DNA from: Echinometra lucunter | Lineage: Eukaryota; Echinodermata; Echinoidea; Camarodonta; Echinometridae | Reading direction: 5' to 3' | Assembly (NCBI GenBank): GCA_029962745.1 | Contig: CM057157.1 | Coordinates: 25,959,751 to 26,023,750 of the forward strand | DNA: 64,000 bases | Part shown: positions 1-64,000 of the stretch, piece after piece | Numbering within the stretch: position 1 is the first letter of the stretch | Layout of the letters: each line of letters begins with the position of its first letter | Notes under the pieces: model-generated | The model's database searches: none | What the model saw: only the letters and a program-made list of their open reading frames with translations | What the model was told of the DNA's origin: nothing | Made by a program: the position numbers and the translations under genes

Positions 1-49
1 ATTTCAGTATTAGTTCTATAATCATTACTATTGATATACGTATCATGTT

Positions 50-172
50 TATTATCATTATTACTTTTATTATCATCATCATCATTACATTTGTTATTAT
101 TATCATCATCATTATTATTATTATTATTATCATCATCATCATCAACATAATCATTATCATTTAAATTTCTAT
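50..172. repeat. ATT/ATC trinucleotide microsatellite
   Basis: Imperfect run of att, atc and cat triplets. Simple sequence with no coding value. Confidence 0.9.
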
Positions 173-2960
173 CATCATATTCTTTCTTTGTTATTTTTCC
201 TCCTCCCATTCTCTTTTTAAGTCTTTTGGGGGAGGCCTTTTGGGGGAGAAAATCTAATTCCGCAGAATAACAGTCAGAGATGTGAATATGACATTCATAT
301 TTTGAGCTATGCCCTCGTGACTGGTAAAGAGAAATCAAATGACTTCAAAGAATTGAGACGTATGTATACATAGATCTACGGGTGAGTTTAGTTCAGACCG
401 GGTGCATGTTTGAAAACCTCGACTCGATTTGTTTTCAACTATGATTGCTTCTTTCTTCCAATTATCGGGCATTACTCGTTTTGTTTGGGTGTTTACAAAT
501 ATGTCAAAGGGAATTATGAATTCAACTATTGATATCCCAATTCCATTCACTGTGGTGGGGAAGTAAAAGCCTCGTCTGATAGCGCAGAACGCATTCATTT
601 ATTTTAACGGATGGAAATATCTCATCAAACTAAAAAGTACATGTGTATTTTTAAAATTCTAACTGAAAATGATAAACATAAAAATAAAAACAAACTTTAG
701 TAATTCCTTTATGTTTCAGGCGCAAATATTCACATTATGAAAGACAAGTGCCTTAAAATCCAAATACCAACCAACCATCCTTTATGTTTCAGTTCTTAAG
801 CGATTACTTTTTCAAGGGCGTGTTTCAGATATTGGTAAAACTTTTTTTGGGAAAAAAAAACCCCTCCATACTATCGATATAAGTAGAAAACTGTTGCTGA
901 GGTCGCTTTCTTATTTTCCAGTTTGCCGCAATTTTTTTTATTAAAATGACAAAAGTAAGGCTTACTTTTGTCAATTTTCTTTAACTTAACTAGGGCTTGG
1001 AATGGACGGTAACACAAAGAGGACATAAATAACCACAATTTGCTAAATTCATGGGACAGGACATGTTTTAAGGGTTGGGAAAAACTATTCACATGAATCA
1101 GAGGATTTTTTATTTTCGTTCATAATGACAGTTCATAATTATGTCGGGGAGTGACCCAAATCAAACTGTTTAATCATGGCCATTATTTTGATTGGTAGAA
1201 GCCCAGAAAATTCCAATAAATTATACAGAATTGATTTCCACTAAGATAGATCATTATAATTCTTGTTTACATGATCAGTATGAATTTATAAGATTTTAAA
1301 TCAAATATGCAGTGCACATCTATTAAATAAATGAGCATTTTTCTTTATTCTATTTAGGAAGACAATTTATATCATTGATATACAACATTTTTAAAAAGTC
1401 GCGATAATCAAAGATGGTTTAAGCATTATGTTATATTTGATACGAATTATATGATTTTTAAAATTAGAAATTAAATATTATACTGCAGTTTGGTATTATT
1501 CACTTACATTTTCGTGATAAACATGAACAAAATCTACCTAGTTTCATGTTTAAAAAAATGAAGACAAATAATGAATGGAAGAGATTATGATATCTAAAAT
1601 GGCCATTGTTGATATTTTCTCTTCTTAATTATATTTTTTGTTTTGCAACTGTTTATATCTTGTTTATAGTTCTGTAGTATATTGGTCATAGTTAGCAAAA
1701 ACATGTTGATTTTGATGGTAATAATGATGCCAATGAATGGCAATGACGATGAAAACAGAGAACGAATATAATAATTAGACGTTGGATTAATTAAGGCATT
1801 TGTTATAATTTTGTTTCAAAACTTAAAAAAAAAAGACATTTGTAAACATACTTATTAGTTTGCCGAGTCAGAAGTGGATACTGTCTTTAGTATACGACTA
1901 GAAATTTTAGATATGGTAGCGACAATTTATCAAAGGTATTATAATCAAATAAGATATGGTATACTTCAGAGAAATCAAATTTTAACTTCCTTATGAGGGC
2001 AGTAAGGGGGTAAATCTGTGGTAATATTAGGTAAAGCTATTGTAATCTGCACTTTATAGGTGTTTCAAATTGATTACTTTAAACTATACAATTAAAAAAG
2101 CAATAGCACTTTAGTAATAGTAATATGAGGTAAAGCTTACATATTTTAATCTGCACTTCATAAGTGTTTCAAATTTTCGTTGAACTATAAAATACAACAA
2201 TTAAAGCAATAGTACTACCATGATTTATGCAAGACGCATTACCATATTCCATATATTTTCCTTCCCCATGGTACAGAAACTGAGAATCATAACTAAAAAT
2301 GCCACTGTTCTTATGCTCTATACAGTCATGAATAATAGAGATACTGAACACTGAAGCTGTAAAGTGTAATCAGGAGATGATACACATTAAATTCTGCTCC
2401 CCTTCACTTTCCCTCGTTGATTATTACCCTGCTCCTGATGTAAATCAGAATTTTGCAGTTCTCCCACTCTCCACATAAAACATCGAATGATTTTATGTGA
2501 ATAGGCTGCCACTGTTTACATGAAAACCCTTTTTTTTTGGTACTACGCGTTTTTACAAGGACCATCTTTTTACAGACATCAGCTTTTGCAATTCATACAT
2601 TATAATTCATACATTGTATGAAATCTATTTAATCGCAATATTTTGGTCAATGTCCTCCGTTTGGCAACCACAGTGTAGGTCAGAGTAGCGGTAACAATAA
2701 TCCGACAACATACCGTGAGATACTGATCAGAATGTATTTCTCTGTCTTTCCCAAGCTATTCTAGTACATGAAATAAACTTAATCCATGGGTAAACATGCT
2801 TCACGAAATGCATTTTCAGTGGACGCATTATCCTTTAGCTTGATTTTTATCTTATTGCGTAATTACACAGCTGAGTGATTAACTAAGTTTGGAATATGGA
2901 AAGCACAGACAAAATTTCTCGTCAACAATACTGGTGGGTTTTTGATTTTGGGTCAGTTGA
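173..2960. other. AT-rich non-coding stretch 3' of the DMRT exon
   Basis: No gene recognised. Because the DMRT exon on the minus strand ends at a splice donor at 3024/3023, this is most likely the first intron of that gene. I looked on the minus strand for a DMA-domain exon and did not recognise one. The open frames here are short, low in complexity and unlike any family known to me. Confidence 0.6.
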
Positions 2961-3023
2961 AATTTCACCGGGAAACACATACATCAAGTTTAGTTTTAGA
3001 AAGTGATGAGAAAGACAATTTAC

Positions 3024-3504
3024 CTGGAGAGGCAGGTACGTCGCATTCATCCAGAGGCGAGTCACTCGTCTGGCCCATGTCGTCGTCGTCATCATCGTCG
3101 TCTTCGTCCGGGTTGCATCCGTCCCCATTTCCTTGAGGAGCATTCCCAAAGATGGGGCCCGGTGGGAGATAGTTGTACGGTCCGCTGGGCGAGCAAGCCC
3201 GGAGGCCCAGGATGATAGCATCTTCAGCTGCCTGTTGTCTCTTGAGCGCTACCTGGGCCGCCATGACCCGCTGTCGCTCGGCGATCAAGTTGCACTTGGC
3301 GCAGCGGCAATCCCTGAACCTGCAGTGACGCTTGTGCCCCTTCAGCCAGGAGATCATGCCGTGATTGCGGCACCGGGCGCACTTGGGCTTCCGAGCACCC
3401 TTCTCGGTCAGGGGCCCGCGGAGCAGGGACAGCGTACGGATGTCGATACGGTCCATGTCTTGGTGGTGGTGGTGGTTCAACAACGATTTCGTATCTCGGA
3501 GCAT
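3024..3504 (-). CDS. DMRT-family transcription factor, 5' coding exon (partial gene)
   Basis: DMRT proteins are nuclear DNA-binding regulators of sexual development and neurogenesis. Counting from the Met at 3456, residues 23-76 form a full DM domain. It has the intertwined zinc-site Cys/His set ([22 protein letters not shown]) followed by the recognition helix [20 protein letters not shown]. After it come AEDAI, then LPPGPIFG at about 97-104, eight Asp in a row at about 119-126, and a Ser/Pro-rich end. AEDAI plus PPGxIFG recalls the Dmrt93B group as I remember it, so the subfamily is tentative. The exon ends in CCAG|GTAAAT at 3024/3023, phase 1; later exons lie to the left and may be outside the window. 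Start: an in-frame TGA at 3610-3612 is followed by no ATG until 3504. A second ATG at 3456 has better context (G at -3, G at +4). A spliced upstream exon is also possible. The exon is clearly GC-richer than its flanks. Confidence 0.93.
3078..3107 (-). repeat. Coding GAC/GAT triplet run (poly-Asp)
   Basis: A cgt/cat triplet run on the plus strand encodes eight consecutive Asp in the DMRT exon. It is likely prone to slippage and length polymorphism. Confidence 0.8.
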
Positions 3505-3579
3505 GGGGTGAGAGGGAGGTGGAGGAGGTGGTGGAGGAGGAGGAGGATGAGGAGGTCGGAAGAGGTCAAAACGAGCCAC

Positions 3580-4480
3580 GATGAAGACTCGGTACTTTCC
3601 GATGTTCTCTCAAACTGATGGTTGTAAAAGTTACAACCAAATTGAGTCCAACCACTTACTTGTATCAGTTCCTCCACACAAAACGGCGCTCTTCGTCAAC
3701 AAGAAAAAGATTTCATAAGGTTTTCTAAAATGACAGGAAGTCAATGCATGCTCATCTCCAACTTCGCCTTCAAAATATGAAAGTTGTATGATGTGATTAT
3801 TCAAATTTAATGTTTTGACGACACGTCATAGGTTAAAATAAGTTTTCGACAAAACTTCAAAGTTGTATCTTCGACGTATCAAACATGAGCATCTATTTTC
3901 ATTCTAAAAACTCTGCAACTGGTAATGAATCCGGTTTTCTTTCACAAACGTGTGAAATGTATGGAGAATGAATAACATTGATTTCTGCAGAGATACTGTC
4001 AGCTGGTTCCTGTGAGGACACCGAAATGGTAGCTGGTCCAATCGGTAGCTGGTATATATCTTCCAAAGAGCGGATGACAAGCTAGCGAGCAATAGTCACA
4101 CTATCTAACTCCTCTTACTTCGTCTTTTTTCCCTCGTGGGATGAAGCTACGACAGGCCTTCTTACAATGACGGCGCGTTCAACTTGCTTCAAGAGTTTGA
4201 GTGTGGGGAACGACGAGAGGAGAAAAAAGTCTCTTCGACTTAGATTGCTGTGAGCGTTTATCGAGCAATTAGTCACTCTATTGATTCACTTACCAACAAC
4301 CCCGCACGCAAGGAGGCTGCTGAATCGCGCGAAGAGCACACTGACAAAAAAGTCGACGACGACTTACTTTATCGAGGCGTTGATTGGATCCGTCAACTGA
4401 CCAATCCGCGGGCTTGTACCGGAACGAGTGTTCGCCCCTAGCTCACAAGAGGGGGTAGTAAGTTTACCTGCTGCTGTAGC
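3580..4480. other. DMRT 5' flank, no gene seen
   Basis: Probable 5' UTR or promoter-proximal sequence of the DMRT gene. On the minus strand a possible acceptor (ccatcag at about 3615) lies just upstream of the open frame, so an upstream 5' exon is possible. No coding region is recognised. Confidence 0.4.
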
Positions 4481-5110
4481 TCTCTCAATCCTTCCCTTTC
4501 TCTATATTATCCATCTCTTTTTCTTTCATTCACTCACTCTTTTTCTTCCCTTTCCTTCAAAATCTAATTGTTTTCTTGTCTTCATGCTGTCTTACTACTT
4601 GTGCATTTTCCCCTGTAATTTGAACTTTTGTTGAATATTTCTCTATACCCCTCTTTAATTATCTCACTTGCTTCTTAAGTTCCGTGCCCCCTCTCTCTAT
4701 CTCTCTCGCTCTCTCTCTGCATCTATCGTCGTCATCCTCCTGTGGGTCTTTTTCATATTTCTTAACATGTTTCTGTCTGTCTCTCTTCCCTTTTTAAATT
4801 GATTCTATCATTTCTGTAGTCTTTATTTTACCCATTCATTATGTAATGTTCTTTTTTTTTCTCTCTCTCCCTCCCTCTCTTCCCTCTTTCTCTCTGTGTC
4901 CCTCTCCTTCCCCACTCTCCCTCTTTTTGCCCCTCTCTTTTTCTTCCCCTCCCTTTCTTCTTCTTCTTCTTCTTCTTCTTCTTCTTCTTCTTCTTCTTCT
5001 TCTTCTCCTTCTGCGTCTTTTCCTTCACTTTTCTTCTCTTTCCCACCTTTTCTTCTACCTCTCCAACTCTCCCCATCTCTTTCCCTCTCCCCTCTTGTTT
5101 TATCTTCATA
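4480..5110. repeat. Long polypyrimidine tract with (CTT)n core
   Basis: About 600 bases are dominated by C and T on the plus strand, with a pure CTT/TTC array at about 4955-5008. Apparent Ser/Leu/Phe/Glu/Lys-rich open frames on both strands are products of this composition. Such tracts can adopt triplex (H-DNA) structure. Confidence 0.85.
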
Positions 5111-5559
5111 AAAAGAGCCTGGCTGTTTTTTGGTGGTTTTGAGAAGGGGGTTAAGATGTTGAGCAGGAGGAAAGGAGGGGATCATGGCCAAGTTTGGATC
5201 GGGGATCAAGGTACGTAAACAAATGGGCTCAACTCTGGGTATCACGCCAACAGCTGAACATATACTGCCCCACCAACATGGTTTCCGGTCCCGGGCAAAA
5301 CTGGAATGTCAAGTCCAAATTTTGGCGAGCTTCCTCGACACAAATATCTCCTCATAAAAAATGAAATACTGGCGAGAAAAGTGATGTGGAAAGGAGGAGG
5401 AGTAGGGGGGGGGGGGGATGGATGCTTACTTTGACTGTGACTTTGACTTTCCCCAGTGCAGCACCTCATCAAGCGCTCGAATCTGTCAGTGCCCTTGTAT
5501 GTTTTTGGTGCGGTTGTGTACGGGTGAGTTGCGGGGAAAGGTGCGGCATTGTTGGCACA

Positions 5560-5720
5560 CTCACTGCGCGCAGACAATTTGTCACTTCTAATGGAGGCTC
5601 GATGACTGACGTACGCTGATTGACACGTCACGGCCTCACAGCGGCTTGTCATTGGCTGAATGTCGTGACCCCGTGATCGCTACTAACGTGACGTCATCTA
5701 GGCGCCCTTGGCCAGCGATG
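5560..5720 (-). promoter_or_regulatory. Candidate promoter-like island upstream of DMRT
   Basis: Locally CpG-richer DNA holds a palindromic CRE (TGACGTCA, 5689-5696), an inverted CCAAT box (ATTGG, 5651-5655) and further TGACG half sites, about 2.1 kb 5' of the DMRT start. The motifs are directly visible; assignment to DMRT, and the strand, are inference. Confidence 0.3.
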
Positions 5721-6660
5721 AGAGAGTTGAAGTGGACAATATTAATGTATCAGTTCCTATGTTTTCCCATTTTCCCCCGCGAGTGCTGGTCAGTGCAGGA
5801 GAGAAAGCACTCAAGCTTGGTCTGTTTGTTGTAGTTAGGTTTCCAGGGGAGAGCTTTCGAAGGGTGCCCGGGTAGGCATGGTAGGAAAGAGAAGGATTAA
5901 GTGGTCTCATATTCGTATTCTAAGCCTTAATAATGCACCGTAATTCATCATCGTCATCAGAGCCCTAATCATCTTTCAGAAACCATGCTTTATCATGATC
6001 ATGCCAAAGGGAGACTCAATAGGACAAAGGAAAGTTTGATTTTCTTCCTGCTCAGTTATTTGAAAGATTGATTTTAAGAACTTGAGTTCTAATCATTATA
6101 ACATAATTGGTAGGATTGAAGAACCATAACTTTCTTCCGTTAAACATAAAGAACCTGTCTACTCTTTCCATCTTCGAAACAGCAATTCAATCTTACCTAA
6201 TGTCAAAATAATTTACATATTTTCATATATCTGTTTATGTTTCTTTTGTCGTTTTCAGTTTGAATAATTCGTTTTGGTATTTTACGATTTTGCTTATATA
6301 TGTGCATGTTTGCACTTTTTTTGTATATACACAGGTATTTATATTGTTTGCTTTTATGCATAGGGCCTCTTGTGCTTCCAGCATTTTGAAAGGGCATCCT
6401 ATTGAAATACTGTGTAAATAAATTAATAAAATAAAATCTAATATGCCATAGAAAAAGAGAATGAGCTATCCGGTCTCCGTCGAGGCAAAGCAACAATCTC
6501 ACATCATCAAGTTGAGTTCTGCTCATTCAACTACATTGAGAAAGAATCTGTCTCTAAGCATTTGGAAGAGGTATAGTTTAGTTCTACACAAGCACACATG
6601 TCCGTTGTGAGATATGGAGATATTGATTTTTTTGATATTTTCATGTTTTTTTAGAGCTCC
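5721..6660. other. Intergenic, nothing recognised
   Basis: AT-rich DNA on both strands with only short, featureless open frames. Confidence 0.5.
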
Positions 6661-6670
6661 TTCTTTTCTT

Positions 6671-6820
6671 TATAAGTTGATTGTTAAGTTTAAGCGCTTA
6701 GAAACAATATGTTAGCGCTATATGAATGTTATTTATTATAATATTATAATTATTATAACTATTAGTATTATTATCATTATCATTGTTGTTATTTTTATTA
6801 TTATCATTATCATTATTATA

Positions 6821-6876
<56 letters not shown>

Positions 6877-6975
6877 GATTATTGTTAATATTGTTGTTGT
6901 TGTTGTTGTTGTTGTTATTATTATTATCATTATCATTATCATCATCATCATCATCATCATCATTATTATAAGAAA
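6671..6975 (+). repeat. Retroelement-like tail (TTAAGCGCTATAT-type) plus ATT/GTT/ATC microsatellite
   Basis: The segment around taagcgcttagaaacaatatg followed by gcgctatatgaatgttattta recurs at 63677-63745. In both places it runs into a taa/tta-rich array. This pattern of a conserved short 3' end followed by a trinucleotide tail is typical of dispersed non-LTR or SINE tails in marine deuterostomes. The poly-Ile, poly-Asn and poly-Thr open frames over it are artefacts. Confidence 0.65.
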
Positions 6976-9920
6976 TGCATTCACTCTTTCTAGACGACTC
7001 TTGCACTCAATGCAGAAATGACCATGGGACCACGCATAAATGTTGCATGAATGTTCGGCCCGAACAGTGCATGCAGCTACATTTCAGTCGTATTTCGAAT
7101 ATGAGGGCATTTGAAGAGCAATCCTTCACGGAGAACCTTTTATTACGATATTCTTCCTAACTGACTAGAAAAGAATGAGGAAGCTAACAATTTATTTTCA
7201 ACCTTTACCAGAAGAACTGGGGGCTGAGACCACCCCCCCCCCCCCCCCGTTAATTACAAATTACAAACATTTATTTACAGTCAAATCCTTAATGACCCTC
7301 AGCTATAGAGTACAACTACATTGTATTCCCTTATGTCGAAAACATACAAGACTCTGTGCTGTTCCTGACCGATCTACAGGGACCTTCCGGTTCCAACCAT
7401 ACATTTTTCTTTCAGCAAATTATTTTGATTGAACGTAAATATGTTAATAGAGTTTGATTGTCTAGAAATTACGTTTGAAATATCTTCATAAAGAATAAAA
7501 TGTGACTGTTTATTATTTTTTATTCAGATGTTTTCATTAAATTTCACAAAAAGGAATAAGTTCCGTAAATGTTATCAAGGTTCTTTCGTTCGTTTTTTTT
7601 CAATTTCATTTTCCATAAAACATGCAAAGAATACTTACACAAAAAAATCAAAATAACAACTGGACAAGCAGTTATGACATCATTCATTTGTTACCAAGAT
7701 AATTTTAATGAAAATTGGAAAAATAGACATTTTTAAATAAGGCCATAGAGGTCTTGTCATGTAAGTCCTCTTCAAAACAAGTTCTTATAAGTGGGTCAGT
7801 TTTGCAAATCACAATTCACAATTAAAATTTACATAACAAATGTGTAAGGACTAAAAGAAAGAAAATAAGGAGATGTTTAAAAACTTAGAAAAATTACACA
7901 GGAAAGACGAAGACATCAGTAGTGACTTGACTTCAGATACAAATAAACTTTTTGAATTAAAATTGTATATCCTGCTCCCAATTTCGTATATCTAAAATAT
8001 ATCTTGTTTTATCCATATTCTTATTCAAATAACCTACTTTAAGTTTTTTATGATCCAGCGGCCTTTAACACAAAGGTTTGCAATCAATCGCAAATTTAAA
8101 GTAACCATTCTGATTGGCCCAGGTTACCTTTTTGAACGAGATGTGCATCAAACAGTGGTCTTGATTGGCTGTTACAACTTTGCAATTGATCTTAAAATCT
8201 ACACAGTTACTATCACTTGTAAACATAAATATTGCACTTCATATTTTGGGAAAGAAATGTAAAGACTTGTTTTTCATTCTAATCTGAAAAACGGTGACTT
8301 TCATATTTTGTCAGATACTGGAAATTTCATATTTGCATATCCGTTATCTATCTCGATCACTACATTATGCTTTTTATCAAATCCACTTTCGTCTTTGTCA
8401 GTGACCTTCACCTTCAAACCATGCGCAGTGACACTTCTACGAAGGTCAGCCCCCCCCCCCCCCTCACACTCAATATAATATTACACCTTAATAAGAGCAA
8501 GTGAAGAAAAAACAAGAAAGAAGGAAAGAAGGCAATATTATGTTTTTGTTGTTTTTTTTTTAATATACGAATTGTCTCAGTTGCCCTATTCTCTTGTATG
8601 CTGTCCAGAGAATATGAGTGCCCCTCCCATGACAAAGACGCCCCCATTTTCAAGTGGCTAAATCACGCTACGCCATTAAAAATTTGTCATTTTGGTACTA
8701 GTATGCATGTGACACTGTCAAATGAAATAAATACCAAAAGAACAGACCTGCCAATAACGTTTGATGACTGAACAATACATCTACAGATTTATCACCTCCA
8801 TTCAGATATCACAAAAGAACACCCTTGGATGATAAAGAAAAATGACAATTGAAAATATTGAATTGGAATAATAGCACTCTATTCAACAGCCAATTCGTGA
8901 TTATAATCGTCTGCTGATGTTTGTTCTGCTAAAATTATTATGACATGTGCGAGCCAGCAAGCCAGCCATCCATCTCGCCGGGAGTAGCCGGCCAGACACC
9001 AGGGCGCCAGGCCCCGAGTACCTGGCAAACAATGCGTATGTATTTCATCATTGTTCTATTTTAATACAACCTTTATTGTTTATTCTGTTCGCTAGAAACC
9101 GAAGGATACTATCTCGCAGAAAAAAAAAAGAGAAAAGAATCAACTTATGAGAGGTTGGGAGGTCTTGGCGGTCTTTCGCGAAGCAGACGACAGTGGTAGA
9201 AGAAGAAGAAAACATTCCGCGGGAAGCCTCGTCCAGTGCCTAGCAACCGAGTTTGCTAACTGTTCCAGAATGTCGAAAAGTAGCAATTCATCTCTTTGTT
9301 TGTGTGAAGGACTTAAGCTATCTCATAGTTTCGTCACCAAAGTTCAGAAATTATAGCAAGTGGAAGGATTCAATCATCGATGCCATAGCTTGTTTGAGCT
9401 AAATTTCCTTCAATTCCCACTTTTATTGGTGTACCAATACTGATACGCATGAAGATTAATAAGCAGTAATGGTATGTCATCGAAAAAAAAAACAACATTG
9501 CCATTAGCCATTAGTTGCTCTTAGCAAGTATGCATGGGGTATACAGGAATAAGTATACTTGACTATGTTATGTCCCAAACTTCAACATAATTATAATTTG
9601 CAATCAATCAGTGCACTATTTGTGAGTTTTAATCAAGGAGCTGCAGGTACCTCCTTAGTTTTGATAGACCTTCTCATTCTTCCATGTATTAAAAAACAAT
9701 AACAACAACATAACACACACCCACCCACACAAACACGCAGGTATCACATTGTGGTCCTTTGAATAACAATCTGGAATTTATGGTTTTGCTGATTCTTTGT
9801 CAAATATGCTAGGAATTTTTTTCTGCTTGGTGCAAGAAAGGCGTTAGCTCGATGTCAAAAATGTTAAATGACATAAGATAACGTTTTCTGCAGGCATAAA
9901 ATACCTGAGCATCTTAGGGC
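6976..9920. other. Intergenic, nothing recognised
   Basis: No gene recognised. It contains poly-C runs at 7233-7248 and about 8450-8463 and a short GC-rich patch at about 8945-9030. Open frames are short and without family resemblance. Confidence 0.5.
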
Positions 9921-9924
9921 AGTG

Positions 9925-10062
9925 ATGATTAACATTATCATGATGATTATGATCATGATGATGGTAATGATGATGATGATGATAACAATGATGACGATGA
10001 TGATGGTGGTGATGATGATAACGAGGAGGATTTTATGATGATGATGATGATGGTGGTGGTGG

Positions 10063-10094
<32 letters not shown>

Positions 10095-10115
10095 TTGATG
10101 GTGGCGGTGGTGATT
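9925..10115. repeat. (GAT)n/(GGT)n microsatellite
   Basis: Imperfect gat, gatg and ggt array. The His-rich and Met-rich open frames across it come from the repeat. Confidence 0.9.
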
Positions 10116-10870
10116 TACAAAATTCAAGTAACGCCCTATATCTGTTCGAAACATTCAAAGGCGCCAATATTTGTTCCATATATTACACATGTTTTTTTCA
10201 TCCAGTTGTCTTATGAGCATATTTTGCCATCAGTATTTCTTCAGGAAAATATTTCTGTTTTGGTCGGTAAATAAGATGAGATGATTATTTCATCAGATGG
10301 ACATTGAGGGTTAGGGGATATAGGGTTGAAGGACCTCATTTTGACACTCTAAAACTATCCAGGGATTTTAAAGGTAAGGCTAAGTAAAAATTTATCCCTA
10401 GTTTCACTTACGGATATTTTCAAATCGAGGAGGAGGGAGTTCCATGTTATTTGATATTTTGTATTTTTGTACATGAAATGCTATTCGGAGAGTTCTAATG
10501 CAAAATTCCTTTTTTTAAATATTTCTTTTTGATATTTCATTGATAAGCATTTAAGAGGCTTAAAACAATGTGGAAATGAATGGTATTAATGATTTTTTGT
10601 AACCTCATTGTCTACATGCACTCAGATTAAAATTGATTTTATTTCAGAACAAAAATAACAAAATAACACAAATTTTGAGGCTCACCGAAAAAAGGAAGGA
10701 GGAGGGGATGGGAGACTAAGAATTATTTTGATTTGGCCTAATTCTGAGTTATTTTGTGCCTTGTCATAATGGCACAGGCAACGAGTATATAGGATGAAAA
10801 ATTTTGTGAGGAATGGGATTCTATTCTCGTCAACTTTTCTTTATAAAACTTGTTTAAAATATATCAGCTC
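10116..10870. other. Intergenic, nothing recognised
   Basis: AT-rich DNA with no coding signal. Confidence 0.5.
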
Positions 10871-10874
10871 ATCC

Positions 10875-11000
10875 AGTCTCTCCCTCCCTCTCTCTCTCTC
10901 TCTTCCTCTCTCTCTGCTTTTGATCATTTCTTTCTTTTCTTTCTTTCTTTCCTTCTTTTTCCTTCTTTCTTTTCTTCCTTTTCTCCTTCTCCCGCTCTAT
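10875..11000. repeat. Polypyrimidine tract (CT/CTTT-rich)
   Basis: Uninterrupted C/T-rich stretch with ctct and tttc runs. Confidence 0.8.
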
Positions 11001-11089
11001 CCAATTTAGGAGTCGTTTTGATAACAATCCTCATCTGCTGTTCCTCATTTTGGCGTCATCAGTTTTCAGGGTAAGTCACAGGAAAGACC

Positions 11090-11300
11090 CCTACCCCCCC
11101 CCCCCCCCCCTCCTCCAGTAACAGGCAAAATAAATAAATAAATAAATAAATGAATGAATGAAGAAATGAATAAATAAATAAACTTAGAAATAAATGAATG
11201 AACAAATGAATGAATAAATAAACTTAGAAATAAATGAATGAATGAATGAATAAATGAATGAATAAATTATTAAATAAACGAATGAATGAATGAAATAATC
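11090..11300. repeat. Poly-C run followed by (AAAT)n/(AATG)n array
   Basis: A poly-C run of about 18 nt at 11093-11110 is followed by tetranucleotide aaat, aatg and gaat units with internal duplication of the aaacttagaaataaatgaatg block. Confidence 0.85.
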
Positions 11301-12342
11301 ATTTTGCTGGATCAGGTTTCGAAAAGGGGAAAACGAAAAGAAACGAAATTTAGAGAGAAAAAGTGGAAAACGAGAAAGGAAGCAAACAGAAGGGAAAACA
11401 TCGTTCACAACTTCGCCTCGAAACTGATTCTTGCCACAAAAGTAGTAACACGAAACAGTGGCACTGTTTACCCCGTGTGTGGCGGGTCCTTAAGTGTCCT
11501 GTCTATATGGGTCGTTACATTTCAGAAGTGGGTGTATATAGGGCGTTAGTGAGAAAATGTTAAGAGTAACCCTCGTTCAGATTACCTTTACTTATTGTAT
11601 ATGAAAAGCGTATTACTATGCGATTTGTAATTTTTATATTTATAGCCGTATCAATGAAAAGTCGTACAGCAAAACGCATGTTATAGAGCATCGCTGCGAA
11701 CGAAGAATGTCGTGCGAAAGTAGCAATACTTGGCGGAGCTTATTGTATGTCTACGCAATGGTCTGCGCTGAATAAACTGGTTTTTTTTTGTTTGTTTTGT
11801 TTTTGTTTTATTTTTGTTGCAACTCTGCCAATGACTTATTCTGATAGAAAATACATCGTCTGATCTCCCCAAGTTAGGTACGATAAAGTTCACAAGTGTG
11901 AATGCTCCCCTTCAGATACATTATATTCTCTGTACGTGTCTCGTATAATTTTCCTCAAGTCTGAACGAGCTATTAGTTTGACGGTTGAGAGGAGAGGATG
12001 ATTGATATGTGTGTATTAATAGGCGCCAGTCTGTAAGGGCAGGGTACATCGGAAGTGATGGGAATATTATTAGTTGAAAATGTTTGTTCATGTTATGGAA
12101 TTATTCTTGCTTGTTTGCTGAATAAAATCCTAATGATTATTTTACGAAAATTATTTATGATCACAAAAACTAGAAACTGACTGTTCTACCCGAAATAAAT
12201 TCTTGATGACCTTGTTATCAAAAGTATTCTGTGTAGAATAATTAACTATGAGTTATTGATTATGAATAAGAAATCATGAAAATCTCTTGTAGCAAGGGTG
12301 TGAGGTAAATTCAAACTATTTTCCTCGTCGTTTCGTGCTTGT
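11301..12342. other. Intergenic, nothing recognised
   Basis: No coding or repeat signature beyond scattered A/T runs, up to the start of copy A. Confidence 0.45.
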
Positions 12343-13224
12343 TGTGGTTGTTGTTGTGCATCAGCACTATATTGTTCTGTTATCGTTCTCCCAAGTCTTC
12401 ATGGGCCCAATTTGGAACAATCTTTTTTCCAGGGGGGGGGGGGGGCCACAAATTACAAGCCTTGCTTTTTAGTGGATCCTCCCACATTTCCCTAGAATTA
12501 AAAAGAAAAAATCTTTTGATAATTCATTATAATAGTTCATTTATGTGTACATTGTACTTGTATATAGTTATCAAGAAAACAATGAATGCGTGCATATTAT
12601 TTTATGTAATTGTAATGCCACTGTTTTTCTTTCTGATGGAAATGAAAGAACTACGAATTGAATTGAAATGAATATTTTAGAACTCTTCAAATGATATCGT
12701 TGACCCCTTGACTACCGATTTCTCAAATTGCCATAGATCTCATAATATTCAGGGCCCCGTTATATAAAACTAGTTCAATAACAAGTTGCAATAACTGTTA
12801 TAAGCTACGGAAATCCTTGCATTTGATTGGCTGAGGGCAATTCGTCATAGAAATGTGGCACTTGTATACTGATAATAAGTTTTATGAAACGAGGCCCAGG
12901 ATAGTTCCTGTATTTGAGTTCAGTAAACTGAACTTCTGAACAGCGCCATCTTTTAACAGGATTTGGAGAATGTCTTAGCATCTGATTTTCCCATCATGCA
13001 TGTTTTGCCCTTGTGTAGAAGCTTAGAATGTACTTGAATTCCATTTCCGACGTTTGCAAGTCAAAGTAAATACTTTGCTGTAAAAAAAATATCCTCATAT
13101 TCTAGCTTGTTACAATTCAGACTTAAGTTCAAATTCAGCATGTAATATCAAGTTAAGAAGTACCTAAAGATGGCGCTGCTTCACTGTCATTTTAAACCAG
13201 TGGGAGAAAGAGTATAGCCAAGCA

Positions 13225-13345
13225 CTAATTATTATTATCATTATTATTATCATTATTATCATTATAATTATTATTATCATAATCATCATCATTATCACTA
13301 CCATTATCATTATTATCATTATTATCATTATCATTATTGTTATTT
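13225..13345. repeat. ATT/ATC microsatellite inside copy A
   Basis: Trinucleotide array also present at the matching places in copies B (about 26341-26476) and C (about 51451-51586). Confidence 0.85.
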
Positions 13346-13756
13346 AATGAAATAAATATTCATGTAAAAATAGTGAAGAGAGACACCAATTTTTATTTAC
13401 TTTTTAATCAACATTTCCCACTTTCTTTGAAACACTTTTTTCACAGTGTAACTGCGTTACAAGAAGTCAACTTTATTGTTCATCTGATTGTTTTCATGTC
13501 CATCAAGAAAGTTCACTTCTTAAACATTTCATTAAATACGTTTTATATTTGTTATTCCATAATTCAAACTTTGATTATTTGATAGTCTGCACCCATCATG
13601 TATCACATTGATGATGAAACATAGGTCTTAGAAATAACCTTTAAAACAAATCTAGTCATATTTGACTAATTAGTACTGTTCTGGTCAAAATTGACACAAC
13701 TCTAGTAAAATTGATTAGATTCTAATAAAATGATTTGACTAGATCACCGGATCATA

Positions 13757-14612
13757 CACTGTAAAAAAATAATATGCCAATTGATAGTTTGTACTTAATC
13801 CCAAGTAGAATTCACTTTAAAACATAAGTCTTGTCCCTAACGCACTCAATTTAAGTTTTACTAACTCAAACTGTCTAATTATCTGAATATACGTGAATTT
13901 TTAAAGTAAAATTCAATACAAGAAAATTTAAGTAATTTGAACTTGAATGAATTTAGTAATGTTAACTCAAATGAAGTAATTATACGTTTTACTAAAAAAA
14001 AGTTACATTGAATGTACTTATCTTTTTCAAGTAGAGACTGATTAACATAATACAAGAATATTCATTAAGAGCAAGTTGATATGATTTTTTGAATTAAACA
14101 ATCATTTTTGTGTTTGTAAAAATACTGATGAAAATTAAGGAGTGTAAAATAACTCTTAATTCATTTAAGAAAAAAGAGCGACGTTAAATCGTCATTCAAT
14201 TTGAAAATATCAAAACTCGATGTTTCAGGAAAATTTCCCACCGATTTATTAGTTAAGATACATCCGTCGAGTATATATATAAATGTCAGTGCCCTATAAA
14301 GTATACTAGTAAGTGTTAAAGTGAAGTCTGTATGATTAAGATATTGTTTCCTGGTGACATTTGTTTAAATCATATCACAGCTGAAATGATGTCAGTGAGT
14401 ATCGTGCTTAAAAAGCAAAAACTTTTTAAAATCTGGGGTTTTTTTTCTGAATATTACAACGATTATGAAACTTAATTCAATTGAGTAAAAAATTTAGAAA
14501 GAAAATAAGTAAATTCTACGTAATATATCTGTAAGTTACTTTTACTTAAAATAATCAGTGCAATCTGTTGAAGAAATTGTTTTGAGTAATTTCAACGAAT
14601 TTTTTTAGAGTG
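13757..14612. mobile_element. TA-flanked MITE inserted in copy A
   Basis: Copies B and C lack this 856-bp block, which gives an empty-site comparison. It starts CACTGTAAAAAAAT and ends ATTTTTTTAGAGTG, which are imperfect inverted termini, and it is flanked by TA (13755-13756 and 14613-14614). It has no transposase frame. A TA duplication suggests Tc1/mariner-type mobilisation, by inference. Confidence 0.75.
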
Positions 14613-17442
14613 TACAGCTCCAGATTATACAACACCAGCTTGACTCGATTCTAGTGAAATAGACTAAAATTCTAGTAAAAGTTTTGTTTATATTTTTTAC
14701 TAAAATTCTGGTCATTTTCACTAGAATCTAGTCAAATTAGAGTAGAATAGAATAAGTGCCCGTGGGATCTAGTCATCTATAGTCAAATTATTTCACTAGA
14801 ATCTGGTCATTTTACCAGAGTTGTGTCAATTTTCAACAGAATAGGTCATATGTTAAACGTACAAGAATTCTGGTCATTCTTACTAAAATCTTGTCAGTTT
14901 TGACTAGAATCTAGCTGGTGCCCGTCTGATCCGGTAATCTAGTCAAATCTGACTAGGTTGTTTTTAGAGTGTATACATGAAGAGCTTATTTCTAGAAGGC
15001 GCTAAATCCACTTTGAGAATTTCGAGTATATCAAGGATTTTTATTTTCCTTCTTTGAAAAACCAAATGGGAAGTACTAATATTAGACAACTAAAAATGAG
15101 AATGAAGAAAAAAAAATCCTGCATGAGTAATATTTTTAAAAGAATTATTTTATATCTTTATACATGAACTCCAATGTTGCGGGAAAAAAAATATTTCCAA
15201 AATAAATCCTAGTTAATTTCGAAAAGGTGCTAAATCCGTGCAAATGAAAAATATAGAAAAATTCTATTAAAAAAAAAGGTACTACTCATGCAGGATTATT
15301 TTCATTCTTATTTGTTAGATCTTAAGGGTGGTACATGCAACTGATCAAAGTTTTGATCTTTCGAAGAAGGAAAACAATTTATATAAAAATCATTGATTTA
15401 CGCAAAGTGGATTTAGCGCCTTTTGGAAATAAACATATTTTTTTACCCATTTTGTTTTGTTTTAATTCTCCAGAATATTTTTTAAATATTCAGATAAGCC
15501 ATATTAAAGCCCATATGAAACAGGCATCCTGTTCTACCAAGTTTACTAATATTTTGGTTTCGGTGAAAAATTGATATTTTATTTTATTTCATTTTATTCT
15601 ATTTGAAATAAACTCTTTAGTTCACGAGTAGGGATGAGGCATGTGCCCAAGACTTTATTTAAAAATGCAACTAAGGTAAAGCTATAAGGATAATGCAGTC
15701 CAAAAAATCATTAAGAAATAGCGATGGGATATATTTCATGCTCAGATATATATCGTTTATTCTATATACACATTAAACATAGCGTTGTGGAAAAGCATCA
15801 GGAAATCAGATTTTTTCTGCAAAGTTCAGCATGGAAACAATAAGATATAAAGCGTAAAAGACCTTCATATATTATTCTGAATATAATAATTCTTAAATAA
15901 CGGTACACAAACTATATGAATCATAGAAGTAATGCTAAGTATACGCATTTACATGTAAGTATATTCACGTAACAACTTTAATCAACATTTTTTATAAAAA
16001 AATCGTCTTCACTGCTACACGGGAATTGCAATAACCGTAACCATATTCTGTCAGGCAAGCCTATAAAGAAACTCTCAAATAGCTATTATAAGTAATTTGC
16101 ATTTTTCATCATCCTATTGCACTATAACTTCTCTCATAACCAAAACGAAAATAAGAACAAAATACTAAATTCAAACCGAGTAATCAACTAACTGAATTAC
16201 ATTAACGCCCACTCTGAATACAAGCACTTATTCACACCAATATTTCAAATCGCCTGTAATAACTCGGTCGACCTACTCAAGTGAAACAAACAAGGAAAAA
16301 AAAATATCAAGATGACTGTCCAAAAGTTTCAATAGAATAGCAATCAGAGACATCGTTCTGACAACAGATGGCGCTAGATCACCAGAAATGACTTGCCACC
16401 TGTTGATGCATAATCATTTTGTTTTTCCTTTATGATTCAATAAACACTTGGGGGAAAGTCACGGTACATACTCCTAGATCTCTGACATGTAACACTGCAG
16501 GTAGGTTCCCCCCCCCCTGCCAAGAAATAAATAAATAAAACGAAAAATAAAAAATGCGCTTATATTCGGGGTGCATTTTTTCACTCCAAAATTCTTTGAC
16601 GTAAGAAAACATCAAAATTTCTTGCATTTTGAGTTGTATTACCACATGTGAATTCAGTTTTGAGAGATTTATTTCATTTCATCAAAATGCCATTTGTGCC
16701 CTCCCCTCCTCCGCTCATGAAAACACGTTGTCAATTGTTGTTTGATAAAGTAAACATTTAAAAAAAAAAACTATTTTTTAAGTCAGTACTACAAGTATAA
16801 TTATTATAGCACAGAGAAAAAAATCATGAAGTATGAAATATAGCAAATATCTTGCATAGTAAACTCAGTGACCTGTGAGACAGACTTCGGTTTGACTAAA
16901 TGCAAAGGAAGCCAATTGATTTTTTTTTTATTGTTGCCAAAATCTGCTCCTGTTTATCATGATCATGATTTTCTACAATGATTTCATATGAAAAACAAGC
17001 CCGTCGTCAATTCCATAAACAATTGCACCTTTAGTACTGTAGCCCAACTGAGTTGTCAGTTCTCCAATAATGCAATCAAGTTGCAGAAAGACGCTTTTTA
17101 GAGAGAGAGAAAGAGAAAGAACCCGAAGTTTGAAATACATATTGGAAATTTGAAGTCAATGTACAACATTTATTGCAACCATAAATAGATAGTTCATTTC
17201 CATTGCAACATTGCTCCCATAGCTGTTATATTACTTTGCATAAATATGTATATACACTGCAATATTGTACAAATGCTCCAACTTTGAGCGATTCTCACTA
17301 ATTAATCTGACTTTGTTCATTATTCCCATGATCATATCAATTTACAAGAGATCTTAATCTCTAAGTTTTATAATAAAAAAAAATAACGATATTCATGAAT
17401 AAACATCAGTGGTAATTCCCGACATAACAGTAATATTTTCAT

Positions 17443-17942
17443 NNNNNNNNNNNNNNNNNNNNNNNNNNNNNNNNNNNNNNNNNNNNNNNNNNNNNNNNNN
17501 NNNNNNNNNNNNNNNNNNNNNNNNNNNNNNNNNNNNNNNNNNNNNNNNNNNNNNNNNNNNNNNNNNNNNNNNNNNNNNNNNNNNNNNNNNNNNNNNNNNN
17601 NNNNNNNNNNNNNNNNNNNNNNNNNNNNNNNNNNNNNNNNNNNNNNNNNNNNNNNNNNNNNNNNNNNNNNNNNNNNNNNNNNNNNNNNNNNNNNNNNNNN
17701 NNNNNNNNNNNNNNNNNNNNNNNNNNNNNNNNNNNNNNNNNNNNNNNNNNNNNNNNNNNNNNNNNNNNNNNNNNNNNNNNNNNNNNNNNNNNNNNNNNNN
17801 NNNNNNNNNNNNNNNNNNNNNNNNNNNNNNNNNNNNNNNNNNNNNNNNNNNNNNNNNNNNNNNNNNNNNNNNNNNNNNNNNNNNNNNNNNNNNNNNNNNN
17901 NNNNNNNNNNNNNNNNNNNNNNNNNNNNNNNNNNNNNNNNNN
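17443..17942. other. Assembly gap (500 N)
   Basis: Exactly 500 N, a conventional placeholder length. Sequence on the left matches 29777 in copy B, while sequence on the right matches 40408. About 10.6 kb, including the INK4 region, would therefore be missing if this copy is collinear with copy B. Confidence 0.98.
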
Positions 17943-18434
17943 TAGCCTACATCGAAAGAGGGGTGGGTTGTTTTTTGTTATTTTTTTACCATGCTTACAT
18001 AATTATTTTGCCATACTAAATTGTGTATGTGGCATTAGTCAAATTATATAAATTTCACCATAAATTTATAACAAAGAAAAAATTAAAACCAATCATTATG
18101 AAGGAAAACAGACAACTAATAGTCGATAAGTGGACATTATGTCATCATGAGGCACAATAACGACAGGTACAGACTTTAACGTTGAATGCACAGAAATAGA
18201 AGACGTCTTCTATTTCTGTGGTTGAATGTAGGCCTGCAGGCGATTTCACTTTGTCTTTTCTGTAGAACCATCAAGTTTTGGCGGACGGAACATCACTGAT
18301 AATGTTCTTAACCCATTAAGGGCTGAATTCTCTAAATCCAATAGGATTAGTACAGGGACCGACTGGTTCTAGTAGACAACAGGTTAATCAAACAGTGCGG
18401 ATTTTGGAGTGAGTATAAAACCCTGGAAGAACGT
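17943..18434. repeat. Repeat block paired with 40408-40850
   Basis: Matches 40408-40850 closely, from tagcctacatc to the ataaaaccctgg motif. It holds a 40-bp insertion carrying a 32-bp palindrome that the other copy lacks. Confidence 0.85.
18189..18220. repeat. Perfect 32-bp palindrome
   Basis: CACAGAAATAGAAGAC is followed immediately by its exact reverse complement. It is bracketed by the direct repeat gttgaatg (18181-18188 and 18221-18228). The related locus at about 40634 has a single gttgaatg and no palindrome. Confidence 0.9.
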
Positions 18435-21400
18435 ATACCTATGGGGCAAAACCCCATTTGCAGGGTTTTTGAGACACGGAATGCTGTAAAAGGTTGTTGG
18501 GTGACAATGTGTTCAGGAGATCATACTGCACAACTTCCAGGTGGACTACCTTGAAATTACGCTGCTGAAAAGAAATGGCGACCATTTTTCCAAAATGACT
18601 GCCTTGTAAGCTAGTATTGAACTGTTTTGAATGTAAATATTTAATAAAACATCTATTTTTCACGTATGATACATCATATTAAAGAGTATTAAATTCCCTA
18701 CACAGTGATGTCACTTTCGATGGGTTTGAAGATGATTTGCATATCATTTTTTGCTCAAATATGTGAAATTTTACCTTTTTTACCCAAAATCTTAATTGCA
18801 TCAAAATACATATTTCGGCGTATTTCATTAGTCCTGATGACTAATAATTTCAGACTTTCTCAAAAATTGTCCATATCTATGGTCAATATCATATGCAAGT
18901 TTCAACTTCATCACTTATCTAACAAAAAAGTTGTAGGACTCTGAAGCTAACACTGTGATATTGACTAATTGCACAGAAATTGGTTGCTAAGGGCTGCCTG
19001 CTCCCTGGCAACGTTGGCATCTTGCTATGTAGAATGACATTTCCACCAGTAATTACTATTTCCATGCAGCTGATAAGTCATGTGATATCTAATGATGCAG
19101 TTTGATCATATTTCATTCATTTATGAATCTTCATTGGTTCGCAATGAGCACTATAAAAAGCGACTGCGCCTAGAAACTGATGATGCATAGATGGAAACTA
19201 GCACAGCATTGGTCCAATGATACAGGGAACGAGTCCTTTCTTAAAGTGGTATTCATGATTTATGATTTACATTCCAACTCATAAAGATTAAAGATTGTAC
19301 GGTTCGTTCATCCCCTCTTACGCCATGTTTAGGCCCCTTCGCTCACCCCATCCTAATAAGCTGTTGATGTTGTCTGTTCCCAGCAATCTGTCGTGTGTTC
19401 ATGAACTATTATAAAACTCTAGATTATTGGTCCAATAATGCATTAAGAACAAGGACACTATGACTTATTCAAATGAAGAAATTGTTCAGATGTTGCTCCA
19501 CACCACATCCTAATATCTTAATGTGTCCATACCCCCCCCCCACCCCCTCTCCCCCCCCCCCACACACACACACATAAAAGCTAAAAAGCGAGACTTTCGT
19601 CCATTACCTTTGTTGTAATGGAGAATTGTTGGCAAACAATGAAAGAGTCTCTACAACTCATTAATAGTTAGCATATCTGCCCATTCCTTACCCTTCTTGC
19701 TCCCCCCCCCCCCCCCCCCCATCTTTCACTCCCCCTTGTCATATCATTTAGCCTTAAATTTATAGTAGTGTCAAGGAAACCAATTAGGATCATCGGCGAA
19801 ATACAATTAGACGTGCATGCAAGTGCTAAACAAGATTTAACGAAAAAAAACCTACCCTCTAAGAAAAGTTTTTTTTTAGGTTGGTTGAAGATCTATTCTA
19901 TAATAATAAGATTTTTCTAGACGAACATTTGGTAGGTTCTTATCATGAACCAACCAAACGTTGGTTAAGAAAAAATCAGTTACGTTTCATACTGTACATT
20001 TCTTTTAAAGAAAAATTGACAGGTTCATAAGCAACCGGCAATGATCTTAACCAACTTTCTGAGTGTGTAGGGTTTTCAGAACTCATTCCTTATCCCGCAC
20101 ACCCACTACCTCAAAAACATGCCCATTTCGAGATTCGAGCCCCTTCCCCCCCCCAAAAAAAAAAAAGTTGCCAAACTATTGTTTTATGAAAATTGATGGG
20201 AAGAAAATGGAAATCTACAAATAAGGATTTTTCCCCCAATACCCTACTCTTTTTGCCCAGAACCTAACCTTACTACAGTTTCACCAATACAGGTAACTAT
20301 GTGTACTAATATGCTATATGGTCCAAATATATTTGCAATGGCTATCAAACAATAGAAATATAGGTACTAAAGATCAGTTGACTTTGACTCAGAAGAGATA
20401 TTAACGTCGTTATTTTCTTTTGAGTTGTGAAATGTCTTACTATGCAGCTGAAATGATTGTTTTCTAAGCAAAAATAAATAAATGAATAAATAAAATTGAA
20501 ATAAATAAATAAAATAAAAGGTCATTGGATTTTTGCCATACCTGCAAGAAGAGATAAAAACAAATATATGAACAGAAAGGACATGAAAGCAACACTGCAT
20601 AGAATTGATAACATCCCATGCAGGTAGATATGAAAATGTCAAATTTGCCCCTTTTCATCCTTGGCTGTGGACACCTCATATCTAGCGAAGCTCCTACTTT
20701 GGGATCAGAACTCCTAGTCCTCCCCCTTCTTCCTCAACAGCCATGATCCTGCCCATTTTATTTTATTTTAAAGCGAGAAATTGATCACAGTACTGCTTAT
20801 GCTTTATAGGCTTTGAAGATTATGAGAGCATTCAAGGAAGAAATCTTTCCCCAGCTCAACAATTTTTTTTTTTTTTTTTGCTCCCATATTATTAGAATTT
20901 ACCCCATCCAATTATTCTTATAAAATAGTTTTAATACAACTCTACAAATTTGAATTCTGGCCATGCAAATTAAGGCACTAAGGATGGTAAAACAAGGAAG
21001 CTATTGGGGATGCCTGATCATATTGAACAAGTTACACATCCTCATCCTGGCAGTTTAAAGAAGTAATCAGATAATCAAGTTTCTCATTTGTTAGGGCGTG
21101 ACCTAAAACTCTGCCTGTATTAAACCGAGACAATGTTTTTGTAGCAGGCAGATAGATCTTCATCTTCGGAGTTTTTCTTGTGACTTGTGTGAAAGTCTGC
21201 AAGTTTATTAATTAATGGCCCCTTTAATACTCTCCTGTTTTTCATTTTTAGTGTCTTCTTTGCGTGCATTCAAAAGATCCTTGAAAAATTGACTGTCAAG
21301 GGTCCACTTACACAAAAGAGTTCCATCCAAATCAAGCTATACTGTAAACTTGGTGAACATGGTAAACGCAAGTCCTTGATACTCTGTCCGGGTTGGTTGA

Positions 21401-22684
21401 AAGTCACATTGGGTTTATTAGTATTGTTTGGTTTTTTTTTTTTTTTTTTTTTTTGTAGTTGCTTTCAAATACAATTTTTTATACAAGAGGGAATAAAAGA
21501 AGTGGAAAGATTCTTAAAAGTTTTCTTAGCATGAATATGCAATTATTGGAAACCGCAGTGACCTAATCAATCAATCAATGTTTGCAAGGTTTCCTCTCAT
21601 TCTCCTCTACCAATTATCTTTTACTACTCTGTGGATACCTGCCTTACTACTTGCAAGACACTGACAGATTTCTTTTCAGATAACCATTTGACTATGAATA
21701 AAAAATTGTCAGGCCTTTTTAATTAATTGACCATTTTCCATTACTAGAAGGCATTGTACCAGTCTCTTTAAATGCCGAATGGAGAGGGGGGGGGGGGGGT
21801 GAGGCGGGATGGAGAGGAGTGGAGATGTAACAGAAGGCGGCGGCCAAACCTTGAATTGTAATTTTTAAGAGTAGGAGTGCAAATCATGACTATCACCATC
21901 AGAAAGGACTCATTCTATATACACCAAATACACCAACAGCCTGCACTACTTTCTATCTGTACATCAGTTGCTACATGCGCATTGTTTTTATAGCATTGGG
22001 AACTAATTAGGATTCATAAATGAATGAAATACGATCAAACTACATCAATAGACAGCACATATCTTATCATTAAGCTGCATGGAAATAGCGATCACTAGAC
22101 ATAGCAAAATGCCAACGTTGCTAGGGAGCAGGCAGCCCTTAGCAACCAATTTCTGTGCAATTAGTCAATATCACAGTGTTAACTTCAGAGTCCTACAACT
22201 TTTTTGTTAGATAAGTGATGAAGTTGAAACTTGCATATGATATTGACCATAGATATGGACAATTTTTGAGAAAGTCTGAAATTATCAGTCATCAGGACTA
22301 TTGAAATGCGCCGAAATATGTATTTTGATGCAATTAAGATTTTGGGTAAAAAAGGTAAAATTTCACATATTTGAGCAAAAAATGATATGCAAATCATCTT
22401 CAAACCCATCGAAAGTGACATCACTGTGTAGGGAATTTAATACTCTTTAATATGATGTATCATACGTAAAAACTAGATGTTTTATTAAATATTTACATTC
22501 AAAACAGTTCAATACTAGTTTACAAGGCAGCCATTTTGGAAAAATGGTCGCCATTTCTTTTCAGCAGCGTAATTTCAAGGTAGTCCACCTGGAAGTTGTG
22601 CAGTATGATCTCCTGAACACAATGACACCCAACAACCTTTTACAGCATTCCATGTCCCTGAAACCTGTCTTGCCCCCTAGGTAT
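18435..22684. mobile_element. Foldback-type element with about 0.7-kb inverted arms
   Basis: The left arm (18435-19142) and right arm (22004-22684) are reverse complements with modest divergence. Both outer ends read ATACCTA followed by T or G and then GGGGCAA. The spacer of about 2.9 kb contains a smaller MITE, poly-C runs (about 19535-19560 and 19701-19720), (AAAT)n, and poly-T runs (20862-20880 and 21431-21453). The apparent 74-79 residue frames in the two arms are mirror copies and not genes. The related locus 40408-41300 lacks the element. No transposase is recognised. Confidence 0.75.
19850..20066. mobile_element. Small MITE-like element
   Basis: The left end CCCTCTAAGAAAAGTT and the right end, read in reverse as ACTCAGAAAGTTGGTT, are similar inverted termini around a hairpin-rich core with repeated GGTTGGTT and AACCAACC. 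It is nested in the spacer of the larger inverted-repeat element. Confidence 0.45.
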
Positions 22685-23045
22685 TAGTGTGTCTTTAAAA
22701 TGGAGGAAAGCACGGCTTAGGCTTAGATATTTCAAAAGCTTCCCCTATTCCCCTGTGGGCCTACCGTTCAGTAGCCGTGCATCCCCCTTTTTTAATGACT
22801 TCTCGATATGCCACTTTAATCATACTTTATAGTATATTTCATTGTAAGCGTCTTGAGCAGTGTATATACAAGTCATACAAGACATCTTTAAAAAGTATAT
22901 CAGACATGTTCCGACGCGAATTTTAGTTTCTTTGGAATAAAGTCCAATACGTATTGGTAAACACGGTAAAGGGCTAAAAAATAATGATAATATCTTTCAT
23001 AATTGGCAAGTTCTGACTTGTCTTTCAATTGTTTTATCCGATCCT
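22685..23045. repeat. Repeat block paired with 41149-41310 and with the head of the 1.9-kb units
   Basis: The first part matches the region after 41149 (agtgtgtctttaaaatgg). From about 22896 (tatatcagacatgttcc) it matches the unit starts at 44247, 46066 and 48013. Confidence 0.8.
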
Positions 23046-23700
23046 GAGAATGATATCATATAGCTTTACTGAACTCAAAGAACCAAACCGTTCACCTATT
23101 TATATAATCTATCTTCGAACTCTGGTATGTTTCCAAACAAAAATGAAACTAGCCAAACTAATTCCACTTTATAAAGGGTAATCCCCTATCACTGTCAAAT
23201 TACAGGCCCATTTCCTTGTTAACCGTATTCTCCAAAATCATAGAAAAATTGTTTTTACACGTGCGATATCCTGTTTGAAAAGTAATATACGAATCTCAAT
23301 CTGGATTTTAAAAAAGTCATAACATACATAATACAGCACAAGCTCTCTTCACTCTAATAAAATTATTAGTCTCATCGATAATGGAACCGATACCATATGA
23401 GTGTTCTTAGATTTTTCAAAGGCATTCCATACTATTGATCAAGAAATCTTTTCAACAAACTCTTACATTATCATGATTATACTGTTTAATTTACACTGAC
23501 TATTTAAAGCACATCTCAACTTATGTTAACTGCGGAGTACCACAGGCTCTATTCTAGGCCCTTTGCTTTTATTCTGCATATTAATGACTTTCATAAATCA
23601 TCAAAACTACTGGCATTTCCCCATAAAAGCTTACAAACCTAGTGCGATTAAGCTCAGAACTAGATTCAGTTGCAGCATGGATTAGAGCTAACAAAATTAA
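23046..23700 (+). pseudogene. Decayed non-LTR reverse transcriptase fragment (unit 0)
   Basis: Reading across frameshifts on the plus strand shows RT landmarks: a PISLL..FSKIIEKLF block, FLDFSKAF with a following DTIDHE-like block (motif A), and CGVPQ with a one-base loss before SILGPLL (motif B). Stops and indels rule out function. Sister copies lie at about 44396, 46217 and 48162. It belongs to a different LINE family from the minus-strand elements nearby. Confidence 0.75.
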
Positions 23701-23721
23701 TTAATCTAAAAGAAATTACAT

Positions 23722-25395
23722 GTAAGATAAGATAAGATAAGATAAGATTTATTGACTCTATAGACCCCATCTCGAGGTATGAGAGTACAAACAAAGAAAC
23801 GTATTTACAATTACATACATACATACATGCCTACATACATTATAAATGTGAATACATAGGTTGAGTATAGATAAAAATATCGTATATAAGAGAACATTTT
23901 ACAAGACTAGCCGTTCTGGCTGTTTGACTATTCTACCACTACGAATACATATAGTTCTATTTTGATTACTTTCTGTACAATGGCATTCTTTACACTTTAC
24001 ATTTGGAGTCTGAGTAAATTGCATCATAATAGTCCTGGCAAATTTTGCTATTTTCTTTAGCTGGCAAGTATTTGCAGAATTGAATAATTGAGATATTTGT
24101 AAGCTACATGGTCTACTTTTATACATTTTGGGTGATAAATACATGCGTCTGAAAAAAGGACATTCAAAGAGGTAGTGAAACTCATCACTTGAATTTGAAG
24201 ATACGCAGTGTGAACACTGCATTTCATCTATCAAACTTGTTTACAGGTAATGCATGCGACATACGTCGGATTTTGCTGAGAATAATAATATCTTTTTGGC
24301 TTAGGACAAAAAGTATCTTTCAATCTTCAAATCATTTTAAACATTCTGTAATTTGTACATATACGATTAGACTACACTGATGATTTCCATTCCTGTTGGA
24401 ACATATCAGAGAGTCTCAATTTTAAAGCATTAAGACAGTATCCATTCAGAACTGTAACGAAGACCCTGAGATAGCCAGACATTCCTTAGGCATGCGTATT
24501 GAAAAGTATCTTCAATAAACTTAAACCTAAGTGATGTGAATGGAGAATTATCTTTATGCATGCACATGCGTAAATTTATGCATGCACATGCGTAAGTTAT
24601 AAAAAATATATATGAATACTTTTATTCCTTCCCTTTAATTCTCACCCCAAATCCGATCATTCTACATTTCACATAGTTTAATATCAGTCCACGACCCGTT
24701 TCACCATACACCATACAGTCGCGTACACTTATTTACATGTAAAATTGTTCTTAGAAACTTTCTATGGAAAACTTCCATTTGATTTATGCATTCAAACCCC
24801 CCAACTTCACTACCATACAAAAGTATAGGTAATACTAAATGGTCAGACAAGAAGCATTGTGTATCAACTGATAGCTGTAATCTTTTTTTTTGGCTTTTTT
24901 TTTTTTTTTTTTTTTTTTTTGCTTTCACCAACATACCTAACCTGTGTAACTTGCTTACGCATTGCTTTTTTAAAGTTACCATTATAATTGAATCTCACGC
25001 CCAGGTAAATAAAATCAATAACTACTTCAATCACGTTACCATCGTAAGTAAAGGTTGGTATTTTTTCTGATTTTCCCTTTGGAGAATAGTCTTAGTTGTC
25101 TTAACAGTTAACTGTCATGTATTACAATAATCTGCTACACCATTCAATGCTAATTGCAAATCTTCCTGACTTTCCGAAAAAATTATAGTATCATCTGCAT
25201 ATAAGAGGCAATATAGTTTTAAAAAGGTCTCTTCTTAGATGGCTACATGCATGAAAATCATTTGCCAAGGAACCCAGTCCTTCGTAGGATGTCCCTATAT
25301 GTTGCTGAAAATCATTCAAATACAAGGCAAATAGCAAGGGGGAGAGGTTCTCTCCTTGACGTACCCCTATGATACATGTAAAGAAATCTGAACAT
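23722..25395 (-). pseudogene. LINE ORF2 3' half (RT catalytic end to C-terminus), decayed
   Basis: On the minus strand the reading order is VNGKCSDFF, GVRQGENLSPLLFALYLNDF (RT motif B), a SADDTIIFSE-type block, FIYLGVRFNYNGNF, LPILLYGSEV, FHRKFLRTILHVNK, and a C-terminal DEFHYLFECPFF block ending near 23899. The element then runs through a short 3' UTR to a (GATAA)n tail at about 23727-23750, as is usual for LINE 3' ends. It is 5'-truncated at 25395. A poly-T run (about 24886-24920) and frameshifts disrupt it. The full-length copy in the duplication is 48866-50505. Confidence 0.82.
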
Positions 25396-28300
25396 TTGCC
25401 ATTGACTGTTGTTATGTTGTTTTATGTGTGTGCATCAGCACTATATTGTTCTGTTATCGTTTAGTGTTCTCCCAAGTCTTCATAGGCCCAATTTGGAACA
25501 ATCTTTTTTTTTTCCAGGGGGGGGGGGGGGTCCACAAATTACAAGCGTTGCTTTTTAGTGTACCCTCCCCCATTTCCATAGAATTAAAAAAAAAAATCTT
25601 TTGATAATTCATTATAATAATACATTTATGTGTACATTGTACTTGTATATAGTTATCAAGAAAACAATGAATGCGTGCATATTATTTTCTGTAATAATAT
25701 TGTAATGCCATTGTTTTTTCTTTCTGATGGAAATGCAATAACTACGAATTGAATTGAATTGAATTGAAATGAATATTTTAGAACTCTTCAAATGATATCG
25801 CTGACCCCTTGACTACTGATTTCTATAATTGCCATAGATCTCATAATATTCACGGCCCCGTTTTATAAAACCGTTATCAATAACAAGTTGCAATAACTGT
25901 TATAAGCTAACTGTTATAAGCTACTGAAATCCTTGCATTTGATTGGCTGAGGGCAAATTCGTCATAGAAATGTGGCCTTTGTATACTGATAATAAGTTTT
26001 ATGAAAAGAGGCCCAGGATAGTTCCTGTATTTGAGTTCAGTAAACTGAACTTCTGAACAGCGCCATCTTTTAACAGGATTTGGGGATGTCATTGCATCTG
26101 ATTTTCATATCATGCATGTTTTGCCCTTGTGTAGAAGCTTAGAATGTACTTGAATTCCATTTCCGACGTTTGCAAGTCAAAGTAAATACTTTGCTGTGAA
26201 CAAAATATCCTCATATTCTTGCTTGTTACAATTCAGACTTAAGTTCAAATTCAGCATGTAATATCAAGTTAAGAAGTACCTAAAGATGGCGCTGCTTCAC
26301 TGTCATTTCAAACCAGTGGGAGAAAGAGTACAGCCAAGCACTTATTATCATTATTATTATTATCATTATCATTATTATCATTTTTATCATTAAATTTTTA
26401 TTATTATCATTATCATCATCATTATCACTACCATTATCATTATTATCATTTTTATTACCATTATCATTATTATTTAATGAAATAAATATTCATGTAAAAA
26501 TAGTGAAGAGGGACACCAATTTTTATTTACTTTTTAATCAACATTTCCCACTTTCTTTGAAACACTTTTTTTTCACAGTGTAACTGCGTTACAAGAAGTC
26601 AACTTTATTGTTCATCTGATTGTTTTCATGTCCATCAAGAAAGTTCACTTTTTTAAAAATTTCATTAAATAAGTTTTAAATTTGTTATTCCATAATTCAA
26701 ACTTTGATTATTTGACAGTCTGCACCTATCATGTATCAGATTGACGATGAAACATAGGTCTTAGAAATACACCTTTAAAACAAATCTAGTCATATTTGAC
26801 TTATTAGTACTGTACTAGTCAAAATTGACACAACTCTAGTAAAATTTGACTAGATCACCTGATCATACAGCACCGGATTATACAACACTAACTTGACTCG
26901 ATTCTAGTGAAATAGACTAAAATTCTAGTAAAAGTTTTGTTTACATTTTTTACTAAAATTCTGATCATTTTCACTAGAATCTAGTCAAATTAGAGTAGAA
27001 TAGAATAAGTGCCCGTGGGATCCGGTCATCTATAGTCAAATTATTTCACTAGAATCTGGTCGTTTTGACCAGATTTGTGTCAAGTTTCAACAGAATAGTG
27101 TTTGTTCTCGCGGGGTCATATGTTAAACGTACTAGAATTCTGGTCATTCTTACTAGAATCTTATCAGTTTTGACTAGAATCTAGCTGGTGCCCGTCTGAT
27201 CCGGTAATCTAGTCAAATCTGGGACTAGATTGCTTTTAGAGTGTATACATGAAGAGCTTATTTCTAAAAGGCGCTAAATCCACTTTGAGAATTTCGAGTA
27301 TATCAAGGATTTTTATTTTCCTTCTTTGAAAAACCAAAGCTTTTTAACAGTTGGAAGTATTGATATTAGACATCTCAAAATGAGAATGAAGAAAAAAAAT
27401 CCTGCATGAGTAATATTTTTTAAAGAATTATTTATATCTTTATACATGAACTCCAATGTTGCGAAAAAAAAATTATTTCCAAAATAAATCCTAGTTAATT
27501 TCGAAAAGGTGCTAAATCTGTGCAAATGAAAAATATAGAAAAATTCTTTTAATAAGTACTACTCATGCAGGATTATTTTCATTCTTATTTGTTAGATCTT
27601 AATGGTGGTACATGCAACTGATCAAAGTTTTGATCTTTCGAAGAAGGAAAACAGTTTATATAAAAATCCTTGATTTACGCAAAGTGGATTCAGCGCCTTT
27701 TGGAAATGAACATAGTTTTTACCCATTTTTTTTTAAAATTCTCCAGAATATTGTTTTAATATTCAGATAAGCCATATTGAAGCCCATATGGAACAGGCAT
27801 CCAGTTCCACCATGTCTACTAATATTTTGGTTTCGGTGAAAAATTGATATTTTATTTTATTTCATTTTATTTTATTTGAAATAAGCTCTTCAGTTCACGA
27901 GTAGGGATGAGGCAGGTGCCCAAGACTTTATTTAAAAAATGCAACTTTGGTAAAGCTATAAGGATAATGCAGTCCAAAAAACCATTAAGAAATAGCGATG
28001 GGATATATTTCATGCTCAAATATAAATCGTTTATTCTATATACACAGAAAACATAGCGTTGTGGAAAAGCATCAGGAAATCAGATTTTTTTTTCTGCAAA
28101 GTTCAGCATGGAAATAATAAAGCGTAAAAGACCTTCATATATTATTCTGAATATAATAATTCTTAAATAACGGTACACAAACTACATGAATCATAGAAGT
28201 AATGCTAAGTACACGCATTTACATTAAGTATATTCAAGTAACAACTTAATCAACTTTTCAACAACAAAAAATCGTCTACACTGCTACACAGGAATTGCAA

Positions 28301-30132
28301 TAACAGTAACCATATTCTGTCAGGCAAGCCAATAAAGAAACTCTCAAATAGCTATTATAAGTAATTTGCATTTTTCATCATCCTATTGCACTATAACTTC
28401 TCTCATTGCTTATCCAATAACCAAAACGAAAATAAGAACCAAATGCTAAAACCAAACTGAGTAATTAACTAATTGAATTACACTTAACGCCCGCTCTGAA
28501 TACAAGCACTTATTCACACTAATATTTCAAATCGCCTATAATAACTCGGTCGACCTACTCAACTGAAACAAACAAAGAAAAAAAAATTATCAAGATGACT
28601 GTCCAAAAGTTTCAATAGAATAACAATCAGAGACATCGTTCTGACAACAGATGGCGCTAGATCACCACACATGACTTGCCACCTGTTGATGCATAATCAT
28701 TTTTTTTTCCCCTTTATGATTCAAAAAACTCTTGTGGGGAAAATCACGGTACATACTCCTAGATGTTTGACATGTAACATTGCAGGTAGGTATCCCCCCC
28801 CCCCCTCTCTTGCCAAGAAATAAATAAATAAAACGAAAAATAAAAAATGCGTTCACATTCTGGTGCATTTTTCACTCCAAAATTCTTTGACGTAAGAAAA
28901 CATCAAAATTTCTTGCATTTTGAATTGTATTACCACATGTGAATTCACTTTTGAGAGATTTATTTCATATCATCAAAATGCCATTTGTGCCCTCCCTCTC
29001 CTCCACTCATGAAAACAAGTTGTCAATTGTTGTTTGATAAAGTAAACAGTTTAAAAAAAACAAAACTATTTTTTTAGTCAGTACTACAAGTATAATTATT
29101 ATAGCACAGAGAAAAAATCATGAAGTATGAAATATAGCAAATATCTTGCATAGTAAACTCAGTGACCTGTGAGACAGACTTCGGTTAGACTAAATGCATA
29201 GGAAGTCAATTGATTTTTTTTATTGTTGCCAAAATCTGCTCCTCTTTATCATGATCATGATTTTCTACAATGATTTCATATGAAAAACAAGCCCGTCGTC
29301 AATTCCATAAACAATTGCACCTTTAGTACTGTAGCTCAACTGAGTTGTCAGTTCTCCAATAATGCAATCATGTTGCAGAAAGACGTTTTAGAGAGAGAGA
29401 GAGAGAGAGAGAGAAAGAAAGAGAAATAACCCAAAGTTTGAAATACATATTGGAAATTTGAAATCAATGTACAACATTTATTGCAACCATAAATAGATAG
29501 TTAATTTCCATTGCAACATTTCTCCCATAGGTAAGATACATGTATTTCTGTTATATTACTTTGCATAAATATGTATATACACTGCAATATTGTACAAATG
29601 CTCCAACTTGGAGCGATTCTCACTAATTAATCTGACTTTGTTCATTATTCCCATGATCATATCAATTTACAAGAGATCTTAATCTCTAAGGTTTACAATA
29701 AAAAAATAACGATATTCATGAATAAACCACTGAATTAATATCAGTGGTAATTCCCGACACAACAGTAATATTTTCATTAGTTTATGTGCACCAGTTCGCT
29801 AAATTTCCAACTAAAATGGAAAAGAAAAGGCGTTTTGGTATAGTGCGCTGTTTTGACTAAATGATACCCTAGTGTATTAATTGAATATAAATAGTTCATT
29901 CTGAAGCGACGATTTACAGATAGCGGACGACGGAATCTATTCGTAAAGCCATACATAGATATATATATATACATATATATGCCTACATCCTACGGAAAGG
30001 CGAATCCTAACAATGAGGTTTATTCCGTCAAATAGAAATTCTACGTCAAGGTGCATTCGACCCTGCGGAAAGGCGAATTTGAACAATAGGCCTATACAAA
30101 GCAAATTCGAACTATAGAAGGATGTGTATTTG

Positions 30133-30142
30133 TATATGTATA

Positions 30143-30190
<48 letters not shown>

Positions 30191-30251
30191 CAGGTAACAT
30201 ATACAAAAGCTTTGGCAACTCTCGTGGAAATATATATATACATATATATAC

Positions 30252-30284
<33 letters not shown>
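30133..30284. repeat. Paired (TA)n microsatellites
   Basis: Two TA-rich blocks (30133-30188 and 30230-30284) flank a unique 40-nt spacer. A third follows at 31005-31044. The poly-Ile/Tyr open frames are artefacts. Confidence 0.9.
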
Positions 30285-30287
<3 letters not shown>

Positions 30288-30334
30288 AAAGATGTCCCCT
30301 CGCAAAACGTGTGCAGTGCTTCATTTTAGTACAC

Positions 30335-30999
30335 AGTGAAAGAAAAATGGAATGAAGCTGACGTAGCTCTCGATCTTGTCCTTTTATTGTAATGGCTAGC
30401 TTTCGGCCAACATGGCCTTCATCAGGTCTGAACAGATAAGAAACGAACAGGCAAAATAATATACACATAGAAGTGATATCAACCACCAATATATATACCA
30501 CCAATTGGTGGTATATAAAATAGTCCTAAGGAGAATGCTTTATCACAATCTTATTCGCAGTGTACCCCTCACCCTCTACTAATCTGATGAGCTCGGTCTA
30601 ATTTCAACCCGAGGTAATTATATTCATTGTATCATTTCTGAATCACCATATTCCTAAGTTGATCAAATATTATTTCCTTATCATTTCGTTATATTTTCTT
30701 TACTTATTTGTTATTTCGACATTAATTGTTCAGTTATGTATCATTATTCCTAAAGTTGATTAAGTATCATTTCCGTATCATTTCGGTATATTATTTTGAT
30801 ATTTAATTGTTCAGTTATGTATCATTATTCCAATTATGTATTATTTCGACATTATTTTGATATTACTTCTATGTGTATATTATTTTGCCTGTTCGTTTCT
30901 TATCTGTTCAGACCCGATGAAGGCCATGTTGGCCGAAAGCTTGCCATTACAATAAAAGGACAAGATCGAGAGCTACGTCAGCTTCATTCCATTTTTCTT

Positions 31000-31004
<5 letters not shown>
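30335..31004. mobile_element. Inverted-repeat element with hammerhead-like motif (possible Penelope-like pLTRs)
   Basis: The 148-nt arms (30335-30482 and 30857-31004) are near-perfect reverse complements, with outer ends AGTGAAAGAAAAATGG and its complement, inserted between (TA)n arrays. The minus strand of the left arm contains CTGATGA, a GGCC/GGCC stem, then GAAA (30401-30426), which is the conserved layout of a hammerhead ribozyme core. The spacer includes a perfect 26-bp palindrome (30492-30517). Penelope-like elements are known to carry hammerheads in inverted or tandem pLTRs; membership is inference, as no RT is present. A copy lies at 55441-56109. Confidence 0.6.
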
Positions 31005-31046
<42 letters not shown>

Positions 31047-31627
31047 GCAAAGTAACACCACCATTGTATGAAACCAAAAAGTGCATTCCATTTGATACCT
31101 CACTCAATATATATCAAGGAAAAATTATTATATATTTTCCTATTATTTTCTTTATATTTTAGCAACTTCAATTTCAAATATCTAAAATTTACAAACAAGT
31201 TTTTTTTTTTTTTTAAATCAAAGTCTTATATGTATATAATATTATAAAGGCTGGACTTGAGTCTGTTCATGACTTACTAAAAATTTTATGTACTTTTTTT
31301 AGGCAGTGGACATTGTTGTAGTACCAATAAATTCATAACTGGGGGGTATTTCATAAAGCTGTTCGTAAGTTACGAACGATTTTACGAACGACTGGAACAT
31401 GTTCTTGGGTGCTATTCAGATTCTCATTCATTTACATGTAGCATAAGAAGGTATCACCAGTCGTGCGTAAAGTCGTTCGTAACTTACAAACAGCTTTGTG
31501 AAACACCCCCGGGTCGCAGAGTCACAGAGTGTGAAGCATGTCTCATCTTGCTTGCAGCGGCACGACCTGTATGTTGGCATAACTCTGACATGAGATGATG
31601 TTTGAAGGTTTGCATGGTGGTACGGAT

Positions 31628-32046
31628 ATTCGTAGAAAGGGTTTACGGTTCACCATGTGGTAAGTCCTAAAGGACTATAGATAAAGTGGATAGAGATGGA
31701 GGTGAAATAGAGAGGCGAGAAAGCAGGAAAGTTGGAGGATAGAGTATCTTTCTGAAAACTGGGTGAAGTCCTAAAAAGGACTGTAAACCAGAAGAGGTGG
31801 GAGGATTGAGTTGGTGAAGAGATGAGGAGGCTTGAGTCGGCGAGAGGTAAGAAGACTTGAGGCAGGCGGAGAAGGAGAGAAGACTCGACGTTCCGGGCAG
31901 CTTGACTTCACCCAGCTTTCAGAAAGATACTCTACCCGCCAACTTTCCTGCTTCCTCACCTCTCTATTTCACCTCCATCTCTATCCACTTTATCTATAGT
32001 CCTTTCGGACTTACCACATGGTGAACTGTAAACCCTTTCTACGAAT
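31628..32046. mobile_element. Snap-back element (same family as 36876-37413)
   Basis: The ends are inverted copies of ATTCGTAGAAAGGGTTTAC, and the arms of about 160-190 nt fold on each other. It is preceded by the companion sequence gtttgcatggtggtacgg that also occurs at the other copy. A duplicate lies at 56751-57170. It is non-coding. Confidence 0.8.
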
Positions 32047-33040
32047 TAACTCTACATATCAGATGACTGTGTACCCTGTTGGCTTTGAGTATTTTGACAG
32101 ATAAGTACCCTGGATGAGTACCCATAGAAGTGGCAGTTATTGTCTTGTCAAATCGTCATTACGGTACTCGACAACTAATGAGAGATTTCCTTGAAGCTCT
32201 CTTTTATATTTTACAAGTATATTCTTACTAGTCGTTGAACAGTAGGCTACAAATTTATTTCGATTTTGCATTGCAACGCCTGTAAAAGGAAAGTTATATT
32301 TGGTAAGATTTTTTTTTTAAATTGAGACTTTGAGAGGGCGCTAGTCGTTGAGGATTCCTGGAAGCAATTGCAAAGAATCATTCCAGGGCCAGGGCCGTGT
32401 AACGTAAAGATAGATTTACCATCCAGTTATGAACATCTGCACTTTAAGCGATTTATTGTATCTCACAGTGCTATGTCTCTGTTAACGTTTACTTCAGTTA
32501 CTACTGATTTGAATGATACATGGTTAAAGGAAAAACGATTAATTTCCGGGAGGTCCATTTAATCTAACTTTTCATGTATATAGGGCATAGTTCTTTTAAT
32601 TATTCTGCAGTGTCTCCTTTTGTCCAATAAAGGAACACTGCATCACATTCCCAAATGAGAACGAGTTGGCCAAACTATACATGCATAGGCCGAAAGATGG
32701 CTCCGATGTTCCTGTTATTTTTTTTTATCACAACAATAGCAAAACTCTGTCTACCGAATGCTAACAGTTCTTTTATCAAAAATCTTAACAACGTATAGGC
32801 AAATGGAAATATGTCGCGATTGACAAACATGGATTTACGTGTGTTAATTTTTCCATGCAGGAGGAATTCAATGAGCGGGGGAGGGAGAAGATGTTCCAAG
32901 TTCTGAACCCTCAGCACCCTCATTCTGATGAACCTTAGGGTCAGGTGCTGAAGTGATAGCAGTTGTCTGTCTGTAGTGGGACGACATTAAGAGGTAAGGA
33001 AACTGTTAACATACATCATACACACATACGGTATATACAG

Positions 33041-33367
33041 TGGGGGCGATTTCATGTCACGAGGGGGGGGGGGGGGGGCGGAAACCCCGAAGGGCTCCAC
33101 CGAAAATATGTTTCGAAAAGTGAGAGGGGATAATTGATATTATGCGAGCGAGCTAAAAATTATTGCAGAAAATAATGAAAAGAAGCCTGATTTTTGCCAT
33201 CAAAATGCATTCTAGGCCTATAAAATATTAAACGGTTGGCCTAAAGTTGGTCAGCTGACTCAAAATTGAAAAATAATATATCAAGCTTTGAAAATCGAGG
33301 GGGACGATCCCCCCCCAAAAAAATCAAGGGGGGACATGTCCCCCCGTCCCCCAGGGATCGCCGCCTA
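33041..33367. mobile_element. MITE with GGCGGCGAT termini
   Basis: The ends are gggggcgatttc and ggatcgccgcc, inverted, around a body with poly-G and poly-C runs that can pair. The C copy (58179-58520) keeps cleaner GGCGGCGAT ends. Confidence 0.6.
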
Positions 33368-33662
33368 TGGGTATATGTACAAATATGTACATGTATAAAT
33401 ATAAATGAAAAGACTTATTCCAAAAGTTGCTAAATCCAGTTTTGACTAAAAATTGATTGTAATGCACCGGTATCCATCATGAGAAGGTGCTCGTGATGCA
33501 GTGAAAAGGAGATAGAAATCAGACACAGAGAAACGAGATAAAGGTTACGTTTATGAAAAAGCTTGTCTAAATAACCAGGTTTTTTAGTGAGGTCTTGAAG
33601 TTACTGAGAGAGGATAGATTACGAATATCTAATGGGAGCTTATTCCATAGGAATGGTCCCGC

Positions 33663-34146
33663 ATATTTTTTTTTCTTTTTTTTTTTAATATTATTCTCAT
33701 TATTTATTATTATTATTAATAACATTATTATTATTATTCAATTCGCACATTATTAGTATTATTCCCTCTTTACTTGATTACTCACTATGAATTCATTATA
33801 TCAATTAACCCGTTTATCATTAACCCATTATGAACCCATTTATGAATGAACTCATTTATCATCATTAATTATTGATTAATTAACCCATTAATCAATCAAT
33901 CCATCTATCATTTCTCACTAATTAATTCGATGTCAATATCACTCTTCCTTTCATTCATCATCATTCACATATGTTTGTGTGTGTATGTGCAGACGTATAT
34001 CTGGTACAATATATGTCTGGGACCGACCTTTAACGTCACCATCCGAAAGACGTGACTGAGACTCGAACCTGCACGGGTCCGGATCAGAGTCAGTTTGTGG
34101 CAGAAGAGCTGCACACGGACGTTACCGCTAGACCAACTCCTGCTCC
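33663..34146 (-). mobile_element. tRNA-derived SINE, present in copy B only
   Basis: In minus-strand sense the head carries a pol III A box (TGGTCTAGCGGTAACG) and B box (GGTTCGAGTCTC), and the element ends in an AT-rich poly-A tail at the left. Copy C has the empty site (at about 58813), and ATATT is duplicated at 33663-33667 and 34147-34151. The insertion therefore post-dates the B/C split. Confidence 0.82.
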
Positions 34147-34637
34147 ATATTGAAATGATCGATCACCCCCAGACTTATGAGTTAGTGATATGGCAAGAAG
34201 AGATGAGCTTGAAGACCTTATAGCCCAGGAGCCTGTCCCGAAATAGTCACCCCATTTTACATATGAAATTTGACCCCTTAAAGTTACTTAGACCATCCAT
34301 AGCATTCGCAAAATGCTTGTCAGACCGAACATATCCGCCGGGGGTAGCCCCCAGGGCCTCCAAAAAAGGGCCCTAAAGTCGGGTTGATTTCACCCCATCT
34401 AACTTATGCACCAAACTTTGTCAGGAGGAAGTTGTATGACTATACATTACCAAAACACAAAAACTGACAAAATTTTCCGTCGGGAGGGGTTGTCAGACGG
34501 CCCCTAAAAAATGACAAAAAATTTTCCATATAAGGCTTGTGTACCAATTTTGTCAGAAGAAAGAGCTATGGCTATACATTCCAAAAATGACCTCTATGAC
34601 CTTTGACCTCATGACCCCAACAATAGCATTATTACCT

Positions 34638-34656
34638 CCCCCCCCCCCCCCCCCCC
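34638..34656. repeat. Poly-C run
   Basis: About 19 consecutive C, matched by a shorter or equal run in copy C. One of about twenty such runs in the window. Confidence 0.9.
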
Positions 34657-34806
34657 GCTCTTCCCCTCCCCTTCCAACACGAAGTTCAATAAGTTCATAA
34701 AATTGAAAGTGCATTTGAACTCTCAGGTGACCATTTCAGAAAATTTAGTATATTAATTTCCCTCAGTTTCCAAGGGAAGGGAGGTTATGTAAAAATGTAC
34801 CTTAAG

Positions 34807-34935
34807 TTACAAACCGAAGTTTTGGAGCCATTCGACAATATGTCCGTGATTGTTGCTTATGGCAAGATCTAAGGGCGTTTCTCCTTCGTTATTAGTTTCT
34901 CCCAAGGTGCAATATTGGGACAATCTTTCCAAGAT
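34807..34935 (-). CDS. CDKN2-like: INK4-type CDK4/6 inhibitor, exon 3 (C-terminal)
   Basis: Encodes residues 123-164 and the TAA stop (34807-34809). A strong acceptor (a pyrimidine-rich tract ending in gtcgtag) precedes ATC at 34935, phase 0, and joins in frame to exon 2. The exon completes ankyrin repeat 4 and supplies repeat 5 (NNEGETPLDLAISNNHGHIV, then EWLQNFGL). Having a fifth repeat makes the protein resemble p18/p19 (CDKN2C/D) more than the four-repeat p15/p16. This exon lies inside the duplicated segment; its diverged twin is at 59971-60102. No clear AATAAA was found close downstream. Confidence 0.9.
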   Translation of the reverse strand: MLERLSQYCTLGETNNEGETPLDLAISNNHGHIVEWLQNFGL

Positions 34936-35508
34936 CTACGACAGTGAAAGAAAAACAAAATCAAGATGAATGCGACTGCGACTCCTACAAAAAAAATTAT
35001 TAGTCTGCCTATGTTCAGTTAAGTTCATGTCGCAAACTGTTCTTGAAATCAATGTATTAACCATGTTAACTAGAAAAGTGTCTGATCGATTTTGTCTCCT
35101 CATAATCAAGTATACAAAATAGTCGAGATGATATGATGATAAAAATGACTTTTTATTTCATGCATACTGACCTTGCAACCTTTGACCTATGAACTCCTAT
35201 ATCTAATGGCTTCATCTCACTATGGTGATGCATACTAGTACCAAGTTTTAAGTTCACACCTCAAATATTTCTTCAGATATTGATGTGAACTGTCGTGAAG
35301 ATCAAACTTATGAGGTCTTTTCTCCAAACAAAATACAATTTTCCTTTGATATTCATGATATTGATATTTATTTTTGTCTGTCTATCTATTGATCTTCCAT
35401 GGGCCCTGAACAAAAACATTACAGCTATGTACAATTTAAAGAAATTTAAAAGACAATCTGAGTGATAAAAAAACAACCATCAAAAATTGGGCAAGTATAA
35501 AGATTAGC

Positions 35509-35542
<34 letters not shown>

Positions 35543-35935
35543 ACTGCACCGATCTCTTGTATTCTTCGAATCCTCTCTTTTCGTTCAACAACATGTTGTT
35601 GTACAAGTTAAATCTCGGACAATTATTGAAGCAACCTGAACATCTTGCTTGAACAATTGAGTACGTATTACATTCCTACGATTATCCGTCAAGAAGTAAT
35701 GGATTATACATTTCTCATGTATCTTGTAATTGGCGTCACCTGCGCCTGAGCGGGGGGGGGGGGGTGAATATGCTTTGGGTATATACAGGTGGATTATTAC
35801 ATCGGGTTCCCCCCCCCCCCCCTCTTTCACCCATCTTTTACGATGAGTGCATTTCAAATTGGAGCAAAGTAAATTTTCCTCTGTATTTTGTTTTGTTTTG
35901 TGTTTTTTTTTTTTTTTGGGGGGGGGGGCTTTTAC
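34936..35935 (-). other. INK4 intron 2 (1000 bp)
   Basis: Bounded by GTAAAA at 35935 and AG at 34936. It contains a 28-nt poly-A run (35514-35541), poly-G and poly-C runs (about 35750-35763, 35810-35822 and 35918-35928), and the right end of the duplicated segment at about 35313. Confidence 0.88.
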
Positions 35936-36163
35936 CTCTGAACCGCGGCCAATGCTGGCTGCGAGGTGTGCGGGAGTGTTCCCCCTGTTGTCCTGAGCCT
36001 GGGCATCGGCGCCGCGTTCGAGCAGGAGAGTGAGGGTATCAAGGCACCCTTGTTCTGCGATGTCGTGAAGGATAGTTTTTTGGACAGCAGCATCGCGAAC
36101 GTTCGGATCGGCATCGTAGTCGAGCAAGATTCTTGCTGTGCTGGGGCTCATGGAGTTCATGAC
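35936..36163 (-). CDS. CDKN2-like: INK4-type CDK4/6 inhibitor, exon 2
   Basis: Has 228 nt and 76 codons (residues 47-122), phase 0 at both ends; acceptor gtcccag|GTCATG and donor CAGAG|GTAAAA. It holds the rest of ankyrin repeat 2, whose first helix is shortened (VMNSMSPSTARILLDY), which is the INK4 hallmark. It also holds repeat 3 (TILHDIAEQGCLDTLTLLLE) and most of repeat 4 (DNRGNTPAHLAASIG). The equivalents of human p16 His83, Asp84 and Asp92 are present (H79, D80, D88). The position of p16 Arg87 is Glu here (E83). The family binds CDK4 and CDK6 and blocks cyclin D activation in the cytoplasm and nucleus, holding RB active. Family assignment is by motif order, length and intron position. 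Confidence 0.92.
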
Positions 36164-36596
36164 CTGGGACACAAGAGCCAATAATGATTAGTTCTCAGCG
36201 GATTAACGCGTTAAATGGTTTACATGAATATTGTTTTGCAGTCTTCATTGCCTCATATTTAGTCGCAGTAATACACATTTATGCATATTCGATTATACTG
36301 GGAGGAAAATTGTGCGATTACAATTGTTTCAAGCTGTAATTATTAGCATTCAAACAATTATTACAGAGTGATACTCTGGCCGAATGACAGGAGTGCATGG
36401 GAAATGTAATTGCTTTAGAAATATAAACGATTAAAAAAAAGCTGTTTAAATGTATTATGAACCAATGAAAATCAACGAAAAGTCAAATCGGATCACAACT
36501 CGAACATTATTGTTAATGAAGAAATGCGGGAGGAAAAAAAGAACAATCATTATTCAGTGTGATGTTATCCATGTTTCTTAGACTTTGGTAATTTAC
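36164..36596 (-). other. INK4 intron 1 (433 bp)
   Basis: Donor CAG|GTAAAT at 36596, acceptor CAG at 36164. Phase 0, falling between Gln46 and Val47, which matches the Gln50/Val51 junction of human p16. Confidence 0.9.
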
Positions 36597-36734
36597 CTGA
36601 ATGGCGGTATAGCCGTAACTGTTGGGCATGTTGACTGTTCCTGGAGGAGTCCGTTCGAGTATTCCGCGCAAGGTCGCGTCGTCTGCATTCACTGCAGCTT
36701 GAGTCATCGCGTTAATCGTTTGCTGATCTGCCAT
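36597..36734 (-). CDS. CDKN2-like: INK4-type CDK4/6 inhibitor, exon 1 (N-terminal)
   Basis: Encodes residues 1-46, starting MADQQTINAM. This ATG (36734) has strong context (G at -3, G at +4). An upstream in-frame ATG at 36767 would add 11 residues (MSTSSVYEAGE) but has weaker context. The exon covers ankyrin repeat 1 and the start of repeat 2, ending NSYGYTAIQ, which closely resembles the end of vertebrate CDKN2 exon 1. The spliced product is 164 residues, against roughly 156-168 in vertebrate INK4 proteins. A snap-back element sits about 140 bp upstream of the start, so regulation may be affected. An alternative reading as a generic ankyrin protein is less likely, given the shortened repeat-2 helix and the intron position. 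Confidence 0.92.
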
Positions 36735-36767
36735 TTCGCCTGCCTCATACACGGACGATGTCGACAT

Positions 36768-36875
36768 CGATGTCGGCAGTCATTCAATCATTTATCCAAG
36801 ATGAACGACAGATTTGAAGCTCCAGCTGTATAAGATATGTATATTCTGCTTAAATTTAAATCCAAACAAAGATGA
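36768..36875 (-). promoter_or_regulatory. INK4 proximal 5' flank
   Basis: About 110-140 bp between the start codons and the inserted snap-back element; likely 5' UTR or core promoter by position only. No TATA box or initiator is distinct enough to call. Confidence 0.35.
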
Positions 36876-37413
36876 TTCGTGGAAAGGGTTTACGGTTCAC
36901 CATGTGGTAAGTCCTGAGGGACTATAGATAAAGTGGATAGAGATGGAGGTGAAATAGAGAGGCGAGAAAGTAGGAAAATTGGAGGGCAGAGTATCTTTCG
37001 AAATCTGGGTGGAGTCCTAAAAAGGACTGTAAACCAGAAGAGGTGAGAGGATTGAGTAGGTGAAGAGATGAGTAGGCTTGAGTCGGCGAGAGGTGAGAAG
37101 ACTTGAAGAGGATTGAGTAGGTGAAGAGATGAGTAGGCTTGAGTCGGCGAGAGGTGAGAAGACTCTCGCCGACTCAAGCCTACTCATCTCTTCACCTACT
37201 CAATCCTCTCACCTCTTCTGGTTTACAGTCCTTTTTAGGACTCCACCCAGATTTCGAAAGATACTCTGCCCTCCAATTTTCCTACTTTCTCGCCTCTCTA
37301 TTTCACCTCCATCTCTATCCACTTTATCTATAGTCCCTCAGGACTTACCACATGGTGAACCGTAAACCCTTTCCACGAATACCCGTACCACCATGCAAAC
37401 CTTCAAACATCAT
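36876..37413. mobile_element. Near-perfect snap-back element with 13-bp target duplication
   Basis: The arms of about 240-260 nt running inward from TTCGTGGAAAGGG and its complement are almost identical in reverse, with the centre near 37130-37150. The flanks carry the same 13 bases, CAAACAAAGATGA, at 36863-36875 and 37414-37426. The right end has the gtaccaccatgcaaacc companion also seen, inverted, beside 31628. It is non-coding; mirror open frames on both strands are artefacts. Confidence 0.85.
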
Positions 37414-37426
37414 CAAACAAAGATGA

Positions 37427-37965
37427 GTTTAAAAAAACAAAAATGACCGAGGCATCGGATTTTCCTTTAACTTAACATGGCTATGGATTAGTAGGAAAAC
37501 AACATTTGTGATCATCTCCAACACATAAATTCAACCAAAAACAAGAGAGCGATTATATAGTTGCAGCTATAGTGACACTTAATGAAACATTAATACATCG
37601 CTTTGTATCTTGACGCAATAGATTCTGTTGACCATGCAGGCGGAAACAAAATCGCTCTTTCAATGTAGATCCGGTTCCTAGTTTTGTAACAACAATCTAG
37701 GGTCCTCTTGATAATTCTTCTTGTCTTCTGTTTTGTGACTGGATCGATGCAACCGATGGTCAGAGAATTCATTCATTGGCAGCTTGCACATTCGCTTTTA
37801 GTACGCACAGAATCGAACAGCAAATGTGATATAAATGTTCCTGGTCAAGTGATGTCAAGCGAAATGTCGGAAACTGTGAAAGCAGCTAGGCGACTGGGTC
37901 AGGTGCAGTGGCATATCCAGCCCTTAGTCTATTCGAAGGAGGGGCAAAACTTCTCAGCTTGCCCT
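37427..37965. other. Non-coding, nothing recognised
   Basis: Mixed-composition DNA with only short open frames. Confidence 0.45.
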
Positions 37966-38100
37966 CAGGAGGTGATAGAGCACTGGTCTCACGATAATCC
38001 TGGGACCTGGGTTCGAAACCAAGTCGGTGTGAGTGCCCTATGCTAGAGTATTAATCCTCCTTACCAGGTCCCTCGAGTAGAACATAAAGTCTTTATAGTT
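37966..38100 (+). mobile_element. tRNA-derived SINE-like head
   Basis: A-box-like GATAGAGCACTGG and B-box GGGTTCGAAACC are correctly ordered and spaced for pol III, but the arms do not form a sound tRNA cloverleaf. Probably the head of a SINE; its 3' end was not delimited. Confidence 0.6.
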
Positions 38101-38334
38101 GGTCCTCTGGCTGCTTACTTTGGAACGTGCATGTTTTCTTAGCAGTCAGGAAAAACAAACCAATAACCGGCATCATCAGTGGGAGGGAAAGAGCTACTTG
38201 AGGACCCTTGTTTGAGAATATGTGCTACTTAATACACAAGTTTGAGAACTCGCATGAACTTGCGATTGCGAACCTGAAATTGTGGCTGGATTTTTCCGTG
38301 GTCAGAAATCTGTTAAAGGTGCAATTGCCTTACT

Positions 38335-38355
38335 CCCCCCCCCCCCCCCCCCCCC
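38335..38355. repeat. Poly-C run
   Basis: About 21 consecutive C, followed by gcccc. Confidence 0.9.
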
Positions 38356-38725
38356 GCCCCATCCTTATTATAAATACGCGAGTGGTCAGGTGAGTCTAGC
38401 GCCCCGCGTCTGGTTAATAATTCTGGGTGATTGCTTGCTTCCCGAACTTACGGAAGAGATCGTGTTATTGTCATGACGGCGAGCCCAAGTTTTTCATTTA
38501 GCGTTACCACTGTTCACTTTGCGCAACATGTCACTGCCAATGCTTGTGCGAGTCAAGGCTTAATTCTACACATATTTATGCAGTATAATCCGGGCTTGTT
38601 GCTGTTGTTGGGGTTTATGTTTGTTTGTTTGTTTGTTTGAGGTGGGTTGTGTGTGTTTTATGTTTTTATTTTTTGGTCTTTTTGTTTGTATTTATTTGGT
38701 GTCTTTTATCGAACTGCTTGTCATT

Positions 38726-38796
38726 TTTCATTACCTTATAACACACAAAACTGTTGTGTATGTGTTCTCTTATTCTTGTGTTATAAGGTAATGAAA
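38726..38796. repeat. Perfect 20-bp hairpin
   Basis: TTTCATTACCTTATAACACA (38726-38745) and its exact complement (38777-38796) flank a 31-nt loop. It may be a tiny MITE or a structured RNA. Confidence 0.8.
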
Positions 38797-39120
38797 TGAT
38801 GTATTTGTGTACAGCACTCCCCCTACAGTTTTTTGTTTTGTTTTGTTTTTTGTTGTTTTTTGTTTGGTTTGTTTTTTTTACGCGGATTACTGCGGCATCA
38901 TTGCAGATTTTGCAAAAGCCTTTTATAAAGATCATCAATAGTCCTGTCAATGCATTCCGTCAAATGACACCACACACCTCGTGCACATGACACTGGTTTG
39001 TCACGCGTGGTAAGCTTGTAGCGCGTCTGCGAATTGAGATCTCCAATTAGGCACAGTGAATGTTCGTTAAATGAAACATAGTTTAATTAGTACTTTTTTT
39101 TTTTACTTCGTTGTAAACAG

Positions 39121-39301
39121 AACACGATAAAAATAACTTTCGAAAAATCAACATAACTGCAATTTCAAAAGCTTATTGTACTGCCCGTACAAATCGCGTT
39201 CGGATTACATAATAAGCCATGAAAATCCGCACATTTCTTAAGGTGCAGGGCTTTTGAAGTTGCCTTTAAGTTGATTTTTCGGAAGTAGTTTTTATCGTGT
39301 T
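39121..39301. repeat. Imperfect 52-bp-arm hairpin
   Basis: Arms 39121-39172 and 39250-39301 (from AACACGATAAAAA inward) pair with several mismatches around a 77-nt loop. Compatible with a MITE or a long hairpin RNA. Confidence 0.7.
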
Positions 39302-39792
39302 ACAATTCTTGATGTAATTTCGATATCATGTCACATGATTTTTGTGCACCTGTTTGTTTGGAGTGTAACAAAATTATGTAGAAACAAGGCCGTACGCAGG
39401 AATTTTTTTCCATGGGGGCAAGAATTATATTCTATATTTGAGGGAACACGCAAGCGAGGGACTCAAGCGACCGAGCGGGAACTTCTGCATTTTTATAATT
39501 GAAACTGAACGATCTGGTGCACAAGGCTTGCACTGCATGTTCAACCAAAATTTCGATTTTAGTATTCCTGTCATTATTCCGAACTTCAAATAAGATAATT
39601 TTACTAGTTTAAACTTTCATATTTAATGCAAAATGCGATTTGTTCGAAAATCGGGTCGCAGTCGGATCGTGTGCGGCGGGCTCAAGGTGCCAGGATATGC
39701 TTGATAAGTTTGTTTTGACGTCAATATGGCCAATAAGGATTCTGGGATATATGAAAGCTGAAGTTTGTTTTAGAAAATGCTTTATCTCCATA

Positions 39793-40061
39793 CACTATGA
39801 AAATGACCGACAAAGAAAGTGGACAAAATAAACAACCTCTCATTCTACCCTTCACAATGGTTCTGGTAGTCAAAAGAACATCCCTTCACTAGTATTATGT
39901 TTAATCATATAGTTCCAGGTGAATATGCATGTGACACTTGTTCCACATATTTTAGATAATAGCAGTGAAGGGATGTTCTTTTGACTACCAGAACCATTGT
40001 GAAGGGTAGAATGAGGGGTTGTTTATTTTGTCCACTTTCTTTGTCCGCCATGTTCATAGTG
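39793..40061. mobile_element. Snap-back element with 98-bp arms
   Basis: Arms 39793-39890 and 39964-40061 are almost exact reverse complements, with a 73-nt loop. Divergence is concentrated at the outer 20 bases. No coding content. Confidence 0.82.
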
Positions 40062-40407
40062 ATATTGCCCCAAAGGAGTTTGTTGCTGGTGGTTGGTAGG
40101 AAGATCAGCTGTTTATTTAACTTCAGTCAACAGCTACTTGGCAAACCCTTTAGCGCCATCATGAAGCCAAATAACGAAATAAAGAATGAAAATGTTCCAG
40201 TGATTATAGGCAATTTCGATTTGTCCCGAGGCCGTGACATTATGTTCCCGTTCCACTTGAACAGCAGCACTGATGGTAATACGTTAGGCAAAGTCGTGGA
40301 GTGAATAAGATACTCATAACCTATGCTCCTGACTCGGCCAAAAAAAAGGGGGAGAGCAAAAGAGAGAAAAAAACTTCTTATTTTTAATTAGATCATTGTA
40401 AATCCAC
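40062..40407. other. Non-coding, nothing recognised
   Basis: A plus-strand frame of about 107 codons runs through the snap-back right arm into this stretch. It has no recognisable domain and is not called. Confidence 0.4.
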
Positions 40408-41310
40408 TTAGCCTACATCAAAAGAGGGTTGTTTTTTTTTTACCATGCTTACATAATTATTTTGCCATACTAAATTTTGTATGTGGCATTAGTCAAATTA
40501 TATAAATTTCACCACAAATTTATAACAAGGAAAACATTAAAACCAATCATTATGAAGAAAAACAGACAACTAATAGTCGATAATTGGACATTATGTCATC
40601 ATGAGGCACAATAACGACAGCTACAGAATTTAACGTTGAATGTAGGCCTGCAGGCGATTTCAATTTGTCTTTTCTGTAGAACCATAAAGTTTTGGCGGAC
40701 GGAACATCACTGATAATGTTCTTAACCCGTTAAGTACTGAATTCTCTAAATCCAATAGGATTAGTACAGGAACCGACCGGTTCCAGTAGACATCAAGTTA
40801 ATCAAACAGTGCGGATTGTGGAGTGAGTATAAAACCCTGGGAGAAGGTAGGAATGGTCGGGGTTAGATAAGTTAATTATGACTACAAAAAAGAAGAAGAA
40901 GAAGAAGAGAGTAAAATGACAAAACAGGAACACTATCAAACAACAACAAGAATAACAATAACAACAAACCTCTCATTGTGATAACTATAAATCCATTTCG
41001 CCTCAAAGAAAGGTTTATTTTCTTCAGATCTTGCTTAAATTCTACGCTTTACATTTGTGTATCTTGGATAGGAAAGTACTGCAATTTACAGACAGAAAAA
41101 TCTATATATATATGCTAGTTTACTTTGATATAAACTTTTGCAGTAAGTGTGTCTTTAAAATGGAGGAAAGCACGGCTTAGGCTTAGATATTTCACCAGCT
41201 TCCCCTATTCCCCTGCGGGCCTACCGTTCAATAGCCTTGCACCTCCCCCTTTTTTAATGACTCCTTGATATGCCCCTTTAATCATACTTCATAGTATATT
41301 TCATTGTAAG
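40408..41310. repeat. Repeat locus paired with 17943-18434 and 22685-22850
   Basis: The left part (40408-40850) matches 17943-18430 and the right part (from 41149) matches the sequence after 22685. About 300 bp of different sequence lies where the other locus has the 4.25-kb inverted-arm element. Confidence 0.82.
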
Positions 41311-42404
41311 CGCCTTGAACCTTTGGAGTGGATATGCAATATACATGTATATGTTTGCATTATTCATAATCGACATAATAACGACAGCAGATCCCGATTT
41401 TAAACTGGGGGATTGCACCTTCCCCCCCCCCCCCAAAAAAAAAATCTTTTTCTTTTGTACAGGAGTGCCTCCAGTCCGGAGGTAACTTGGGCGTATGAAT
41501 TATTTTGTTTGTTTGTTGAAATTTATTTCTACGTTCAACATGTTCAACACGATACATCATAATCAGTTATTACATAGATTTTATACATATACATTTTAGA
41601 CACATGAATCATTTACAATCTATTTCTGAATATAAAAAAGTATATGGAAAAATATAGTTTGACAGAATTTCAGAACGCAGGAGACCGTCGTCATGAGCGG
41701 CCTGCTTATAGTAAAGATGCACCCCCATCTAAACAGATTTTTTTTTCCATTGAGAAAGATTTCTGTCATTTGTTATATGCTTTCAAGAAATCTCCTTCCC
41801 CTCATCCCTCCTCCGACATAATTTAGGATCCCCCCCCCCCCCGTGGTCAGTTCCTATATAGTGCACATAATTAAAGTGTTCAACGTTTACGCGTTGTTTA
41901 TTTATCAACTATGTAGGCTATGTCCGTTAATATTCAATCATAATGTTTGTAGGGAGAATTCTAGCACACCTGATTCATGTTTAGTGATCAAAGTTCACAC
42001 CGTCACGGCTTTGAGCTCGCGTCCCTGGAAGTATAGGATTTTTTTTGTTTACCCAGGCTAGCCACACAGGTATCACTGCTGCTTTTTCCTACGAGCCCTG
42101 CAATTATTATTTCCCCAGCACTGCTAAATCATCCCAATGGATTAACGTTTGCAGTGTCCATTTCAAAGTATGCACGATTAGAAAGGAAATTTCTCCTCCA
42201 GAACCAAATTCACTATTTTCCCAATTGGAATCCATACCACAGCATACTATGGTTTTCCTGGTATTTTATATGCTCTCATATCTCATTTTCTATATCTACC
42301 TGATGAATCAGTAATGAAATATAAACTTTGTTTAGTATATCCAGTGTAGAATTTGAGCAGTGTATAAATTATACAAGTTCTATAGACATCTTTTAAAAAA
42401 AGTA
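41311..42404. other. Non-coding, mixed repeats
   Basis: Contains poly-C runs (about 41420-41434 and 41829-41842). From about 42056 it holds a segment reused in the 1.9-kb units (agccctgcaattattatt and the ctgatgaatcag block). No gene seen. Confidence 0.55.
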
Positions 42405-44244
42405 GGGGGAGACCGGGGTGAAATGGGACATTTTCGCACTATCAGGAAAGATTCCTTGTAACTTTTTAAATATTTTGTCAAGCTAGGTCATAATCATAAT
42501 ATATGTACTATAGATACTGAAGTTTATAATGAAGTATCTAGTGATACCCCTACATTATGCTATTTCGTGTAATTAATGATTTATGAAAACCTTAATTTTG
42601 GGGTAACATGGGACACCCCGGGGAGCAATGGGTCATCAAGAGGGGTGAAATGGGATCGATGGGGTGAAATGGGACAACCACAAAAGAATCATTAAAATTC
42701 TCACAAAATAGATTGATGATAAAGCAAACACCTTTTAATGAAGATATAAGGCCCAAAACGGGAATAATTTGTAAACAGGAGGCCCTTTAAGCATGTTAAG
42801 AGCTCAATTAACAGTCATTTTGTTGAAAGAATATAATCGTAGAACGTTTTGAAGTTTCCACTCTATTAATTTGCAACAATATGTGCAAACACTATCTTAG
42901 ACTCAGTCTCCCTTTTCTCTCCCTGGAAGTTCCTTTGTATTAGTAACAGGTACACATAATTCTGGTATTTAAATTTAAGATATCATCTAACATTAAACTG
43001 AAGCTTTCCATTAATAAGATCTATGAGAAAAAATGAAAGATTGAAATTATAAAAAAAAATAGTTACCACTGTCAACTACATATATTATATCCTGTACGAA
43101 ACAAAAATGTGAATGATTTGAAACTTTTCATCCATGAAAATTAAACATCAAATGCTTCATAAAATGAGCATACAATTGGGCATTATGTGCGTTTAATCTA
43201 CACCGTTTTGTAGAACTCAAACAATGCTAAAACATTTGTTTTTAAGAATACTCAGCAATAAGAACAAGTCAAAATATGATAACAATGAAACTATTACCTA
43301 CCAATTCTCTCATAAAATTTTTGTTTTCCTTGAACACTAAGCCTCAAATCTGCTCGTGAGACCTGGATCATGTTAACATTCTTAATACAATATGTTAAAA
43401 GATAAGTTTTATTTTAGCATCTGTTAGTATAAAATCACAAATTTTGTAAGCTTTCAGTCCAGTCGACATGAGTCTGCAAATCAGTCTCCCATCCCCCCCC
43501 CCCCCCCCCCCCTTGAAAAACCATTTTGTCATAACAGTTGTTGTAAAGCAATCAAAAATCAACTTCTGGCATAGAATAGGAGAATGAGACAAAACTGAAC
43601 AATATTCTGAAAAATATTTAGTACTTTCTAAAATTTGAAAGAATGAAATTATGAAAAACCTGGTATGGAAATTAATATTTTTGGTTTGTTTGTAAATTAA
43701 TATTTGGGACAAAAATTAGGTCAACTCCAAGCACTGTATATAAGCTTGAGAAAATCTTTAGACAAGTGCGCAATAAGGCTTTTGTAAAGATTTCCGTTTC
43801 ACAAAAATGAAATTTTAATTGCACAAGTAGAACTTGCACGAGCTGGGGAGAAATGGGACACACTGTCCCATTTCTCCCCCTTGGTAAAAAAAAAATATAA
43901 AACTGGCGGTCACTATTTCTAACCTGTCTGTTATCAAACAATTTTATTTTCTGAAGTTTGCACACTTACTAAGTTACCAATTAGCATAATATAGTACTTA
44001 CGAGATTTATGTAGTATACTTGATATTTTACTGACAATAATTGACGAAGAAGTATTTAAAAAGGGGTCTAAAAAAGAAATTGAATTTTTACTAACCTGTA
44101 GATCTGTAAAGTGGCTGATATGTCTGTTGTGAGCTTTGCCTAGGCACACCTTTTTACTGATGTAATCAGTTTTCTGATTGGCTGAGTATTTTTCAAGTTA
44201 CAAGGGTGTCCCATTTCTCCCCATGTCCCATTTGACCCCGGTCC
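42405..44244. mobile_element. Terminal-inverted-repeat element, TA target (GGGGTGAAATGGGACA type)
   Basis: The left end has GACCGGGGTGAAATGGGACA and the right end, inverted, has GACCGGGGTCAAATGGGACA. TA flanks both sides (42403-42404 and 44245-44246). Sister units at 46066 and 48013 show the uninterrupted site. The GGGGTGAAATGGGAC motif recurs just inside the ends (about 42601-42675 and, as a hairpin, 43843-43880), as expected of subterminal binding repeats. No transposase-like frame is seen over 1.84 kb, so it is probably non-autonomous. Confidence 0.85.
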
Positions 44245-44395
44245 TATATCAGACATGTTCCGACGCGAATTTTAGTTTCTTTGGAATAAAGTCCAATACG
44301 TATTAGTAAACATGGTAAAGGGCTCAAAAATAAAGATGATATCTTTCATAATTGGCAAGTTCTGACTTGTCTTTCAATTGTTTTATCCGATCCTG

Positions 44396-44965
44396 AGAAT
44401 GATATCATATAGCTTTACTGAAGTCAAAGAACCAAACCGTTCACCTATTTATGTAATCTATCTTCGAACTCTGGTATGTTTCCAAACAAAAATGAAACTA
44501 GCCAAACTAATTTCCTATCACTGTCAAATTACAGGTCCATTTCCTTGTTTACCGTATTCTCCAAAATCATAGAAAAATTGTTTTTACACATGCGATATCC
44601 TTTTTGAAAAGTAATATACGAATCTCAATTTGGATTTAGAAAAAGCCATAACATGCATAATACAACACAAGCTCTCTTCACTCTAATAAAATTAGTAGTT
44701 CCATCGATAATGGTACCGATACCATAGGAGTGTTCTTAGATTTTTCAAAGGCATTCGACACTATTGATCACGAAATCTTTTTCAGCAAACTCTTACATTA
44801 TACTGTTTAACTTACACTGACTAAAGCACATCTCAACTTATGTTAACTGCGGAGTACCACAGGCTCTATTCTAGGCCCTTTGCTTTTATTCTGCATATTA
44901 ATGACTTTCATAAATAATCAAAATTACTGGCACTTATTGTATGCAGATGACGCTTTTTCCCCATA
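44396..44965 (+). pseudogene. Decayed RT fragment, unit 1
   Basis: Same RT landmarks as 23046-23700 (FSKIIEKL, FGFRK, FLDFSKAFDTIDHE, CGVPQ, YADDA), with a short internal deletion and frameshifts. Confidence 0.75.
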
Positions 44966-45061
44966 AAAGCTTACAAACCTAATGCGATTAAGCTCAGAAC
45001 TAGATTCATTTGCAGCATGGATTAAACCTAATAAAATTATTTAATCTAAACGATATTACAT

Positions 45062-45400
45062 TTTAGATAAGATAAGATTTATTAACTCTATAGACCCCAT
45101 CTCGAGGTATGAGAGTACAAACAAAGAAACGTATTTACAATTACATACATACATGCATACATACATTATAAATGTGAATACATAGGTTTAATAGATAAAA
45201 ATATCGTATATAAAAGAACTTTTTACAAGACTAGCCGTTCTGGCTGTTTGACTATTCTACCACTACGAGTACATACAGTTCTATTTTCATTACTTTCTGT
45301 ACAATGGCATTCTTTGCTCTTTACATTTGGAGTCTGAGTAAGTTGCATCATAATAGTCCTGGCAAATTTTGCTATTTTCTTTAGCTGGCAAGTATTTGCA
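45062..45400 (-). pseudogene. LINE 3' tip, unit 1
   Basis: The C-terminal block CQLKKIAKFARTIMMQ and the following 3' UTR end in a (GATAA)n tail at the left. At its right edge it is fused to unrelated sequence (CWGNNNCRACRE), so the LINE is cut at NTCQL. Confidence 0.7.
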
Positions 45401-45477
45401 GGGTAGCCACTTAGGTATAACTGCTGCTTTTCCCTACAAGCCCTGCAATTATTATTTCCCCAGCAGTGCAAAGGTAC

Positions 45478-45608
45478 CCATTTAATTCACCTTGGTCGTG
45501 AGGGACGTTGTGGGCAAAACACCCTTTTCCTAGGATGTTAGCACCGAGTATCGAACCAAGGACCTCTCGTATGAGAGGCATGAGTCTTCACCGATATATC
45601 ACGGCGCT
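45478..45608 (-). mobile_element. SINE-like, pol III boxes, unit 1
   Basis: In minus-strand sense an A-box-like TATATCGGTGAAGACTC is followed by B box GGTTCGATACTC. Copy at 47424-47554. Confidence 0.55.
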
Positions 45609-46216
45609 GTAGTTAGAACTCGGTGCCCTCATCATCTGGTTATGTTAGACAGATTATACACTTCTAAGTGAAGAAATTAAAACAAATATTTCATTTATTC
45701 CATTTCCTCCAAATTTTCCTAGATCTCAGTTTGTCTATTCTCTGAAAAATCCACCTGAAACTATAAAAAAAAAAGAAGAAATAGTTTCACTGGCATTGCT
45801 AAATCATCCTAATGGATTAACGTTTGCAGTGTCCATTTCGAAGTAGCACGATTAGAAAGGAAATTTCTCCTCCAAAACCATACTAATTTTCCCAATTGGA
45901 ATCCATACCACAGCATACCATGGTTTTCCTGGTATTTTATATGCTCTCATATCTCATTTTCTATATCTACCTGATGAATCAGTAATGAAATATAAACTTT
46001 GTTTAGTGTATCCAGTATAGAATTTGAGCAGTGTATATACAAGTCCTATAGACATCTTTAAAAAGTATATCAGACATGTTCCGACGCGAATTTTAGTTTC
46101 TTTGGAATAAAGTCCAATACGTATTAGTAAACATGGTAAAGGGCTAAAAAATAATAATATCTTTCATAATTGGCAAGTTCTGACTTGTCTTTCAATTGTT
46201 TTATCCGATCCTGAGA

Positions 46217-46780
46217 ATGATATCATATAGCTTTACTGAAGTCAAAGAACCAAACCGTTCACCTATTTATGTAATCTATCTTCGACCTCCGCTATGTTTC
46301 CAAACAAAAATGAAACTAGCCAAACTAATCCCCTATCACTGTCAAATTACAGGTCCATTTCCTTGTTAAAAATTGTTTTTACACGTGCGATATCCTTTTT
46401 GAAAAGTAATATACGAATCTCAATTTGGATTTAGAAAAAGCCATAACATGCATAATACAACACAAGCTCTCTTCACTCTAATAAAATTAGTAGTTCCATC
46501 GATAATGGTACCGATACCATAGGAGTGTTCTTAGATTTTTCAAAGGCATTCGACACTGCTGATCACGAAATCTTTTTCAACAAACTCTTACATTATACTG
46601 TTTAATTTACACTGACTAAAGCACATCCCAACTTATGTTAACTGCGGAGTACCACAGGCTCTATTCTAGGCCCTTTGCTTTTATTCTGCATATTAATGAC
46701 TTTCATAAATCATCAAAATTACTGGTATTTATTGTATGCAGATGACGCTAACTTTTTTCCCCATAAAAGCTTACAAACCT
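46217..46780 (+). pseudogene. Decayed RT fragment, unit 2
   Basis: Same RT landmarks as the sister units. It ends in LYADDAN (RT motif C) at about 46730-46750 and is then interrupted by the palindrome. Confidence 0.75.
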
Positions 46781-46784
46781 AATG

Positions 46785-46962
46785 CATGCTGCAAATGAAT
46801 CTAGTTAGCCATAACATGCATAATACAACACAAGCTCTCTTCACTCTAAGAAAATTACTAAAAGAAACTAAATTAATAAAAGAAACTAGTAATTTTCTTA
46901 GAGTGAAGAGAGCTTGTGTTGTATTATGCATGTTATGGCTAACTAGATTCATTTGCAGCATG
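46785..46962. repeat. Perfect 75-bp-arm palindrome made of RT sequence
   Basis: Arms 46785-46859 and 46888-46962 are exact reverse complements across a 28-nt spacer. The arm sequence is the local RT segment around ccataacatgcataatac, so the palindrome is an inverted duplication of the unit's own DNA. Confidence 0.9.
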
Positions 46963-47007
46963 GATTAAAGCTAACAAAATTATTTAATCTAAAATATATT
47001 ACATGTA

Positions 47008-47345
47008 AGATAAGATAAGATTTATTAACTCTATAGCCCCCTCTCGAGGTATGAGAGTACAAACACAGAAACGTATTTACAATTACATACAATGTACATG
47101 CATACATACATTATAAATGTGAATACATAGGTTTAATAGATAAAAATATCGTATATAAAAGAACTTTTTACAAGACTAGCCGTTCTGGCTGTTTGACTAT
47201 TCTACCACTACGAGTACATACAGTTCTATTTTCATTACTTTCTGTACAATGGCATTTTTTGCTCTTTACATTTGGAGTCTGAGTAAGTTGCATCATAATA
47301 ATCCTGGCAAATTTTGCTATTTTCTTTAGCTGGCAAGTATTTGCA
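47008..47345 (-). pseudogene. LINE 3' tip, unit 2
   Basis: Near-identical to 45062-45400. Confidence 0.7.
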
Positions 47346-47423
47346 GGGTAGCCACTTAGGTATAACTGCTGCTTTTCCCTACAAGCCCTGCAATTATTAT
47401 TTCCCCAGCATTGCAAAGGTACC

Positions 47424-47554
47424 CATTTAATTCACCTTGGTCGTGAGGGACATTGTGGGCAAAACACCCTTTTCCTAGGATGTTAGCACCGAGTATCGAA
47501 CCAAGGACCTCTCGTATGAGAGGCATGAGTCTTCACCGATATACCACGGCGCTG
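47424..47554 (-). mobile_element. SINE-like, pol III boxes, unit 2
   Basis: Near-identical to 45478-45608. Here the A-box region reads TGGTATATCGGTGAAG, closer to consensus. Confidence 0.55.
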
Positions 47555-48161
47555 TAGTTAGAACTCGGTGCCCTCATCATCTGGTTATGTTAGACAGATT
47601 ATACACTTCTAAGTGAAGAAATTAAAACAAATTTTTCATTTATTCCATTTCCTCCAAATTTTCCTAGATCTCAGCTTGTCTATTCTCTGAAAAATCCACC
47701 TGAAACTATAAAAAAAAAAAAGAAGAAATAGTTTCACTGGCATTGCTAAATCATCCTAATGGATTAACGTTTGCAGTGTCCATTTCGAAGTAGCACGATT
47801 AGAAAGGAAATTTCTCCTCCAAAACCATACTAATTTTCCCAATTGGAATCCATACCACAGCATACCATGGTTTTCCTGGTATTTTATATGCTCTCATATC
47901 TCATTTTCTATATCTACCTGATGAGTCAGTAATAAAATATAAACTTTGTTTAGTCTATCCAGTATAGAATTTGAGCAGTGTATACAAGTTCTATAGACAT
48001 CTTTTTAAAAGAGTATATCAGACATGTTCCGACGCGAATTTTAGTTTCTTTGGAATAAAGTCCAATACGTATTAGTAAACATGGTAAAAGGCTAAAAAAT
48101 AATGATAATATCTTTCATAATTGGCAAGTTCTGACTTGTCTTTCAATTGTTTTATCCGATC

Positions 48162-48760
48162 CTGAGAATGATATCATATAGCTTTACTGAAGTCAAAGAA
48201 CCAAACCGTTCACCTATTTATGTAATCTATCTTCGACCTCTGGTATGTTTCCAAGCAAAAATGAAACTAGCCAAACTAATTCCACGTTATAAAGGGTTGA
48301 TTACCCTTTATAAAGTGTCAAATTACAGGCCCATTTCCTTATTAACCGTATTCTCCAAAATCATAGAAAAATTGTTTTTACACGTGCGATATCCTTTTTG
48401 AAAAGTAATATACGAATCTCAATTTGGATTTAGAAAAAGCCATAACATGCATAATACAACACAAGCTCTCTTCACTCTAATAAAATTAGTAGTTCCATCG
48501 ATAATGGTACACCGATACCATAGGAGTGTTCTTAGATTTTTCAAAGGCATTCGACACTATTGCTCAAGAAATCTTTTTCAACAAACTCTTACATTATACT
48601 GTTTAATTTACACTGACTAAAGCACATCTCAACTTATGTTAACTGCGGAGTACCACAGGCTCTATTCTAGGCCCTTTGCTTTTATTCTGCATATTAATGA
48701 CTTTCATAAATCATCAAAATTACTGGTGTTTATTGTATGCAGATGACGCTAACTTTTTCC
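48162..48760 (+). pseudogene. Decayed RT fragment, unit 3
   Basis: Same RT landmarks (PISLLTVFSKIIEKLF, FGFRK, FLDFSKAFDTI, CGVPQ, YADDA). A 15-nt-arm hairpin (48283-48317) replaces part of the aagggta segment found in unit 0. Confidence 0.75.
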
Positions 48761-48865
48761 CCATAAAAGCTTACAAACCTAATGCGATTAAGCTCAGAAC
48801 TAGATTGATTTGCAGCATGGATTAAAGCTAACAAAATTATTTAATCTAAAATATATTACATGTAA

Positions 48866-49999
48866 GATAAGATAAGATTTATTAACTCTATAGCCCCCTC
48901 TCGAGGTATGAGAGTACAAACACAGAAACGTATTTACAATTACATACAATGTACATGCATACATACATGATAAATGTGAATACATAGGTTGAGTATAGAT
49001 TTTTAAAAAATATATCGTATATAAAGGAACATTTTATGACTAGCCGTTCTGGCTGTTTGACTATTCTACCACTACGAGTACATACAGTTCTATTTTCATT
49101 ACTTTCTGTACAATGGCATTCTTTACTCTTTACATTTGGAGTCTGAGTAAATTGCATCATAATAGTCCTGGCAAATTTTGCTATTTTCTTTAGCTGGCAA
49201 GTATTTGCAGAATTGAATAATTGAGATATTTGTAAGCTACATGGTCTACTTTTATACATATTGGGTGATAAATACATGCGTCTGAAAAAAGGACATTCAA
49301 AGAGGTAGTGAAACTCATCTTTTGAATTTGAAGATACGCAGAGTGAACACTGCATTTCATCTATCAAACTTGTTTACAGGTAATGCATGCGACCTACATC
49401 GGAATTTGCTGAGAGTAATAAAATCTTTCAATCTTCATATCATTATAAACATTCTATAATTTGTACATATACGATTAGACTACACTGATGATTTCCATTC
49501 CTGTTGGAACATATCAGAGAGTCTCAATTTTAAAGCTTTAAGACAGTATCCATTCAGAACTGTAACGAAGACCCTGAGATAGCCAGACATTCCTTAGGCA
49601 TGCGTATTGAAAAGTATCTTCAATAAACTTAAACCTAAGTGATGTGAATGGAGAATTATCTTTATGCATGCACATGCGTAAATTTATGCATGCACATGCG
49701 TAAGTTATAAAAATATATATGAATACTTTTATTCCTTCCCTTTAATTCTCACCCCAAATCCGATCATTCTACATTTCACATAGTTTAATATCAGTCCACG
49801 ACCCGTTTCACCATACACCATACAGTCGCGTACACTTATTTACATGTAAAATTGTTCTTAGAAACTTTCTATGGAAAACTTCCATTTGATTTATGCATTC
49901 AAACCCCCCAACTTCACTACCATACAAAAGTATAGGTAATACTAAATGGTCAGACAAGAAGCATTGTGTATCAACTGATAGCTGTAATCTTTTTTTGGG

Positions 50000-50034
<35 letters not shown>

Positions 50035-50505
50035 TTCACCAACATACCTAACCTGTGTAACTTGCTTACGCATTGCTTTTTTAAAGTTACCATTATAATT
50101 GAATCTCACGCCCAGGTAAATAAAATCAATAACTACTTCAATCACGTTACCATCGTAAGTAAAGGTTGGTATTTTTCTGATTTTCCCTTTGGAGAATAGT
50201 CTTAGTTGTCTTAACAGTTAACTGTCATGTATTACAATAATCTGCTACACCATTCAATGCTAATTGCAAATCTTCCTGACTTTCCGAAAAAATTATAGTA
50301 TCATCTGCATATAAGAGGCAATATAGTTTTAAAAAGGTCTCTTCTTAGATGGCTACATGCATGAAAATCATTTGCCAAGGAACCCAGTCCTTCGTAGGAT
50401 GTCCCTATATGTTGCTGAAAATCATTCAAATACAAGGCAAATAGCAAGGGGGAGAGGTTCTCTCCTTGACGTACCCCTATGATACATGTAAAGAAATCTG
50501 AACAT
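48866..50505 (-). pseudogene. LINE ORF2 3' half, second copy
   Basis: Collinear with 23722-25395, including GVRQGENLSPLLF, FIYLGVRFNYNGNF and DEFHYLFECPFF. A longer poly-T run lies at about 50000-50031. Confidence 0.82.
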
Positions 50506-53500
50506 TTGCCATTGACTGTTGTTATGTTGTTTTATGTGTGTGCATCAGCACTATATTGTTCTGTTATCGTTTAGTGTTCTCCCAAGTCTTCATAGGCCCA
50601 ATTTGGAACAATCTTTTTTTTTTCCAGGGGGGGGGGGGGGGTCCACAAATTCCAAGCGTTGCTTTTTAGTGTACCCTCCCCCATTTCCATAGAATTAAAA
50701 AAAAAAATCTTTTGATAATTCATTATAATAATACATTTATGTGTACATTGTACTTGTATATAGTTATCAAGAAAACAATGAATGCGTGCATATTATTTTC
50801 TGTAATAATATTGTAATGCCATTGTTTTTTCTTTCTGATGGAAATGCAATAACTACGAATTGAATTGAATTGAATTGAAATGAATATTTTAGAACTCTTC
50901 AAATGATATCGCTGACCCCTTGACTACTGATTTCTATAATTGCCATAGATCTCATAATATTCACGGCCCCGTTTTATAAAACCGTTATCAATAACAAGTT
51001 GCAATAACTGTTATAAGCTAACTGTTATAAGCTACTGAAATCCTTGCATTTGATTGGCTGAGGGCAAATTCGTCATAGAAATGTGGCCTTTGTATACTGA
51101 TAATAAGTTTTATGAAAAGAGGCCCAGGATAGTTCCTGTATTTGAGTTCAGTAAACTGAACTTCTGAACAGCGCCATCTTTTAACAGGATTTGGGGATGT
51201 CATTGCATCTGATTTTCATATCATGCATGTTTTGCCCTTGTGTAGAAGCTTAGAATGTACTTGAATTCCATTTCCGACGTTTGCAAGTCAAAGTAAATAC
51301 TTTGCTGTGAACAAAATATCCTCATATTCTTGCTTGTTACAATTCAGACTTAAGTTCAAATTCAGCATGTAATATCAAGTTAAGAAGTACCTAAAGATGG
51401 CGCTGCTTCACTGTCATTTCAAACCAGTGGGAGAAAGAGTACAGCCAAGCACTTATTATCATTATTATTATTATCATTATCATTATTATCATTTTTATCA
51501 TTAAATTTTTATTATTATCATTATCATCATCATTATCACTACCATTATCATTATTATCATTTTTATTACCATTATCATTATTATTTAATGAAATAAATAT
51601 TCATGTAAAAATAGTGAAGAGGGACACCAATTTTTATTTACTTTTTAATCAACATTTCCCACTTTTTTTGAAACACTTTTTTTTCACAGTGTAACTGCGT
51701 TACAAGAAGTCAACTTTATTGTTCATCTGATTGTTTTCATGTCCATCAAGAAAGTTCACTTTTTTAAAAATTTTATTAAATAAGTTTTAAATTTGTTATT
51801 CCATAATTCAAACTTTGATTATTTGACAGTCTGCACCTATCATGTATCAGATTGACGATGAAACATAGGTCTTAGAAATACACCTTTAAAACAAATCTAG
51901 TCATATTTGACTTATTAGTACTGTACTAGTCAAAATTGACACAACTCTAGTAAAATTTGACTAGATCACCTGATCATACAGCACCGGATTATACAACACT
52001 AACTTGACTCGATTCTAGTGAAATAGACTAAAATTCTAGTAAAAGTTTTGTTTACATTTTTACTAAAATTCTGATCATTTTCACTAGAATCTAGTCAAAT
52101 TAGAGTAGAATAGAATAAGTGCCCGTGGGATCCGGTCATCTATAGTCAAATTATTTCACTAGAATCTGGTCGTTTTGACCAGATTTGTGTCAAGTTTCAA
52201 CAGAATAGTGTTTGTTCTCGCGGGGTCATATGTTAAACGTACTAGAATTCTGGTCATTCTTACTAGAATCTTATCAGTTTTGACTAGAATCTAGCTGGTG
52301 CCCGTCTGATCCGGTAATCTAGTCAAATCTGGGACTAGATTGCTTTTAGAGTGTATACATGAAGAGCTTATTTCTAAAAGGCGCTAAATCCACTTTGAGA
52401 ATTTCGAGTATATCAAGGATTTTTATTTTCCTTCTTTGAAAAACCAAAGCTTTTTAACAGTTGGAAGTATTGATATTAGACATCTCAAAATGAGAATGAA
52501 GAAAAAAAAATCCTGCATGAGTAATATTTTTTAAAGAATTATTTATATCTTTATACATGAACTCCAATGTTGCGAAAAAAAAATTATTTCCAAAATAAAT
52601 CCTAGTTAATTTCGAAAAGGTGCTAAATCTGTGCAAATGAAAAATATAGAAAAATTCTTTTAATAAGTACTACTCATGCAGGATTATTTTCATTCTTATT
52701 TGTTAGATCTTAATGGTGGTACATGCAACTGATCAAAGTTTTGATCTTTCGAAGAAGGAAAACAGTTTATATAAAAATCCTTGATTTACGCAAAGTGGAT
52801 TCAGCGCCTTTTGGAAATGAACATAGTTTTTACCCATTTTTTTTTAAAATTCTCCAGAATATTGTTTTAATATTCAGATAAGCCATATTGAAGCCCATAT
52901 GGAACAGGCATCCAGTTCCACCATGTCTACTAATATTTTGGTTTCGGTGAAAAATTGATATTTTATTTTATTTCATTTTATTTTATTTGAAATAAGCTCT
53001 TCAGTTCACGAGTAGGGATGAGGCAGGTGCCCAAGACTTTATTTAAAAAATGCAACTAAGGTAAAGCTATAAGGATAATGCAGTCCAAAAAACCATTAAG
53101 AAATAGCGATGGGATATATTTCATGCTCAAATATAAATCGTTTATTCTATATACACAGAAAACATAGCGTTGTGGAAAAGCATCAGGAAATCAGATTTTT
53201 TTCTGCAAAGTTCAGCATGGAAATAATAAGATATAAAGCGTAAAAGACCTTCATATATTATTCTGAATATAATAATTCTTAAATAACGGTACACAAACTA
53301 CATGAATCATAGAAGTAATGCTAAGTACACGCATTTACATTAAGTATATTCAAGTAACAACTTAATCAACTTTTCAACAACAAAAAATCGTCTACAACTG
53401 CTACACAGGAATTGCAATAACAGTAACCATATTCTGTCAGGCAAGCCAATAAAGAAACTCTCAAATAGCTATTATAAGTAATTTGCATTTTTCATCATCC

Positions 53501-54507
53501 TATTGCACTATAACTTCTCTCATTGCTTATCCAATAACCAAAACGAAAATAAGAACCAAATGCTAAAACCAAACTGAGTAATTAACTAATTGAATTACAC
53601 TTAACGCCCGCTCTGAATACAAGCACTTATTCACACTAATATTTCAAATCGCCTATAATAACTCGGTCGACCTACTCAACTGAAACAAACAAAGAAAAAA
53701 AAATTATCAAGATGACTGTCCAAAAGTTTCAATAGAATAACAATCAGAGACATCGTTCTGACAACAGATGGCGCTAGATCACCACACATGACTTGCCACC
53801 TGTTGATGCATAATCATTTTTTTTTTCCCCTTTATGATTCAAAAAACTCTTGTGAGGAAAATCACGGTACATACTCCTAGATGTTTGACATGTAACATTG
53901 CAGGTAGGTATCCCCCCCCCCCTCTCTTGCCAAGAAATAAATAAATAAAACGAAAAATAAAAAATGCGTTCACATTCTGGTGCATTTTTCACTCCAAAAT
54001 TCTTTGACGTAAGAAAACATCAAAATTTCTTGCATTTTGAATTGTATTACCACATGTGAATTCACTTTTGAGAGATTTATTTCATATCATCAAAATGCCA
54101 TTTGTGCCCTCCCTCTCCTCCGCTCATGAAAACAAGTTGTCAATTGTTGTTTGATAAAGTAAACAGTTTAAAAAAAAACAAAACTATTTTTTTAGTCAGT
54201 ACTACAAGTATAATTATTATAGCACAGAGAAAAAATCATGAAGTATGAAATATAGCAAATATCTTGCATAGTAAACTCAGTGACCTGTGAGACAGACTTC
54301 GGTTAGACTAAATGCATAGGAAGTCAATTGATTTTTTTTATTGTTGCCAAAATCTGCTCCTCTTTATCATGATCATGATTTTCTACAATGATTTCATATG
54401 AAAAACAAGCCCGTCGTCAATTCCATAAACAATTGCACCTTTAGTACTGTAGCTCAACTGAGTTGTCAGTTCTCCAATAATGCAATCATGTTGCAGAAAA
54501 GACGTTT

Positions 54508-54546
<39 letters not shown>

Positions 54547-55265
54547 ATAACCCAAAGTTTGAAATACATATTGGAAATTTGAAATCAATGTACAACATTT
54601 ATTGCAACCATAATAGATAGTTAATTTCCATTGCAACATTTCTCCCATAGGTAAGATACATGTATTTCTGTTATATTACTTTGCATAAATATGTATATAC
54701 ACTGCAATATTGTACAAATGCTCCAACTTGGAGCGATTCTCACTAATTAATCTGACTTTGTTCATTATTCCCATGATCATATCAATTTACAAGAGACCTT
54801 AATCTCTAAGGTTTACAATAAAAAAATAACGATATTCATGAATAAACCACTGAATTAATATCAGTGGTAATTCCCGACACAACAGTAATATTTTCATTAG
54901 TTTATGTGCACCAGTTCGCTAAATTTTCCAACTAAAATGGAAAAGAAAAGGCGTTTTGGTATAGTGCGCTGTTTTGACTAAATGATACCCTAGTGTATTA
55001 ATTGAATATAATAGTTCATTCTGAAGCGACGATTTACAGATAGCGGACGACGGAATCTATTCGTAAGCCATACATAGATATATATATATACATATATGCC
55101 TACATCCTACGGAAAGGCGAATCCTAACAATGAGGTTTATTCCGTCAAATAGAAATTCTACGTCAAGGTGCATTCGACCCTGCGGAAAGGCGAATTTGAA
55201 CAATAGGCCTATACAAAGCAAATTCGAACTATAGAAGGATGTGTATTTGTATATGTATATATATG

Positions 55266-55301
<36 letters not shown>

Positions 55302-55440
55302 CAGGTAACATATACAAAAGCTTTGGCAACTCTCGTGGAAATATATATATACATATATATACCCATATATATATATATATATATATATATAAAGAAAGAT
55401 GTCCCCTCGCAAACGTGTGCAGTGCTTCATTTTAGTACAC

Positions 55441-56109
55441 AGTGAAAGAAAAATGGAATGAAGCTGACGTAGCTCTCGATCTTGTCCTTTTATTGTAATG
55501 GCTAGCTTTCGGCCAACATGGCCTTCATCAGGTCTGAACAGATAAGAAACGAACAGGCAAAATAATATACACATAGAAGTGATATCAACCACCAATATAT
55601 ATACCACCAATTGGTGGTATATAAAATAGTCCTAAGGAGAATGCTTTATCACAATCTTATTCGCAGTGTACCCCTCACCCTCTACTAATCTGATGAGCTC
55701 GGTCTAATTTCAACCCGAGGTAATTATATTCATTGTATCATTCTGAATCACCATATTCCTAAGTTGATCAAATATTTTTCCTTATCATTTCGTTATATTT
55801 TCTTTACTTATTTGTTATTTCGACATTAATTGTTCAGTTATGTATCATTATTCCTAAAGTTGATTAAGTATCATTTCCGTATCATTTCGGTATATTATTT
55901 TGATATTTAATTGTTCAGTTATGTATCATTATTCCAATTATGTATTATTTCGACATTATTTTGATATTACTTTCTATGTGTATATTATTTTGCCTGTTCG
56001 TTTCTTATCTGTTCAGACCCCGATGAAGGCCATGTTGGCCGAAAGCTTTGCCATTACAATAAAAGGACAAGATCGAGAGCTACGTCAGCTTCATTCCATT
56101 TTCTTTCAC
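55441..56109. mobile_element. Inverted-repeat element with hammerhead-like motif, copy in C
   Basis: Counterpart of 30335-31004. The minus-strand hammerhead-like core is at 55507-55532; the right arm has lost the CTGATGA spelling. Confidence 0.6.
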
Positions 56110-56123
56110 TATATATATATATA

Positions 56124-56166
<43 letters not shown>

Positions 56167-56750
56167 GCAAGTAACACCAACATTGTATGAAACCAAAAAG
56201 TGCATTCCATTTGATACCTCACTCAATATATATCAAGGAAAAATTATTATATATTTTCCTATTATTTTCTTTGTATTTTAGCAACTTCAATTTCAAATAT
56301 CTAAAATTTACAAACAAGTTTTTTTTTTTTTTTTTTTAAACAAAGTCTTATATGTATATAATATCATAAAGGCTGGACTGAGTCTGTTCATGACTTACTA
56401 AAAATTTTATGTACTTTTTTTAGGCAGGGGACATTGTTGTAGTACAATAAATTCATAACTGGGGGTGTTTCATAAAGCTGTTTCGTAAGTTACGAACGAT
56501 TTTACGAACGACTGGAACATGTTCTTGGGTGCTATTCAGATTCTCATTCATTTACATGTAGCATAAGAAGGTATCACCAGTCGTGCGTAAAGTCGTTCGT
56601 AACTTACAAACAGCTTTGTGAAACACCCCCCGGGTCGCAGAGTCACAGAGTGTGTGAAGCATGTCTCATCTTGCTTGCAGCGGCACGACCTGTATGTTGG
56701 CATAACTCTGACATGAGATGATGTTTGAAGGTTTGCATGGTGGTACGGAT

Positions 56751-57170
56751 ATTCGTAGAAAGGGTTTACGGTTCACCATGTGGTAAGTCCTAAAGGACTA
56801 TAGATAAGTGGATAGAGATGGAGGTGAAATAGAGAGGCGAGAAAGCAGGAAAGTTGGAGGATAGAGTATCTTTCTGAAAAACTGGGTGAAGTCCCTAAAA
56901 AGGACTGTAAACCAGAAGAGGTGGGAGGATTGAGTTGGTGAAGAGATGAGGAGGCTTGAGTCGGCGAGAGGTAAGAAGACTTGAGGCGGGCGGAGAAGGA
57001 GAGAAGACTCGACGTTCCGGGCAGCTTGACTTCACCCAGCTTTCAGAAAGATACTCTACCCGCCAACTTTCCTGCTTCCTCACCTCTCTATTTCACATCC
57101 ATCTCTATCCACTTTATCTATAGTCCTTTCGGACTTACCACATGGTGAACTGTAAACCCTTTCTACGAAT
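56751..57170. mobile_element. Snap-back element, copy in C
   Basis: Counterpart of 31628-32046. Confidence 0.8.
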
Positions 57171-58178
57171 TAACTCTACATATCAGATGACTGTGTACCC
57201 CTGTTGGCTTTGAGTATTTTGACAGATAAGCTACCCTGGATGAGTACCAATAGAAGTGGCAGTTATTGTCTTGTCAAATCGTCATTACGGTACTCGACAA
57301 CTAATGAGAGATTTCCTTGAAGCTCTCTTTTATATTTTACAAGTATATTCTTACTAGTCGTTGAACAGTAGGCTACAAATTTATTTCGATTTTGCATTGC
57401 AACGCCTGTAAAAGGAAAGTTATATTTGGTAAGATTTTTTTTTTAAATTGAGACTTTGAGAGGGCGCTAGTCGTTTGAGGATTCCTGGAAAGCAATTTGC
57501 AAAGAATCATTCCAGGGCCAGGGCCGTGTAACGTAAAAATAGATTTACCATCCAGTTATGAACATCTGCACTTTAAGCGATTATTGTATCTCACAGTGCT
57601 ATGTCTCTGTTAACGTTTACTTCAGTTACTACTGATTTGAATGATACATGGTTAAAGGAAAACGATTAACTTTCCGGGAGGTCCATTTAATCTAACTTTT
57701 CATGTATATAGGGCATATGTTCTTTTAATTATTCTGCAGTGTCTCCTTTTTGTCCAATAAAGGAACACTGCATCACATTCCCAAATGAGAACGAGTTGGC
57801 CAAACTATACATGCATAGGATGAAAGATGGCTCCGTTTTGCTTCCTGTTATTTTTTTTTTTCTCACAACAATAGCAAAACTCTGTCAACCGAATGCTAAA
57901 CATTCTTTTATCAAAAATTTAACAACGCATAGGCAAATGGAAATATGTCGCGATTGACAAACATGGATTTACGTGTGTTAATTTTTGTTATCTTCCATGC
58001 AGGAGGAATTCAATGAGTCGGGGAGGGAGAAGATGTTCCAAGTTCTGAACCCTCAGGCACCCTCATCCTGATGAACCTTCCGGTCAGGAACTGAAAGTGA
58101 CAACAGTTGTCTGTCTGTAGTGGGACGATATTAAGAGGTAAGGAACTGTTAACATACATCATACACACATACGGTATT

Positions 58179-58520
58179 GGCGGCGATTTCATTGTCAAGA
58201 GGGGGGGGGGGGGGGGGGGGCGGAAACCCCGAAGGGCTCCACCGAAAATGTGTATCGAAAAGTGAGAGGGGGATATTGAAATTATGCGAGCGAGCGAAGC
58301 GAAAAATTTATTGCAGAAAAATAATGAAAAGAAGCCTGATTTTTGCCATCAAATGCATTCTAGGCCTATAAAATATTAAACGGTTGGCCTAAAGTTGGTC
58401 AGCTGACTCAAAATTGAAAAATAATATATCAAGCTTTGAAAATCGAGGGGGGACGACCCCCCCCAAAGAAAAATCGAGGGGGGGGGAACATGTTCCCCCC
58501 CTCCCCCAGGGATCGCCGCC
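58179..58520. mobile_element. MITE with GGCGGCGAT termini, copy in C
   Basis: Counterpart of 33041-33367, with cleaner inverted ends and a longer poly-G run (58201-58220). Confidence 0.6.
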
Positions 58521-59283
58521 AATGGGTATATGTACAAATATGTACATGTATAAATATAAATGAAAAGACTTATTCCAAAGTTGCTAAATCCAGTTTGACT
58601 AAACTTGATTGTAATGCCGCCGGTATCCATCATGAGAAGGTGCTCGTGATGCAGTGAAAAGGAGATAGAAAACAGACACAGAGAAACGAGATAAAGGGTA
58701 CGTTTATGAAAAAGCTTGTCTAAATAACCAGGTTTTTTAGTGAGGTCTTGAAGTTACTGAGAGAGGATAGATTACGAAATCTAGTGGGAGCTTATTCCAT
58801 AGAATGGTCCCGATATTGAAATGATCGATCCCCCCTAGACTTATGAGTTTGTGATTATGGCAAGAAGAGATGAGCTTGAAGACTTATAGCTCAGGAGCCT
58901 GTCCCGAAATAGTCACCCCCATTTTACACATGAAATTTGACCCCTTAAAGTTACTTCGACCATCCATAGCATTCACAAAATGCCTGTCAGACCGAACATA
59001 TCCGCCGGGGGTAGCCCCCCAGGGCCTCCAAATAGGACCCAAAGTCGGGTGATTTCACCCCCATCTAACATGCACCAAACCTTTGTCAGGAGGAAGTTGT
59101 ATGACTATACAATTACTAAAACACAAACTGACAAATTTTCCGTCGGGAGGGATTGGTCAGACGGCCCTAAAAAATGGCAAAAATTTTCCATATAAGGCTT
59201 GTGTACCAATTTTCGTCAGAAGAAAGAGCTATGGCTATACATTCCAAAAATGACCTCTATGACCTTTGACCTCATGACCCCCA

Positions 59284-59794
59284 AACTACTACTCAGATCA
59301 ATGTCCTTCCATATGCATACATCACCCCAGTTTGAAATTGATCCGTCAAATGGTTCTAATTAATCGCGAGAACGAAAACGGGACGGACGGACGTACAACC
59401 CGAAAAAATAATGCCTCCGGCACCCACCTTTGGTGGGCGGAGGCATAAAAATTTATTGTTAGTCGAGATTGAAAAGTAAAACTGCCTTCCATAGAGATCA
59501 TCATAATCCGGGCGTTTTATCAAGTGTCTTGTCAGTGGTTTTCACCGATAAAGTTTGCTTATAATTTCTAACTAGCCTTATGTACGGTGTCAGTTGTCAG
59601 CCGCTGATAAAGTTATCAGCGCTGAGAAATTGTCAGTGGACAAATGTTGATGAAACGACCCCCCCCCCCCCCCCCCAGGTTTCCAAATGCTGCTCTTAAG
59701 TTTCAACATGTCACGTGTACGAACAAAAGAGAAGTAGATTGCATGTTGCTATATTCTACCACCTGACCACCAGGACTTTGTTAAATTTTGTCAT
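59284..59794. repeat. About 0.5 kb present in copy C, absent from B
   Basis: Contains ggacggacgg followed by a hairpin (59411-59446, ATGCCTCCG with its complement), a motif I recognise as common in marine-invertebrate dispersed repeats. Also contains a poly-C run at about 59660-59677. Whether C gained it or B lost it cannot be told here. Confidence 0.65.
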
Positions 59795-59970
59795 AACAAT
59801 AGCATATTACCTCCCCCCCCCCCCCCCCCGCTCTTCCCCGCCCCTTCCAACACGAAGTTGGATAGGTTAATAAAATAGTGCATTTTTACTCTCAGGTGAC
59901 CATTTCAGAAAATTTAGTATATTAATTTCCCTCAGTTTCCAAGGGAAGGGAGGTTATGTAAAAATATACC

Positions 59971-60102
59971 TTAAGTTACGACCGAAGTTTGGAGCCATTC
60001 GACAATATGTCCGTGATTGTTGCTTATGGCAAGATCTAAGGGCGTTTCTCCTTCGTTATTAGTTTCTCTCAAGGTGCAATATCGGGACAATCTTTCCAAG
60101 AT
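59971..60102 (-). pseudogene. Diverged duplicate of INK4 exon 3
   Basis: The acceptor (ctgtcatag) and the ankyrin repeat 5 core are intact. Compared with 34807-34935 it has Gln to Arg and Gly to Arg changes near the start. Indels close to the end replace NFGL with TSVVT before a new TAA, giving 43 codons instead of 42. Its exons 1 and 2 would lie beyond gap 2 and are not seen. It could be a live paralogue's last exon, an allele, or a dead fragment. Confidence 0.8.
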
Positions 60103-60456
60103 CTATGACAGTGAAAGAAAAACAAAAAAAAACAAGATGAATGCGACTGCGTCTCGTACATTAGTCTGCCTATGTTCAGTTAAGTTCATGTCGCAAACTG
60201 TAAATGTATTAACCATGTTAACTAGAAAAGTTCTGATCGATTTTGTCTCCTCTTAATCAAGTATACAAAATAGTCGAGATATATATGATGATAAAAATGA
60301 CTTTTTATTTCATGCATATGACCTTCAACCTTTGACCTATTAACTCCTATATCTAATGGTTTCATCTCACTATGGTGATGCATACCAGTACCAAGTTTGA
60401 AGTTCACACCTCAAATATTTCTTCAGATATTGATGTGAACTGTTGTGAAGATTCAA

Positions 60457-60956
60457 NNNNNNNNNNNNNNNNNNNNNNNNNNNNNNNNNNNNNNNNNNNN
60501 NNNNNNNNNNNNNNNNNNNNNNNNNNNNNNNNNNNNNNNNNNNNNNNNNNNNNNNNNNNNNNNNNNNNNNNNNNNNNNNNNNNNNNNNNNNNNNNNNNNN
60601 NNNNNNNNNNNNNNNNNNNNNNNNNNNNNNNNNNNNNNNNNNNNNNNNNNNNNNNNNNNNNNNNNNNNNNNNNNNNNNNNNNNNNNNNNNNNNNNNNNNN
60701 NNNNNNNNNNNNNNNNNNNNNNNNNNNNNNNNNNNNNNNNNNNNNNNNNNNNNNNNNNNNNNNNNNNNNNNNNNNNNNNNNNNNNNNNNNNNNNNNNNNN
60801 NNNNNNNNNNNNNNNNNNNNNNNNNNNNNNNNNNNNNNNNNNNNNNNNNNNNNNNNNNNNNNNNNNNNNNNNNNNNNNNNNNNNNNNNNNNNNNNNNNNN
60901 NNNNNNNNNNNNNNNNNNNNNNNNNNNNNNNNNNNNNNNNNNNNNNNNNNNNNNNN
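60457..60956. other. Assembly gap (500 N)
   Basis: Exactly 500 N. To the left is copy C inside the equivalent of INK4 intron 2; to the right is an unrelated LINE. Confidence 0.98.
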
Positions 60957-62814
60957 ATTTGCTATTGACCGCCACGCATGACTTTGCATATTTATAAATG
61001 CTGTTAATGATACCAAAACTCTTTCCATTTTTCAGCAACAGAGATGCCCTGTCAATCAGGTCAAATTCTTTTTTAAAAATCAATAAATGCACAATATAGA
61101 CGTTTCTTCTTTTGGGCATGTATATCCATTATCGTCTTCAGAACGAATGTATGATCAGGCGTAGAATAGCCTGAGCGGAAACCAGCCTGTTCTTCGCCAA
61201 TAACTTCTTCAGCCAAAAATATTTGGTAATTCTGTGATTTAACATAGAGGTAAATAGTTTTCCAAAACAACTTAGCAACGTGATTCCCCGATAGTTATCA
61301 TGGTTTGTATCCTGACCCTTGTTCTTATATTATATAGGGATGATGATGCCAATGCACCATTCAGTGGGAACAAAGCCACTCTCCAGTACAACATTGAAAA
61401 ACTTCACAATTATATTGAGCATTCCACTGGGACAATGCTTTAAAAACTCATTTCTCATCAAATCTCTACCACAAGCTTTAGAATTCTTCACTTCATATTC
61501 TTTTTTCTTTCAACTTCCTTCTATGTGATTCGTGCATTCAAAACATCATTTACATCAGCAGACTCAATATCATTAGGGAACCTACTTCAAGTGTTTTTTT
61601 TTTTTTTTTACAGCCATGCTATTACCTAAGGAGCTAAAATGATTTGCAAAAACAGATAGCAAAACTTTATTGGCAGAAATGTTCTTGTTTTCATTAGAGT
61701 TTAACATTTTCCAAAACGCTTTGGGATCATTTGTTTTCAGTAAATGAAGAGATGCATTTAAATTGGTTTCATTGTCTTTTCTTACGTCTGATTAACCTTT
61801 TGTAGCTTTTACTCACGTCAACCAGATCAGTATTTATTTCAGAATACAATGGCAATTTTCTTTTTCTAAAAATACGGTTTTTGACATTTAAATACTCTCT
61901 TCTCGCTGCAATACATTCTGAATTAAACCATATCTTATTTTCAACATTTCTTTGTCTACGATTTTTACATTGAGGCTGCCTCCATATGCAAACACCAGTA
62001 TCTTGAGCTGTATCTGTAAACACCTTAAAAATTTGTGAGTAAAAGCTGTCAATTTCCTCTTGACTTTCATATTTCTACAGGCAATCCAAGTGCCCATGAA
62101 TAGCAGTAAGCATACTTTCAATTTTTTTTTTGAGAATTCCTCAGTGATATCATTTGACCACTTGAAGGACATACTTGGCATACATCCTTATCATTACTGA
62201 TTATCATTAAAAGATTTTGGGTAAGTCCCAGACAAAGTATTTTCAGAAAGACTTAGTGTCTGCAATCTTGAGGATTGAAGTGTCAGAGTAATAGGACAAT
62301 GTACATCAGACAAACACCTATCAAAAGTATCAATACTAAAGCTATAAATATGAAAAAAAAAAGATTGTGAGAAACTAAAGCGTAATCGGTTGTGCTGCAA
62401 CACCATTCTTGTTGAAGCAAATGTAATCTCCAATATTCCTGTCTTCCCCAAACCTCCCATTTACATGTACTATTTTGAAATCAAAACTCTGACAAATTTG
62501 GATTAAATTTTTCCAATAATTTCTTACATGAATATCCCTATTAAATCGGCCTGTTGTAAAATCAGATACCTCCAATGTTTGAAATCACCCAAGAGACACA
62601 ACGGTAAATCCAATCTACTTCTAATATCAATCACATCAAGCACAAAATTATCAAAAACATCATTAGAATAATGAATCGAACCCTCACATGGTAAATATAC
62701 TGCTGCTAAAATGAATTCATAAACTAAAATATTGTCATTAAATTTTATCCAGATGATCGATTCAGATATTGTGTCTTGAATCCTTTCAGAACAGAGAAAT
62801 ATTTCTTTATTCAT
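60957..62814 (-). pseudogene. Decayed LINE ORF2: APE endonuclease plus RT N-terminal half
   Basis: Reading leftwards on the minus strand across frameshifts: endonuclease blocks (AAVYLPCEGS, LPLCLLGDF, VNGRFGEDRNIGDY, LSDVHCPITL), a linker with WFNSECIAARREY, then RT blocks (NSKACGRD, NYRGITLLSCFGKLF, GEEQAGFRSGYSTPDH, RLYCAFIDF followed by FDLIDR, and YAKSCVAVNSK). It runs into gap 2 just before the point at which the 3' half at 25395/50505 begins (VNGKCSDFF, GVRQGE), so it is probably the same family. Stops and shifts make it inactive. Confidence 0.85.
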
Positions 62815-63660
62815 TTCGATTTCATTCGATTTTATTTCTGCATTTTCTTTCTAAAATCAATGTGATCAACAATAATGACAAAATAAAATACGTAATTCAA
62901 TTTTTACAATAAAACAATGTCAAGGAGACCATCTTGGTTACAAATAAAACGGTTGCAAAGAAAAAAGAAAAAAAAAACCAAACCAACAAATGCTTACATT
63001 TTTGCAAGGGAAAAAAAGGAAAGAACAATTCAGGAGACCGCCAACTTAAGCAGAAGCTTGAAATGTTGACGGCCTCATGGTATTTGAATACACATACCAT
63101 GATATCCACCACATCTGTAACTTACATTATTACCTTTCTGCATATCATAATATTCCTAACCCTTAAGCCAAGATTGGGACAGATCAAGAAGGTCAGACTT
63201 AGTTTCTAATAGACAAATAACATCATAATATATAGTACCTATAACGAATTACCTCGTCCAATTTCAGTGAAAACAATTATAATGTAAATTGACATTCAGA
63301 AACATTGGTATGAACAGTCTCTTATCCCTATCCTGCCTATACTCGAACTAGTTGCCGTGCCTAAATTATGGAATAGTGGCCTAGGGAAACAGTGCATCAC
63401 AGTTTTCTTACTACGGAAAGGACGATGCGAATGATTAGAAAAGTTACTTACCATTACCACACTGATTGTTTGTTTTATTCAAAAAAATTGCCCACTGTCT
63501 TCAGCAACATAGTAACGATGAATACTTGTTGATACGTATAATATAGGTTGTAGTTTGTTCCCCCTCTCCATTAGTCAGTTTATTTCATTTAGTCTTATCA
63601 TAATAATAACTTTATATTCGCATTGTATTTATGTGTACCGATGGTTCTTTCCTTTTCATG
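62815..63660. other. Non-coding, nothing recognised
   Basis: AT-rich DNA with A-runs; could include the 5' UTR of the LINE. No gene seen. Confidence 0.45.
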
Positions 63661-63755
63661 TTTGTAAATAAGTTGATTGTATAATGTAAGCGCTAAGAAA
63701 CAATATGTATTAAGCGCTATATAAATGTTATCTATTACTATTATTATCAATACTG
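63661..63755 (+). repeat. Retroelement-like tail (TTAAGCGCTATATAAATG) with trinucleotide end
   Basis: Shares the taagcgc...aagaaacaatatg...gcgctatat core with 6671-6740 and runs into att repeats. Confidence 0.65.
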
Positions 63756-64000
63756 AAATTTGTCATTATCACACGAGGTAAACTAATTTATATCACTTAC
63801 CAAGAACCCGTACTACACTGACACAAAATACTTTCTTATTTTACTGCCCCCAAATTTTGGAGTTCCCTCCCCAGAGACATGCGAGACAGTTTTTGTATAT
63901 TTGAACGTTAGCTGAGAAAAATGAGATGTGCGCTGCCTCGTATTTGCCATGTTTGTTCTAGTCCAACCAACTCACTATATATTTTGTTATATCTTGCTAC
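63756..64000. other. Non-coding, nothing recognised
   Basis: No coding signal. The phrase ttggagttccctccccagagacatgcgagac could be retroelement debris, but this is not supported enough to call. Confidence 0.35.

What the first reader, a model, noticed from the sequence alone, without database searches (positions are those of the whole stretch)
34807..36734. A complete INK4 (CDKN2) type CDK inhibitor gene in a probable invertebrate deuterostome
Three exons splice in frame to 164 residues with five ankyrin repeats, the shortened repeat-2 helix (VMNSMSPSTARILL), NSYGYTAIQ at the repeat 1/2 junction, and LHD...LDTL in repeat 3 as in p15/p16/p18/p19. INK4 genes are generally described as vertebrate innovations; my unchecked recollection is that the sea-urchin cell-cycle gene survey reported INK4 and ARF as absent. 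If the organism is an echinoderm, the RB/cyclin D/CDK4/INK4 brake is older than vertebrates.
Basis: partly seen in the sequence, partly recalled or inferred. Interest (0 to 1): 0.94.

Follow-up and report, generated by a model that had tools for sequence, protein, structure and literature searches.

The report
INK4 brake with a SOCS tail
This stretch, likely from a sea urchin, holds a predicted gene related to the vertebrate INK4 tumour suppressors (p15, p16, p18, p19), and a fourth exon missed at first reading likely adds a SOCS box, as in starfish and brachiopod relatives, so the INK4 brake probably predates vertebrates and may descend from a ubiquitin-ligase adaptor.

Summary
The three exons are there and splice in frame to 164 residues. 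The protein is INK4-related: ankyrin repeats, the INK4 repeat-1/2 signature, the Asp that meets CDK4/6, and a phase-0 intron where p16 has one. But the gene is likely not complete at 164 residues. The supposed stop overlaps a possible splice donor, and a fourth exon 1.8 kb downstream encodes a tail found in five of the six other echinoid-type proteins fetched. That tail is a weak SOCS box in urchins but a clear one in three starfish and the brachiopod Lingula. Such proteins are already auto-named 'CDK4 inhibitor C/D-like', so pre-vertebrate INK4 is not new as an annotation; the INK4+SOCS architecture and what it implies stand out. Best reading: an adaptor that grips CDK4/6 like INK4 and hands it to an Elongin BC-Cullin ligase; vertebrates would have lost the SOCS box. 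Binding, ubiquitination and the splice in this species are untested. Rival: in this lineage the SOCS exon is decaying and the short, pure INK4 form works.

The parts
36597..36734 (-). Exon 1, codons 1-46, ankyrin repeat 1, ends ...GYTAIQ
   Evidence: donor CAG|GTAAAT; phase 0; same place as the p16 intron after codon 50
35936..36163 (-). Exon 2, ankyrin repeats 2 to 4 (VMNSMSP...LHDIAEQGCLDTL...GRGSE)
   Evidence: acceptor CCCAG|GTC, donor GAG|GTAAAA; phase 0
34815..34935 (-). Exon 3, ankyrin repeat 5 (ILERLSQ...WLQNF); alternative end 34811 with the second donor
   Evidence: two possible donors, G|GTTTGT (34815) or TTT|GTAACT (34811)
34807..34809 (-).
32675..32970 (-). Exon 4, likely SOCS box (tail 32965-32849: QLLSLQHLTLRFIRMRV...LEHLLPPPLIEFLLHGK), then a run-on of about 57 residues to the stop; alternative start 32966
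   Evidence: tblastn of P0002, E 3e-4, 46% over 39 columns; both donor/acceptor pairs give the same frame, 260 aa; Pfam SOCS_box E 0.042 for the tail alone, 0.94 in the joined protein
59989..60102 (-). Duplicate of exon 3 in a tandem segmental duplication
57991..58050 (-). Duplicate of the second half of exon 4, frame broken upstream, ends in a stop after ...LLHGR

Best explanation
The locus is a gene, likely of a sea urchin, of four predicted coding exons whose protein joins five INK4-type ankyrin repeats to a likely SOCS box, and it would work by gripping CDK4/6 through the ankyrin face as INK4 proteins do and, through the SOCS box, likely bringing that kinase to an Elongin BC-Cullin ubiquitin ligase. 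Shown: exons 1-3 and their frame, the exon 4 sequence, its likeness to the tails of relatives, the INK4 signature and the intron position shared with p16. Predicted: the exon 3-4 splice in this species, the fold, the SOCS identity in urchins. Inferred and untested: CDK4/6 binding, ligase recruitment, degradation of the kinase. In evolution, vertebrate INK4 proteins would be the SOCS-less descendants of such an ankyrin-SOCS protein.
For: Ankyrin part: 125.4 bits against an HMM of 18 vertebrate CDKN2 proteins, over its whole length, versus 29.5 for ASB9; the junction signature is present in 12 of 12 invertebrate INK4-like proteins, 17 of the 18 HMM rows, and none of the 110 generic rows (109 ranked lowest, ASB9 among them, plus P0183); p16 columns Q50, D74, H83, D84, G89 are identical in 12 of 12 invertebrate and 10 of 10 vertebrate rows. 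p16 D84 meets CDK6 R31 (PMC10985988, passage) and CDK4 R24C is INK4-insensitive (PMC11734941, passage); this genome's CDK4/6 keeps that Arg and has the CDK4/6-type PVSTIRE helix. The exon 1/2 border equals the p16 intron after codon 50 (c.150+2 splice mutant, PMC2500185 passage; p16 letters checked against 1a5e). Structure: the model of the S. purpuratus orthologue (pLDDT 93.4) has p18INK4c as its first eight PDB matches; a starfish model built without vertebrate INK4 rows gives p18/p19 INK4 as the first five and ASB8-Elongin B/C at rank 18 over 239 columns. SOCS part: a tail directly after repeat 5 in 10 of 12 invertebrate INK4-like proteins; Pfam SOCS_box above its curated cut-off in Patiria (4e-10), Asterias (8.5e-8), Acanthaster (2.3e-7) and Lingula (1.4e-5); the six urchin-type tails match the starfish SOCS boxes by profile, E 5.2e-5, score 20.1 versus at most 11.35 in 100 column shuffles. 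P0003 is one open frame of 242 aa on a 3300-base contig, as expected of a spliced transcript (inference).
Against: The window's own SOCS score is below Pfam's cut-off (14.5 bits for the tail alone, 10.2 in the joined protein, against 23.5), and the whole Lytechinus protein shows no SOCS_box match at E up to 1. The Cys of the classic BC box (recalled) is Thr here, Val or Ala in the other urchin-type tails. Against ASB9+Lingula SOCS boxes the tails do not beat the best of 100 shuffles (13.6 versus 14.55), and a PDB profile search with them found no SOCS chain. Exon 4 runs on past the place where the relatives stop, which may mean decay or an assembly error. The paralogue on contig C1853 has exons 1-3 but no exon 4 was found between exon 3 and the contig's end, and two relatives, P0124 and P0233, have no SOCS box. 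Clade with vertebrate INK4: SH-aLRT 0. One generic ankyrin, P0183 (115.6 bits), outscores the brittle-star protein (106.2) on the INK4 HMM. Asp at the D84 place also occurs in 52 of 364 generic repeats. CDK6 H100, a contact by recall, is Leu in this genome.
Confidence: 0.5

Rival explanations
1. Plain INK4 after all: in this lineage the SOCS exon is decaying, transcripts keep intron 3, and the 164-residue product that stops in the donor region inhibits CDK4/6 by binding alone, as in vertebrates.
For: A stop sits at the second possible donor; BC-box Cys lost, exon 4 run-on; the tandem copy has a broken exon 4 and none was found for the C1853 paralogue; short relatives P0124 (139 aa) and P0233 (144 aa) exist; record names with 'isoform X1/X2' hint at alternative ends.
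Against: A tail of this kind is kept in five other echinoid-type proteins, from Diadema to camarodonts; the exon 4 frame here is open through the whole box, LPPP and EFLL included.
Confidence: 0.28
2. An ASB-like ankyrin-SOCS adaptor for another target; the INK4 likeness is common descent of the ankyrin domain, but CDK4/6 inhibition arose only in vertebrates.
For: ASB-like architecture; R87 of p16 is Glu in 11 of 12 invertebrate rows against Arg in 8 of 10 vertebrate rows; CDK6 H100 not kept; dN/dS near 2 between the two copies in this genome (interval 0.92-6.70) suggests fast change unlike a core brake; the AU test of a SOCS-INK4+ASB9 clade is borderline, p 0.0504.
Against: On the INK4 HMM 125.4 bits versus 29.5 for ASB9; D84 kept 12 of 12 and CDK4/6 Arg31 kept; intron shared with p16.
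Confidence: 0.17
3. Pseudogene or assembly artefact in a repeat-rich, duplicated stretch.
For: 97.6% tandem duplication and runs of N nearby; exon 4 run-on.
Against: Exons 1-3 are intact, with an orthologue 65% identical, relatives in three more named echinoids and a second copy with open exons 1-3 on C1853.
Confidence: 0.05

Closest known systems
Vertebrate INK4 proteins p18INK4c/CDKN2C and p19INK4d/CDKN2D (also p15, p16)
   Same: Ankyrin repeats with the N-x-[FY]-G-R-T-A-[IL]-Q-V-M junction, HD in repeat 3, intron after the Q of that junction (p16), same predicted fold in two relatives
   Different: The vertebrate sequences read or aligned here end after repeat 5 or 4; here a SOCS-like exon follows; R87 is Glu. 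That vertebrate genes lack the later introns is recalled
Echinoid 'cyclin-dependent kinase 4 inhibitor C-like / D-like' (S. purpuratus, L. variegatus, Diadema; automatic names)
   Same: Nearest relatives, 207-213 aa, with the same kind of tail
   Different: Their names and precomputed Pfam lists do not mention the SOCS-box tail
Patiria, Asterias, Acanthaster and Lingula INK4-like proteins with PF07525
   Same: INK4-type ankyrins followed by a SOCS box
   Different: Their SOCS boxes reach Pfam's cut-off (LCRL in starfish); the urchin ones have drifted
ASB family (ASB9, ASB8)
   Same: Ankyrin repeats then SOCS box; ASB8-Elongin B/C matched over 239 columns by the starfish model
   Different: ASB9 scores 29.5 bits on the INK4 HMM and lacks the INK4 signature; other ASB proteins were not compared by sequence

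Membership tests
INK4 (CDKN2) | Four or five ankyrin repeats (PMC10985988 passage) | tested here: met
   Ankyrin by Pfam; five by alignment with p18
INK4 (CDKN2) | Repeat 1/2 junction signature and shortened first helix of repeat 2 (recalled feature) | tested here: met
   Signature in the window and 11 other invertebrate rows; four-residue helix 44-47 in the model of the S. purpuratus orthologue, not of the window protein itself
INK4 (CDKN2) | Asp that contacts CDK6 Arg31 / CDK4 Arg24 (p16 D84) | tested here: met
   contact from PMC10985988 passage; Arg kept in this genome's CDK4/6
INK4 (CDKN2) | Phase-0 intron between repeat-1/2 junction Q and V (p16 codon 50) | tested here: met
   against PMC2500185 passage and p16 letters; p18 and p19 introns only recalled
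INK4 (CDKN2) | Clusters with CDKN2 in a tree | tested here: inconclusive
   One branch with 15 vertebrate rows, 84/0, 86% of 200 bootstrap trees
INK4 (CDKN2) | Reciprocal best match in its genome | tested here: inconclusive
   Coelacanth p18 hits long ankyrin frames first; window exons not in the listed rows, and the list is cut; short exons are at a disadvantage
INK4 (CDKN2) | Inhibits CDK4/6 | not testable with these tools
   No binding or activity data
ASB (ankyrin + SOCS box) | C-terminal SOCS box | tested here: inconclusive
   Window 14.5 bits against a cut-off of 23.5; four relatives above the cut-off; profile match to starfish boxes
ASB (ankyrin + SOCS box) | BC box with Cys (recalled feature) | tested here: not met
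   SLQHLT here, V or A in the other urchin-type tails
ASB (ankyrin + SOCS box) | Ankyrin domain related to ASB proteins | tested here: inconclusive
   Only ASB9 compared: 29.5 bits against 125.4 for the window on the INK4 HMM; grouping with ASB9 p-AU 0.0504

The most novel reading that the evidence does not exclude
INK4 tumour suppressors descend from a bilaterian ankyrin-SOCS ubiquitin-ligase adaptor that bound CDK4/6 and had it degraded; vertebrates kept the grip and dropped the SOCS box, and sea urchins are caught in the act of doing the same (one copy with a drifting box, one broken, one without).
Probability: 0.35. Interest if true: 0.88.

Novelty: new variant of a known kind. Interest (0 to 1): 0.72.

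Why it matters
INK4 genes are among the most often lost human tumour suppressors, and textbook INK4 acts only by binding (both recalled). If the older form carried a ubiquitin-ligase adaptor box, the brake once worked at least partly by destroying CDK4/6, the vertebrate form is a stripped-down derivative, and starfish or urchin proteins become natural models for targeted CDK4/6 degradation. It also makes the age of the RB/cyclin D/CDK4/INK4 circuit testable outside vertebrates, back to brachiopods.

Tried and rejected
Taken and dropped: (1) 'complete at 164 aa' - dropped. (2) Generic ankyrin fragment - dropped on signature, HMM, fold of relatives and intron, though by HMM score alone the gap to the best generic is small. 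(3) DMRT neighbour as conserved INK4-DMRTA synteny - the DM exon is real but its class could not be resolved (45, 45, 45, 44 of 56 identical to recalled human DMRT3, DMRTA2, DMRT1, DMRT2), and the ELAV and DMA searches of the genome did not complete. (4) PDB profile search with the urchin tails: a single match, lentiviral Vif, E 6.8, not significant. (5) Among the 50 rows shown for the starfish model one ASB chain appears in the Foldseek list (9ogd) and none in the second-look list, which barely tests the tail. (6) Literature: (search listings only) showed no paper on an echinoderm INK4 or an INK4 with a SOCS box in the held open-access library; most subscription papers are not held. Papers seen: passages only of PMC2362344, PMC10985988, PMC11734941, PMC8166319, PMC2500185.

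Rows left out: the tree used 11 of 12 invertebrate rows (P0124 left out), 13 of 18 HMM-training vertebrate rows plus human p16 and p19, 22 generic rows chosen by score and span, and two pieces of ASB9; the HMM test used rows from the listings (120 shown of 1503 and of 502), not all hits. Of the 99 top-ranked rows of that test (vertebrate CDKN2 and unnamed pieces) 76 carry the signature; of the 23 without it, 16 start at profile position 30 or later and 7 at position 1. The self-comparison of the window set 24001-40000 against 49001-64000, so the duplication may reach further left.

Full report
Where it is. The nearest proteins are S. purpuratus P0002 at 65% and the unnamed P0003 at 57%, then Lytechinus and Diadema; the tree puts the window with P0002, P0003 and Lytechinus (99/95). 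I take it as a camarodont sea urchin; the species was not identified.

The observation. On the minus strand, exons 36734-36597, 36163-35936 and 34935-34807 splice in frame, phase 0 at both junctions, to the 164 residues described. Pfam calls ankyrin repeats.

What was missed. P0002 is 207 residues long and goes on for about 40 residues after repeat 5. tblastn of P0002 on the window finds this tail at 32965-32849 on the same strand, 46% identical over 39 columns, E 3e-4. Exon 3 has two possible donors (after 34815 or 34811) and exon 4 two matching acceptors four bases apart; either pair gives a 260-residue protein in the same frame. The TAA taken as the stop overlaps the second donor, so it counts only if intron 3 is retained. 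After the box the frame runs on for about 57 residues; in the tandem copy a stop follows directly after LLHGR, and the Lytechinus protein ends at ...LHGR.

What the tail is. Alone, six echinoid-type tails each match one Pfam family, SOCS_box, all below the curated cut-off: E 1.2e-4, 1.7e-4, 2.5e-3, 0.01, 0.042 (window), 0.25. In the whole proteins the match is weaker (E 0.003 to 0.94) and for Lytechinus absent at E up to 1. The third protein search, with the urchin alignment, brought three starfish proteins and one from the brachiopod Lingula with the same INK4-type ankyrins; in these four the SOCS box is above the cut-off, E 4e-10 to 1.4e-5. Urchin tails match the starfish boxes by profile (E 5.2e-5; 20.1 against at most 11.35 in 100 shuffles), and ASB9+Lingula boxes less clearly (E 9.9e-4; 13.6 against at most 14.55). 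The classic BC-box Cys (recalled) is Thr in the window. I read the urchin tail as a drifted SOCS box. Two of the 12 invertebrate INK4-like proteins, P0124 and P0233, have none.

Is the ankyrin part INK4? An HMM of 18 vertebrate CDKN2 proteins gives the window 125.4 bits over its whole length, other invertebrate INK4-like rows 106 to 150, the best generic 115.6, ASB9 29.5. The junction signature is in 12 of 12 invertebrate INK4-like rows, 17 of the 18 HMM rows, 76 of the 99 top rows (many of the rest lack the N-terminal part), and none of 110 generic rows; it was written from these sequences, so it is descriptive. p16 columns Q50, D74, H83, D84, G89 are invariant in 12 invertebrate and 10 vertebrate rows; Asp at the D84 place is not rare in generic ankyrins (52 of 364). 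p16 D84 meets CDK6 R31 (PMC10985988, passage). This genome's CDK4/6 keeps that Arg, has PVSTIRE, keeps D102 and D104, but has Leu for H100. The exon 1/2 border falls at the p16 intron after codon 50 (PMC2500185, passage; taken to use the 156-residue numbering). The tree groups 11 invertebrate and 15 vertebrate rows (84/0; 86% of bootstrap trees); a grouping with ASB9 instead is borderline (p-AU 0.0504). Against: coelacanth p18 searched in this genome hits long generic ankyrins before these short exons.

Structure. The S. purpuratus orthologue is predicted at pLDDT 93.4 with a four-residue helix opening repeat 2 and three helices after repeat 5. Its first eight PDB matches are p18INK4c; by Z, p18 leads at 24.0 (1.2 A over 154) but DARPins tie within 1. 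That alignment held vertebrate INK4 rows; a starfish model built without them (pLDDT 82) again gives p18/p19 INK4 first (E 1.9e-10) and ASB8 bound to Elongin B/C at rank 18 over 239 columns, rmsd 6.5; there too DARPins tie by Z. The window's own spliced protein was not folded.

Copies. A tandem duplication, 97.6% identical (at least 24.0-33.7 kb to 49.1-58.8 kb, then about 34.1-35.3 kb to 58.8-60.5 kb), carries a second exon 3 and a broken exon 4; it stops at a run of N at 60457. Contig C1853 holds a copy with exons 1-3, 127 of 162 residues identical; no exon 4 was found from there to the contig's end, only a weak match on the other strand (E 0.069). Between window and C1853 copies dN/dS is 1.97 (bootstrap 0.92-6.70), intron 1 has 390 of 417 identical; replacement changes exceed intron divergence in exon 2 (27 of 175 against 27 of 417, P 9e-4) but over the three exons together only at P 0.054.

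Mechanism. By the INK4 residues and the SOCS box, the likeliest working is CDK4/6 capture plus hand-over to a Cullin ligase. Capture is inferred from conserved contacts, hand-over from the box; neither is shown. The main rival is the short form.

Novelty. That urchins have INK4-like genes is already in automatic annotation. In the literature searches named under Tried and rejected I found no paper on the SOCS box or on the descent it implies.

Noticed in passing
window 2965-3609 (-): Exon with a DM DNA-binding domain (Pfam PF00751, E 9.6e-23), i.e. a DMRT gene about 30 kb from the INK4-like gene. I recall (no call) that human CDKN2A/B neighbours DMRTA1 and CDKN2C neighbours DMRTA2; if this is a related DMRT it would be conserved neighbourhood.
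   Followed up: partly
window exons 1-3 against L014 2742-5597: dN/dS about 2 (0.92-6.70) between the two copies in this genome, strongest in exon 2, where replacement changes exceed intron divergence: unexpected for a core cell-cycle brake.
   Followed up: partly
window 24001-33667 and 49134-58817: Tandem segmental duplication, 97.6% identical over a 9.76-kb alignment; 24001 is the edge of the stretch compared. May be recent or a haplotype assembly artefact.
   Followed up: partly
window 17443-17942 and 60457-60956: Two runs of 500 N; the second starts where the duplicate's similarity ends, just beyond its exon 3, where its exons 1-2 would be expected.
   Followed up: no
window 36871-37414: A repeat also found at 56.7-57.0 kb, its two halves in opposite orientation, i.e. 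an inverted repeat just upstream of the INK4-like gene.
   Followed up: no
L027-L030 (G000:C1:56005000-56044600): CDK4/6 locus with several exons present twice about 12.1 kb apart: a partial internal duplication or assembly duplication.
   Followed up: no
P0002, P0003, P0006, P0009, P0011, P0124-P0127, P0141 and the window: p16 R87 is Glu in 11 of 12 invertebrate INK4-like rows (Ala in P0233), a group difference that could bear on CDK binding.
   Followed up: no
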